Assembly (NCBI GenBank): GCA_025266875.1
Contig: JALLLT010000026.1
Location: forward strand, 248,001-312,000
Source of the DNA: Fennellomyces sp. T-0311
Taxonomy: Eukaryota; Mucoromycota; Mucoromycetes; Mucorales; Lichtheimiaceae
Reading direction: 5' to 3'
DNA length: 64,000 bases
Made by a program: the position numbers and the translations under genes. A model generated the notes under the pieces. That model was not told where the DNA came from. It was given only the letters and a program-made list of their open reading frames with translations, and searched no databases. Positions 1 to 64,000 of the stretch are shown piece by piece (the stretch's first letter is position 1; each line of letters opens with the position of its first letter).

Positions 1-3000
1 AATCCATGACGTCCAGTCGAGAGAGAAACAGGGTGTCATTGTGGAGCGAGCCTCGCAGCATCTCCTTGGAATGGGAGCGCAGAAACAAGGGCGATTGGAA
101 CATGACTAGTATAGATCGTTTGGTTACTGTTAGGCCCAACGATGACGCTGAGAAGATACCTACGTTCAACCATGTTTTCATCCAAAAGCACCTCGTTTTC
201 ACGTCCCGTGGCCTGAACATGACGATTTCTCATCGATCCTTTCAGATCAAAGATCTTTTTGACGCAGCGTTCGTAAAACAGATTCTCCATCACAAGGATA
301 TCCATGCGCATCGACTTTCCAGTGGTCGAGTTTTTGAACCCGATTCGGTACAATCCAAAGATCTTGCTCAGTACCGTGGGCAACTAGCATCCAAAGTGCG
401 TTAATCCGTGCTTTTCTTTTTATCCGCAAGCGAGTTCTGGCTTACCTCGTGGAAAAAGGCCTCGGACATGTACTGGAAATAGGAAGGTGCAAAGCGTAAG
501 AATGCATCCATCTCGTATCGAGATATTTGTTTGATCAACAGACGATCATCTAAACACAATAAGTCTTTTTTTTTCTCAATTCCAATAGAACCCAACCTTT
601 TGTTTTCAAGAATGTTGATCCTGATTTTCCACCAGAAGAGTCCCACTTGCAGCAACTTGCCAGAGATGCAATGTAACTATCTTCGCAGCCGCAGTTGCGT
701 CTTAACGCATCAAACTGCTCGACAAAGAATATCTTGCAAAAGAACTTTGTCGTTCCATCCGCAAAATCTGATTCGACGCATTTGAACCAATGTTCAATAC
801 CTTTTTCCGTGTCATATCAACGCAGACTTACAGTATCGCATGTGAATACCCGACTTGCTTCGCAATGTACGCTCGATAAACATGCCTGTCGCAGGTTCTG
901 GAGCTGGTGTTTCTTTTTCACTGCACTGGTCGCCTAGGACACTCTGTTCCTCGGAAACTACCGGAATATCACCATGACCGCCTTTGCGAATCTCTTTCAA
1001 CATGTTGAGATAATCATCACAGTTGAGGGTATATGCAACAATGGTACTCGGCTCATCCTCGCCAACAATAATCAGTGATCCAGGGAATAAGTGCTCTAAT
1101 GGGGATCTAATACACAGCTTTCCGTTAATAAACGTTGATCTTGCCAATGGTGCCACTTACAAAGGATATTCCAAGGGCAACAAATTACCGAGACCTTTCT
1201 CAGCAAGCATGTTTGTAATTGTCTTTAAGAACGAGTTTCGCTCTGAACCACTCGTTGAGAGTTCCAATGTGGACGGTTCTATGCGATCTCCACTAAGAGT
1301 CGATCCAATTATTTAGAAAAAAGAACGTACCAAGGTTACTCATGCTGGCGTTTTGTTTTGTAGGTATAGGTTGACCATGAGCTTGATCTATGGCTCTAAA
1401 GTCGGATATCGTGTGATGATGAACTCTATCATTCGTCTTGTCATCTTCATCAAAAGAAAGATGGGGAACCGTATCCACGGGAGAATCATGTAAGATGGGT
1501 TGTCCTAGCTGAGGAATGATTTCGCGTCCCCAAGATTCATCGTATTCGTCCGTATGCGTCAATGAAAACGTCAAATTTTTGCGACTTGGAGAAGTCTTGG
1601 GTTCATCCTCGCTGCTATCACTATCATCCGTATCGCTCGCTTGGAACTCATCATCCGATTCTTCGCGCACAAGTTCTCGAATCGTCGTGTACACTTCCAT
1701 GGATGATTTACTCGGCAATCGTTGTCGAACACTGCGCGTACGTCCATGGCGATTGTTGGACGGCGTACCGAATTTGACATTGGTTGGCAGTTTCGATGGC
1801 TTGGGTTCAGCCAGGGAACTCGTTGATGAACCTGGCGATTCGCGACTACGTGGGTAATAACGCAATGGATGCAAACGATGTGTTGTTGCCGAACTACCAC
1901 GTTCAGCGGATCCTTTGTAACCATAACGGTATCCGCTCAATGCCAATTCACGCTTTTCACTTGATCCTTCGTTATCCGACATGCGCTCGCGAACTTGTGC
2001 TGGTGCTGCTCGACGATGATCTCCTTTTCGTTTGGTCTTGGATGTGATGGGTGGACTACTTCGCGATGTTGCAATTTCCGAGTCTTGTGGCAAAATATCG
2101 ACGAATCGCTTGTACGCCGTTGTCGAGAGCAAAGGTAGCATGGCAGCATGGCTTGTCAAGCCGGATGGAAAGGATGTTCGCTTCTGTTCGTTGGCTCGAC
2201 GCTTTTGTGCTCGAATTTCAGGTTCTTCCAAAGATCTTTTTTGAGACTCGTGATGCTTGCTGCTTCGTTTCCGTTGATGATGATGATAGTGATGCTCCTT
2301 TTCATCGCTCCAGCTAGATAACGGTTTTGGCGTATCCTTCATCAACTCGAGTGACAATCGTCTCGCAACACTGGGATCTATTCCGTCCACAGTGGATATA
2401 TCCTCGGACTGGGTATCACTGGATGGCGCGGTGGAAGAATGCGCTGTTTCCCTCGATTGTTTCCTTGACAGTTTTTCCTTCATCATTTCCTCTAGCAAAC
2501 TATCCAACCTTGCCTCTTCTTCCAACCAAGGAGATGCCGAAGTAGGTGATTCACCCAGCATGGGTTGACATTTGATCGAAGTATCGATATCGTTCAGAGC
2601 TACAGTCAATGCATTGAAATCCCCTGGACCATCCAAACCAACATCCAAAATTGGCAAATCAGGTGCTTCGGCCGTGCGTTTGGTCCTCACATCCAAATTA
2701 GTTACCGTGCTGCTGGAAACGCTTTCCACCGGAAACATTTTCTTGAAATGGCGTCGCAATTCGCGCTCTGGACGAATGTAATGACGTACAAAATCGGCGT
2801 ATTCGATATCCCACTGCATGACCTTCATCTGCAATTTGATGCGGACTGCGTTCAATGACAATGCATCGGTCGGTGGCGTCGTGGCATAAACAGACTGCAA
2901 CGATTGCAGCATATGCTTCTTTTCACCCGTGGCACGTCGCGACATCTCTTGCAGTTTTTCCTTGCAATCGTCCACATCCTCAGGCTGAATCATGTCCAAT

Positions 3001-6000
3001 GGGAAATTCTTGTCTCGTTCAATCACGCTTTCGTAGAATCGAGTGATTTTCGATCGCGTCGATTCAAGTGCGGCGTCCTTGAGCACGATTTGTGTCTTGG
3101 GATTGATGTAGAGGTGCATAGGTGGTACGTGGACTTCCAATGGTTCGATGGTTTCATGTTGAAAACGAACAGCAATACCTTTGATACAGAAACAATGGAC
3201 ATGATCACGGAACATGGTATGTGGGCACCAGGCTTCTTCTTGGCCACACATGCCTTGCGACGATTGATGGAAGAGGAGCTCGAGGAATTTGGCGAACGAG
3301 TATTTCCAACTGCTTTCGGACATGGGCATCAATAGACTGTCAGCGTCGCAATGTTTGCAGTAACTCCACATGAGAATGTTGTTGGTGGTCATGATGGGCG
3401 CAGGGCCTTGGATGCGTTCAATGTCGACGTTCACTTTGGCATTGCCGTGAGCATACGATCGATAGTGCTCGAGCATGGTACGATCGCACATGTTGGAAAC
3501 ACATGGTGTGGTTGCGTCGGCAGCAATGTCTTCGATGTATTGACCAAGAGTCAAATCGGATTCCGGTCGATAGTATTCGAACAGTCGCATTTCTGGACCT
3601 TGACATGGCACTGCAGTAATAGAACAAACAGACATGTATAATACTACAAGTTGTTGGTGGTACGATGGCGAGAGCGTATCTGCATTATCGCCAATGTACG
3701 CTTCAAGGGCGCGCCAGCGATGATGATGTTCTTCCAACAATCGATCGTAATCGGCGTCACCCATCATGTACTGATCAAAACTTCTAAAAAACACGATCAT
3801 GTTAGCCAGCCGTTCGGGAGGCGGACTGTTCTTTAGTGCTTCAGGTGCTCTTGCTCCAATCAATGCAATCATCTTTTTCTGCGTGTCTCTCAGTCTTATG
3901 AGCAAATGTGGCACCGGCAATCCCACCATAGGGGAAGCGGATAGCGTAACGCTTTGATATCGATGGATGGCAGTTTGTATGGCTTGCAAACATTCCTCTT
4001 GATCAACCGCACCCTTGGAAGTTTCCTCGACAATCACCGTTGAATCGCTGCTCTTGTCCGATGTAACCGATTGTGCCGCAATGGTAGTTTCCTCGGTGGC
4101 AGTGGCGACGGGAGCATGGATAGCGTTTCTTGCTTTGGCAAGATCCTTGATCAAAAACGATTCGAGTCGCAAGTTGTGGACAACAAACACCATAAAGTCC
4201 ATAATCTGTTTGATCACACTCAACTCTTCCACCTTTCCTCCACGCAAAATGATGGTTGCGCCCAATTCGGGAGGGCATTGATCGAAAATCAAAAAGGTCT
4301 TGCGTCGATGAGGGATCCAGTCATGAACAAGCGTCTTGGTCTCGAATATTCCGCAGTGGCCCAACGTCAAGCCATCGGTCATGAGCTGCAAGAACGAATT
4401 GATGATACTTGCCCCGGTGCATCGAGCAACAGCATCCAATATGCTTAATTTAACATTGTACGCAACGACAATATCGGCCTTGACGAGATAATCGAGGGCA
4501 ATGCGCGAGACATTGGAGCTTACGAGGACAACGGAAGGCTTGAGAGCGACGATACGATTGACCAACTTTTCCAAAAAGTCTTTTTCTTGCGCCAGCACGC
4601 GATCAATGGATTGCAGTTGACAATCGCCCCAGAAATCGCGTGACCATTCGAGTGGAAAGAACAAGATGAGGATTTGAGGATTTTTGATCGTCTTGACCAT
4701 ACGCTTATGCGCAACATTCTTGGAACATACCACACCATTGACATAGTAACTGTCTTCTGGTGAGCCACCGGCAATCTTTTTTATCTTTACGTAGTGACGA
4801 ACATCGATCTCATCGCCACCACGAATATCTGGATGGACATTTTCTGACACCTTTAGCAAGAGATTCATCAAAACGCCTTCCCAATCATGGTTGCTGTCGA
4901 TGACTGTTTCGTTTTCATGCAACAAATGACGAAGGATTTTCCTCATGTGTTCCATGGATGCCATACTAAGCTCGATATTGACGGGATCAGAGTTGGATCC
5001 GCAATGATCAATGGAAGGATGTTCTTCGATGGGCAATGGTTCGGTCTCATCAACATTGGGAGTCGGAGGGCCGTTGCCATCATCTGGCATATCTGATAAC
5101 GGCGTCATTGTGGTGATGGGTGTGTTGCGCATGAGACTGTGCGTGCGTTGACGAAACGAACGTGATGGGGTAATGGTGAGACTTCGTCGTCGACGCATGC
5201 TATTGGATCTATCTCTTGTCAGTCGATCCTGCCGTCGTCTCAGCTTGGTAGATGATTCTTGAGTGACAATGATATCATCATCCGTCACGGTCGGTGACAT
5301 GGGAGCTCCATTATCGTCCAAACGATCGGATCCACCTAGAAAATTGAGCAAGTTCTGAGGACTCTTGTCCCATTTGCGTGAATCTTCGTCCTCGCTATCG
5401 AATTCGCTGGAGGGTAACACTGTTCCTCCACCTCCATCGACCACGAATCCATTCATTTGCGCATTGAGTGAGTTTCGTCGGAACGGAATCGGCGATCCAC
5501 CTCTGGCCGCATCAATGTTTGCCAAAGCAGTTTCCATGGAAGCAGAATTCATGGTGTTGGTACGTGATCGAGGACGGAACGGGGCGAAAAAGATCCCTTT
5601 GAGGCTCATACCAGGTTCATTTTCGGCCGATGGCTGTTGAGGTGGTTGACTATTTGCTGCTGTCGAGTTTGCGAGTGCATACGGCAATAAACCTTCGGTA
5701 GGAATTTCCAAGGCAAACGTAGTAGAATTCTGACCGCCATATTCTCCTTGATGTTTCAATGTCGTGGTTGGGATTTGGATTTTCGGTGCAGAAAGCGGTT
5801 TTTGCCCCGGAAGGACGGGCGACAGGCCGACAATGGAATCGGGGTCAATGCTGGCAAGACCCTTTTGCATTGGGGCAATGGCTACGTGTTCTTCTTGTTG
5901 TTCTTGCGCTTGCAATTTGGAATAACAGAATTTGCATACGCGGACTTGGCCATTCTGACCAATACGTTCGCCTTGGATGATATCTGATGCACATTTGCCA

Positions 6001-6708
6001 CAAAAGATTTGGCCTGCAAAGAGAAGAATGTGTTAGCAAAGAGGAGTGGATTGGCCATGCCAGTTGCAACTCGCCACAAACACGGCAATGATGTTTTCGT
6101 CGGTAGAACTTGAAGCGGGCATTGCAGTCGAAACATTCTTTGCATTGTGCATCAGGCATCCAGTATTCCGTGTTATCCACATTGGCCTTGATGTTTTCGC
6201 CTCGCAATTGAGCAATCACCCGGTTGAGTGAATGATAGTTGGATACCGAAAAGTTGGTCATGACGGACTGGTTGTCGCTGTCATTCGACGATGTTTTTGT
6301 CAATGCACCACCGTCTTCCAAATCATCCATTGATCCGCGTGCCGATATGGATTCTCTTGTCTCATCAAAGCTGACCGTATTCCGCGGAAGGGCTTGCGCC
6401 GTTGTTTTTGTCGAACTGCTACTTTCTTCCACCATAATCGAACTCTATACACTGCTTTAGTTCTCTGTTACCTATACGCAAGTAAAACACTCATTTACTC
6501 TGGGTGAATTGAGCGATGTTGCGGAATTACTGCTTGTGCTTGCCATGGGCGCTGGGTATGACACGGCCGTACGAACTTTGAAAAGAAGTTTTGACAGGAC
6601 ACCCTCTTGATCAGTCTCATCTGCATTGGCATCGTAAAGGTTGAACGACGTCAACTGAGACATGTCGTCTTCCAAAAGTCGAGACATTGATTTAGGTCCG
6701 GGCGGCAT
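1..6708 (-). CDS. FAB1: 1-phosphatidylinositol-3-phosphate 5-kinase, 3'-truncated by window edge
   Basis: Phosphorylates PI3P to PI(3,5)P2 on endosome and vacuole membranes. Nine exons in this window (6708-6499, 6444-6075, 6013-1331, 1278-1161, 1106-832, 767-597, 549-446, 383-164, 105-1) join in one frame to about 2085 codons. A FYVE zinc finger lies near residues 165-230 ([10 protein letters not shown], then QIFCGKCAS). A TCP-1/GroEL-like domain follows around 590-850, a Cys-rich domain ([11 protein letters not shown]) near 1075, and a C-terminal PIP kinase domain (DFNALTVA excluded; REDEPS-like [47 protein letters not shown]). The gene leaves the window at the VMD of the conserved NVMDYSLL motif. 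The start is the first ATG giving an open exon. The FYVE intron (6014-6074) appears to use a GC donor. Low-complexity Ser/His-rich linkers occur before the kinase domain. Identity is certain; exact exon ends are inferred. Confidence 0.95.
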
Positions 6709-8719
6709 TCATTCCAAAAGGTGTACAAGCTGTGGAAGGATACACAAGGGGTTCGATTTCAACTGCTTCCCGAATTAGAATGATGCCCGCTACAAACCAC
6801 TGCAGCACTCCATTCGGCCTCTTTCAGGGCGGCCCTTATCACCTGCTCTGAACAAACAGTAAACAAATGACCAGTATCTGTTCGTTTGTTGATGCAATGC
6901 TTATTTCTAGTGTAATAAAGCTGCTTGCTCGAGCCCACGAATCGTTATGGCAAGCTGGTTTCGACTCGGTTCCATCCAACAAATTTGTCTATATCTAGTT
7001 CATTTGTCATCATAGCCCATAATCATCTGCCAATATGTACGAATTCGTCCTTTCGATTTTAAAGTCACTATGACGACCAATTATTTTGTTGATTAATCTC
7101 CATAGTAACAATCATGCCAGATCGGGGCGGGGTTAAAGCTCCTGGGGTAGAGACCCAGCCAATGATATAAAAAGTTAAGCAACTGTGCCTCGGTATCCAT
7201 AGTGTGAGAACTCCTCGCATCTAGCCAATGGGATTAAAAGTTAATCACGGCTCTCTGGTGCATAGTGTATTATAGTTTGAAACATGTAATACTGTAAATA
7301 AGACGGGGATGTTTCGCGTTCTGGCACCTTGTGTTGCCCTTTAGTAGCGTGTGTGAGGGTAAAGTGATTGGCAAAGTGGCTGTTGCCTTCGAAGATATCT
7401 TTTTGTATTTTTCCACTCTTACCTATCTCCTCTATATTCCACTAATTACGTAATAAGTCATTCCAACCAGTCACTGAAAGGTACATAATTATGACTGGGG
7501 AAGCACGAATAAGAAGAAGCGAGTCATAATTATTTCCTACTGGTCCTCGGTTAATAATCATGACATTTATACGTACACCTTACTTTTGCGCACCGAACCT
7601 ACCTCAGACAACACAAAAGGTACAGATACTGGCACTACATCATTTAAATAGCTTAAGTCACCTCCAAGGTGATGCTTCTTCTCAGGTTTCACGTATGCGT
7701 ACAGAGAGAGTTGATATCCATATATAGCTGTAGAGTATTACCTCAGACATACAGCTTTTTTTTCATTTTAAAAGTACATCGTACGTACGTAAAACATAAT
7801 ACGTAGGTACCAAATACGTCAACAAATCTATCTAGGTACGTAAACTACAATCCAATGTATTTCAGGATTCAGTTAGCTAAAGCATGATATCGTTCGTCCG
7901 TAATACATAGAAGCACTTAAGGTAAGTAGCTCATAACTATAATACCTCTTAGAGGCACACACGGTAGCCTGGGAACGCATATCTTAAATACGTTGTAACG
8001 AAATTCTTCGCTGCTCTTTTCGGTTGATACTACCGTTCATGTCCCCTTTTCCGCATATACATGACCTTTATACCTGTTATCTATTCTATTATATATGGTG
8101 CATCTGTACCACCGTTATCTTCTTCCGCACTCGGATCTTTTACGAGTTGCACTTCCAAACTTTTATGATATTGTGCTTCTGGCACAATCAGTTTTATCCA
8201 TAGTCAGATTACCCGAAGCTTTATCACAGAAACATATAAATACCACAAGGGTATCGAATGAAATAAAACAGTTAACTTGACCTCAATAATCTTGACCATA
8301 CCTCGTCAACCTCAAGCTAGGAGCATATATCTCCTTTGGTTAACTCACCCTTTCTATTTCTCTTATTTCAACTTGTATCGTGAACCCTGATCCACACAAG
8401 TCTCTTATATCACAAACAATTTCCTATTTCAACAACCTACTGTAATGTAGTACTTCCATTTATCTTAGGAATACTTGGCTTAGTGTTATAATATGCTTTC
8501 ATATGACTCTTGTATTTTGCTTCAACATATTATCGTATGTATCGATTGCATATCTTTGGGAACCGTTTGTTTGCTACATAAGTGTAATCGTACAATTCAA
8601 AAGTAAAAAGTTGCGTGTCCGTAGCAGTACTGATAATTGTATGGGCATGACTGCCTGACTTTCGCTAAATAGTTTCATAATCGGCCTGGAAGAAGAGTAG
8701 CAAAGTAGCTATAGAATAG
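6709..8719. other. AT-rich intergenic region, no supported gene
   Basis: About 2 kb with only very short open frames. The one structure seen is a perfect 12-bp inverted repeat, ATAATTATGACT at 7485-7496 and its complement at 7522-7533, separated by 25 nt. The part next to 6708 must hold the FAB1 promoter. Confidence 0.6.
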
Positions 8720-9153
8720 CTAATGCACTACTGGTGTAGAAGATAATGATGGTCCCAATCTTAATGAAGCATCAGCTGTTATGATGATTTCAATGGGATA
8801 AGGTAGGGGTGACGACACATTACGTAGCCAATTGGTTGCATCTCGCTCGATAATTCGGAAATCCACACAAACTTGTTTATTAGGAGTTCTTTTATCAAGG
8901 TTCTCGATGATAAACGGGTCGAGTACGTATAGCTCTGGTACTTGTTTTCTGTCAAAAGGTATTGCTGGCACCGTAAAATAAGGTGTGAAAATCCCTTTCT
9001 TATATACCCAAAGCTTTACCGCTAGTAAAGACCTAGTTTAGAGCAAGATTAAGCTTTATTATCTGCTGCAATGATGATTATATAATTCTCTGTGTACGTA
9101 CCGTCAAGATGCTTTGATTTCACGGGTATATGACAGCCGAGGGAATTCTCCAT
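8720..9153 (-). CDS. small hypothetical protein, two exons (uncertain)
   Basis: Exon 1 (9153-9102) begins ATG GAG AAT and ends at a GTACGTA donor. Exon 2 (8964-8720) follows a CAG acceptor and stays open to TAG. The joined frame encodes 98 residues. The sequence has normal-looking composition (for example PFDRKQVPELYVLDP) but I recognise no family. The intron would be about 137 bp, longer than most here. It lies head-to-head with the Fanzor gene, about 320 bp apart, so it could be a gene fragment carried or disrupted by that element. Alternatively it is a chance open frame. Confidence 0.25.
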
Positions 9154-9469
9154 CCGCGTAATCTTGTGGGTTCCAATTAATGGTCACCGGAGGTATATAT
9201 CGTATTGACGACAATTTGTACGATCAGTGTAAAGTCATAGGCATTGTCAGTATTCACTTACAGAAACAGAGTATGGCGTTTTTATCACAGACAGCTTTGA
9301 AAAAAACAAAATATTTCAAGGACATTGATGCTGTGATGCATGATCCGACTGACAACGTATCGCTGTCCATCGGATTCCGAAAACATAAGTCAACAAAAAT
9401 AAATACGTAGCTCATTCTTTTTTTTTCTCCCAGCTCTTCCCATCATTTCACTGATAGCTTTTTCCCAAA

Positions 9470-12400
9470 ATGAACATACAAGAGCCCGCTGAAAACGTCG
9501 ATGCTTTTATTGGCTTAGCTTTCCCGGGAAGGCATCACAGAGTGTGTAGTCGAGTAGCAGCACTCCATCCTTCACTAAACGAGGATTATCGATATCTGGA
9601 AGTATGTGTATTTACGAAGCTTTTTACATCATGTGCTCTTGGACTCAAAAAGCCGTAATAAACAGGACATTTTGAAGCAAATTGCCAAAATCCACACAAC
9701 GTTGAAGCGTGATGCATTCAATATTTTAAACTTGCATTTACGCAGGTTTTTGGAAAATGAGGAGGCCTTCGCAGCCGCACCAGATTTTACAAACCAAACA
9801 CTATACGCCAAAGCGTATAGACTTGCTTCAGTCATGCCGTTTCATGATGTTCCAAGAGGCGGGGTAAATAGCACATGTGGTGTATGTCCCCTGCTATTAG
9901 CTAATACATGATATTGCGAATAAGGCCGATGATCCTTGGGTAGAAGACTTGAGAGATACTTTTGCTACTTTTCAGGACTGCAGGAGAGGTCCACAGCGTC
10001 AAGGTATATATCACTTGCTTTGTGGGGCTTCCTTTGTTTGACTTGTGCTAAACTTACTTTTAATTATTAGCCTTATACGTGATACCTGAAATGAACACAT
10101 CACTTCTAGGCATTATGTCTGTACGATTTGCAAATCAGGCCATGACAAGTACGTGGGACACTTTCAAGTTATTTGAAACTATAATTAATTCGGCAAACTT
10201 GTTTCGTAGACGTCAAGGAGCACATGACGCGAAACTTGCCGAAGTACCTAAAAAATGTGTGTACCAAGTACGCCGATATGCTCCGTCAAGCGAACAACAA
10301 TGAAAACCTTGCACAAGGTTTGACAAGCGGAAAAATAGGTATGCACAGTTACACACCATTCACTGGTACGCTAAAGTCGATACTCCCGGTAGCGTCGTTG
10401 ATCTCCACAAGTCTCTTTCGACATGATGCACAACCACCAGCAGAATTTGCGAATATAGTTGATTTGCAGGACACCTATATGTAAGCATAAGGCTACACGG
10501 TAATTATTTCTAGAAGTCAATGAGCTAAAATCAGATTAGGGGACTCCACGGGCACTATGAAGAGTTTTTGGCCGGTGTTGACTTCGAAGCCATTGCATCA
10601 GGACGTTCCCGAACAATATCGAACGAGTTCATTATAAACGTTGCGCGTTTCAATCGATATCTTCTGAATGTTGCCCATAGTATCGGCGCAAAAACATTTT
10701 CGTTGCTTCCACTCGGTAAACACCAGATCGGATTCTATAGCATCGACGGCCGGTGCATGTGGAGCATCTTACGAACCGTTCATCTTGCAAGACCCGGAGT
10801 GCACCAAATGCCGGATGATTTCATTCAGCCAGTAGGCTTTATGCTACATTTATCTAAACCACTGCTAACACATTAGTTTATTAGAACGGACGGTTCATAT
10901 CGCAACAGCGCTTTGATATTCTTATGCGCAACCCGTTTCTACAACAGACGTTTTGGGAGACATTATATCGTATTGACCATGTCCAGCGACGAAGGTGGCG
11001 ATACGGGAGCCAACGTACGCAATTCTGCCGCATAGTATTCCATTTAATATTTATAGCCTTCTTTTACTTAGATCTCCCTGGTCGGCCTATACGTTTTTCT
11101 GGATCCATCGAGACAGATGGCGAATCTATACAATTCCGTTTCGAACGCCCACGCGGTGGTGCAAACGCGGGTAAGCCAAAATCGATGATCCGGAATTTAT
11201 CTTGTTAATGTATATCGTTTATCAGAGCGTTTCCCGGAAACAAGAAACGATTTACAAAAGTTTCCACGGAATCTGAACCTCACTGGATGGCGACACGGGC
11301 TCTATACCTTGAAAAAAGAGCCAATGGGCCTCATAGCACAGAGGCTTGTGCAATCAAGACTTGTCGGCATTGACCCAGGTATGGATCCGAGCGCAATATA
11401 TATACGGGTTATTAAGGGTATTTTTCCAGGCAAGCGGTCATTCATAACTGCAAGTCCACACGAAGAGCCATTTAACATGAATCCTGAGCTCCGAAGAGAT
11501 ACCATTGTTGAAGTACCCTCCAGGCATTATCAGTAAGTATTGACTGAGAACAAGTGATCATGTACTCATCACACGACAGACATCAAGTGATGCAAAATTG
11601 GTTTAACGACAAGGAAAACCGAAATCGCCAGAAAGCCAATATGCAAGTAATTTATGACATGATTGCACCAAACACTCCAAACACTCCATCATTTCTGGAG
11701 TTTACTGCATACGTGGTAACCACCAGTCTAGTTCACGAGTCGTAAGCACGGTGCATTTGTATGGTGTCTTCAGTTACTAAAATGCTTCCTTAAAGATTGC
11801 TTGAATTTAATAGCCACTTCCATCATACGAAGCATCGTCAGATGCTGCACTCTGCGAGGGACTCGTTTCAGACGCAACTCATCAATGAAATATGTGGTGT
11901 GACACCACCCACAACTTCAGTAAGTTCTGCTCAACGCTCACTTTGACAATATTGACTCTTTATTTCAATAGAGGGATAAACCGTTGTATATTCACAACAC
12001 TACAAAACGCCAACGAAGACGACACCGCCAACGCGCTCGCAGATTTGCTGAAGAGGAGTTTGGATGGCAAAGAGACCATCGCCCGACAATCGTTGCATAT
12101 GGAGACGCTGTCTTGTCGCATATGAGTGGCTTCGCATCACTTCCGCATTGGGTAACGTATATAGCTGCACCACGCACTACCTTAAAACATCTTCTTTCAA
12201 CTAATTACCACCTATCACTTAGGGCTTTTCGAAAAAGCTAGCTAGATACGCGCTTCTTATTTTCATTGACGAGTTTCACTCCAGCTCACATTGCTCCCAA
12301 GGAGGCGAGGAGCTTCAAGAATTACACGTCGAACGCTTCGTGTGTGATCATAAGTGAGTATATTTGCATCCTATGTATATCGCATCATCTAATATACGAT

Positions 12401-12833
12401 TCCATGGTGACGTATCTCTCCAGAAAAGCAAGGTATCGCATGCACAGGAATGACGGTTCAAGATCAAAGAAGAAGATGACATGTAAAGACGATGACGGAG
12501 AGCTGCAGCACCCCTCTCATCAGTGCCCTGAGGCTCGTCTTGCCCGTAAGTTTCAAAAGAAGGCAGTATAGTAACGTATGGTAGCTAATACATATGCAAC
12601 TATAGCTATGGATTCGCACAAATCGAATGTATATGGATTAAAGCTCTGTACTAACCATGGGGTATGATTGAACAAAGTGAAAAACTTGAAATGCAACCAA
12701 ACTTACAGATGCAACACAGGTATTGAATCGTGATACAAACGCATCTATGAACATAAGAAGCGTGCTTCGGACATACATGGAAACTAATGGAGACATTCAT
12801 TCACGACCTGAACATCTCAGGAGAGGACCGTAA
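9470..12833 (+). CDS. Fanzor: eukaryotic TnpB-like RNA-guided nuclease, 18 exons
   Basis: Eighteen exons join in a single frame of 805 codons: 9470-9543, 9584-9863, 9901-10003, 10071-10148, 10210-10338, 10393-10480, 10540-10831, 10885-11014, 11072-11170, 11226-11378, 11430-11532, 11580-11741, 11796-11919, 11972-12151, 12223-12353, 12424-12545, 12606-12661, 12720-12833. All introns are GT-AG and 36-70 bp or slightly longer, and every phase matches. RuvC-I reads LVGIDPGKRSFITAS (Asp about 474), with the motif assembled across an intron. RuvC-II reads LLIFIDEFHSSSHCS (Glu about 682). RuvC-III reads VLNRDTNASMNIRSVL (Asp about 773). A conserved pre-RuvC block is SGSIETDGESIQFRF, and the C-terminus ends RPEHLRR. 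Known Fanzors are RNA-guided DNA nucleases carried by transposons. The first intron (40 bp) and the start codon are the least certain parts. The Cys pattern between RuvC-II and RuvC-III is atypical (see findings). Activity is inferred from motifs only. Confidence 0.9.
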
Positions 12834-13190
12834 CGAACAGGTCCACAGCATATTGTTCTGGGCGGTAAGTGTTTTCGTTTTTTCCGTATTAATTTTTTTT
12901 CTGATTTATTACCTCTCCCCAGCCATTGAACCGGTGCCCAGGTCGGCATTGAATTCATATCCGTACGCTGACAAATTCACACTCAAAGAAACTCACAGCT
13001 TCCCTTGCATTGTCATGGTTAGTCGTTATGTGCTCACATAATATCTATCGGATAAACCCTAATGAAATATTAGGCCTTGACAACCTGCAAGTTTATAGCT
13101 GTGTGGATTACTACTTGTTGAACCAAAAAACACAGCTATAAACACACACACGCTCTCCAAGACATCGCTAGGAAACCCTAGCTTTTCAAG
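12834..13190 (+). ncRNA. candidate Fanzor guide RNA (omega-like) region
   Basis: Immediately 3' of the Fanzor stop codon there is no gene but there are two strong hairpins. The first is a perfect 14-bp stem: GTTTATAGCTGTGT at 13091-13104 pairs with 13130-13143 around a 25-nt loop. The second is GCTAGG at 13167-13172 pairing with CCTAGC at 13177-13182 around AAAC. Guide RNAs of TnpB and Fanzor elements are usually encoded at the 3' end of the nuclease gene and its downstream flank, so position and structure fit. A canonical-looking GTAAGT...CCCCAG intron (12865-12922) lies between the stop and the hairpins. No transcript boundary or element end is visible, so this is a hypothesis. Confidence 0.35.
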
Positions 13191-14640
13191 GAAAACAAAG
13201 CACTTCTTGGTAGACGTGGCAGATAAATGAAACTGAAAGATTCAACTGGTGCCGTGCGTATATATGTATTAATATAACTGACTTTTTGAGCAACAAAGTA
13301 TCCGGTCATCCCTCTTGGATTTTACATGTAAAATGTTATCTATATAATTTGCATTGATCTACTCGCTGGTGGCGGCAATAACCATTGTAACGGTAAAATT
13401 TTCACTAACGCCAGATTAGAGAGTGGAGTGCTTATAAAAGCATCTTGCTTTCGTGTTCTGTACTTTTATAACTCTTGCCCATCATCTCGTCTCCTACGTA
13501 ATCACTTGGGCAGATATAGCTTTGCTCCATGTGTACCTGAGAACCTAGTAACGCGGACAATGTCATTGAGCAAAGGACATTTTTTCTACTAATAACACTT
13601 ACCTCACATTGCACAGGAAGCGATTCTGGTCACTTGAGGAAATGTAATTGATAGCCACGTTTTCCTGCTCTACACTTTCGTATGACAATGCAGGCTTTAT
13701 TTGCTAAAAAAAAATACATTCTAGCCAGAAAAAGTGCAGTAGATACTGACACCACGATGGTTTTAATGATCATATAATCTTATTTACATACTCAGGAACG
13801 AAAACTCACGCATATATATTTAATAATGAACGCCATAGTCGATTCAGTGCCCATTAGGAGTGATATCTATTCCTACCTTGGCTATTCCCGCGAAGTTGGA
13901 AGCGACGGATTAACCCAATAACTGACAGTATTAGCAATTTGAGCGCTTTCCTGGGCTGCATACGTCGGTATTATATCCTTGACATACCATAGGATCTTAC
14001 GATGCTGTATGCTGCATTGGAGCTACAGTAGCTACGGCCGAAGCAAGTAGTAGGACTGTAAGAATACGTACGAGCAGTTACTGAAGCTTGCATTGTCGTC
14101 AATCGAGAACGGTAACTTTTCCCGAATCCCTTTATATACCGACTTTAGATTAACATTGGCCGGATACGCCACAGCTCCTAGTTTCTGTAAACTCTTCTTC
14201 TTGAAACCTCACGCGCTATGTGCTGCTATGTACACGTCTTTCAAGAAAGTGGTTATGGTTCATTTTCTTTTAAAGTGTCGCGATGTTTGGGCCTGAAAAC
14301 AGAGCGGGACTACACAGTTCCGGTTAATGGATGCAATGCTTTTATTTGAAACGACTTTGCATCGATATATGTGGTAGAAGATCGACATGCTTCCATGTAC
14401 TTTTCTTTTAAAATGTACGAATGTCCCGAATTTTCCAATGTTTCCTCGGTAAAGATGGTAAAAATAGAAGAGCTGGGTATGGCTGATATTAGTATGTATA
14501 CGGTTTTACCTACTATGTGCCTGAGGTCTGTAGTCCCCATACCTTCCCTCGGGTACTAAGCTTCACCGACGCATCACCTAAAGAATCGTGAATTTCGGGG
14601 CGAACTTCCGCTTGAACTCTCTTTTTTTAACGCAGCTGAC
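13191..14640. other. intergenic region between Fanzor and the NARG2-like gene
   Basis: About 1.45 kb of AT-rich sequence with only short, unsupported open frames on both strands. No family resemblance, tRNA or rRNA is visible. If the Fanzor belongs to a transposon, its right end should lie here, but I found no terminal repeat that pairs with the left flank. Confidence 0.55.
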
Positions 14641-17118
14641 ATGGATGTCAATCAAGAAAAGCGAGATCGCGAAGATCCTGAGCAAATTACACCAAAACGC
14701 CAACGCACGTCCACAAATGAAGATCAAACAATAGAAGATCGTTCACCATTGGGAGAATCAATGGAAACAAGCAAGACAATCGAAGACGACGACGATTCTT
14801 CTAGGTAAAAACTAGACACACTTAACAAAACGTCTGTACTTTTTATTCTGACCTTTTTTTTTTAAAAAAAAAAACAGTGATAGCGATACGGAGAGCTCGA
14901 GTTCGGGATCTAGTTCAAGTTCAAGCGGCAGCGACGACTTTGCGGAACAACTGGATAACGCGCTTCACATGTCATCGCAAATGGAACGAGAAGAAACGAC
15001 AGTAGAGGAAATTGTTGCAGACGAGCCAACGGGCGCTTCTGGGGATGAATCGACGACACAACCTGACATAGAAGAAATTGCTGCGGATGAATGGATGCGG
15101 CCTGATGTAGAGGAGATCGCTCCAGATGAAGCGGCAGACGAGGAGCAACCAAAGAAAAGTCTGGTGGATGAGAGCATTCGAGGTCCATCATCAGATGGAT
15201 TCTTTTTCACCCGAGAAGCATACGAAGCATATTCTACCGACTCGATCGACAGCATGGTAAATCGGCATATCCAATGGATCCAGCAACACAGAGCAGAAAC
15301 GGAATTGGCATACAAACGATACTTTCATCCAACTTTTGAATCCAGTACATCACCACCAGCAAAAAGTCCTTCAAGTCCTGTTAGAGCCCAAGTTGCACGA
15401 ACCATATCAGCATCTTCTTCATCTTCACCTGCTCCATCATCCCCTGCTTCAGGTGTTTCGAATCCACCCGACGTCCTTGACAGCTTGTTGAATACGATCC
15501 ACAGCGAAAAACCAAAACGGCAATCTGTTCCCTCCGATATTGCGGCTGCTGCCGTATCATTATCCCAACCCGTCCAAGAAGAAGCAATCATTCTCGGTGA
15601 CTATGTGAAAGACATTTATCAAGTACATACTCGCGCTACTTTTGATGAATTGGTTACTGATCAAGTACCGTTAGGCATTATGCGATCTGGATCGCAAGCG
15701 GATTCAACAATACCCGGTATGTAGGCATGGGAACGATTGCATATCGAGTAACCAACAAATATGTCGTCATAGAGGTACTATGCGCATCGCGGTCACTTGA
15801 AGCCACCGGTTTTTGGGAAAGTGCAGGCGCTGAAGCATGGCAAAAACATTGCTGCTCATGTAAGGGGCTGGATGGATTTCATGTACGGCTTGCTGATGGA
15901 TTTATGCTAGGGTAAAATTGCCTATTGCGCAATCGAGGGTGCATATCCTGAAAAACTGGACATGAGAAAAAACTTCATCCAAACAGACCCAAACACGGAC
16001 GATCACTATCGGAAAAAGGTAAATAATAGCCAACTCTAGAATATGGGTTCAACGGATGACATAAATATTTAGTTGCCAGTTGCGCTAAGCCAAGATCCAG
16101 TCATTGAGCCGGTTGTCAAGAGCGAACGGCCACATATCGTAACCACACTCGATACCCTAGTCAAAATCATGGAGATTCCAAATGACTTGTCGGTGCAAAT
16201 TGAGATCCCGGTCATTGTAAAGGAACAGAACGATGGTACTTGTCAAAATACTGACGGGATAGCAACGTGTTCTCACTTTCTGTAAATAGGCAGCAAGACT
16301 GTATATTTGGACCCTCCTCTACTGAGCAACGATACGAGCGCACACGATCAAAACCAGGTGGTGTACGACTTGGCGTTCAAGAGCCATCGACTGGAATGGA
16401 ACACACGTCATACTCAAGGCGGTGATAGTGAAGAAGTTGAAAATCCGTACGAAGATGAGCACTTGCGTTACGGTTTATGGCTGTTTGGCGATATGCCGAT
16501 ACTGGTTCGTCATCAAGTGGATGGTTTACTAAAAGTAAAAGAAAAAATCGCTTGTCCATACGTATTTCCAAATGTTTAACATACAGAAATAGGGTATCAG
16601 TAACGCCAATTGTCAAGTCTTCTTGAAAACAAAAGTCAGCTACAAGAATATACCTGACCAAGACGCGAGAATGGCAAATTTGACGCGCGCACGGTATTGG
16701 ATACAATCGTATCTTACCGGCCATGGCAAAATCCTGGAAGGACGCGTCGATGTAAATACGAATCAAGTCACTGGCGCGACGCTGTTTCACATGAGAGACA
16801 TCATGAAGGAACACTGGTAACGTTCGCTTGTTTCCTCACCACGTAACATTGAGTTGATCCAGTAACTTTTTCAAAGGACGCCATCGAAAGAAAGCGAGTT
16901 CACAAGACAGTTGTTCCAGGAGTTGCATGGGTACACATCAGTCTTTTTAACATGTCGAAACGAGTCTGACGAATGATTCTCTTCCTAGGTCGTTGAAGCC
17001 TGGAAGCTATCTGCTTCACAAGACCAGCGCTTCGCAACAAACATCCATCCTGCAAAGTGTCGGCCAAGACGCCTCCGAATATGATCTATATAGCGCTCAT
17101 GGGATCAACTCGTCTTAG
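14641..17118 (+). CDS. NARG2/ICE2 C-terminal domain protein (little elongation complex subunit 2-like)
   Basis: Nine exons: 14641-14804, 14878-15720, 15775-15859, 15911-16018, 16073-16235, 16290-16534, 16593-16816, 16877-16930, 16989-17118. The N-terminal half is acidic and Ser-rich, with repeated EEIAADE-like blocks. The C-terminal half resembles the NARG2/ICE2 C-terminal domain: a LWLFGDMPILVRHQVDG block, then VFLKTKVSY, a helical REW-like segment (ARYWIQSYLTG), a segment on Asn-Thr-Gln and LKPGSYLLHKTS near the end. In animals this domain belongs to the little elongation complex, which drives snRNA gene transcription with ELL. The exon 2/3 junction (donor GTAGGC) was chosen to keep the frame and is the weakest. 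The family assignment comes from motif memory, not a search. Confidence 0.6.
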
Positions 17119-17195
17119 CTTTGTATAAACATGTTTATGTAAAAAAAGGGCACTATATAAGGTTGTAATTTACAGAGGAGTTGCACCAAACGCAA

Positions 17196-19604
17196 CTATT
17201 TCGTCTTTTTACTTTCTTCGGCACTACCCTCGTCCTTCTTATCTCCCACCTTTTCCTCCGCACCCTCGCCAACCTGTCCATACTCGTTGGCACGAGTAGG
17301 ATCCACCTTGTACTTGTATCGCTGGTAAAGATACACAAAGAATACGACATCGTCACGGAGACACGCCAGTCGATGCAGAGTAGGCATTTTGATGACAAAT
17401 GCAAACAAATCATCTATGCACTGCGTTAGTGTTTTCCACGAAAGCAAGCCTACCACTTACCAATAAAGGTGTTGAGAGACTTGTACATCAGCGTTCTCCA
17501 AGGCATATGCGCAACGCTCTTGAGACGATAGTTGATATACAATTGCGGCATCATGGTGATGAAACCAAACATGTAGACGAATTCGACCAAGGTCTTGAGG
17601 ACATAGGAATACCAGCTCTTGTGTTCGTCGTACAAAAGCGAGTAAACGGCGTAACCGGCCAACAGCGGATATGCGATCCAACCGAGGTATTTGAAAGCAA
17701 TGGCATCGTACTCGGCCGTCTCATCTTCAGTTTCCGATGTTTCGACAGTTTGGGTACCAATCGAAGGTAATAGTTTTCCGGGCGTCCACACCAATTCGTA
17801 CTTGAGAGCCTTGAATACCTTCCAGACTTCAATCACCAAACCAATACCCTGACTCATCAAGATCATCCATGACGTTTCCTGGTTGTTGTCCATCAAGTAA
17901 AGGAAAATGACGATCTGGAAAAAGATGTTGGTGATCAAACTGCGGACCGATACACCCGTGCTATTGTTCTTTTTCTTCCAGAACGCAATATCTTTTTTTT
18001 AAAGAAAAAAAGGGGTTAGACTTTGTGTTTCTTTTTAATGGAGACAAGGGCTTACCGTTCTTAAATGCGAGGAATTCGAATGCGCTGTGCAGTAGACTCA
18101 CAGCAGCAGTGGTGGCAAGAAGAATTGGGTTGGTTTCCATAAGCATACGCTTGAGTTCATCCATTTCAGAAGAAGACATGCCACCCATCGCACTGTTTGC
18201 CTGTTGTTTCATCGAATCGTCAAACATGGCGTACATATTGAACTTCCACATCGTCAATGGCTCCAGATGGATCGTCAGGGGCAGCACGCTATTGTTGTCA
18301 CGGTAACCAATGAGTATCCAATCCACACCGTATTCCCCTCCTTAATTTCGCTTACCTCACGGTATCGTTGATGGGATAAGCGTTCGAGCGCAGGTGCCAG
18401 AATTCGTTGGGATAGATGATAGGTCGATAGAACCCAATCTTGCCGGTAGCATCGCGGTGAAGACCGGTATTGAATGGAATATCTGTAGATAATCGTTCAA
18501 TGGGTATGAAGAAACGAACAATGACGACATACATTTGAGTGTTGCGGGTTGCATGGCGTTTTTGGCAATTGGACTCTTGGGATCGTTGATGATCGACACG
18601 GTCATATTTTCATGCCAGTAGGCCACCAGAGGTGCACGACGAGTCCAGTTTCCGAGCAATCCGGCGAAATCCTTTGATCCTTCTTCCGCAACCTGTTCCC
18701 GAACATGAATATACCGATCTCACGCACGCTCACACCGTCTTACTTGTTCAACTTGCTCTTCCTCCTGAACTTCCTCAGTCTCAGGCTCCTCATCACTTTC
18801 GCGCTGCAGCAGATTCTTCTGCTTCACCTGCGTCTTTTTGGGATAGAACTTGGTCAAGACTGGGTCACAACGGTCAGAATAGGAAGTGAATGGCGTCATG
18901 GCACTTACGATGGCGATAGTAAACGAGCGAATCCGGAGAAAAGCCCGGAGCGTCGGGATTAATGGGAGCACCCCCTTTGGTTACAAAGATATGTGCATAC
19001 AAGCTGCCGTTATGTTGCAAGTTCTAATCCGGTCAATCAGTTAAACCATGCATTATGTGATCCAGCGTGTCACATACCGGCGTTGTTGGGATTTCGATAT
19101 GTTGCTCGCGGCTTTCGACGGCATCCAAGTGGATATCTGTGGTCTTCCACGACGGTTTGGCGTTGTAGTCAACGAAATACTCGTTCTCGGACACGTAGAC
19201 GTTCAGATCGACAGGGATGCTGTTGGGCCAGAGAGGTACGGCGGAGGTGGGAAGACGGCTGGTGGGGATCTGGGGTGGGTACGGGTTGTGATAGACACCG
19301 GCGGGAAGAATAGGGAAGTATTCGACTTGTGTGCTGGTGTCTTCCACAGGTTGCTCGGCTGACTCTGGGCTAACTTGGACTTGCTGTTGCGGTACTGCAT
19401 CCTTCTTCTGACCTGCTTACGGTGTTCAGTGCGTTTCAACACACACACACACACACACACACAAAAAGAACTTCATTTACCCATAAAGTACTGCATGGCC
19501 AGCCACATTAAAAAGGTTCGAAAAATGACACCACCATACTTGGAAAGAACGCCTTCGTTGCGTTGCTCTTGCGCAGGCGGATGGGTGGGAGCAGCGTCCG
19601 GCAT
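17196..19604 (-). CDS. CLPTM1 family multi-pass membrane protein
   Basis: Starts MPDAAPTHPPAQEQ at 19604 and ends after a Lys-rich tail (EESKKTK) at 17196. Several short introns interrupt it, for example around 19437-19540, 18970-19080, 18480-18545, 18310-18360, 18000-18055 and 17410-17455. The diagnostic CLPTM1 block is AFVIKMPTLHRLACLRDDV followed by VFFVYLYQR and a conserved Asn-Glu-(Tyr/Phe)-Gly. Other family segments are NLQHNGSLYAH, a lumenal beta-rich domain, ATTAAVSLLHSAFEFLAFKN and four to five hydrophobic helices in the second half. Animal CLPTM1 and CLPTM1L are ER/plasma membrane proteins affecting receptor trafficking and lipid scrambling. The acidic linker (DEEPETEEVQEEEQ) is low complexity. 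An AC dinucleotide tract lies in the first intron. Confidence 0.92.
19440..19462. repeat. (AC)n microsatellite in CLPTM1 intron 1
   Basis: An uninterrupted AC dinucleotide run of about 11 units sits within the first intron of the CLPTM1 gene, next to its splice donor. Confidence 0.9.
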
Positions 19605-19793
19605 CGTGAAAAAGTGATGCGCGGGTTAAAGAAAGCTTTGGTGGAAAACAAAAAGATGCGCGTGTGTGTGTGAGGGGTGTTTTAAAAAGGCCACGATCAA
19701 GGATCCGTGTAACGTCGAATCGAAACACGACACATCAAAGGGAAACTTTATTTGATGAAAAAAAAAAGAGAGCGCACACATACAACAAGCGTT

Positions 19794-22375
19794 TTATCGT
19801 CGTTCGCGTCTTTTACTTCTGTCTCGGCTTCTATCCTTTTCCCTCTCCCTCTCCCGGTCCCGGTCCCGGTCACGCTCGCGGCTTCGATATCTGGATGAAT
19901 GGTGTCGCGAACTACGATGGGAGCGGCGCTCTCTGTGCGATCGAGGAGATGTTGGTAAGCGCTCTTCTGTTTGGTTAACTGCTGCTGACCTGGATTTGGA
20001 TGGGGAACGAGAGCGACTGGCTCGGCGTTTGCTTTTGCTGGGTGATCTGGAACGGGAACGACTTGCGCGACGACGATACTCTTCTCGTCGAGTGGGCGAT
20101 CGAGAGCGTGAAGGTGATCGAGACGATCGTCTGTGGTGTCTGGAGCTGCTACTACGATATCTGTTTTGATGCGCATACCTCTCTCGTTCAGCTCTTGGAG
20201 CTGTAGGAATCGCTTCATCCGGCCCTGCCATGTCAACTCCCTTTTGTTCCGTGGACAACTCTTCTTCGTCTCGTTTATTATCGCCGTCCGTGCTCCGTCG
20301 TCTTCCAGGTGTTGTGAATGGTTTGCCTCCGCGTCCTCTTCCTCGTCCACCGCCACCAAATCCACCGCGTGGATTGAATCCACCCATAGGCCCTCCTCCG
20401 CCACCAAACTGCATCATGTCTTGTGGGGGCATGCCAGGAAACGGTCCTCCCCACATCTCCTCGGGTGCGCCAGGAAATCCACCAGGGAAACCACCTGGAT
20501 TCATGAAGGGTGGTCGAGGCATGCCAGTTCCACCAGGCCCACTCATTGCCATATCCATCTCTCCTCCAAAGTCAGGTCCCATGCCTATATTTAAACAAAA
20601 AAGCTTTACTCCTTTGTTGCCCAAACATTGCCTGCTGTTGTTTACCTTCGCCCATGCCAAAGCCCCAGTTATCGGCTCCCATTCGCATTTGCATCATGGC
20701 TGCTGCGGCTGCGGGATTCATTCCAGGCGGCATGCCCATCATCCAGCCCATGTCATTGGGAGGACCACCCATCATCATACCGTTGCCACCAAACTGTGGA
20801 CCTCCCATAGTCTCCGGCATTCCTCCTTCGTGTTTCTGCTTACGAGGTGTGCGTTCTTCGGACTCAAATACTTGGATAGGCAATCCGCCTTTATTGTTGC
20901 CATGGACCATGGATCTAGGCTGCATGAATTTGTCAATATCTGGAGTCGCATAGCAACTTGTAAACATACATCATTATCGGTGACCATGGGTTCATCTTTG
21001 ATAGGTTGTTGTTGTTGTTGTTGTTGTTGTTGCCTGTCCTCGGCGGGTTCCTCAGCTGGTTGCACATTGGCCGCTTCGGCTGCTGCAGCTTCGGCTTCCT
21101 TGTCGCTCTGCTCCTGATATGCTTGGATGGTGTTTCTTAATGATCGATTGGGAATCACTTGGCTTGATCTAACGTCTTCTTTATTACAGACCGGGCATTT
21201 GCTGGTCTCGTCCAGTTTCGTTGTGATGCCTAGCATAAGGAAACAGTATGAGATATGCATGAAGGACAATTGGTTTTTCCCATCACAAATCACAACGTAG
21301 AAAAAAAGCAGAGTCCATATTCCCCAATCTCTCTCTCTCTCTTTCTTTCATTTTGATGAGTTGTCCAACTGCTGCGACTGCCAAGCAGTTTTTCTCCGGG
21401 GCAAGGATGCGGCAAAGTACTTTCACATTCGCCCGAGAGGGGCAATTGACCAGAGAACAAACAAGGAATTGTGACGCCCTTCGACTTGCGCGCCGCATTC
21501 AAAGGTATTGATCGCTCAGATATACATATACAAAACGGATATACTAGCAGTCGCAGCAGAGCACAACCCCGCCAGCGCATACGAAGAAGCAAATACAATA
21601 ATACTTTCAAAATAGCGTCATACGTACACTCTTTACAAAACGACTTGCCACAGCATGGTACCAGGACCGCATCCTTCATCAGTTTCCCACAGATACGACA
21701 CGTCAATTCGCTTGGTTTTTGCTTTGCCGACGATGCATCATGTTGCTGTGCTTGTTGACTATCATCACAGCGTCAGTCTTTGCTTGCATGCAGCTGATTG
21801 CAAGAAATATACCTTCCGTTCATGTCTGGCCTTGGTACAAACTGACCCTTTGGGACATTTGGACAGTAGTAAATCCAGTGGCCTGGAGTGTTGCGCGTTT
21901 AGAAAAAAAAGAGTGCTCAAGCATCGGTGGTCCTTATTACCTGGTTGTCTGCACTTGAAACACACATAGCCTACAGGTGGTTTTTGAGTTTCTGGAGGTA
22001 TATTGGACTGACCCATGGCCTGTCTCGGCTGATGCATTTGTTGCATTTGTTGCTGCATCATCATTTGTTGAAATTGAAGTTGAGGGTTCAGCATGGCGAA
22101 ATTCATCATTGGATTGAACCCAGGTGGCGCGTTCATCATTGGATTTGGAAACGGTTGTGGCGATCGCATATGTTGCTTAGGGCTCGCGTTGCTGTTACTT
22201 TTTGATCCGTAAAAGCGTCAAAAAATCAGTAACCTTGGTTCACTCAATCAACGGGATCCTTGCTCACCTTGGAAGTTGATCCTGCTGCTCATCCCATTGA
22301 TCAGAGCTTTGTTGCAGCATTGCCTGGATCCTTTCTTCCTCGCTCTTTGAATCGTGCTCAGACATTTGCGAAAGA
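19794..22375 (-). CDS. Mpe1/RBBP6-like zinc-knuckle and RING protein without DWNN domain
   Basis: Mpe1/RBBP6 is a subunit of the mRNA cleavage and polyadenylation machinery and a RING ubiquitin ligase. The protein starts MSEHDSKSEEERIQAM, a segment matching the linker that follows the DWNN ubiquitin-like domain in relatives. Next come a Met/Gln/Pro-rich stretch, a CCHC knuckle (GYVCFKCRQPGHWIYYC) and a RING/U-box (TCRICGKLM, PCCGKSFCKEC, KCPVCNKEDV). After these lie a poly-Gln run, a Gly/Met-rich region and a long Arg-Ser/Arg-Asp tail. Introns include 22199-22267, 21230-21627 (398 bp, inside the RING codon for Cys), 20920-20969 (50 bp) and one near 20586-20646. No DWNN domain is encoded upstream within 250 bp. 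The RS tail suits nuclear speckle or RNA-processing localisation. Confidence 0.85.
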
Positions 22376-22985
22376 AGCTGTAAAAGTAACTTGAAAAACG
22401 ACGAATGCCTGTTTTTTAGGGGCGGGGTTTTTTTTTCCAAGCTGCGCATATGTACATAGCTGAAAATGTTTCCGCTCTCACACTCACACGAAAAGCTCCA
22501 AGTCAATAGCTATCTCTCTCTCCCCGTGAAGTTCAGAAATAAAGTGAGCAGTATTGAATGCATTTATGAAGAAGTCAAAGTGTATTTCCAGACATAGACG
22601 AAAAGCGCGTGACGCGTCTAATAATAAACGACAATTATAAGGAAATGATAATACCTAGGCGGTGACTCGCTATTCATTGACTCAAACAGTGAAGTCCGTC
22701 ACCACGCATACTTCTGGTGAATGCGGTAAACAAAATTTGCAATATCATTATCATATATTTGGGTCAAAGACACGATGATCTGTTGTTAAAAGTAATCAAA
22801 AAATATCAGTAGATGATTAGGAATATGTCAATAACTCATACCTTGAATATGGCCATAGCTTCCATGGTGCTACCAATACTAAATGAAAACGCAAATTTCG
22901 TGACCATAATCAGAGGGTTTATGTCATCAGCTGCTATACATATGTGAGAATTACCTGACTATATACTGTTACGTGGGTTGCATAA
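22376..22985. other. intergenic region upstream of the Mpe1-like gene
   Basis: No convincing gene. On the minus strand two exon-like pieces (about 22900-22848 and 22786-22710) can be joined into a short frame ending in TGG TGA. This may be the tail of a decayed gene, but there is no recognisable family. Confidence 0.4.
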
Positions 22986-23904
22986 TTTCACAGCAAATGT
23001 CGGAATCTTGCCAGACACCTACCGCACAAGTCCCTGGATTATTACTATGACAATTACTATATGGAACCATCAAGTTAGACACCTTACTGAGATATTTATT
23101 ATAAGGAAGTATCACGGCAGTCGATTTACTGTAATAAATACCAGAAATAGCTACAGCAAATTGATATTGTCAACTATATGACCCTACTCTCATTTGCATA
23201 CTTCTACACCATCACTATTATGTATTTTGGATCCCTCCATTATATTACTATGTGTATTTAATTGTTATTATGTATAAGTATCATATTGCTCCCATCTGTT
23301 TAAGCAGCATGAATCTGCTCCTGCCCCTGAATCTATGTACGTGTGTGCGCTGCATTCGGATTTCTAATTAGCGATTGGACTTCGGTATGGGCCACACTTA
23401 CCGATCAAGATTATCTCACATTATAGCATCCCGGTCGTCTATGGAAGAGCAATCAAGCGCCAATCACATACGAATTATATACACAATAAGGTTGCCAATA
23501 CAGTGTATCCTTACGCGGGTGGAACGTCCAAAACTGAGATAAAAGCAGGGATGAGGAAAAAGCGAGGCAAAGAAGATATCAATATCGAGCAGATAGTGTG
23601 CTTAAGCCGAGGAAAAGCGCGAGAGTGAGGAAAAAGTGGTGGCTCATTGCATGGCCATTTGTATCTGTTACCGTAATTTAAAGTCACAACTTTTGAATGT
23701 TAATATATAACTGCATTAATGCTTTACTTATAGAAGGCGGTGTACTAAGCTGCTGCATGTGGCAGCCATCTGTAGTATTTATTACACTAATTTTACTTCC
23801 GTGGTTTTTACTTGTGACAATGATTCTATATAGTAACTGTCATAGGAAAAAACCGGGGACTTTTGTGATAGGTGTCTGGCAAGATTCCGACATTTGCTGT
23901 GAAA
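22986..23904. mobile_element. 919-bp element with perfect 36-bp terminal inverted repeats (MITE-like)
   Basis: The left end, starting TTTCACAGCAAATGTCGGAA (22986-23021), is the exact reverse complement of 23869-23904. Weaker inverted similarity continues inward for about 150 bp on each side, for example ATATAGTAATTGTCATAG against ATATAGTAACTGTCATAG. The interior has no transposase-sized frame, so it looks non-autonomous. No clear target-site duplication was found directly outside the 36-bp repeats. Confidence 0.7.
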
Positions 23905-25321
23905 AGCTACTGTGATATTGTGATGAAAGATCGGTAAGTGAACACTCATAACTGTGGTATCGCTTAAGGAGAAAAGGCTTTCAAAGGAGGAGACCAGAGA
24001 TAAGATGATTTTTATTGAGGAAAACAACTCTCTATCTATACTAATGATGAATCGGGACCGAGAAGATGAATACTTTTATCTAATAGCCAAAGATCCATGT
24101 TATTTCCGAGTCTCTAATAACCTTGCCGTCTAATGTCAATGAGGCAGAAGGTTATACAGAGCTTTAGTTAACGGAGTTGCCCTGCATGATCGGTAAAGCT
24201 GGAGCAAGATTGCACACGCAAGCAAATAAGGCAATCCATCACTGTACTGTTGGTGATGTCGCAATAACAAAAAAGGGTTTCTCCGCTACCCATCACTTTA
24301 ACGACCATAGAGACCACATCAATAACCCAAAAAAAAACCACATCCAACACTCCCTCTTAAGTGTCCTGGTGATGACTGGCAATCATCACCCTCCCAATTC
24401 TGACAACCGCTGTTACGACGTTTCTGGTTCTCAAGCAAGGCTGGTAATTGTTGTAACACTACTTCCTAATTAGTTAAGGTCAAATAATTGCCAAAGACCA
24501 GATATGCGTCAAAGTCCAAACACTTGCCAAGTTCCAGGTACATTCCGATATCCTGATTGATCCAAACCTATATTTTTTATAAATCCAGATATAAGAGAGT
24601 ATCTAGATTAGATAAGTGTCTAAGAAAAGGTATAAATAGCGCGTGTCAACTGCTTACAAAGCTTAGTTCTTCCCTTCATAATGTTTTTCGATATGTAAAA
24701 TTCTTTTTGTCTTAGATATTTCTGTCCTATCTCATCGAGAATCGACAAATTGATAACTTCTTTCTAGGTTGTTACTGCCGTTTGGCAACGAAAATAAGAC
24801 CAATTCTTGAAGAGCTCCTGCGTTTACTAACACCAACTTTTATATGGAATCTTGATAATAAATACCTAAGACAACTCGTTACTGTCTGTTTTTAGTTGTA
24901 TCTAAACCAAACAAGAACCGACACAACACTGCAGAACATGGGTTGAGGTCATTCGTAACAAAACATTATCTTCTTCAAAGAGGAAAATTTTGAACAACCC
25001 CGTTGCATGCAACAAGCCGAAGCCATTCTGTCTCGCGCATTTAATGCTGATGCCGCTCTCTTCGATTTTGGGACAGACCTCCCCAATAAGCCTACAGCAT
25101 ACCGTCTCATTAAATTCTTGGACCCTGGCTTGGGAGCTAGAGCCACCTCCATAGAACGTAGCCCCCGTAGTTTACTCATCGAAGCTGACTATCACGATGC
25201 TGACACACCCCACGCAACTGAGTTTTTCCCGATTTGTCACCATTTTGCTTAAACAACCTCTTTGCTCGCTCCAGTAGCCACGCTTAAATAACCAGCATTC
25301 CATTTTCTACTTTGTAACCAA
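23905..25321. other. repeat-rich intergenic region with one short coding-like fragment
   Basis: Mostly AT-rich and non-coding. A plus-strand frame at 25007-25252 (81 codons) begins MQQAEAILSRAFNADAALF and contains IKFLDPGLGARA. Its composition looks protein-like and may be a fragment of a repeated element, but I cannot name it. A TATAAATAG box lies at about 24631. Confidence 0.35.
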
Positions 25322-26544
25322 AATGTCTCAGTCTTTCACAACCGTCTCTCTCAGAAAACCTAAGCGTACTAGAAAGCTTAGTCAATACAACTTTTTCACC
25401 CATCTCGTTTTCAATGGCACAGACGACGAACGACAACGTCAGGTTCAATGATCCATAACATGCAATATCCACTAATGCTTTCTTTTCAGTCTATGGTGCT
25501 GATGTGAACGTGTCCAACCCTCGACTAGGTGCTACCAACGCGGAAATCAATGAGGCGTTCCAAGCTCTCTCTTAGGAAAAGCTTGAACCCATATAGGAAA
25601 GAACCAACAAACTGAATGATCAATCGCAACAGGCACTCATCGTCACTGTTGAACGACAAAATATTATTGAAGCGTGGAGACGCGATATTACTTCCAAGGT
25701 GCGCATGATGGGTGAAATCTTTGACTGTGATATCATCTTGATGATATCTCCTCGTAATCCCGAGGATCCCCATGCAGAAGTGGCTTTAGCAACTACTGTT
25801 ATGTTTATATGTAATGTAATAATTCAGTAACATGGTAAGAACATTGAAATATAGATGCCGCGCAATATGCACTACGCGAAATGGGAGATGTTGATAGGTT
25901 CGTACAACTCTGTGAAGGTAAAGGCAACTGGTTTTATTACTGGTGAAGTGATGACCATTTTTTCATAGAATTCAAAGGTAGGCACCGGCAAAAAGGGTTT
26001 AGTAAATTTACATACTCGGTGTGATATTCAACAGTAGTAAAAGACAGGTAAGTGACGAGACTCAAGTAATGACTGATTTATTTCGTATGTTGAATCATCA
26101 CTTTAAATAATAAAAGCTTATTCTCGAGGGGTTGGATCATTGACATGGTTGTAAGGCACATAAACCGCTGTGGTAACCAGGGTTATGTGGGTTTCACTAA
26201 GATAGGCAAGGTTATTACGATGAACGCACGTCAAGACAGGGATGTGGCTGTAGATGGAAAATTAAAGTAGCATGTTGTCAATAAGCAAACAATGGTAAAT
26301 GATGCATAAGCCATAATCATGTTGTGGATACAACACTCGGGATATGCGATATTTAATAAACTCTACTCTTTATTATTATAGTACAGAGCAAGATGGAGAG
26401 AGAAAAGAGCAGGAAGCGCAAGTGTTGCCAGCTGTATCTGACAGAGAGGATCATATACGGAAACGTGAAATTGGTGAATATTTTCGTGATGAGTACTGTG
26501 AGTTGCTAGAAAGATGCATTGTATCCAATGTTTTGAGATTGTAA
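25322..26544 (+). pseudogene. decayed multi-exon gene of unknown family, split by a solo LTR
   Basis: Exon-like pieces follow in order. The first begins MSQSFTTVSLRKPKRTRKL at 25322. A second block, about 25488-25800, reads ADVNVSNPRLGATNAE and ERQNIIEAWRRDITSKV. A short piece (AAQYALREMGDVDRFVQLC) lies at about 25857-25918. A last exon, after an ATTATAG acceptor near 26380, reads to TAA at 26544 (EIGEYFRDEYCELLERC). The second block has two in-frame TAG codons near 25573 and 25591. Both would be CAG (Gln) with a single C-to-T change. A solo LTR (26020-26335) sits in what looks like the last intron. No family recognised. Confidence 0.5.
26020..26335 (-). mobile_element. solo LTR of the 317-bp LTR family, with CTCGG target duplication
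   Basis: This 316-bp segment is the reverse complement of the LTRs at 32222-32538 and 37632-37948, with scattered differences. It begins TGTGATATTC and ends GATACAACA. The 5-bp target duplication CTCGG lies at 26015-26019 and 26336-26340. No internal element sequence is attached, so recombination between two LTRs probably removed it. Confidence 0.93.
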
Positions 26545-26639
26545 CAGTGCAGACCACAGTATACTTACAATCGAGTGCGTTGCTGTAGGTCAGAATTCAC
26601 TGGGAAGGGCTAAAAGAATACAGGGGTAAAAAAGTTGCG

Positions 26640-26765
26640 TATTCTACCTGAGTATCCTTAAGAATACTCATGAAGATACAGTATTCTTGAAAATACTGCG
26701 TTCTTTTAAGAAGAACTCGACATTCTTAAGAATACAGCACTTTAAAAGCAATGTATTCTTTTAGT
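26640..26765. repeat. cluster of CTTAAG-centred palindromes / TTCnnGAA motifs
   Basis: Successive imperfect palindromes lie side by side: GAGTATCCTTAAGAATACTC, CAGTATTCTTGAAAATACTG, GTTCTTTTAAGAAGAAC and ATTCTTAAGAAT. Several contain inverted TTC/GAA units like heat-shock elements. No gene start lies immediately downstream because a retroelement is inserted about 110 bp away. Confidence 0.6.
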
Positions 26766-26872
26766 GAATGGCCAATCGGAGATTGTGTAGTTTTACTAAA
26801 GACGGCATAAATATGACGTTTTGAACCTTAATTTTCGTGTAATGAAACGTTTCGTGTCAGAATGGAAGCTTT

Positions 26873-26970
26873 TGTAAAAGTATGGTGTAACAACTGACTT
26901 TTATTCGATGGGGGGATAGCGGTATAAATGCTAATACTAAATAGGGGTGTGTGTGACTCTGACTATTACA
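26873..26970 (-). repeat. 3' LTR of element A
   Basis: 98 bp, identical base for base to 31925-32022. The pol stop codon falls within its first bases. Confidence 0.95.
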
Positions 26971-29863
26971 TTGCTCCCTCTCCAAATAGTTTGATGTTAT
27001 CACGATACTTGTATAACTGCGTATGGTTTGCGGTTGTTAATTTTGCCTTCTTGTTGACTTCATGCTTGAGTGTGAAGCTTGTTCCTTCGAGGTTGTTGGT
27101 CTTGATAATTCTCCACGGTCCAGTGAACTTCGGCTGAGGAAATTTCCATAAGTCTTTTGGCTTAAGGCGCATGACCAGATCGTTCACTTGGTATTTAGGC
27201 CTGTCTTCTCTTCCTCGGTCATAATACTTCTTTTGTCGACTTTGTGCTTTTTGGATGTTGGCTTTTACGTCGCTTTGGAGTATAGGGAGATAATGATCAA
27301 GATATGCTAACCATGTTTTGGTATTATGAGTCTTAATTGGTGGCAACTGGATTTCGGCAGTACTCGGTAAAATTGGCTTTCTTCCAAACATGATTTCGAA
27401 CGGTGATCTTCCTGTTGACGCTTGCTTGCTTGTATTGATCGCGAAGGTTACAAATGGTAAATATGCATCCCAATTTGCTGGATCCTTTTCTGCATAGATT
27501 GCAAGTGCCCCCTTGATACTCCTGTTTGCTCTTTCCACGAATCCATCTCCTTGCGGATGTTCCACACTTGTTTTTGTTCTTGCTATTCCAAGCCTTGCAC
27601 ATACAGTATCCATTGCCTCCGAAATAAAATTTGATCCATTATCTGTGAGCCATCGTTTCGGTAGACCATACTTCAAAACAATCTCATACAAAAGTATGTT
27701 TGCAATGACATTTGAATCAAAACTTGGAACCGCTGCCGTTACCATCCATTTGGTGAGATACTCGCCAAAAACGACCAGATAACGGTTGCCTTGATTGCTG
27801 AGTGGGAGTACTGCTACATCTGCTGCCCAAAGTTCTCCTGGCTGGCTGACCTCGATGCTTGTCATTTTCCCGAATTTTCTTGTAGGAGTTTTGTGCCGTT
27901 GACATTCTGGACAGCCTTTGATATAATTGCTGACATCCATCTTCATTTTTGGCCACCAAGCAAGTTGATATGCTTTATCTAGAGTCTTGTCACGCCCCAA
28001 ATGCCCAGCTGTGATGTGACGATGTATTGCCGACATGAATTCTTGTCGTAACGATCTTGGCATGACAACTCTTGGTGGGTTTCCTTCGATGCAAAAAAGT
28101 CCATGATGCCATACAAATCGTTTGTCGTTTTCCTTGATGAAGTTGTGAATGTCGTCGTCATTCCGTTGGTGCCGGTGAAGTTCTTCGTACTGAATTGTTG
28201 CTGACAATTTTTTCTGTTCCTCTTGTAATAGCTGATCATTGCAGATACGGCTGAGAGCGTCGGCATCCACGTTTTCCACGCCTTTCCGGTGAACAATTGT
28301 GAAGGTATAGTTTTGAGCTGTCAATACCCATCTTGCAATTCGTCCCCGAGGGATATTGGTCCCTAAGATTGCTTTCACCGCCTTGTGATCGCAATATATA
28401 GTCAACGATGCACCATGGACGTAGCAATGAAAATAGACGAGCGCCCAGACCACACAAAGACATTCTTTTTCAGTGACTGAATAGTTTATCTCTGCTGGTG
28501 ATAGTGTTTTGCTTGCATAGGCGACAGGTCGGTATTGTTGACAGAGAACGGCACCCATTGAATAGCTGCTGCTATCCACATGGAGATCATACGGCATATT
28601 CGGGTCAGGAAATGCCAAAGTCGGCAATTCCATCAGTCGTTGCTTGAGTTTGTTGAATGCTGCCTGACTCATATCGTCCCAGTTCCAGTCCGTATCCTTG
28701 CGCAATAGTTGATACAAAGGCTTTGCAAGTTTTGCCATGTTGTCGAAAAATCGATGGTAAAAATTGCAAAATCCCAGAAACCTTTGTAATTCCTTGGGGT
28801 TTTTTGGTGTGTTCCAGTTCTTGATGACCGCCACTTTTTCCTCGTCAGCCTCGATTCCATCGGCAGAGATGTAGTAGCCCAGATACTTGATCCGTCGTTG
28901 ATTAAACTTGCACTTTTTGAGGTTGATTTTTAATGATGCCTTGGCTAAAATGTCGAGGAGGATTCCTAGGTGGACCCAGTGAGTTTTCTCATCTGGTGAG
29001 TGAACGCACAGATCATCAATGTAAATGGTGACGAATGGAAGATGACCCGCCAGATTGGTCATAAACGATTGGTACGTTGACGGACCATTGGTTACCCCGT
29101 ATGGCATAACCAGGAATCGCCAAAGAGATGTCCCGTCAGAAAAGCATGTTTTGTAGGAATCCTTGCTATCCATAGGGATTTGCCAGTATCCAGCCTTCAT
29201 ATCAATGAGTGACAAACAGGTGGAGCCCCGTAAACGGTCCAGGAGATCGTGAACCAGTGGCAAGGGCGTCTTGTCCTTGACCGTTAAGGCGTTGACACGT
29301 TTGTATGAGACGCAAAAACGCATGGTTCCATCAGGTTTTGGTACCAGCACTGGGGGTGAACACCATGGGCTTTGGCATTTTACAATCACGCCCCGCTCCT
29401 TCATTTTTAGGACCTCCTTATCTAGGGCTCTTTGTTCCGCCGGTGATCTCCTTGGACTAGGAGTGAATACAGGCTTGGCGTCACCGGTATCGATCTTATG
29501 CACAATAGGAACACTGGTGATAGTTTGATATGGCGTATCACTTATGAGTTGTGGATGTTCTTGAAGCTTTGCTTTGACTGGTGCCGGTAGATCATCCCAA
29601 ACGGTTTCCATGGCATTGGACTTTACTTGTCTCTTGGGAATGATGGTACAGTTGTCAGGGTCGAGATAGATACCTAGCCCCTTTAACCAGTCCATACCAA
29701 GGATCACCTTCGTGTTTTGCTTTGGTACAATATGGATACAGACTGCGTAATCTTGATCGTGCATGGTGAGTGTGGTGTTGACCTCTGATTCCGATAACGC
29801 TCTTGACTTATTGCCATATTGTATGTAAATAGGTTCTCGGGCATGTGAAATCAGACCCGCTTC
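26966..29863 (-). CDS. pol polyprotein of element A: protease remainder, RT, RNase H, integrase
   Basis: Open from the codon after the TAA at 29864-29866 to the TAA at 26966; the first ATG is at 29764. It starts with the C-terminal part of the protease (VILGMDWLKGLGI). RT carries LSLIDMKAGYWQIPM and the catalytic VTIYIDDLCVH. RNase H carries YDLHVDSSSYSMGAVL and TIYCDHKAVKAIL. Integrase has the HHCC finger (HITAGHLGRDK ... CPECQRHK), the Asp-Asp-Glu core (WAADVAVLP, WLTDNGSNF, GFVERANRS) and a GPW (GPY/F-type) module. No chromodomain follows. All RT and integrase catalytic residues are present and the frame is intact. Confidence 0.95.
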   Translation of the reverse strand, partial: EAGLISHAREPIYIQYGNKSRALSESEVNTTLTMHDQDYAVCIHIVPKQNTKVILGMDWLKGLGIYLDPDNCTIIPKRQVKSNAMETVWDDLPAPVKAKLQEHPQLISDTPYQTITSVPIVHKIDTGDAKPVFTPSPRRSPAEQRALDKEVLKMKERGVIVKCQSPWCSPPVLVPKPDGTMRFCVSYKRVNALTVKDKTPLPLVHDLLDRLRGSTCLSLIDMKAGYWQIPMDSKDSYKTCFSDGTSLWRFLVMPYGVTNGPSTYQSFMTNLAGHLPFVTIYIDDLCVHSPDEKTHWVHLGILLDILAKASLKINLKKCKFNQRRIKYLGYYISADGIEADEEKVAVIKNWNTPKNPKELQRFLGFCNFYHRFFDNMAKLAKPLYQLLRKDTDWNWDDMSQAAFNKLKQRLMELPTLAFPDPNMPYDLHVDSSSYSMGAVLCQQYRPVAYASKTLSPAEINYSVTEKECLCVVWALVYFHCYVHGASLTIYCDHKAVKAILGTNIPRGRIARWVLTAQNYTFTIVHRKGVENVDADALSRICNDQLLQEEQKKLSATIQYEELHRHQRNDDDIHNFIKENDKRFVWHHGLFCIEGNPPRVVMPRSLRQEFMSAIHRHITAGHLGRDKTLDKAYQLAWWPKMKMDVSNYIKGCPECQRHKTPTRKFGKMTSIEVSQPGELWAADVAVLPLSNQGNRYLVVFGEYLTKWMVTAAVPSFDSNVIANILLYEIVLKYGLPKRWLTDNGSNFISEAMDTVCARLGIARTKTSVEHPQGDGFVERANRSIKGALAIYAEKDPANWDAYLPFVTFAINTSKQASTGRSPFEIMFGRKPILPSTAEIQLPPIKTHNTKTWLAYLDHYLPILQSDVKANIQKAQSRQKKYYDRGREDRPKYQVNDLVMRLKPKDLWKFPQPKFTGPWRIIKTNNLEGTSFTLKHEVNKKAKLTTANHTQLYKYRDNIKLFGEGAM

Positions 29864-31906
29864 TTAAAGAGCTCCTTCGTCCATCGTGGTGATCTCTGAG
29901 CCAGTGTCCACTAAGGCAAGAAAGGTAGTTTCTCCAAGATGAATATCAACCATAAATCGGGTGCCTTGACGACGTTCATCCTCGATTTGGACAGATTGCT
30001 TGACTGGGATTGGTTTTGGCAAAGCAGTTTGACTGTTTTGTTCAAGGTAACTGAACAGTGGCGCTAAGAAATCGTTGTTGTTGTTGTTGTTGCTGTTGTT
30101 GCTGTTGGTTGCTGTTGTTGCCCTTGTTGCTGTGTTGCTTTTTGCTGAATGTTGTTGCTCATTTTGTTGCTTGCTGATTTGTTGAGAGTTGTTGGTGCGC
30201 GATTTTTTGTTGTGCCAACAGTCGGCAGCATAATGACCAGGCTTTTTGCAGGTGAAACATTCACCTTTTTTCTTTTTCTGCGGTTTTTTACTGTTTTTGT
30301 TGTTTGAATACTTTTTCGATCGGTTGAATTGTTGATTTTGCTGTTGTTGAGTGATGCGTTGACTATCGACTTCCATCGGTGTTGCTGTGTCGATTGCTGC
30401 TGTTGCTGATCCAGGTGCTGGCTGTTGCTGACGTGCTGCTGGTGCGTACAATGGGCTTGGTGACAAGCTTGCTGTTGGCAGGGTGATAGCTGCTGCTGCC
30501 TTGTCTTGGCGTTCTAGATGAATGGCATAGCGAATTGCCTCATCCAGATTCTTTGGCTTGTACCGAGAAACTTCCTTGGCGACGTCGGGTCTTGCATGTA
30601 CGTTGAAGAAGTATAGCTTGAGTTCTTCATTCATGTCCTTCTGCACACGCATCAACGCCAGTTTGAAACGGGCTCCGAACGTCAACATACTCTTGGTGTT
30701 TTGCTTAAGCTTTGGCAGGTCTGTCAAAGTAAGCACTGCTGCTTCGTCGCCGCCACCAAAGTACGTCGTAAATGCTGTCTTGATGCTTGCATAATCTGCT
30801 TTCTCAATGTCGCTGAGGCTGTCCCACCAGTAGACAGCTTGCCCCTGCATGCTGATCATGAACTCTTTTTTCTTGTCATCATCGCTCCACCCATAGTATT
30901 CACCCGCCTTCTCGAAGACCAGGAGCCATGCGTACAGGTCTTCGTTGGGATGACCTCGAAAAACTGGAATATCCATCCGGCGTTTATGGGTTTTCATCGT
31001 TGTATCGTTTTGCTGCACGACGCGTACTCTACGGCGTGAATTTTCTGATGAGCCATCAGATGCGCCATGATCACTGGGAGTTTCGAAGTGATCATCATAT
31101 TCATTTGACGATTCGGAATGGATGGATGACAACAAAGTTGTTTGTGCTGCTGGCCGAGTTTGAGTAACTCGAGTAGTGCGGATTGATGTTGGCAATTGAC
31201 TCTCTGTTCGTTGCTGCATTACTGCAGTGAGGTTTTGCAAAGCAGTAATAAGGGGCTCATCACGAGTAGTGAGTGTCTCCTCCATCTGGGAGACTGCAAT
31301 TTGAGTCCCTCCTGTTGCAGACGCTCTCCATTCCTCGATACGGTTCATCATCTCGCGCTGGGAGACATCACGTCGAATCTCTTGTTGTTCGAGTGTTGTA
31401 AGCAAGCTACGAATTGGCGACAACAAAGGGTGTGGTTGCTGTCCCATCGTCGGTGACGCGGTGGTGCGGAGTTCCTCATACATGTTGTGCATGTTCCTCG
31501 TTAGTTGCTGGATTTCACCCTGGTGCTGTTGCGCTTGCTCTGCAAGAGCTGCATCTCTTGCTTGCTGCCATTCTCGTTGGCGAGTCAATGCTTGTTCTTG
31601 GAGTTCAAGTAGCTGGCGTTGCATTGCTTCCATTTCTCGACGGTAGGCGAGTTCTGTTTGCATGAATTGAATTTGTTCTGTTGATAAAACATTGAGTTGT
31701 TGCGGAAGCGCCTGTTGGAACTGTTGTTCCCCGATCTGCTGTTGAAACTGTTGTTCTCCAATCGACTGTTGACTGGCTTGACTTTGTTGAAGTGGCTGTG
31801 GATATTGATATCCGGCTGGTAGCTGCTGGCTGAACGACCAAGGACTTTGTTGCTCAGAACCATCTTGGCTGCCACGTTCAAACGTTTCACGATGCTGTTG
31901 ATCCAT
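29864..31906 (-). CDS. gag-protease polyprotein of element A
   Basis: The likely start is ATG at 31906, just after the 5' LTR; the same frame opens inside the LTR at 31945. The N-terminal third is a Gln-rich coiled-coil-like region. A gag core follows (FRGHPNEDLYAWLLVFEKAG, WWDSLSDIEKADYASIKTAF), then a CCHC nucleocapsid knuckle (CFTCKKPGHYAADC) and Asn/Gln repeats. The retropepsin active site is FLALVDTGSEITTMD. It ends at TAA 29864-29866, only a few residues after the active site, and pol resumes in the same frame. The protease is therefore whole only if the stop is read through. Confidence 0.93.
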   Translation of the reverse strand: MDQQHRETFERGSQDGSEQQSPWSFSQQLPAGYQYPQPLQQSQASQQSIGEQQFQQQIGEQQFQQALPQQLNVLSTEQIQFMQTELAYRREMEAMQRQLLELQEQALTRQREWQQARDAALAEQAQQHQGEIQQLTRNMHNMYEELRTTASPTMGQQPHPLLSPIRSLLTTLEQQEIRRDVSQREMMNRIEEWRASATGGTQIAVSQMEETLTTRDEPLITALQNLTAVMQQRTESQLPTSIRTTRVTQTRPAAQTTLLSSIHSESSNEYDDHFETPSDHGASDGSSENSRRRVRVVQQNDTTMKTHKRRMDIPVFRGHPNEDLYAWLLVFEKAGEYYGWSDDDKKKEFMISMQGQAVYWWDSLSDIEKADYASIKTAFTTYFGGGDEAAVLTLTDLPKLKQNTKSMLTFGARFKLALMRVQKDMNEELKLYFFNVHARPDVAKEVSRYKPKNLDEAIRYAIHLERQDKAAAAITLPTASLSPSPLYAPAARQQQPAPGSATAAIDTATPMEVDSQRITQQQQNQQFNRSKKYSNNKNSKKPQKKKKGECFTCKKPGHYAADCWHNKKSRTNNSQQISKQQNEQQHSAKSNTATRATTATNSNNSNNNNNNDFLAPLFSYLEQNSQTALPKPIPVKQSVQIEDERRQGTRFMVDIHLGETTFLALVDTGSEITTMDEGAL

Positions 31907-31924
31907 TTTTGCTTCTCCACCAAA

Positions 31925-32022
31925 TGTAAAAGTATGGTGTAACAACTGACTTTTATTCGATGGGGGGATAGCGGTATAAATGCTAATACTAAATAGGGGT
32001 GTGTGTGACTCTGACTATTACA
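31925..32022 (-). repeat. 5' LTR of element A
   Basis: 98 bp, TG...CA ends, identical to the copy at 26873-26970, flanked on the right by target duplication GCTTT. Confidence 0.95.
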
Positions 32023-32221
32023 GCTTTCTCAGAAACAAAATAGATGAAACACTGATTATCGATATCGGAAGGAGTACCCGAAGCAGATGGAACGGTATGG
32101 TTTTATAGACTTTCGTTTCAGCGACATAATTGGCAGAATAGATGGTGCGATTGTATGCATTTAAAATTTGTGGCATTTTTATTATCAAAAGAAAAGATAG
32201 CAGGTTCAATTTCTATATAGC

Positions 32222-32538
32222 TGTTGTATCCACAACATGATTATGGCTTATGCATCATTTACCCTTGTTTGCTTATTGACAACGGGTTACTTTAATTTTC
32301 CGATCTACAGCCACATCCCTGTCTTGACATGCGTTCATCGTAATAACCTTGCCTATCTTAGTGAAACCCACATAACCCTGGTTACCACAGCGGTTCATGT
32401 GCCTTACAACCATGTCAATGATCCAACCCCTCGAGAATAAGCTTTTATTATTTAAAGTGATGATTCAACATACGAAATAAATCAGTCATTACTTGAGTCT
32501 CGTCACTTACCGGCCTCTTCTTATTGTTGAATATCACA
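32222..32538 (+). repeat. 5' LTR of element B
   Basis: 317 bp, begins TGTTGTATCC, ends ATATCACA. Repeats at 37632-37948 and, reversed, at 26020-26335 and (broken) 38828-39377. Confidence 0.95.
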
Positions 32539-32570
32539 TTTTTTTTGACGAATTCTCTCACTGATTTACC

Positions 32571-34463
32571 ATGTCCCAACAATCTGCTTCTGCCTCTGCT
32601 TCTGGTGCCGGTTCTCCTGCCGAATCCCGTGTTCCTTCCGTTGCCGTCGACGAGGTTATGGAAGATGTTCAGAACGAGCAATCGCCTGTCGAAGTTGCTC
32701 GTGCCTCCGTCCAAGCCGCCACCCAGCAACTTCTCCGTTCGTCCCACGAACTCGCTCGCTCCGATCTTTCCTCTGAGGAATATCAAGCCGCTCTTGCCCG
32801 CAACGACCTCGCGCACCGCGCCCTCGAGTCACTGACGGCTAGCTTTGACTTGCTTGCCCGAGCTAACGGTAGCTTGGACTCCACTGCCGCGTCGGCCACG
32901 GTCGCTAGACCAGCAGCCACTCGCATTGTGGTTCCTACAGAGCTGCCACTGCTACAGTGGTCGGGCAACGTGTTCGATCCGTCCCGTGTTGTCTTCTCTT
33001 CCGTCGACGAGTGCCTCGACCGTTTCGAGGATATTGTCGAGTCCTATGACCAGGACTTGAATGCGTTTGGGTCCGTTTGCTCCCGCGTATGCTGTCCCCG
33101 GACCAACGCTCGTGGTTTGTTGCCCACCTCAAGCCGCAGGGTAACTTACCTTGGTCCTTCGCCCGCCGTACCATCTCCGCCAAGTATGGCATCCAGGACG
33201 CCGAGCGCCAAGCACAGAGCATGCAGGCTCTGTTCAACATGCGTATGTTGCGCAACGAGTCGGTGGCTGCATACACCGACCGGTTTCACAAGTGCCGCCG
33301 TGAAGCTGGTTGTGAGGACAGCAGAGTCATAGCTGCCCTCTATGTCAACTCGTTGTTGCCGGAGCTCTGCCAGCATGTGGCACTGGCACAGGTCCACCTC
33401 TCCACTGACCAACGGGTCTCCACCGACCAAGCCGCCAACCTTGCCCGCAACCTTTACGGGAAGGTTGTGTTGTCGCAGCACAGCCCTGAGGCTGCTGCGC
33501 TCGACTCTGCTGCCGCTGCTGCCTCCTCTTCTCGTTTGGCTGGTGCGCCTCGCTCTTCTGGTTCTGCTGGCGGTCTCGTCTTCGTCTCTTCTGCTGCCGC
33601 TCCTGCGCCACCAACAGGCCAACGAGGAGTTTTTGCCGCTTCCATGGCCGCGGCAAGCACTCAACCGCCGAGTGCAAGAAGGTTGCGCCCTCCGTGCCAA
33701 CAATGGCGGTAACATTACCAAGAATGCGCAGTCGGCGCAATCGTCGTCGTCTTCCGCGTCGTCGTCTGGTTCGGGTTCTCGTTCGTCCTCTGGGACAAAG
33801 CCGTGTTTCCGCTGTGGTGCTCCTTGGAGTCGTGCGCACAAGTGTGGTAGTGGGGTAAACCACCTCGCTATTCGGTCGGCGTGTCTCTGCTGGACACAAC
33901 CACCCCAACACAGGCCACGTCATCGCCTGCCCCAGTTTCGGTCCCTGTTCCGTCTGCCGCTTCTGCCACTTCCGCCTCTACTGGCGAACCTCTTCTGCTC
34001 TCTCGTCTGGTTCGGCCTCGCAGCCGTCGCCATCATCTTCTGCTTTGGTTGCTCCTGTAGCACCAACTGCGCCACCAGCATCTTCGGCTCCGGCTGCTCC
34101 TGCAGCAAGTTCTTCGCCGCCTGTCCCCGTTTCCGAGGACATTCAGATGTCTGAGTTGGAGTCCGAACTCCGAAACGTTTGCTCGCAATGTAAGCCAAAT
34201 GACCATGATCGTTATTCGTTCAAAAACACTAAAGCATTTTATACTTGCGTTACGATTCAGGATGCACGTTTGTTCGCCTTCATTGATCCAGGCGCAACGT
34301 TTTCTGCGATCACGCCTTCTCTTGCTTCTCGTCTTGGTCTCTCGGTTGTCTCGGCTTCGGGACAAATCGGTCTTGCTGCTCCTGGAGTTGGGGTAGATAG
34401 AATTGGCTACACAAAAATAAACATTGTTCACAATGGATATTCTGCGACGCACACTTTGAGATT
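32571..34463 (+). pseudogene. gag and protease region of element B, with frame shifts
   Basis: The frame opens MSQQSASASASGAGSP at 32571. Capsid-like sequence continues to about 33065. The coding signal then moves to another frame (RMLSPDQRSWFVAHL onward, 33077-33712). The zinc knuckle (CFRCGAPWSRAHKC, about 33803-33845) is in the first frame again. The protease (FAFIDPGATFSAITPS, near 34274) is in the third frame. A last shift near 34450 leads into pol. The protease active site reads DPG where DSG or DTG is usual. The shifts may be mutations, or one may be a programmed frameshift, especially at the protease-pol junction. Confidence 0.75.
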
Positions 34464-37400
34464 ATGGACATTAACGCTGATGCTGAGGTTTCCTTGGGTG
34501 CTGATATTCTGGCATCTTTGGGCATTTACTTGAAAGGTATTGCCTATTGCTGGGATCATAACACTAGACCTCAAGCTCCAGCTACTACTTTTATTGAAGA
34601 TCCAGGAAATTCCCCAGCTGGAACACCTGAACAACACGCGCAATTCCTTGAATACATTCAGCCGCTTCTTGACGAAAACGCTGCAATTCCTGCGAGTGCC
34701 GTTTGCAATCTGCCTGAGGCTGTCTTCGAAATTGATACCGAACCTGGTAAAGTCGCAAATCGACGTCAGTATACACTGCCTGATGCTATCATTCCGGCAA
34801 TTCGTAAACAACTCGATAAATGGCTTGCTGATGGTGTCATTAAACAGGCTCCTCCTGGTACAAACTTCAACAATCCTATCACTTTCGTGCCAAAGAAGAA
34901 TGCTGAGGGTGTCTATACCCCAGATTCCATCAGAATTGTGCTTGACACAAGATTGCTCAATGGGATTAGTCGTGACGACCGATTTCCTATTCCGGCGATC
35001 TCTGGCATATTTAGGCGTCTTCGTCATGCTAAATACTTTAGTGTGCTCGATATGAGTGATGCCTTCCTCAAAATGCCGCTCTCGGAAAGTAGCATGCAGA
35101 AATGCGCGTTCACCTTCCAGGATACGGAAAAATATGTTTTCACCCGCGCTATTTATGGGCTTAAAAACATTAGCTCCCATTATGCACGCACGTTACACAG
35201 ATTGACTTCTGACATTCCGAACATTGCATTCTATATTGATGATTGTATCTGCTGGGGTGATGATTACGAGTCGCATCGTGACACTGTTGCTCGTGTTATC
35301 CGTCGTCTCACTGAACATAATATCAAACTGAACATTGCGAAAGCACGCTTCTTTCAAAAGTGTGTCTATTTGCTTGGCTATGTCGTGCAACAAGGAATTA
35401 TAGCTCCTGATCCACGCAAAGTGACCAACGTTATGGAATGGCCCCGACCTAAAACTGGTCGTGATGTTATGTCCTTTTTGGGCTTAACCAATTATTTCCG
35501 TGAGCACATCCCGAATTACTCACAACTGACAGCACCTCTTGATGCTTTACGCTCTGCTAAAAGCCTTGATGGCTTATGGACAGAAGAGCATACGCTTGCG
35601 TTTAACAACGTGAAGCTAGCGCTGCAATCTGCTCCAGTGCTTAGTCAGCCTGACGAAAAACTACCTTATTATCTGGCCACTGATGCATCGCAATTTGCCA
35701 TTGGCTGCTGCCTCTATCAGATCGTTGACAATAGCTATCGCTACATCGGCTTCATGGCACGCTCCCTGAACAAAGCTGAGGTCTCCTACTCCACCACCAA
35801 AAGAGAACTTTTAGCTATCTGTTATGGTCTTGTGAAGTTTCATAAGTTTACATGGCAACGCAAACTCACGGTCTTGTGTGACCATCGGTCTCTGCAGTAC
35901 TTGCATACGCAACCGATTGCTTCGCCTATGATGATCAATTGGCTTGACATCATTTCGAACTATAACTTCGAGGTCATATACCTTCCGGGTATCCAGAATA
36001 TTCTCCCAGATGCGTTAAGTCGCTTATTTCCGTCGAACGCTCTCCGTGAGGAGGAGGGTGATTCTGATGATCAGCATAAATTAGCGCGTTCTCCTTATTT
36101 GGGCACTTTAGTGTCGTCACGGAAAAGTAAGAGCTCTTTTGCCTCTTCTTCCTCAACAAAACAACTTGCGCGCGCCGCTGAAATTGTCGACTACATTACA
36201 CCACCCGAGGACGTCCGCAGTGATCTACTCTTGCAAGCACACCTCAACGGGCATTTTGGCGCTGATGCCATTATCAATGAGCTGCATAGTGATGGCTTTC
36301 ACTGGAAGTCCATAAAACTTGACGCACTCAATACCGTTGCCAAGTGTCCTGAATGTCAAATGTTCAACATTGGCAAACACGGCTATGCACCACTGCGTAG
36401 AATCACCGCAGATGGTCCTGGCGATCACTGGGCAATTGACCTAGCTGACATGAACGCCACCACACCGAATGGTAACAATTACATACTCGTTATGGTTGAT
36501 ATATTTTCACGTTTCTGTATTTTGCGTGCTATTCCAGACAAAACCGCTCTGTCTATTGCGAAACAACTCATCGACGTGTTTAATCTCGTTGGTTGGCCTA
36601 AAGTCCTTCAATCGGACAATGGCACCGAGTTTGCAAATGAGCTTGTGCGTCTCATGGTCGAACACTCCGGTATCGATCATCGTCTAGTCACCCCATGGCA
36701 TCCCCGTGCCAACGGCGTTGCTGAAAAATGGGTGCACACGACCAAGTCGGTCATTGTTAAGAGACTGCAAGGGAAAAAGGAGGATTGGGATACCTTTCTC
36801 TCCAGTGCTCAACTAAGCATCAACAGTAAGCATGCTGCGTTACACAAATCCCGACCTTTCTCGTTGATGTTTGCTCGTCAACCCAATCAATGGCTAGACT
36901 ACTCCGAGACTCCTTTGGGTAATGTCGCTGCTGCTCGCACCTCTGATCGTAGGTTGGAGGAAATGGAAAAGGTCGTGCTGCCTGCCATAGCTGAGCGCGT
37001 GAAAGCCCTGCACACAGTTCAAGATAAGAAGTTCAATGAGAAAAATCGTATTCTTCCTGAATTTCCAGTCGGTAGTAAGGTCATGATCCTCAACGTCAAC
37101 AGGAAGTCTAAAACCGACGCCCGTTACGAAGGACCTTTCACCGTACATGGCAGACGATCTGGTAAAAGCGGACCATATGTCCTTACGGACGAAACTGGAG
37201 CGCTATTGGCTCGTGATATTCCACCTTCCCACATTAAGCTCATCTCACAAGAAACCGTAGCTTCAGGCGAGGACTTCTATGAGATTCAAAGCATTGTGGA
37301 TCATGTGAGTGAGAACGGTCAGTACAGGTATAGAGTGCGCTGGAAGGGTTATGCTCCCAACGATGACACCTGGGAACCTCCGGAACACTTTAACGACAGA

Positions 37401-37511
37401 ACGCTGATTGAAAAATATTGGCAACGTCGCAACCTAGATCGGCAGAATCGTAAACGAGGTGGCAAACCACTTCGTCGCTCTAATCGCACAACCAAAAGCA
37501 GACGCACTTAG
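34464..37511 (+). CDS. pol polyprotein of element B with C-terminal chromodomain
   Basis: 1015 codons from the first in-frame ATG; the true frame opens slightly upstream. The end of the protease ([14 protein letters not shown]) is followed by RT with [15 protein letters not shown] and catalytic [12 protein letters not shown]. RNase H follows ([27 protein letters not shown]). Integrase has HHCC ([11 protein letters not shown] ... CPECQMF) and a DDE core ([30 protein letters not shown]). A chromodomain near the end ([19 protein letters not shown]) would direct integration to marked chromatin. The frame is intact over the whole pol. Confidence 0.95.
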
Positions 37512-37631
37512 GTCTTCTGTTCTCAACACTTTTTCTCCCATTGGGTTTTACATTTGAGTTTCCAGATGACACCTATACCACACGTGCACTTTATCTTATT
37601 CAGCCGGTTGCTTCAACCTGGAGGGGGGCAA

Positions 37632-37948
37632 TGTTGTATCCACAACATGATTATGGCTTATGCATCATTTACCCTTGTTTGCTTATTGACAACGGGTTAC
37701 TTTAATTTTCCGATCAACAGCCACATCCCTGTCTTGACATGCGTTCATCGTAATAACCTTGCCTATCTTAGTGAAACCCACATAACCCTGGTTACCACAG
37801 CGGTTCATGTGCCTTACAACCATGTCAATGATCCAACCCCTTGAGAATAAGCTTTTATTATTTAAAGTGATGATTCAACATACGAAATAAATCAGTCATT
37901 ACTTGAGTCTCGTCACTTACCGGCCTCTTCTTATTGTTGAATATCACA
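37632..37948 (+). repeat. 3' LTR of element B
   Basis: 317 bp, preceded by the polypurine tract; two differences from the 5' LTR were noted. Confidence 0.95.
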
Positions 37949-38727
37949 CAGTATAATGATAGCTTTATTATATGAAAAAAAAAGATAACAATAGTGATTG
38001 AAAAGTGCCTCGACCGTACAGACACTTTATTATCGAAAAAAACCAACCTTTGGCTTACTAAATGCAGTGCTTCGCGGAAAACCATCGGATAAAGAAAAAA
38101 GAGCTACGACAAGCATCCTTCATCTTGAGTAGTGCGCTTGAAAAAGTGTACCTATTTGAAAAACAACAAGGGTAACTATGTATGCACCATTACAGTATGT
38201 ACGCAACCACCCTTTTTTGATTGGGATGCACAATGTCGAAATGGAATGGAGTGCCGGTAAAACAAAGTTGAGTCATATGGTAAAATTGAGTTGTATGGAA
38301 AATAAATGTGGTCAAGTAGTACTGTATGTGGTGATTAAAAATTCGTTCTGAAGCAATATGGTCGACCTGAATTCCATTTGACGGGCATCGAGAGAAAAAA
38401 CGTTGCAAAGCAGGATGCATTCCTACGCCATTTGCGATGTCGAATTGCTGGTTTGTCTCACTGTGTCGCTTTGGCTTTTTGTACTTCTTGGTCTTCCTTT
38501 GTTGCTTGCAGAAGTTCTGCTGTTTCAAAAAAGTGTGTGCAAGATAGCGATTACATAATCCAATATAATAAAGATGACTTTTGCCCAAACATTATATACG
38601 ATAACACAAGGCAGAACCCCATTTCACTTCTACATTAGTCATTGCTGCATTAAGATCGCTTACATTGTAGATTTCATCGGGCAGGCCACTTTAATTTGGG
38701 CTCTTGTAATTTCGGGTTCAGGCACAA
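37949..38727. other. intergenic region between repeats
   Basis: AT-rich. A minus-strand frame at 38190-38588 is open but lacks any recognisable motif or splice context. I see no supportable gene. Confidence 0.5.
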
Positions 38728-38827
38728 GACATGGCCCGTTTCGTTGGGCCCGACGGGCCACGGGCCACAGGTGTGGCCCAGCTGAACTGGCCCGAAGCCC
38801 GTCGGGCATGGCCCGTTTAGAGCCCCA
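38728..38827. repeat. GC-rich GGCCCG palindromic patch
   Basis: About 100 bp of much higher G+C than its surroundings, built from GGCCCG/CGGGCC units. ATGGCCCGTTT occurs near both ends as a direct repeat, and CCCGACGGG faces CCCGTCGGG. It stops exactly where the LTR relic begins. Confidence 0.7.
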
Positions 38828-39377
38828 GTAATGACTGATTTATTTCGTATATTGAATCATTACTTTAAATAATAAAAGCTTATTCTCGAGGGGTTGGATC
38901 ATTGATATAGTTGTAAGGCACATGAACCACTATAGTAACTAGGGTTATGTGAGTTTTACTAAGATAAGGAAGTGTGATGTAGAAGGATCAATTGGTAACA
39001 ATAAAGAGTCGCTGAGACTGTAAAATAAATCTCTGTTCTGATTGTGTTTTCATATGCTAAACTAGTGCCTTATTTATACTGTTGACTACGGCACATCTTT
39101 GACTGTCCTTCTAGCATCTTCTAGTTATTGAAGGTACATTTGTCATCTAGTGATGTTTTACTGAGTGTCGCTCTTCACTCTGATTGTTTCACTTTCATAT
39201 TTTATCTGATTCTTCTTTATGTGAATTATCATGTCAGCCACGACAGGAAGGTTATTATGATGAACGCATGTCAAGACAGGGATGTGGCTGTAGATCAGAA
39301 AATCAAAGTAACCCATTATCATTAAGCAAACAAGGGTAAAGGTGTATAAGTCATAATTATGTTGTAGATACAACACA
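38828..39377 (-). mobile_element. old, truncated LTR of the element B family, split by another solo LTR
   Basis: 38828-38972 and 39246-39377 together match the reverse complement of the B-family LTR, with many substitutions and its internal-proximal end missing. The right end ends GATACAACA like the intact copies. Confidence 0.85.
38973..39245. mobile_element. solo LTR of a third LTR family, with GGAAG target duplication
   Basis: 273 bp, begins TGTGATGTAG and ends CACGACA. It is flanked by GGAAG at 38968-38972 and 39246-39250 and interrupts the LTR relic. Unlike the A and B LTRs. Confidence 0.85.
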
Positions 39378-39471
39378 GTAATTTAACATTATAAATGGCA
39401 TAGAAATACCTTTAGCTTTGTATTTTTTCAACAACTTTTTTCTTTCAATGTCTGTGTGTCATATTTCTAAT

Positions 39472-40258
39472 ATACACTATTATCTATAGTTATATTCTTT
39501 TCTTTTTTTATGCTATATCCGCTGTTATTACGACATCAACAACTGTACAGTTATCGATTGCCTTATTTGCTCTTATATGCAACCATTGCATTGCTCTTAT
39601 GTGCAACCTTGACTCGGGTTTACTGATTGTAAGGCAACTCCTTTAACTTGGTTCCATATGTTCTTCAGCTCCTTCATCTATAAGGCAAGATCATATGAAA
39701 GTCGGAAATAATATGAATCATATGCTTATTAGACTAAGCATTCGCCTTCTTCATCCCAAGCTCATCAACAGTATAAATAGAGAGCAATTTTCCTCAATAA
39801 AACATTATCTTATTTTGGTCTTGTCATTTCGAAAGCCTTTCTTGTTAAACAATACCACACTGTGTTGTATTCTCGACATCTACTATCATTAATAGTTATA
39901 TGCTTTTCCTTAGTCCTTGTTTATATCCGTTGTTATTACGACATCAACACCCATACAGTTATCGATTGCATTATTTGCTTGCGTATGCAACCTTGATCAG
40001 GCATCTCGGTTATGCAGAGCAACTCGCTTAACTAAGGCTCTGTATGACCTTCAGTCTCATTAATATTAGACGGCAAGCTCATTAGAGACTTGGCGATAAC
40101 ATGGATCTTTGGACTATTAGACAAAAGTATTTATATCCTCCGTCCTGACTCATCATCGTTATAAATAAAGAGTAGTTTTCCACAATAAAACATTATCTTA
40201 TTTCTGGTCTCGTTATCCGAAAGCATTTTCTCATTAAGCGATACCACAAAAACTCTGT
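39472..40258 (+). repeat. tandem pair of diverged ~390-bp LTR-like units
   Basis: Unit 1 (about 39472-39884) and unit 2 (about 39885-40258) share, in order, TACGACATCAACA, CAGTTATCGATTGC, TATGCAACCTTGA, TATAAATA.AGAG, and AATAAAACATTATCTTATTT and a closing ATACCACA. A TATA box and an AATAAA signal in each unit resemble LTR promoter and R regions. Divergence is considerable. Confidence 0.65.
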
Positions 40259-40986
40259 TATTTTTTTACTGGTCTGTAAAGCAGTTACAACAATAATCGT
40301 AATACCAATATAGTAAGCGCTGTTATAAGAAAGGCGTACGAAACTGCTTGACAATGCGAACAGTTTGGGAGTGCCTTTAATCATATTCAATATAGTCTTT
40401 GCTATTTTGTCTTTTTATAATATTCATCTTAATAAAAAATTCACGCGACTCGATAGTTACTATATCACTCCATCCAGGTCATTTAACTGATTTACTGATA
40501 AATCGTCATCTTTAGTTCAAGTAAGTTTAAAAGCACAGCTTCTTTAAAAAGCTTTCCGCTGACAATATGCATATAATGTCTTCGAGCGCTGTCGGTCACT
40601 TACCTGGGAAAGTAATAATTTAACCACGCCTTCAAACCGCAAGGGAGAGACCTAATACCTTTAGGTGCAGATCTATTGCCTCTCAAAATAGATTATAATT
40701 TTTGAACTACCTGGGGCCGTATCCAACCGGGCATCTCTGATCGCCCAGACCCAGAACCCAACGTTACACACCGCTTTTGACGGATCGAATTAACTGGTGT
40801 GCTCCAACAGGCGTTTCATTATACCTTATTGCTTTTACTACGTGATATGGAGCCTTACAGAAGTATTTACGTACTATTAGTTTTCTCTTTATAAACAGTA
40901 CTATGCCTAGTATTTACCAGTCTATTGTACACTACTTCTAAAACAGGAAGAACCCCGCTGCTCTCTTTGTTCGTTCCTGCTCACCA
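40259..40986. other. intergenic region upstream of the F-box gene
   Basis: No open frame of note. AT-rich, with a slightly more GC-rich stretch at 40690-40800 that did not fold into a tRNA by eye. Confidence 0.5.
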
Positions 40987-42623
40987 ATGTCAATTGCAGC
41001 AGAATCCAAAACGCACTTTAAAGACTTTGTTTCTGAATTGCCATATGATATTATTACTACTGTACTCTTAAATCTCTCATCAGAACAGCTGCTCGAATGT
41101 CTGCACGTTTCAACCGTTTGGAACTTGCGACTTCTGAATAATCCCATTCTGTGGCGCGACGTTGAGCTTACAGATGCGGATGCACGTCTTGTCAAGACGC
41201 TAGAATGCTTAGCTCCTTTCATAAAAAAGCTGACAATTTGCGACAATGTTGATCAGGAAGCTACATTTCGATTGTTAAGCAAAAGCAACTTTGACAACCT
41301 GAAGTCACTTGGTAACGCTTTGTACTGCATCTGTGTACAGGAGACTAATACCGTGCTTCTTTTTTTTAAGCCCTTAAACTTGAAATGCCTGAAGCCAGCG
41401 TATACGACGATTACATATATCCAGCACTCAGCAATGTGGGAAGTTGTCTGGAAGAGGTCTCGTTTAATTATCTTGATTACGTTAAACTGCCGTTCACGCG
41501 GATCTTGGATTATTGCCCAAACCTCGAACGTATGAAATACAACGGGTTCACAACCAGTATCGGGTCCGGAGCAGTATCAAACAATACAAGCAGCAAAGTC
41601 ACCCATGCATTCATCCATATCGATACTCAAGTGGATCCAGGAGAGCTGAAGCGCTTTCTTCAAAGGACACCAAAGCTGCAGCAGCTCCATATCAGCTATT
41701 GCATGTACGAAATATTGGATGTTATTTTCGAATGCTGTCCTGATCTTCCGTACCTCAACTACAACATGGCTGCAATGCAACAAGGAAACGAGGTCCGTAT
41801 GGAATTTGCTGATTTCCAGGTGGGAGAGGAACGAGGAATGCGTGTTCTAGACGTTGTGGAGAGTGCTAGTGGAATACCGATGAACATAGCACAATTTACA
41901 CAGACGAGCGAAGTCTTGGAGGAATTTGGATTTGTTGACTGCTGGGGAATTGATCGGTTACCTGATTTTGCGAGCACTATCTTGCGCCGGTTCCATTGGG
42001 ACGCGTCCATTGGTCCAACTTCACTCTCATCCATCGTTTCACAATGTCCACTTATCCAAGACGTCATGCTGACTCACGTCAATGCGGAATGTCTGTTTAT
42101 TTTAATCAGACAACTCGCACAGCTTCGTAAACTACACTTGACAGGAGCTGAGGATGTAGAGGAACACGACATGCAGCGATTTCTGATGTATTGCAAATCG
42201 TCAAATTCGTTGGTGCTCAACACACTGGTGCTGGATCGATGCAGATCAGTGACCGATGCAACGATAGGTTATCTGGCCGATTTGCCTACCTTACGCGAGA
42301 TAACACTCAAGGATAACGACAATGTTACGGAAGCTGGAATGAATATGTTTGTGGAAAAATTGCAATATTCGAATGTATCGCATATTCAGCTTGGAACGAT
42401 GGACGCAGTAACGGATGTAACCCTCGCAAGGCTCGGTGCAGCGCATCTAGAAACGGTTAGCTTGCTTGCACTTGATCATGTTACGTTCCATGGTCTTTGT
42501 GAACTTGTTGATCACGCGCCGTCACTCCGACAGCTCCATGTTTTTGATTGCGGTGACATTGAAAATTCTGCATTATCAGCTTTTAACGGAATCAAAGTTT
42601 GTACCACCAAACCGCTATCGTAG
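40987..42623 (+). CDS. F-box and leucine-rich-repeat protein
   Basis: Likely substrate receptor of an SCF ubiquitin ligase. Exon 1 (40987-41311) encodes an F-box near residues 15-55 (ELPYDIITTVLLNLSSEQLLECLHVS, shown in parts: SELPYDIITTVLLNLS, then STVWNLRLL). A 59-bp GT-AG intron (41312-41370) leads into exon 2, a long run of irregular LRRs such as LNTLVLDRCRSVTDATIGYL and LPTLREITLKDNDNVTEAGM. The frame stops at 42623 after GIKVCTTKPLS. One base out of phase, the next frame continues with plausible sequence (FVPPNRYRSLNLLVPKCQI) to 42711, suggesting a late 1-nt frameshift that trims about 35 residues. Confidence 0.85.
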
Positions 42624-43936
42624 CCTCAACTTGCTAGTTCCCAAATGTCAGATTTTACTTCTGTTTGAATACATTGATCTTACTGCAATGGCTTACTGTT
42701 CACAAGTTTAAAATTGTATTGGTTGCTGCGTATGCACAAGAGAACCAATGTAATTATTAAGCACAGGAACCAGTTCCAAAAATATATAGTACGCCGATGG
42801 ACAGCATGGAAAACAACACTGCTGCTAATTAGAAACTTGATGGCATGGAACCAGAGAGAAGCTTATGCTGCCTTGATTAGTAAAATCACAATGTTCAGCG
42901 CACACATGACACCACGCGCAATATAAACAATAGTGTCTTGCTGCTTGGCATTATCCCCATAACGAGTAGTATACGCTCATCAGATAGTGCTTAATATATA
43001 AATGAGATTCTTATGTTTGAGTACTGCAAGGATATAAGCTAGTATTGTATTTTTCATGACAATAGGCTATAGTATCTAAAAGTAAGGCCAAAATCTGTCA
43101 TTTCCGCTACTTGGTAATTCTTGTGTACCAGGAGCGAAAAAAAGAGCGGCATGAACCAATCGGCGTAGATCAGTGCTGAGCAATGTCACGTAACTGGTTC
43201 CATAGAGGCACTATTCCACGCAAGACTGATCCGAGTCATGGTATTACTTACGCCGCTCTATATACTCTTTTGAAAACATACATAGCTCTTATTGGTAGCA
43301 TAAGAGTATGTATCAGGGGTTAGTAATCAACGGACCGCTTAAACATACGATGCATTACGGAGGAGCGCATTTCAAACCAAAGGGTGAAAATTTAACCATT
43401 GCTCGGGAACCAGGTACCAGGCAAGCGAAGGCCTAGATATTCAACGAGAAATGCACGGAAAAAAAAGATTCCCTGTCATGATAGACGTAAACACCACGCA
43501 AGAGCACGTGACTTCAGTGAGTTGGATGGAACACTTGGCGCGCGGGAATGTTTTTCTTTCTTAACAAAGCACGCGCACACCGTCGATCACGCCCTCTCCA
43601 TACACGCACATGGTCATATGATTTTTTCCAGGAAGTCTACTGTCAACCGATAGCTTTACAAGTAGTTATCAATCCATTTTTTCAAGTCCATGGACACTAT
43701 TTATGGATCAAGTTGCACAATAACAACAACAATCCGTTTTGCGTTCCGGTATATCCGGTCAAAACACTATCGAAAGAAACAAAAACACTTTTTTGTTCAA
43801 AAGGCAATGAAGTAGAAAAAGTTTGTATTCGATCAGCTGCTGGCTTCTCCTCTTTTTTTTCATCATTAAAAATCAGATGGTATCTTTATTTGCGTACATT
43901 CTATCCTGAGAACATCATCGGCAGTGTGCATCGCCC
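42624..43936. other. intergenic region
   Basis: Contains only short overlapping open frames on both strands with no motif or splice support. The part below 42711 may be the lost C-terminus of the F-box gene. Confidence 0.5.
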
Positions 43937-44247
43937 TCAAAAGTAGGCGCGTGGGTAATATTGGGGCTGGTACATGTTTGGATAATAATTGTTGTAATAG
44001 TACGGGTATTGTTGCTGATAAAAGTCATAGTAGTTGTTGTAAGGTAATGAGTACGGGTAGCCGTAGCCGTATCGGTTGGCAAGATAGCCTCGTCCTCTTG
44101 GTCGCCACTGTATTTATTTGTCAGTTGCGATGGTTACGGAATAGGGCTTTGTATACTTGCCATATAGTCATAATCATAGCCTCCATACATCGGATCGTAA
44201 TCGTATGGCCAATATGGATCGTAAAAATTGCTGTAACGTTGACCCAT
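43937..44247 (-). CDS. 85-residue tyrosine-rich small protein
   Basis: Exon 1 (44247-44161) begins MGQRYSNFYDPYWPYDYD. Exon 2 (44107-43937) is dominated by Tyr, Pro, Asn and Gly, includes one RGRGY motif and ends YYPRAYF. Roughly a third of all residues are Tyr. The 53-bp intron starts with GCAAGT, the usual GC-AG donor, and this is the only junction that keeps the Tyr-rich frame. There is no signal peptide or membrane segment. Such composition suggests a self-associating or RNA-granule protein, but the function is unknown. It lies head-to-head, 149 bp from the WD40 gene, so they may share a promoter. Confidence 0.6.
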
Positions 44248-44396
44248 CCTAATGTTTCGAAGAAAAAAAAAGTGTGGAAAAGTGAAAAAGGTGTGCGAGC
44301 GCAGTCGTTCCCGGACGATCCTCTTCAAAAAGGCTTTGAGCCCGCCACCCAAAAAATGTACTGAGTTCCAAAACTTGCATTATACGCCTTTGCACC

Positions 44397-47300
44397 ATGT
44401 CTAGTACGATTCAGCAATGCTTGCGAGACAGAGAACAATTCCAACAAAGATTTAAACCTCTGCAGAGATTTCCTCGGAACAGTTTTGGTATGCTGTACTT
44501 CTCATGGCTTTATTGCGATTGTTCTGAAGGTCTTTCTTTTTGTTTTTACTTATCGCGATTTATATAGAGGAAAAAGTATACGGTGACGAATCCTTAATGG
44601 CGCGCATGACGTTATACAAGGAGCTTCACGGGCACGACGGATGCGTCAATACACTTTAGTAAGTTTAAGAAAGAAAGTGCTTAGCAGATTTACAATAAAC
44701 TGATACATCTTGTAACTATTACTCAGCTGGTCACATGGCGGTGACAAGCTTTTATCAGGCTCGGATGATACTATGGTCTGTGTATGGCTTCCTTGGGAAG
44801 ATTATCGCATGGCGTATTCGATAGAGACAGGTAATAGAAGTACGCATATACCTCTTTGTGCTCTGATAAAGCGAATAGGTCACAATGCCAATATCTTTTC
44901 GGCCAAATTCATGCCAAAGTCATCGGACAGTGTTATAGTCACTGCAGCAGGCGATAGCGAGATCCGCGTGTTCGATGTGAATGCTCAAAATGAGCACCAG
45001 CTACGACATGTCTACACGTGTCATCGGGACAGAGCAAAACGAATCGCGCTCCAAGATAATCCTTACGAATTCTTGTCTTGCTCCGAAGATGGAACAGTGC
45101 GTCATTTCGATCTACGTCAGCCTCACATTTGCTCTCATACTGCACCGTTTGGTGAACGTCGATCCTCGCGAAACTATCCTCGTCCCACAGGAACGAATGT
45201 CCAAGAGGGATGTCCGGCTCCTTTGATCGATTACGGAAAATACGGCTTGGATTTGAACACAATCAGTATCAACAAGACCAGCCCCCAGTATCTCTTGGTC
45301 GCCGGTATGGACGATTATATCTATTTGCATGATCGTCGGATGGTCGGTAGAGCTGGCCGAGGAGCAGGACGCACAAGATCCCCGACGATGGAGTCCCGGT
45401 GTGTCAGACGTTTCACTTGCACAAGCGAAAACTATTGGAAACGAAAGAGTAAGCATGTGACAGCATGCAAGTTCAGCGACGCCAATAGCCAGGAGGTAAA
45501 AAAAGTACATGCCTTTTATGCAAAAGAGATCTGACGCTTTGTCCCAGTTCATTGGCAGTTGGTCCACTGATGGGATTTTCCTATTCAATATTCACGATTC
45601 GCCTGTCGAAAAGCCTTCCGAGCACAATGTACAGCAGTCATCCAGAGTCAAACGACGAGGAAAATTCAACGAAGAGCCGTTCGATGGACGACAATCAATT
45701 ATCCAATGCTTTCGCACAGATCAGCTCAACAATGCGCTTGATAGGCTTCATATGATGCATACGGTTCAACCCAGTCCAGGGCCAGACGAAGTCACGAGTG
45801 AACACGATATTGGTGAAACGGTATGGATCTTGTGTCTGAAAGCAGCAGTGCATCTTCGTCGGGTACACGAGAGTACCCATGAACGACCTAGCGACGATGA
45901 ATATGGTGAAGAAGAGATTGCCAGTGCACGGAAACTTATGCAGGACGCTGAATCATGGACTATGCAACGACTACACTCTTGGCGGATTCTGTGGTGTCTT
46001 GCCATCGGTTACTGGATCGCTGGTGGTGGTCAACGGACCATTGGTTGCGAAGATCGCGAGGATTGGTTGCATAAAGCGTATCGATATGCATTGCGAGCGC
46101 AACAAGCTTATGAATCAACACAGTCCAGGAGTGCATCGTCGTCATCAACAGCAACTGACTCGAGCGATATGTTTAAACAGTTCAAGTCCGATATCGTTGC
46201 AACGTTGCGTCGAGAAGATAGCGATTTGACAAGGGAAGAAGAAAGTGAAGAGTTGGATGAGCAAACATTATCCGAAGATCGATGGAAATGGCTTGATGAA
46301 ATGTATACGTTTGATCAGATGGAAGACGAGAAAAATGACGACAGTGATGGCCAGACTTCCAAGCCATCAATGAAACGAGCAAGAAGACAATCCTTCAATG
46401 ATACCCGTGAGCCGTCTTATGATCAGAGCACGTCCGCAACATCCAGACACGCGACGGTAGGATCAGGTTCTGATGATCAGCTATTCTCACTTTCTGGGGA
46501 CGACGATGGATCGAGCTCTTCTGAAGCTTCGCGAGCGGATCTATCTGATGCATCGTCCGAAGTGATCGAGATTGAATTCACCCAGGATTACATTGGATCC
46601 GATAGCGAAATGAGCATGTCTGAAGGTGGTGCATCCAACAGCGAAGAAAGCCATATAACAGATGGCACAGCCACAAGCCAAGACGATCGATCGATGATGG
46701 ATACCGATGAAGATAGTGATGACAACGATATTGACGACAACGATATTGACGACAACGATATTGATGACGGAGAAACACCAGAATATCATCGGTTGTCATC
46801 CAAAAAGTTTCTGGAGAATGATGTGGATCTGGTCACATACCGGAAAAGATACTTTGGTCACTGCAATAACCGGGTAAGTCCATGCTTATGTGAAAGATGC
46901 TTCTTGCATTCATGCGCAATGTTTACAGACTGTAAAAGATGTTAATTTCTACGGTTTGAACGACGAATACATTGTATCGGGCAGCGACGATGGATGTGCA
47001 TTTGTCTGGGAAAAGACCACGGGACGAATTGTTCAAATACTCACCGCGGACAGCGACACGGTCAATGTGATACAAGGTCATCCATCGAATCCGACCATGG
47101 CAATATCTGGTATCGACAACACCATCAAGATTTTCAGCCCGATTTCCGCAAGCCCAACCACATCGCGAACACGTTATCCCAACGAACGCACATCGTACTC
47201 CGCTTCATCGCGAATGTACGATCTCGAGAATATCCTGACACGAAACGAAGAGAACAATCGAAGTGCAAGCGACAATACGTATATCGCGCATAGTATGCTT

Positions 47301-47402
47301 ACAGCAGTTACCCGGAGTATCCAGAATGGAGCCGAACTTGGTCGAATACGCGAAATGATGCATGATAATTTCCAAGGTGATATCGATTGCCGTGTCCAAT
47401 AA
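44397..47402 (+). CDS. WD40-repeat protein of the DCAF6/NRIP type
   Basis: Probable CUL4-DDB1 substrate adaptor. N-terminal WD repeats span several exons: HGHDGCVNTLYWSHGGDKL, SGSDDTMVCVWL, FSAKFMPKSSDSVIVTAAGD and YTCHRDRAKRIALQDNPYE. A DYGKYGLDLNTISINK block and DDYIYLHDRRMVG follow. After SKHVTACKF, an intron (about 45496-45546) precedes FIGSWSTDGIFLFNIHDSP. A long acidic, Ser/Asp-rich insert (about 46130-46870) carries three 15-nt tandem repeats. Two C-terminal WD repeats end the protein (YIVSGSDDGCAFVWEK, GHPSNPTMAISGIDNTI). This split of WD repeats around a disordered acidic insert is the DCAF6 arrangement. Start chosen at the first ATG, MSSTIQQCLRDREQF. Confidence 0.88.
46721..46765 (+). 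repeat. three 15-bp coding tandem repeats
   Basis: GACAACGATATTGAC is repeated three times (last copy one base different), coding Asp-Asn-Asp-Ile-Asp in the acidic insert of the WD40 protein. Confidence 0.9.
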
Positions 47403-47890
47403 AATCTGTACATATATCAGCGCTCGTTGTTTATGACACTTGACCACTTGTTGTTGATCAGCGGGAAACAATGGGCAAAAGGTCGAATTTATATTTGTAA
47501 CACAAACTCTCCTCCAATTGGAAAGGAAAAAGGTGAAACAAGGGAAACATGTCTTAATAACCCAAGAACATTCTTTGACATGACAACATTTTTCCATGGG
47601 TACCTTGATTTCCATGGAAAGTTCAAATGCATGGCAACAAAGTAGACTTGACAACTTTGCAGTGAACACACACTTTTATATACAAACTTACAGTGAACCA
47701 GCCAAGGCTCTTTTTTTTTGTTGTTTTTGAAGCCAAGTCAGCTATTCGCCGCCTTAATTTTTTTTTACACCAAAGAAGAGAAAAAAAAACCTTTGACTTT
47801 TCACTCAACGTTGTCGGGCACACGGTAGAAGGAGTAACAAAAAAGCGCGCTTTAATTAACAACAACAACGATTCTGGGGCGCATTGGTCG
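47403..47890. other. intergenic spacer and promoter of the PHD gene
   Basis: No gene. Contains TTCCATGG twice around 47592-47620 as an inverted pair and several poly-T/poly-A runs just before the PHD gene start. Confidence 0.5.
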
Positions 47891-49716
47891 ATGAAAAAAA
47901 GAGACACATCTTTATCCGACTCTGATATATCGTTGCAATTGTCTGATGCGTCACCGTTATCGTCTGATTCTTTCAGCGAAGAAGACGAAGATCATGCTCA
48001 TGGACGATTTCCGGATATGAACGACAAGAAGAAAAAGAAGAAAGAGGAATATTGTATATGTCGCAAAGGTTATGACGGCAAAGAATTCATGATCGCTTGC
48101 GATGGTTGTCAAGGTAATAATAATATTGTTTTTTTTTTGCACACTGTTTGCTGAAAAAAAATATCCTTTCATAGAATGGTTCCACGGACGTTGCGTCGAT
48201 GTAAAACCAAAATCTATCGTTGGACAATACTTTTGTGCTGCATGCACAGCGAAGAAAGAACAAGCTGAAAAGAAGGGGCGCAAGGGCAAAGGTTAGCAAC
48301 ATGTCTATTTCGTTTTTTTTTTACTAACAAGCCTAAAATATAAAAAAAGGACGAAATAAGAAAGGTCGTCGGAAAAAGGAACCTGTCAAGTTACCCGAAG
48401 TACGAATCTCTTTATCACGCGAAGAAGAGGATCTGGATGATATTTGTCCGGTATGCGATACCGAATGTACTTGCGGAGCAGCAGGTTCGATCGATGTGGA
48501 GGAGGAGGAAGAAAAGGCGGTGGCAACGGATGTTTGGAAAGTGGAGGATGATGACAAGGTGGTTGTCGTTGAAGGTTTTGAAGAAGAATCAAAAACACCT
48601 CGACGAAAGCCGAAAAAGAAAAAGCCAACGAAATCACTACCACTACCACCACCATCACCATCTCCACCTGCTATATCCGAAGATGACGATGACGACGACT
48701 CACTTGTCTTGTTATCCGATGGTCGGACCGATATTGAAAGCAGAACAACCGGCTCCTGCAACTCGAGTATTCATATTGACTCGGGCGACGATGAGGATAT
48801 GGAGAAGCTGGAAGAACAGGCCATCATCGAGGATGTGATGCAGCATGAAAGCACTGAATTTATCCAAGACGATCAAGACGAGGACGATGAAGATAGTGAT
48901 GATGAGGCTTATTACTACTATGCTGAAAGCGATAACGATCAAGAGAGCGACAATCAAGAAATCGAGAACGAGTATCACGCGTACCACCGATGGTCATCCT
49001 CGGAAGAAAGCGACGATGAAGATGAAGACGAAGTCTATCACCAGCAGCAAGACGATGCAACATCGCAAACAACCGATGACAATGGTGTATTGTTTGACAG
49101 TATTGCGGCAGCATTTATGCAGATACTGGCACCGCTGACGGACACCAACCACGTGGATTTGGCGGCATTGGGATTGGGCACGGATGACATGGGACGACGG
49201 CCGTCGTTACCTAGTAGTGCAGTATCTGCGCATGGTACAGACGAATTCGAAGCATTGAGTGCGCTATTACCGCAAGCGCAACTGGAGGTTGTCAAAGAAG
49301 AGCCCGAAGAAGAAGATTCATTATCGGCATTGGCGACTGCGGCAGCTGCAGCATTAACTCAACAAAATTTCCAAGAACAGCTGATTGATCTCGTATCCGA
49401 AACCGCAGCGTTGCAGGATGACAGCCATAAGCGAAGTGCGACACCTACAATGTCAACGACGGAAGCTAAGAAACGACGAGTATCCGAAAGTTGCAGTTCA
49501 AGCAGTTCACCGGTTGAAGGAAGCAGTGAGCCTGTATCTATGGATGAGCTTGTTGACACGTCGCAATTATACACACAGTCTTCGTCCAGATCACCATCGC
49601 CGGGTCCTGACGAACTAGATACCCGATTGTCGCGTGACCTGTCCCGTTGGCAGCGCGTCCCCATCGGTGCATTCCGTCTAATGCGGTCAAAAAATAAGCT
49701 TTGGCTGGAACGCTAA
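47891..49716 (+). CDS. PHD-finger nuclear protein (Spp1/CXXC1-like finger)
   Basis: Three exons. The start is MKKRDTSLSDSDISLQ. The PHD finger (about residues 53-105) reads EYCICRKGYDGKEFMIACD-GCQ, then after a 63-bp intron EWFHGRCVDVKP and YFCAACTAKK. It has the Cys4-His-Cys3 ligands and the Trp expected of a methyl-lysine reader of H3K4me. After a second intron comes a basic stretch (KKGRRKKEP), a second Cys cluster (ICPVCDTECTCG), long acidic Asp/Glu-rich disorder, and a C-terminal motif (WQRVPIGAFRLMRSK). The finger resembles Spp1/CXXC1 of the COMPASS complex, but the rest does not clearly match, so a general PHD protein is safer. Confidence 0.85.
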
Positions 49717-49825
49717 AGATAAATACTGTAGATTTTCGTTTCCCCTCCCCTTCCGCATTGTACAGAACCAGAAAAAAAGTTTTTCTTTTTCCTTTGTAAA
49801 CAAATACATCTTTATACATTTACAT

Positions 49826-50201
49826 TCATTTTTCTGCCTGCTGTTGCTGCTGTTGTTCTCTGTATTGTCTCCATCGTTCCTCACGTTGTGCCTTCATGCT
49901 TTCCAAAGAGCTTCGTACCTCCTCTGACGTCGTTGGCGGTTTCTATTTTTTCAAAGGTTAAAGCTTGAGGTTTGCAAAAGTAATTGGGTTCTTACATAGG
50001 TAGTTTCGTAATCGGGCCAGAAACGAATGCCTTTGACATGCTTGTCATAGAAATCAGGTCCACCAAAGTAGAGCATGACGCCTACTGGGAAAAATACATA
50101 GAATCCAAACTGGATAGGACATGTAAGCTTCGGTTCAAAAGCTAATCATCGATTCACTTGATCGACTCACCTTTACGACTTCCAGCCGAGGGCCTCCCAT
50201 T
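49826..50201 (-). CDS. PET100: Pet100, cytochrome c oxidase assembly factor
   Basis: Small inner-mitochondrial-membrane chaperone for complex IV assembly. Three exons (50201-50172, 50109-49996, 49942-49826) encode 86 residues. MGGPRLEVVK is followed by one hydrophobic segment (FGFYVFFPVGVMLYFGG) and the conserved PDFYDKHVKGIRFWPDYE, then PPTTSEEVRSSLE and a Gln-rich basic tail. Length, domain order and the MGGPRLEVFKFG-type start match the family closely. It is transcribed divergently from SART1, 155 bp apart. Confidence 0.95.
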
Positions 50202-50355
50202 ATGCTAGCGAAATAAGTACACAAAGCCACTGTTGTCAAGGTTACCCTCAGGCCATTTACTTCCTGGATATTTCAAGTTCCGTCTGAAATTATTCCTTCT
50301 CTGCAAGCGCTTTAAGGCTGCGGTTGTTCTCTCTCGTTTTTCGATAATTTGTGTC

Positions 50356-52517
50356 ATGGCTGATTCCATTTCACTTGAAGAGACAAAGTACGTGCATGCG
50401 TTATGAGAGACTGTACGCAAAGAAAACTCATTGACACGGTAACAGTGCATTGCGAGCCAAACTGGGTCTCCCAGCTTTAGGTGGAGACGATGACGCAGAA
50501 GAAGTGGTTGATCAAGACACGCAGGCCTACGAAAATTACCAAAAGCAAAAGCAACAAGAAAACAAAGCAAAGCAAGAACAAGAAATCAGAGACAAAATCG
50601 AAAGGTGAGACAATCACACGCTGTCGCTTTTTGATTGAGTAAACTAATCCGTCTGTTAGATCCAAAAATCGCAAAAAAGAATTAGCCAAACTCAAAGGCA
50701 AAGGTCTTGGTGAAGCGGGTGGCGATGAAGACGACGATGCATTATCTTGGATTCGCAAATCACGAAAACGAGAAAAAGAATTAGCAGCGCGACGAGCGAA
50801 AGAACAAGCCGAAATGGATGAAGAATTCGCCAACTACGATGCCAACGATCTGTCCGGCTTGAAAGTTGCGCATGACATTTCCGAGTTTACGGAAGGTGGC
50901 GAAACGATTCTCACATTAAAAGATCGAGGGATTCTCGAAGATGAAGATACCGAAGAATTGACGAACGTCAATCTGGAAGACAAGGAACGACTGCAAAAGA
51001 ATTTGGAAAATAAGAAAAAGAAGCCCGGCTACAACCCTTACGACGACGAAGAGTTTGTGTTGGGCGGCAAGAAGAAGAGCGTGTTGCCGCAGTACGAAGA
51101 CGAACAGGGCCCGCAAGGGTTCCGGATTGGTCAGCAGGGACGCGTCGATCGTAACGACGAACAGCAGACGGTGTCCGAGAAACTCAAAGCGCAGACGTTA
51201 TCATATGAAAAGATGCAGGAGATCAAGGACTATTATACCCAGGATGAAGTCAATCTCAGCTTCAAGAAGCCTAAAAAGAAGAAGAAGAAGGACAAGTTGC
51301 GCAAACGTGTCAAGCAAGACGATGAACCTGTCGTTGAAGAAGAGAAACCGGTCGCTGAAGATGAGAAGCCAAAGCCAGCACCCAGGCCAGCGACCGTAGA
51401 TACCGATATTAGTTTTGTGGACGATGATGATTTGCAAATGGCGCTTTCGAGGACTCGAAGAGCAGCCAATCGACAGCGAGAAAAGAAAACCAAACGCATG
51501 ACGGTGGAGGAGATTGCGCAGAGTATCGCTGCGGACCGAAGTCAGCGCACCAATGAAGAGGAGGAAGAGCAGCAAGAGGGATTGGTGCTTTCGGAAATGA
51601 CTGAATTCGTCAATTCGCTTGGCACCGATGCCGTATTCACACCTCGAGAGCCAGCTCGGTCGGTTCGAGAAGCACAAGCAGCGGCCGCAGCAGCAGAGGA
51701 ATCCGTAGGCTCAACAGCCGTCACCATGGAAGAAGTACCCGATGAATCCATACAAGAAGAAGAAGAACAATCAACCACACCCCCGCATGCACCAGTAGAA
51801 CCAGCACAAGAAGAATCAGCCATCATGGAAGAGCCTCTCGTTAGCCGAGGTATGGCTGCCACATTATCGCTGCTGAGCCAAAAGGGGTTCGTGGCCAAAC
51901 CAACACAAGAGCAAATCCAACGCGATCGAGACCAAGCGGAGCGTATGCGATGGATTGCGGAACAGAAGAAACTGGATGTACAACGCGAACGCGAACGACA
52001 GCAGGATCGATTACGGCAACGGGAGCGTGATGCGCGGAGTGGTGGACGCGATCGAGAACGGGCGAGGGAACGGGAACGCGAACGAGAGCGAGAAAAGGAG
52101 CTTGAAGAACGAGAAGCGATGCGTGAATTTGAAAAACGTATGGAAGAATACAAGCCGGATGTCAAGTTGGAATACTTTGATGAGCATGGTCATCAAATGA
52201 ATACCAAGGAGGCTTTCCGATTCATGTCGCACAAGTTCCATGGCAAAACGTCAGGCAAGACCAAGACGGAAAAGCGCATGCAGAAACTCGAGGAAGAGCT
52301 CAAGTTGAACATGATGAGCAATAACGATACTCCGTTGAATTTGGCTACAAAGTTGTTGGAGCGTCAGCAGCGGACAGGCAATGCCCACGTTGTCCTCAGC
52401 GTGGGTAATCGCGGTGTCGTGGCTCCTACCATGCCTGCCGACTTGGCTGCCGAATCATCCAAGAAACGACCGCGTGCCAACAGCGATGAAGGTACCAGCG
52501 ACAAGAAACGGAAATAA
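50356..52517 (+). CDS. SART1/Snu66, U4/U6.U5 tri-snRNP spliceosomal protein
   Basis: Exons 50356-50387, 50446-50604 and 50660-52517. The N-terminus MADSISLEETNALRAKLGL matches the family's SLSLEETNKLR start. The middle carries WIRKSRKREKELAARRA, DLSGLKVAHDISEF and GGETILTLKDRGIL, all conserved SART1 blocks. A region with charged coiled-coil (ERARERERERER-type) and FVNSLGTD-like LSEMTEFVNSL follows, then the C-terminal Snu66 core YFDEHGHQMNTKEAFRFMS and a short HGKTSGKTKTEKRM segment. In the tri-snRNP it bridges snRNP subunits before spliceosome activation. The intron-rich genes nearby fit an organism with an active spliceosome. The frame is intact. Confidence 0.95.
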
Positions 52518-52567
52518 ACAAAACAATTTTTTTTTTGCAAGTAGATAAACAAAATGAATGGTATTAT

Positions 52568-54385
52568 TTACAGTGCTCCAGTGGTAAAGGATGGTGATGG
52601 GGGTGACGGGGTAGGGGTGGGTAAAAGTGTGTAGTTATCATCCGGTGTTCGAAGCGTGGTGTCCGAGAGATTCCTTTCATCGTCAGCCATGCGGATTCGA
52701 ACCGCTTGCGGCAGCGGCGATATCGTGGCTACTGGATTGTTACACATGAGAGGGCCTGGAGGTGCGCTGGGATGCGGAGACGAGGTGGCGAAGCGCAAGA
52801 GATAGTGCATCATGACTGCCACCCGCGGGTACCGATAAGGTATATACATCTTGGTTTTGTCTGCGTGATCGAGTGTCAGCAGCGGACTGGGCAGAGGGCT
52901 TGGTCCGACGGATTCCAATTGATGAGGGTTCTGGGATGATAATCGATAGATGGCTACCGGCATATACGTGGGTGGAAGGTCATCGCTTGCTCCGAAATCA
53001 TAGCTTGATCGTGAGAACGAGGAACGGCCACGCAGGTGGCGTATGTCGACACAACGAACGGGTATGGTTTTTGCGAGAGGAGGTTCTGTTCGGGTCGCTT
53101 CGTCAATCGAAAAGTCGTATTCGGATGATTCTCGTGTGCATTGTTTGCAATGGTTCATCACCGATATATGGTTCAAGTCTTTTGGTATATTGATTCGCTT
53201 GTATTCATCCACGTAAAACCTGCGCCAGCTTTTGATATGGTCGCTAACAATGGCCGTTACTGTTGGATCTGAAAAGAAAATGGCTGTCACCAGAACGCCT
53301 AGTACACCGTTAAGCCATCTTTCATGCGACCACAGGGTGTGGTTCTTATTTTGTACCTTCCATGCATTGAAATACGACAGCAAACATGGCGAGTTCAAAG
53401 GGTGCTTTGGCGCCTTGGGTAAATACCAAAGTTTGCGTGATGAATCCCCAAATGTTGGCAATAAATGGTACTATGTACAAAGTGGGGTTAACTTTCATAC
53501 GCCTGAGAGGGATGCAAGTTGCTTTGCTTTTTCACCTATTGGATAGAGAATGCAACGCAAGGCGACTCTGGCTATCAATGCTGAACGGTTTCGCTTTTGA
53601 CCACGCGTGCGATGGACCAGGGCCTTACCGAAATTAACGTGTTGCACTCGTATAAGTTTTGCGGTGGCGATGACGGAGCAGCTGAAGGCAATTATTACGA
53701 GAAACATTAGAAATGAATAGTGCCATATCTTTTTAAAAGCCGGCTTAGTAACAGCTACCGTGGTGCGTGTGTCAACCACCTTACCCACACTTCATCGCCA
53801 CATCGGCTGTGTTCGTAATAGACATCAAACCTAAAGATTCTTTTGTGTTAGACCTACACGCACGCGCAAACACGTGTTGTCGTACCAGCAGGAGAATCTG
53901 CCCTCTGGAGTTACACACGGGTGGTGCATAATCTTGATGGGCATAACGATCGATAGCAAGCTGTACGCGACGATGCAAGTAAAGTAGACAGCTTGGAGAC
54001 GGTACTTGTTGAACTTGCAATTGAGAACAAAGACCAGCAGCAAGTTGACGCCGACAGCGGTGAGGGACCCTGTAGCGAGCATGGCGAAAAACATGGTAAC
54101 GACGCCTGCGGGCAGACAACACTTGGCGTCATCCATGACACAGACGATAATGATATCCATGCAGGAGCCTACGGTATTGGCCATACTGGAAAAGAACACA
54201 CAGCGCAAGGAGACGCGGTCGGACCGATCACGGTAAAACGCGCGAAGGTTGAGGTAAAAGAGTGTGGTAAATAACGACACGCTCAAGGATAAACCTGAGC
54301 AGATCAATGTTGCTTGCTGTAGTTCTGAGAACTGGGCGCTTGTTAGCCCAAAATAGGTCTCCTTCTCGTCTGAAAATTCAGCCAT
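52568..54385 (-). CDS. seven-transmembrane receptor of the fungal cAMP-receptor/Git3-like type
   Basis: MAEFSDEKETYFGLTSAQF begins at 54385. The first exon holds about five hydrophobic helices (ATLICSGLSLSVSLFTTLF, CVFFSSMANTVGSCMDIII, GVVTMFFAMLATGSLTAVG, FTCIVAYSLLSIVMPI) and an extracellular Cys loop (FSCWYDNTC). The second has FLMFLVIIAFSCSVIATAK, and ALIARVALRCILYPI joins after an intron to VPFIANIWGFITQTLVF. A long, Ser/Pro-rich cytoplasmic tail ends at 52568. Helix count and layout suggest a G-protein-coupled nutrient or cAMP-type receptor. Introns lie near 53790-53860, 53470-53530 and 53265-53360. The exact subfamily is uncertain. Confidence 0.75.
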
Positions 54386-54600
54386 ATCATGAAGAAAAAA
54401 AAACTGTTTTCAGAAAGAAGTTTGCTCCCATGGAAAACTGATTAACTTGCAAGGGTTACAGCAGCGTTTACCCGAGACATTGGGTGTATCGAGTGCGCCC
54501 TATGCAGGCTGAACTTTCCAGACGAAATGATTGGCCAAGTCTCAGCTTAAAGACAGCACACGTTGTTCACCACCGCGACATAAAAAAAAGGGGGTTGATC

Positions 54601-55371
54601 ATGTTTGCAGAACTACGGCGGATGAACGCACGGCAGGTAAATGCCAAACAGGCAAAAAGTGGGGATCCTGTTGAATCCAATCCAGATGGCGTCCATTTAG
54701 GTTGCCCTGCAAGTGTTAAACATTATGACGATTGTGTCGACGGCGCTCATGATCTGGAAAGGACTCGCGTTGGCGCTTAACACCGAAAGTCCTATCGTCG
54801 TTGTTCTCAGGTGCCGAATTGAAGCTACTGTATAAGGAGGGTGGTTATTAATAGCAGGATCTAGTGGAAGTATGCGGCCGGGATTTGATCGTGGCGACCT
54901 GCTGGTCCTGTCCCTTCCACCCAACGACCCTGTCGACGTCAATGACATTTGCGTGTTCAAGCTGCCTGGCCGTGATGTGCCCATCGTCCATCGCGTTATC
55001 AAGCTACATGACGAGTAAGGACTGAAAAAGGCCTCTGGGAAAAAATGAAACGGGTTGACTCAGTGAGATCATTAGTGTGGCCACAGGAAAGCAGTACTTG
55101 CTCACCAAGGGCGACAACAATCCTCGCGACGACCGCGGACTGTACGATTACAAGCAGATGTGGATCAACCGCGAGCATGTGGTTGGCAAGGTGAAAGGGT
55201 AAGCTGGGTCCCCTTTTTTTTTGCTACGTGAGCTGTAGTTATTCATCCATGGAGCCGAGTAGATTCGTGCCGTACGTGGGCATGCTTACGATCCTGATGA
55301 ACGACTATCCGTGGATGAAGTTTGCGTTACTAGGCGTTATTGGTCTGTTTGTACTAGTCCATCGAGAATAA
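54601..55371 (+). CDS. SEC11: SEC11 signal peptidase catalytic subunit, copy 1
   Basis: Cleaves signal peptides of secreted proteins in the ER membrane. Exons are 54601-54636, 54701-54810, 54865-55014, 55064-55198 and 55263-55371. The N-terminal helix ([19 protein letters not shown]) is followed by the serine active site [13 protein letters not shown], the His motif [10 protein letters not shown] and the Asp motif [19 protein letters not shown]-terminal hydrophobic segment ([13 protein letters not shown]) ends HRE. The exon 3 acceptor must be GATCTAG to keep the serine motif in frame. A second copy lies inverted at 61169-61932. Confidence 0.95.
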
Positions 55372-55509
55372 AATATTAGGTGGCGTTGCCACGTCGAACT
55401 TTCAACGTTGCACAGCCTTATTGCGTTAATTGAGCGGGTCATCCGTTCCCCCCGTGCCTTTTTTTCTTGTTTTATTTATCACTTACCTTTTTTTTCCAAC
55501 AAAATCTCA

Positions 55510-56400
55510 ATGTCAGATCTCAAGGCACGGTTGGAGGAGCTCAGCTCGACGGCAGAAGATATTGTTGACCGTGTTGGTCAGCCGTTGAAGCCATATATTC
55601 CAGTTATTGGTCGCTTCCTGATTGTGGCGACCTTTCTCGAAGACGCACTTCGAATCAGCACACAATGGGAGGATCAGCTACTGTTCATGGAGCAGCGTCG
55701 TCATTTCCCCTATGGACTTTCGCATCTGTTTCTCGGGTTGAATGTGATTGTATGTGGCGATAGAGAGTTTGAGCAAAAGGCGAGCGAAAATATGTTGACA
55801 AGAGAGAGATAGGTCATGACGGCGGGCTCTGTGATGGTTATCGCCAAGCGACAACAAGACTATGCTGTGTATGGGTTGCTGGGAACGGTTGTTGCGCAAG
55901 CATTGGGCTATGGTCTCGTGTTCAACTTTCAGTTCTTCCTGCGCAACCTCTCGGTCATTGGTGGACTGGTGATGGTGTTGTCGGACTCTTTCAAACAGCA
56001 GCGACCGATGTTTGCCGCACTGCCGCAAATCTCTGAGACGGACAAGCGCACGTACTTGCAGCTGGCGGGGCGCATCCTCCTCATCTTTCTGTTTATTGGC
56101 TCGGCGTTCCACGGCGAATGGTCACTGTCGCGGGTGCTGGTATCGCTTCTGGGACTTGTTGCATGCGTGATGGTGGCTGTGGGATTCAAGGCACGTTGGT
56201 CGGCCATGTTCCTGGTGCTGTTCCTGTCGGTCTTCAACATCCTCATCAACAACTTTTGGTCGGTCAACCACAGTTACTTCAAACGTGACTTTTTAAAGTA
56301 CGACTTTTTCCAGACCCTGTCCACGGTGGGAGGCTTCCTCTTGCTGGTCAACATGGGCCCGGGCGGCTACTCCATCGATGAAAAGAAGAAGGCCTTTTAA
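55510..56400 (+). CDS. SURF4/Erv29 cargo receptor
   Basis: ER-to-Golgi cargo receptor in COPII vesicles. Exon 1 (55510-55749) and exon 2 (55813-56400) are joined by a 63-bp intron and encode 276 residues. MSDLKARLEELSSTAEDIV begins the protein, and ATFLEDALRISTQWEDQL is the family signature. Six or more hydrophobic helices follow, for example GRILLIFLFIGSAFHG and YDFFQTLSTVGGFLLLVNM. The C-terminus SIDEKKKAF carries the dilysine-like ER retrieval signal. It follows SEC11 copy 1 on the same strand, 138 bp downstream, but fungal operons are not expected. Confidence 0.96.
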
Positions 56401-56487
56401 TGTAGCATAATTTGTACCATAGCTTGTATTTGTATCTCCCCTTCCCTCCCTCTGTATATCCTGATGCTGGCCATTTTTAAAAGAAAG

Positions 56488-57674
56488 TTACTCCATTGTC
56501 AGGTGCTTCCGGCGCTGTTCCGTGATTGCCAGCAGGTTGATTATCAGCAGCTTCTCGTGGATCAGTCGCAGCGGCGACGCGGTCTTTTGCCCCTTTAGCA
56601 CACTCACAAAGTCTTGCAGCGTCCATGCCGAGATCAAGTACAGCGATTCCGTCCCAAACCCAAAGTTTCGAAGGCTGTTGCAGATGTTGTTGTTCAGCTG
56701 TATGTGTGTATGCATATGTTGTAGTGAGGCACGTGGTACTGCGATCAAGGCTTTTTTACCTCTTCCGTCAACTCTGCCACCGCCCGTGCCCATTTTTCTG
56801 CAGGTGACCCTGAATCGACCGGCATCTTTCTTATCTTGGAATTCAGTGCCTTTTTTTTCGTCTCACCAGTTTAGCATTGTTGGCGTTCCAAGCAAAACAA
56901 AAAGCGACTTACGGTATCTGCCTTGTTGCGAACGAAAAATACAGGAATGTCGTATTCTAATGCTTTGCGCGCCAGTTTGATATCGCTGGCCATCAGTCGA
57001 TCGGCAAAGACAATAAGCAGTGCATCAAAGGCGCCGAGGCAATGCTCGTGAAAGTACTGTTTGGCACTGGTGGTGACACCGGGCAAATCCCAGAGCATGA
57101 CGGAGGGCAAGAGAGGATGCTTGTACCCTCGTGATTTCTCCACACAACTGTTTGCCTCATGAACCTGCGCGGCACTAATGTGATCATCCGTGTATCCTAA
57201 AAGCCCATTCACTAACGTCGACTAATGCGCAGTTCGTTATCCGTCCATTGCAGCTTCGCAGGCGCCTGCTTTTACCTTGCCTGTGCCTGGGCAGCCGGCG
57301 ATGGCAACGTTGTAGTACGTGACACTATCTAATCCCATCTTTTGACGGGCTTCGTGAAGGTACTCGTTGGTCGGTGGCGATGCGGGAGGTGGGTGACCAA
57401 ACAACACTTCCATCCTCTCCCACATGAAAAAGAACGGTGCTAGCGGTGAGGCAATCACGCCAAACAGAAATCCAAGTGTGCCATCCACCACCAATGACCC
57501 AGTCCCTAGCTCTTCCTTATACGCATACTCATAGGCACCGATAATTGGACAGGCAATCACCACAAACGGAGACACCAGCGTGGTGCCAACTGCTTTAATA
57601 CCTTTCTTTGCATTCTCAACCACCCACAGACGCTCGGCAGTGATGTTGTTTCGTTTGGATTGGCTGGTTCCCAT
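56488..57674 (-). CDS. membrane-anchored P-loop GTPase resembling IRG proteins
   Basis: The start at 57674 gives MGTSQSKRNN, a good N-myristoylation signal (Gly2, Ser6, Lys7); an upstream in-frame ATG at 57722 would hide it. Two hydrophobic stretches follow (VSPFVVIACPIIGAYEY, GTLGFLFGVIASPLAPFFF). G1 is VAIAGCPGTGKSTLVNG, assembled across an intron (about 57196-57280). G3 is VMLWDLPGVTT, and G4 is FFVRNKAD. Two further introns precede a helical C-terminus (ICNSLRNFGFGTESLYLIS). The order and the AGxxGxGKS...WDLPG motifs resemble immunity-related (IRG/p47) GTPases, though a dynamin-like or other septin-unrelated family is possible. Function unknown. Confidence 0.75.
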
Positions 57675-57949
57675 TGAAGCAGAGATAGAGAGAGAGAAAG
57701 AAGAGAAGAGGAAGAGAGGCATGGAGCGCCTTCCATGTATATAAAGGCCCGCTGAGTTTCATGCAGCATGCCCAATTAAGACACGCTTTTTTTTTCTTCT
57801 CGAACGAATGAACTCTAGTCAGTCCAATGCGTCGGATGCCAACGTGTCATCCATACCATTGACAGAAAGGTATTTCTACACACACTCGTGGGAGCGCAAA
57901 GTAAAGCCTTGCTCAACTTTGCATAAGCTCGTCGTCGGCGCCGAGTAAA

Positions 57950-60176
57950 ATGCCTCTTGAAGATTCCGCGCAAGTTGTCCAAGTCGCGGAAGATCCCGCG
58001 GCCGAGATGGCAGCAGAAGAAAACGTGGCGGCTGTCTTTGTCGTGCGGTTTGATGTGATCCACGGCAATACGATCGAGTGGCAGCACCCGACAGGTGAAC
58101 ATGCTTGATGTCTGTTTGCATCGATTCGTTACTTAAACAATATGTATCCAAGAACTCGACTTGAGTGGGGTCGAATACCAGGCGATCTGCAGTGGCCATC
58201 ATCGTGTGAGTTCGGATACCACGTTAGTATATGCTCTGCCGGCTTGTCAAGCGGTCGACTCAGTCCTCTTGATCTAGATACTTTGCCAAACCCCCGTATT
58301 TCGGTGTTAGCGTATTTCGCAAGGTGGACACGGATGGGACCCAGCGAGGAGCAAGTATGCGCGCTGTGGGTGTGATGGTTGAACCCACCGGCGACACAGG
58401 TCCCAGCGCAAAAGTATGGACCCACGGTCATGCTCTGAATGTATTTGCACGGTAAGCAAACGGAGGGCAACCCGCCGTGGGATGCACGCTGATACACGCG
58501 ACACATTAGAAATCATGACTTTGAATCGGAAGAAGACGAGCGCTTGTACAAGGGCCTTTTACGTTACTTTGAAAAGCATCGACTGCAACATCGACAAGCA
58601 TCACAAAAGCTATGGGACCCCTCACCGTCTGCCTTGAACACCTTTCGTCCATCCACGCTCATGTACTACAACTATGGCCAGCATCCACCCTTCGCCCGCA
58701 TCTTTGAACAGCTCGTGGCCGTTGAACCGCGCCCTCCCCTCGAAACAGTACCACATCTCGACGCTTTCCCTTTTTTCGTCGCCCAATTCGGTCCGCAGAT
58801 CTTTGTGCTCTGGAAAGCCGCACTACTGAAAAAGCGCATATTGTATACGACCGCACCACCATTGGAACGAGCATGCAGTTATGGTATGGCTTTTTTTTTA
58901 TGGAAACAGTGTGCTATGGCAACATGTTCAGACAACATGGTTTGTTAGTGTACAACACATTTTTACTCGGAGCCGTGCCGAATGCATCCATTTTCAAGTC
59001 AAGGAAACGACTTCATCCCAAATATGCTATTGGCGTGAACGATATTGCCGATCTCTACGATTTTGGCGAAGGATTCGTTGCATGTAATGATCCATTTTCT
59101 CGCGCTTGCGTAACAAAAAAACGTATTGATTGATTTGCAGGTACTTCTGATACCATTTTCTCGAGCAAAACCGATCTGTACGATCTTTTGATTGATCTGC
59201 CATCAGCCGCACCCAGCCAAGACGGTACCGGCGCGAGAAAAGAGCACCAGAATACCCGATCGTGGTATCCTTTCCACACACCTCGGATTGAATCAACATC
59301 CGAAGTATCAGCACGACACAACGCTGCAGATTTCCATCGATTCCGTTCGGCCGTGCGACAGATTTTCGATACAGCTCGCGATCTTGGATTTGGTCAGAAT
59401 GATGGCGAGTTGAATCGTCAATTGGGTGATGCACTTGAACGAAAAGCCGATTGTCGCGATGCACTTGGTACGGCGTTCTTTCAAATGATTCTTTGGTGGT
59501 ATCGACCCGCTCCCCAACCTCAGAAATCTCAACCTGCGACATCGTCGTCGTGGCAACGGATATTTGCTGGTGATGTCAGTTCGGCTGCCCGGCGACGTGC
59601 TCGACAAAAGCGGTTGCAGGACGTTCCCATGGATCCTGAAGAACAGGAAGCACTGTTGCTGGGTGACGGGGATGATTTAGCGGATGAAGAACGTGATGCT
59701 ACCGAGATCAACAATAACGAAGTGTTTAGTGTGGTGGCTGCGCGGGCGTCCGAAGAACAGTTGCGTCGTGATCAGATCATGTTGGATGGATCAGCTACCA
59801 GGAAGTGGGGAGTACATGAGAAACTCACTGCGGCTCTTGTTGGGTACATTCTTTCATTTTGCAAGTCAACGGAGGCAACTAATCCGGTGTTTTATCTAGC
59901 TTCTTCCACACGTTGTCGTACCAAACGCTTTTGACTTTGGATAGCCTGCTGTCGATGAATGATTACAACGGTGATTCGAGCGATCCGATTGTCTTGTCAC
60001 CGCACGATATGATCCAGTTGGGTTTGCATCCCAAAGATGACGCCCTGTTTGTCCGTGAACTGGCGCTGATGTATTTTGAAAAGACGGTGCAGGTGGCAAC
60101 TGCTTGCCAGAGTCCCAGCACATGCTGCGGTTGTTTCAACAAAAACGATAATGTACATGGTTCCATTCGAATATAG
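57950..60176 (+). CDS. DENND11/LCHN-like DENN-domain protein
   Basis: Likely Rab guanine-nucleotide exchange factor. It starts MPLEDSAQVVQVAEDP, followed by AVFVVRFDVIHGNTIEW, the usual first strand of a DENN module. ELDLSGVEYQAICSG comes next, then PYFGVSVFRKVDTDG after an intron. Core DENN segments follow: FGPQIFVLWKAALLKKRIL, VYNTFLLGAVPNASIF and YAIGVNDIADLYDF. A disordered, charged insert precedes the last exon (FFHTLSYQTLLTLDSLL), reached by a 56-bp intron (about 59846-59901). At least seven exons. LCHN-family proteins carry the AVFVV..FD..xGN..EW start, and this is why I chose the subfamily. Confidence 0.8.
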
Positions 60177-60181
60177 CTTGT

Positions 60182-61083
60182 TTACATATTATTATTAAAA
60201 AATGCTCGACATTTCCATAATGCAACTGCCAGCTCTACCGTGGAGATCTGTTTGGGTACACCGTATGCTAACGGCATCGATGTGTCATCCCATAACCTTC
60301 CAACATTGTAGCAAGGCACTTTGTGGGTGGTCGTGTCCGTAATGATGCGATGATCCAGCTCGCAAAACGGATCCGAATCGTTGGAGATCAAAATGCATTG
60401 AAACTCTCTTGGTTGTTCGGCTTGCCATAATGACCGCTCGATGGATATTAATGGCACGTAGGTCGATGGTTGGTAGAGCTTATACGCGTTATCTACCAGT
60501 TGACGCGAAATCGCATCGACGATGTCCTTTTGAAATTCGGCTTTGCCCATAAAGATGGCCCTGGACTCTGCAACGAACGCGCATAAAAATAAAGTCTGCT
60601 CAATACGCTCAATTCGTACCTCTAGGCCCCAAATGGTCAAAAACAGCACGACGTAGTCTCACATAGCGTCCGATACCGTTCATTTTTTCATGGCGCTTGA
60701 CTTGAGGCACAGGTAATAATTTGTTGCTTTTGGGATCGCGTACCAATCCAAACCGCAGAAGCATTTCTTTGACTAGTTAGAAACAGCAAGGAACAGCGCA
60801 GCCTTTTTTATATATACCGGAAGGAAAGTAGCGTCGGTGGTATCTGCATGACCGTATAGGAGATGCCAAGATGGCGGCTGAAAACAAATTCATGAACATT
60901 TGCGTCAATTGTCGAACTGGTGTGTCGTTTACCATAGGGACTAGAAGCTACTTTGGCTTCCAAGGATCCTTTTTCATAATTTGTAGGACGATTCGCTTTT
61001 TGTAATGGGTTGGATCGCAGTTGTTGTGCAAGCTGATCCAATCGTTTGCTGATTTCTGCACTTTTTCGCCGAACGGTGTTCAT
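60182..61083 (-). CDS. conserved-looking hypothetical protein, three or more exons
   Basis: The first exon begins MNTVRRKSAEISKRLDQLA at 61083. A middle exon (about 60777-60620) reads MLLRFGLVRDPKSNKLLPV and VKRHEKMNGIGRYVRLRRA. The last exon (about 60570-60182) begins SRAIFMGKAEFQKDIVDAI and ends AVALWKCRAFFNNNM. The final intron has clear GTACG...TTGCAG ends; the first junction could not be fixed with certainty. The basic first half and motif-free second half belong to no family I recognise. It ends 5 bp beyond the stop of the DENN gene (convergent). Confidence 0.6.
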
Positions 61084-61168
61084 GATGACAAGGCTGTAAA
61101 TTTTTGTTTGTGCTAGCTCAATTAACGACAACAATGTCATGGCAAAAGCACCGTCTATTCATGATATT

Positions 61169-61932
61169 TTATTCTCGATTAACTAATACAAACAGACCAA
61201 TGGCGCCTAATACCGCGAACTTTAACCACGGATAGTCGTTCATCAAGATCGTAAGCATGCCCACGTACGGCACGAATCTACTCGGCTCCATGAATGAATA
61301 ACTACAGCTCATGTAGCAAAAAAAAAGGGGACCCAGCTTACCCTTTCACCTTGCCAACCACATGCTCGCGGTTGATCCACATCTGCTTGTAATCGTACAG
61401 TCCGCGGTCGTCGCGAGGATTGTTGTCGCCCTTGGTGAGCAAGTACTGCTTTCCTGTGGCCACACTAATGATCTCACTGAGTCAACCCGTTTCATTTTTT
61501 CCCAGAGGCCTTTTTCAGTCCTTACTCGTCATGTAGCTTGATAACGCGATGGACGATGGGCACATCACGACCAGGCAGCTTGAACACGCAAATGTCATTG
61601 ACGTCGACAGGGTCGTTGGGTGGAAGAGACAGGACCAGCAGGTCGCCACGATCAAATCCCGGACGCATACTTCCACTACGCTCGCTGTCAATAAGATGCC
61701 AGCCTTGTGCAATATTTCAATTCGAACCTGAGAACAACGACGATAGGACTTTCCGTGTTAAGCGCCAAAGAAAGCCCCTTGTAGATCATGAACGTCGTCG
61801 ACACAATTGCCATAATGCTCAACACTTGCAGGGCAACCTAAATGGACGCCATCTGAATTGGAATCAAGACATATTTTTGCATTGATTCTATATTACCTGC
61901 CGTGCGTTCATTCGTCGTAATTCCGCAAACAT
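61169..61932 (-). CDS. SEC11: SEC11 signal peptidase catalytic subunit, inverted copy 2
   Basis: The same exon structure as copy 1, on the opposite strand. [12 protein letters not shown] begins at 61932. The N-terminal helix differs ([19 protein letters not shown]). [23 protein letters not shown] and [17 protein letters not shown] are unchanged, and the end is [18 protein letters not shown] ([14 protein letters not shown]). All catalytic residues are present. Exons 3 and 4 and the intron between them are almost identical to copy 1, while exon 2 and the end of exon 5 differ clearly, mostly by conservative changes. Both copies look functional. Confidence 0.95.
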
Positions 61933-62499
61933 AATCAACCCGTGTTGTCAATGCGCCACGTTAAAGTTTCTGCTTCGATGTAGGACCAGCCAATCAATTT
62001 ATCGTAATGCTTAATTTAACGCATAATCCGCATACAAATATACATCGCGGGCAACTTTCTCGTTCTCAGAACTGCGTCATACAGCATTTATCCTGGATTG
62101 TAAGCGTTACATCGGCGATTCCTTAACGACTGACATGTCGATTAGGTTTGGTTGCGACGTGTGCTCCATTTCAAGAACATACAGGGCTTGTAGGACATGG
62201 GGAGACACTCATGTTGAGTTTTGCAGTACCAAGCACCGAAAAGTACACGGTGCATCTCGCTCAAAACGCTGACCCTCACTCTCAAAAGTTGGTATGCTCG
62301 CCGTAATTCGGTCGCAAAGAATGCCGGTAATGTTAAATTAACGGCTTCCCAATGCTACAGTAATGGTTTTGGAATACGGCATACATGAACTTAAAGAGCT
62401 TTCATTTGGTACTATTCTTCGTTATTTATATAGCCTAAATGCAAAAAAAAATCATTTAAAAGGCGTTGCTTCCAAGTCAACTTTTTCAGCGCTGCTGAA
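61933..62499. other. intergenic region
   Basis: No convincing gene. One plus-strand frame of 64 codons at 62363 runs into the left arm of the foldback element and lacks support. Confidence 0.5.
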
Positions 62500-63830
62500 T
62501 CTATCATCTAATAACACCATTGGATTTGCCTTGAAATTCTTTACAAATCATAACTAATACACCAGGTAGATCTAAATCGGTGGATCCGCTTTCATATCCG
62601 ATCAAAGCCTGGTATATGCCCACGGCCTCTGATTTTCAATTTCATAGTTGCTCTACATCTAACCATCACTTCACTGCAAAATGGACATATAATTAAGAGA
62701 TCCGATCGTTCGTCAAGTCAGTAGGCCTGCTCAAAGATAGCTGACGGTTTCCACTGTCCGTTCAAAGCGAGGTGCCCGAAAAGCCATTATTTTTATCCCC
62801 GGTCAACGCTATATGATTCTTTTGAGACCAATTTACTTTTAACATGCATTTATTGGCCTGGATATACCTATGAACCGTTGCAATCAACATGGTAAAAACA
62901 CCAACTTTCACATTTCGACTATCTTCTCGCCAGTTACGCCCAGAAAAAAACTTGAAGTGCTTGAGCCAAAATAACGATGACTATAGCTGAAATTTGCGTA
63001 TCTTCTAGTATTACCTTTTAGGTAAATTGCCAATTTGACAAAATATAAAAGCCATTGGGTGTGGCTTTACATTTCCTACAAAATGCGGTACTAATCAACA
63101 ACATTCAATCACTGGATGAGCTAGCAAAAGTGTTTCTAGTCGATACTTGTTTAACTTTTTCTGATTAATCCAGCGGTTGGATTGACTTGATATAGCTGTA
63201 TATTTTGTTGAGAAAGCAAAGTCGTATCTAATGGTTTTTATAACTAGCTAAACTAGCGGGTAGCTAAGAACTTATCGCAGGAAATATGTGAATGCCGTCT
63301 GTAATGAAGCGTTGTGGCGCATCCAACACCTAAAGTGACATGATTAATTAGAATAGTAGAAACGAGGGTTAAAAATGCGTAGACGTTCCAATCTGAGGAC
63401 CGATCTGGCGAGACTAAAGCCTGAAAGTGAAAATGTGAGGATTTTTTAATCTATTGCAGCTGTTCAGAGATATATCCAGCAATTAATAAGCAAATTAGTC
63501 ATCAGAGAACTACATAGAGCTGGCTAAAAGTAAAAGAATTAGCTGTTTATATTTTTCATTTGGAGCTAGTAGGAGAATACACCAAGCGCCTTTAAAGGCA
63601 TTTACCAACTTAACCAACGATCGGATCTCCTTAATTATATGTTTGTTTTGCAGTGAAGAGATGGTTAGATGTAGAGCAACTACGAGATTGAAAATCAGAG
63701 GCCGTGGGCTTACATCAGGCTTTGATTGGATATAAAGGCGGATTCGTCGATTAGATCTACCTAGTGTATTAGCTATGTTTTGTAAAAAATTTCAAGGCAA
63801 ATCCAATGGCGTTATTAGATGATAGAATAT
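62500..63830. mobile_element. foldback / TIR element with ~215-bp arms
   Basis: The left arm (about 62500-62715) matches the reverse complement of the right arm (about 63615-63830) with only scattered differences. Examples are CTATCATCTAATAAC at the outer end, CCATTGGATTTGCCTTGAAA, GGCCTCTGATTTTCAAT, TTGCTCTACATCTAACCATC and GATCCGATCGTT at the inner end. The spacer of about 900 bp has no long open frame. It is probably a non-autonomous DNA transposon. The target duplication could not be assigned. Confidence 0.8.
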
Positions 63831-64000
63831 GACTTTTTTTTTTAAAAAAAATAGAACCTCTAGCCCTTAATACTTGTACACACATTTGGGTATCACTGCT
63901 TTATGATGCTGACTGTCAGCTCACTTCCAGAATGACCGCCATCTGTTTCTGTTGTATCCACACTCGTCAATCCTTCCAACTTTTGGTACACAAATTGCAA
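63831..64000. other. window end, no feature seen
   Basis: A short AT-rich tail; TGTTGTATCCACA at 63951-63963 resembles the first bases of a B-family LTR but the window ends too soon to tell. Confidence 0.4.

Follow-up and report, generated by a model that had tools for sequence, protein, structure and literature searches.

The gene at 9470–12833 of the window (the whole 64,000-nucleotide stretch of Fennellomyces sp. T-0311 DNA analysed here) raises the question of whether an intron-rich, intact gene with Fanzor signatures serves its host or belongs to a transposon and, if the latter, how the element might move and guide its nuclease. With a probability of about 0.74, we read the segment 7126–12940 as a transposon copy flanked by a 6-bp duplication with one mismatch, carrying an intact 17-exon Fanzor1-type gene for a predicted cutter guided by RNA from the right end, and probably moved by a Dada-type transposase of related elements elsewhere. 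The features are collected in Table 1.

Table 1. Features of the element and its flanks, in window coordinates.
Feature	Coordinates	Strand	Basis
ATGCCA flanking motif, candidate target-adjacent motif (TAM)	7114..7119	+	directly 5' of target-site duplication
Left target-site duplication GATCGG	7120..7125	+	5/6 bases identical to right copy
Whole transposon copy, 5,815 bp, start GGCGGGGTTAAAGC, end GGTGCCCA	7126..12940	+	alignment of copies
Fanzor1-type gene	9470..12833	+	CDS of 17 coding exons, 807 aa
CDS	join(9470-9601, 9666-9863, 9925-10003, 10071-10148, 10210-10480, 10540-10831, 10885-11014, 11072-11170, 11226-11378, 11430-11532, 11580-11741, 11796-11919, 11972-12151, 12223-12353, 12424-12545, 12606-12661, 12720-12833)		
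RuvC-I catalytic Asp476, in DPG	11372..11374	+	sequence signature
RuvC-II catalytic Glu684, relocated, six residues before Cys691	12271..12273	+	signature described in PMC10711439
RuvC-III catalytic Asp775, in NRD	12732..12734	+	sequence signature
Predicted 5-bp hairpin GGACC/GGTCC across stop codon	12825..12844	+	34/35 cells paired, 7 copies
First exonic part of 3' UTR, predicted guide-RNA scaffold	12834..12864	+	copy conservation
58-bp intron-like stretch in predicted scaffold, GTAAGT...CTGAT...CCCCAG	12865..12922	+	divergence and splice-type ends
Last 18 bp, 3' arm of terminal hairpin, pairing with 12859-12864 after intron removal	12923..12940	+	predicted pairing
Right target-site duplication GGTCGG, also predicted first guide bases	12941..12946	+	guide position by likeness to SpuFz1 (PMC10432273)

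Gene structure and Fanzor signatures

Re-splicing by hand joins the coding exons, separated by 16 introns of 47–71 nt each with GT–AG ends and agreeing phases, into a single unbroken frame of 807 codons that ends with TAA at 12831–12833. The first-pass annotation had proposed a complete Fanzor-type gene of 18 exons, 17 introns, and 805 residues; the gene is indeed real and complete, and the uninterrupted frame, splice-site ends, and phases hold, but the counts do not, the seventeenth intron-like stretch lying in the 3' UTR. That the exons were unlikely to be a chance assembly is borne out by copy C13, whose element is 94% identical to that of the window and which keeps GT–AG at 16/16 introns and the frame in every exon, as well as by two Lichtheimia proteins that align with the window protein nearly end to end at 38–39% identity. 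Searches by profile and by the C-terminal half returned no homologues besides these two. Intron-bearing Fanzors are reportedly among those found in a Fanzor survey.

The three RuvC motifs named in the first-pass annotation are each present in the re-spliced protein, with GIDPGKRS at residue 474, IDEFHSS at 682, and NRDTNAS at 773. Fanzors are told apart from TnpBs, according to PMC10711439, by DPG, a glutamate placed six residues ahead of the zinc knuckle, and an aspartate. The DPG of RuvC-I is found alike in the window protein, its nearest relative P0001, and P0002, and the six-residue spacing from the RuvC-II glutamate to the zinc motif recurs in both of the latter. Asp775 follows the second knuckle, with 5 residues separating it from His769. 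The knuckles read CSQG and CTNH in the window protein, where two zinc ligands differ from CxxC/CxxC, CHHC and CPEH in P0001, and CRHD and CNEH in P0002.

The profile PF07282 matches the window protein with E 2.9e-5 and 24.6 bits, slightly below the curated cut-off of 26.3, and P0001 with 26.2 bits; all three of the three family members match at E 0.1 or better. Together with the DPG and the relocated glutamate, this match upholds the original Fanzor assignment. NCBIfam matches at E 0.1 include neither a Fanzor nor a TnpB model, and a PDB profile search with the protein family gave no solved Fanzor among matches up to E 10. The AlphaFold model of P0001, with one relative aligned, has a mean pLDDT of 31 and is unusable, and in a profile–profile comparison with the second Fanzor-like family of this genome the alignment extended over no more than 24 columns (E 5.9e-4, probability 29). 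Bearing the Fanzor signature and encoded inside a eukaryotic transposable element, the protein is predicted to be an RNA-guided DNA cutter.

The transposon, its copies, and Dada-like partner elements

The gene lies in a repeated transposon and is not a lone host gene. Copies C13 and C57 align with the window over 7112/7114–12940, the opening bases being the common flank motif, and C100 aligns piecewise over 7127–12940. Their duplications agree in 6/6 bases, so that in the close family three of four are perfect and one has 1 mismatch. In the distant subfamily, four of six left duplications were tested, and three of these four recur after GCCCA, 4.2–4.4 kb further on. Perfect 6-bp direct repeats of varying sequence are thus present at six sites, three read directly and three found by place, and no clear terminal inverted repeats were seen by eye in the element ends.

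At least eight copies or fragments of the Fanzor gene are present in the genome, and two of the seven genes examined are intact, namely the window copy (W) and C13. These two differ by 24 nonsynonymous and 39 synonymous changes (dN/dS 0.17, p 1e-11), which shows purifying selection between them. A subfamily with about 34% identity across the first 100 residues has introns 1–4 in common with the window gene, at matching positions and phases, although intron 2 coincides only up to a gap of a few residues; the gene has therefore long been intron-rich, in line with the long residence first proposed for it.

No transposase frame is found within the window element, the longest stop-to-stop frame in 7127–9469 having 105 codons; the only remnants of transposase DNA in the element are ~125 bp at its start, matching at 80%, and a weaker resemblance at the DNA level deeper inside. 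Since 7127–9469 has no Dada transposase frame, the element could, as a Dada member, only be a non-autonomous passenger; its own 6-bp duplications and lack of clear terminal inverted repeats are as in Dada elements, whose duplications have 6–7 bp. Parts of its 193-bp left end match 31 places in the genome, the window counted, and 9 of the 28 typed left ends have DUF6729 and no Fanzor match, L067 being excluded from these transposase-only ends because a Fanzor match lies 4 kb further on. The window left end is common to elements encoding a protein with DUF6729, a DDE-like part, and a DEDDy exonuclease; these partner elements are known here by their left ends and coding parts.

The partner protein comprises, in order, CxxxxC...CxxC, two Asp residues 70 apart (68 in Dada-U6_DR), the DEDDy exonuclease, and DxxH. 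In the hand-joined C123 protein, the finger consists of C124/C129 and C173/C176, the exonuclease (PF01612, E 6.9e-14) carries D470, E472, D543, Y613, and D617, and the DxxH, DIYH, is found in the next frame piece. A third catalytic DDE residue was not identified in the C123 sequence covered and may lie beyond that stretch. Dada proteins have a CCCC finger and, in Laccaria and Ectocarpus, a DEDDy exonuclease between the second D and DxxH (PMC3706591), and by its motif order the partner protein fits this superfamily. Movement of the window element likely depends on the Dada-type transposase of related elements elsewhere in the genome. A literature search, with many subscription papers outside its reach, found neither a paper on DUF6729 nor a Fanzor–Dada association in print; in the literature searched, the Dada superfamily is not yet linked to Fanzor.

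Two other accounts of the element can be weighed against this one. The intact frame, the dN/dS value, and the long history of introns would be expected if the host had taken over the gene for a cellular job, an option raised in the first-pass annotation. However, both intact copies belong to full-length elements that lie at unrelated sites and have duplications, the other five of the seven genes are broken, and the dN/dS is equally explained by selection for transposon function; because the gene lies in a repeated element with so many copies and duplicated target sites, host use is not supported, and we consider it very improbable. The mover could also be a tyrosine or serine recombinase and not Dada-like, the likeness of flank and end then being that of attL/attR: clear terminal inverted repeats are absent, and the left flank looks like the right end, both finishing in CA. 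Against this stand the differing sequences of the perfect repeats at the six sites, on which grounds a tyrosine recombinase was mostly set aside as an explanation of the ends, as well as a partner protein that has DDE-like spacing and an exonuclease and no recombinase match in Pfam. A recombinase is, accordingly, an improbable mover.

Flank motif, right end, and predicted guide RNA

In SpuFz1, the TAM that was tested, CATA, includes a CA conserved before the left end, and the guide RNA arises from the 3' UTR region, between the stop codon and the right end (PMC10432273). Here, TGCCA precedes the duplication in 5/5 close-family left ends and in 0/23 other typed left ends, which makes it a candidate TAM. 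CA is found at this place in 10/11 elements of Fanzor type and in 2/9 that have only the transposase (Fisher p 0.005). The 31 bp after the stop codon show 0/186 pairwise mismatches among W, C13, C57, and C100 (10/465 once C1 and C94 are added). Among these four full copies, the last 18 bp have 4/108 mismatches, and the 58-bp stretch between, the most divergent of the regions compared, has 30/294 (10.2%); across six copies, the last 18 bp reach 18/270 (6.7%) and are less conserved than the coding introns (4.7%). The donor GT of this stretch is kept in 6/7 copies (GC in C94), and CCCCAG in 7/7.

Excision of the 58 bp is predicted to give a perfect 8-bp hairpin finishing at the last base of the element. 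Among six GT..AG choices tested, this stem arises with that one only, and of the element's 5,808 hexamers only 4 can pair with its last six bases. Copy C1 disrupts 2 of the 8 pairs, no double changes (covariation) occur in the predicted stems among the copies, and Rfam gives no match over 7100–13100 at gathering scores.

In the reading preferred here, transcription would run through the right end, and the guide RNA would combine the 3' UTR scaffold with the initial ~15 bases of the right flank as guide. Removal of the intron-like stretch would join UGGGCG to CC and complete the stem UGGGCGCC/GGUGCCCA beside the guide. The nuclease would then cut sites vacated by the element, at which the guide sequence comes after TGCCA, and the element would be restored there by repair templated on an occupied copy. 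Such cutting and restoring of vacated sites is an idea proposed for TnpB. A spliced guide RNA is plausible. The further proposal, that the spliceosome builds the guide RNA, with a 58-nt intron splitting the 5' arm of the stem nearest the guide and the full scaffold coming only from a spliced read-through transcript, which would tie arming of the nuclease to nuclear splicing within a Dada-type transposon, is put forward tentatively, as possible rather than probable.

Two parts of this scheme have rival explanations. The stretch may, at somewhat less than even odds, be an ordinary mRNA 3' UTR intron, the working guide RNA being made from a transcript of its own or an unspliced one and the junction stem being incidental: the same end bases can pair across the intron in unspliced RNA, a junction only 31 nt past the stop codon would be harmless for an mRNA, and C138, from the distant subfamily, has no such intron in its 3' UTR and still shows a predicted stem, UGGGUUUGAC/GUCGAGCCCA, finishing at the right end. 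Yet the 31 bp leading up to the intron vary less than the coding exons (634/14517 mismatches among the four full copies), and the 5' arm of the terminal stem stops exactly at the donor. The flank motifs TGCCA and TCA|A may in turn reflect target preferences of the transposase, since L065, with transposase coding sequence and no Fanzor match, has TCA|A as in the distant Fanzor elements, the transposase-bearing L077 has it displaced by one base, and CA flanks 3/8 left ends in which neither gene was detected (L060, L068, L074). Moreover, TGCCA resembles the right end, TGCCCA, and reported Dada targets show stronger conservation on one side of the duplication and have the subterminal repeat of the element in common with it (PMC3706591). 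On the other hand, near-identical left ends carry motifs that vary with the Fanzor subfamily, the CA distribution follows the Fanzor gene, and the CA of SpuFz1 belongs to a tested TAM. Target preference is thus a real possibility, though we lean toward the candidate TAM.

If the spliced-guide proposal is true, eukaryotic RNA-guided nucleases can use spliced guide RNAs, and genome surveys seeking a single unbroken conserved right-end block would miss them; the Dada assignment, if true, adds one more transposon superfamily carrying Fanzor. The flanks and right ends of several sites would likewise supply natural pairs of motif and guide, suited to direct TAM tests.

Comparison with known systems

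Spu-1 of Spizellomyces punctatus, encoding SpuFz1 (Fanzor1), shares with the window element the RuvC D-E-D and the multicopy state (PMC10432273, PMC3627910), as well as, by the features predicted here, the CA before the left end within the TAM and a guide RNA lying between stop codon and right end (PMC10432273). Spu-1, however, has a single ORF of ~2.1 kb, inverted repeats of 30–33 nt, and TA duplications (PMC10432273, PMC3627910). In the window element, 16 introns interrupt the coding sequence, the duplications are 6 bp long, clear inverted repeats are lacking, and the scaffold has an apparent intron. PpFz1 of the mycoparasitic fungus Parasitella parasitica is also a Fanzor1, and the first stem and the one stem before the guide in its guide RNA (PMC11423790) are like those predicted here, although the profile of the window protein family matches no solved Fanzor. 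PMC11423790, whose main text does not contain the word 'intron', was the only paper that the literature search gave for Fanzor in Mucorales, and its topic is different.

The Fanzor1 element MCi-5 of Mucor circinelloides has, like the window element, putative 6-bp duplications and no significant inverted repeats, but its duplication is ATTTAT and its transposase is Harbinger (PMC3627910), whereas here the duplications vary and the partners are Dada-like. Dada elements are alike in having no terminal inverted repeats, 6–7 bp duplications, introns, a CCCC finger, and, in Laccaria and Ectocarpus, a DEDDy exonuclease; their families often insert in small-RNA genes (PMC3706591), whereas the nine transposase-bearing left ends here have no common target motif. 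Finally, IStrons, which combine a group I intron with an insertion sequence, unite splicing with a transposon able to carry TnpB in one element (PMC4227781); their intron is self-splicing, whereas the predicted guide scaffold of the window element contains what looks like a spliceosomal intron.

A Fanzor1-type gene within a multicopy transposon

Translation of 8800–13600 in three frames, with exons joined at GT-AG sites of matching phase, yielded 17 coding exons, separated by 16 introns of 47–71 nt, and a predicted product of 807 residues. This protein matches PF07282 (Cas12f1-like TNB) with an E-value of 2.9e-5 and 24.6 bits (Pfam cut-off 26.3), and a PF07282 match is present in 3/3 members of the family alignment. 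It has DPG at position 476, a glutamate (684) six residues ahead of Cys691, and Asp775 past the second knuckle, the zinc knuckles being altered in part (CSQG, CTNH). DPG and a glutamate six residues ahead of the zinc motif distinguish Fanzors from TnpBs (PMC10711439, in part). These features bear out the Fanzor identity proposed in the first-pass annotation, and the gene is, as judged from its predicted protein, a Fanzor1-type nuclease. Matching by shared short words against 5.8 billion database proteins detected only two relatives, in Lichtheimia hyalospora and L. ornata, with 38–39% identity across 97–99% of the query. A Lichtheimia-like member of the Mucorales is therefore the probable host (assembly of 45.6 Mb, 182 contigs). 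Exon 5, open to one more intron in another model, aligns with both of them over part of its length, and about 20 of its residues are absent from both.

Features of the window, with positions and strands
Feature	Position (strand)	Remarks
Kinase-like gene	1293–6444 (-)	Long reading frames with FYVE-like finger, presumably resembling Fab1/PIKfyve kinase; the transposon lies ~0.7 kb upstream
Transposon	7126–12940 (+)	Ends GGCGGGGTTAAAGC at 7126 and GGTGCCCA at 12940
Subterminal repeats	7154; 12918	CCCAGCCAATGA / CCCAGCCATTGA, near-identical in both ends
Fanzor1-type gene	9470–12833 (+)	Coding exons and introns
Putative guide-RNA stretch	12834–12940	Three pieces
Apparent UTR intron	12865–12922	Inner piece
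Retrotransposon-like elements	26966–32014 (-); 32565–37511 (+)	Adjoining, divergent; one with chromodomain-like end; from their motifs we take both to be Ty3/gypsy-like

The gene does not stand alone but belongs to a transposon. Searches with its protein and with the element ends revealed at least eight gene copies or fragments in the same genome (the window and contigs C13, C57, C1, C94, C158, C100, and C117). Likeness of the window to C13 and C57 spans 7112–7114 to 12940 and stops sharply, and the 6 bp ahead of the left end recur just past the right one in C13 (TTTAAG), C57 (AATATA), C100 (TATTAC), and the window (GATCGG/GGTCGG). Since the gene sits within a multicopy element with 6-bp duplications, the host use suggested earlier is not supported. 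The element is intron-rich and non-autonomous; no transposase gene was found in it, the largest frame upstream of the Fanzor gene comprising 105 codons. A second Fanzor-like multicopy family occupies 17 places in this genome (including L001–L008), with the motif GIDPG...NEYRSSKTCPKC...NRDAAAAFNI, open frames of 149–283 aa, and PF07282 scores slightly over or under the cut-off.

Among seven copies examined for gene state, two (window and C13) are intact and keep GT-AG ends at all 16 introns, and five (C57, C100, C1, C94, and C158) are broken by stops, shifts, losses, or insertions. The C100 copy (L044), otherwise a full-length element, has insertions of ~105 bp in exon 2 and 357 bp in exon 14. 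Between the window and C13 genes, 39 changes are synonymous and 24 nonsynonymous (dN/dS 0.17), a deficit of nonsynonymous change with p ~1e-11, versus dN/dS of 0.31 to 0.59 between the window and the broken copies, where the values for C1, C94, and perhaps C158 are inflated by force-aligned truncated ends.

In a distant subfamily, ~34% identical to the window gene over the first 100 residues, introns 1, 3, and 4 coincide with those of the window gene in aligned position and in phase, as seen in one copy (L063) in which the fourth acceptor was not located; intron 2 has the same phase, its position agreeing to within a gap of a few residues. Introns 1–4, common to both subfamilies, thus predate the subfamily split, in agreement with the earlier proposal of an old, intron-rich gene, and the elements have most simply transposed as DNA.

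Predicted guide RNA and its apparent intron

The guide RNA of SpuFz1 lies between the stop codon and the right end, reaching 14–15 nt into the flank (PMC10432273, in part), and the window element has a stretch in the matching place. Conservation of its three pieces among the four full copies is very different: 0/186 mismatches in the 31 bp past the stop (10/465 with C1 and C94), 30/294 in the inner piece (74/738), and 4/108 in the last 18 bp (18/270), with coding introns at 5.7% and exons at 4.4%. With C1 and C94 added, the coding introns compared stand at 4.7%, so on that basis the last 18 bp show no better conservation than introns.

The inner piece starts with GTAAGT in five copies, GTAAAT in C117, and GCAAGT in C94, and all seven have CTGAT inside and CCCCAG at the end. 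Its removal would join UGGGCG to CCAUUGAACCGGUGCCCA, for which a perfect hairpin of 8 bp is predicted that closes on the element's final base; among six GT..AG combinations tried, only this one gives eight pairs. For the last eight bases, the element offers no uninterrupted octamer able to pair, and for the last six only 4 of its 5,808 hexamers. For 13 stem pairs in seven copies, 96.7% of cells are paired, versus 22–44% when slid, two pairs being lost in C1; no double change occurs, so the stems are backed by conservation and not by covariation. The predicted guide scaffold appears to contain an intron. The right subterminal repeat covers its 3' splice site, which may therefore coincide in part with a site for the transposase.

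In the 3' UTR of C138, a distant-subfamily copy, no intron-sized GT-AG stretch was seen by eye; a long hairpin is predicted there, its 3' arm GUCGAGCCCA finishing at the right end. This boundary is seen in five more copies, in three of which the arm carries base changes. Known Fanzor1 guide RNAs include some in which a single stem separates the first stem from the guide (PMC11423790, in part).

Recurrence of the left duplication was assessed in four distant-subfamily elements, with L067 and L071 left out. In C109, C114, and C172:631k it recurs directly after GCCCA, 4.2–4.4 kb on, as 11-mers with 10, 19, and 33 genome-wide matches, respectively; that of C57:921k is not among its 13 genome-wide 11-mer matches. 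GCCCAAACTAG, identical to the eleven bases at the C114 right end, also stands at C95:1342547 and C46:340075, where distant-family Fanzor exons lie ~1.8 kb upstream of it; this may reflect a recurrent target or segmental copies.

Shared left ends, likely mover, and candidate TAM

Within the leading 193 bp of the left end, segments (mainly the first 52–118 bp) match 31 places including the window. Thirty loci were retrieved and 28 typed from ~1.5 kb each: five are close-family, six distant-family (L062, L063, L064, L066, L071, and L067, the last counted by a Fanzor match 4 kb further on), nine have DUF6729 without a Fanzor match, and eight have neither within that distance. One locus on C117 (L073) carries a tandem pair of left ends ~100 bp apart (1457836 and 1457937).

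The partner protein on C123 matches DUF6729 at E 3e-20 and, at E 6.9e-14, a 3'-5' exonuclease, the best solved matches being the EXD2 and WRN exonucleases. It resembles Dada in its CxxxxC...CxxC finger, in two aspartates 70 apart (68 in Dada-U6_DR), and in a DEDDy exonuclease past the second aspartate followed by DxxH, an arrangement also found in Laccaria and Ectocarpus Dada; the superfamily is without terminal inverted repeats and has 6–7 bp duplications and introns (PMC3706591, in part). In these respects the partner protein fits the Dada superfamily; no third catalytic residue, right end, or duplication was seen for the partner. The common left end and the duplication length suggest that the Fanzor element is likely mobilised by such a Dada enzyme, an association for which our literature search found no paper.

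TGCCA stands immediately ahead of the duplication in 5/5 close-family left ends (the four full elements plus L052, a relative with an internal deletion; C57 was read via its duplication) and in 0/23 other typed ends. No right end was found when looked for in L052. Distant Fanzor elements have TCA in 5/6 cases, the sixth (L067) being slipped by one base. CA occurs in 2/9 transposase-bearing elements without Fanzor (L061 and L065; L077 is one base off) and in 3/8 ends with neither gene detected (L060, L068, and L074). CA is thus found in 10/11 Fanzor-type versus 2/9 transposase-only ends (Fisher p 0.005, with L052 taken as Fanzor-type though it yielded no Fanzor, L067 scored as a miss, and the eight neither-gene ends omitted). 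The transposase-bearing L065 (C160:24681) is a real exception, with the TCA|A flank otherwise seen in distant Fanzor elements. Given this exception, and since Dada targets can be one-sided (PMC3706591, in part), the flank motif is a likely but not settled candidate TAM of the Fanzor. In SpuFz1, the tested TAM, CATA, includes a conserved CA ahead of the left end, and elements without Fanzor also keep CA there (PMC10432273, in part).
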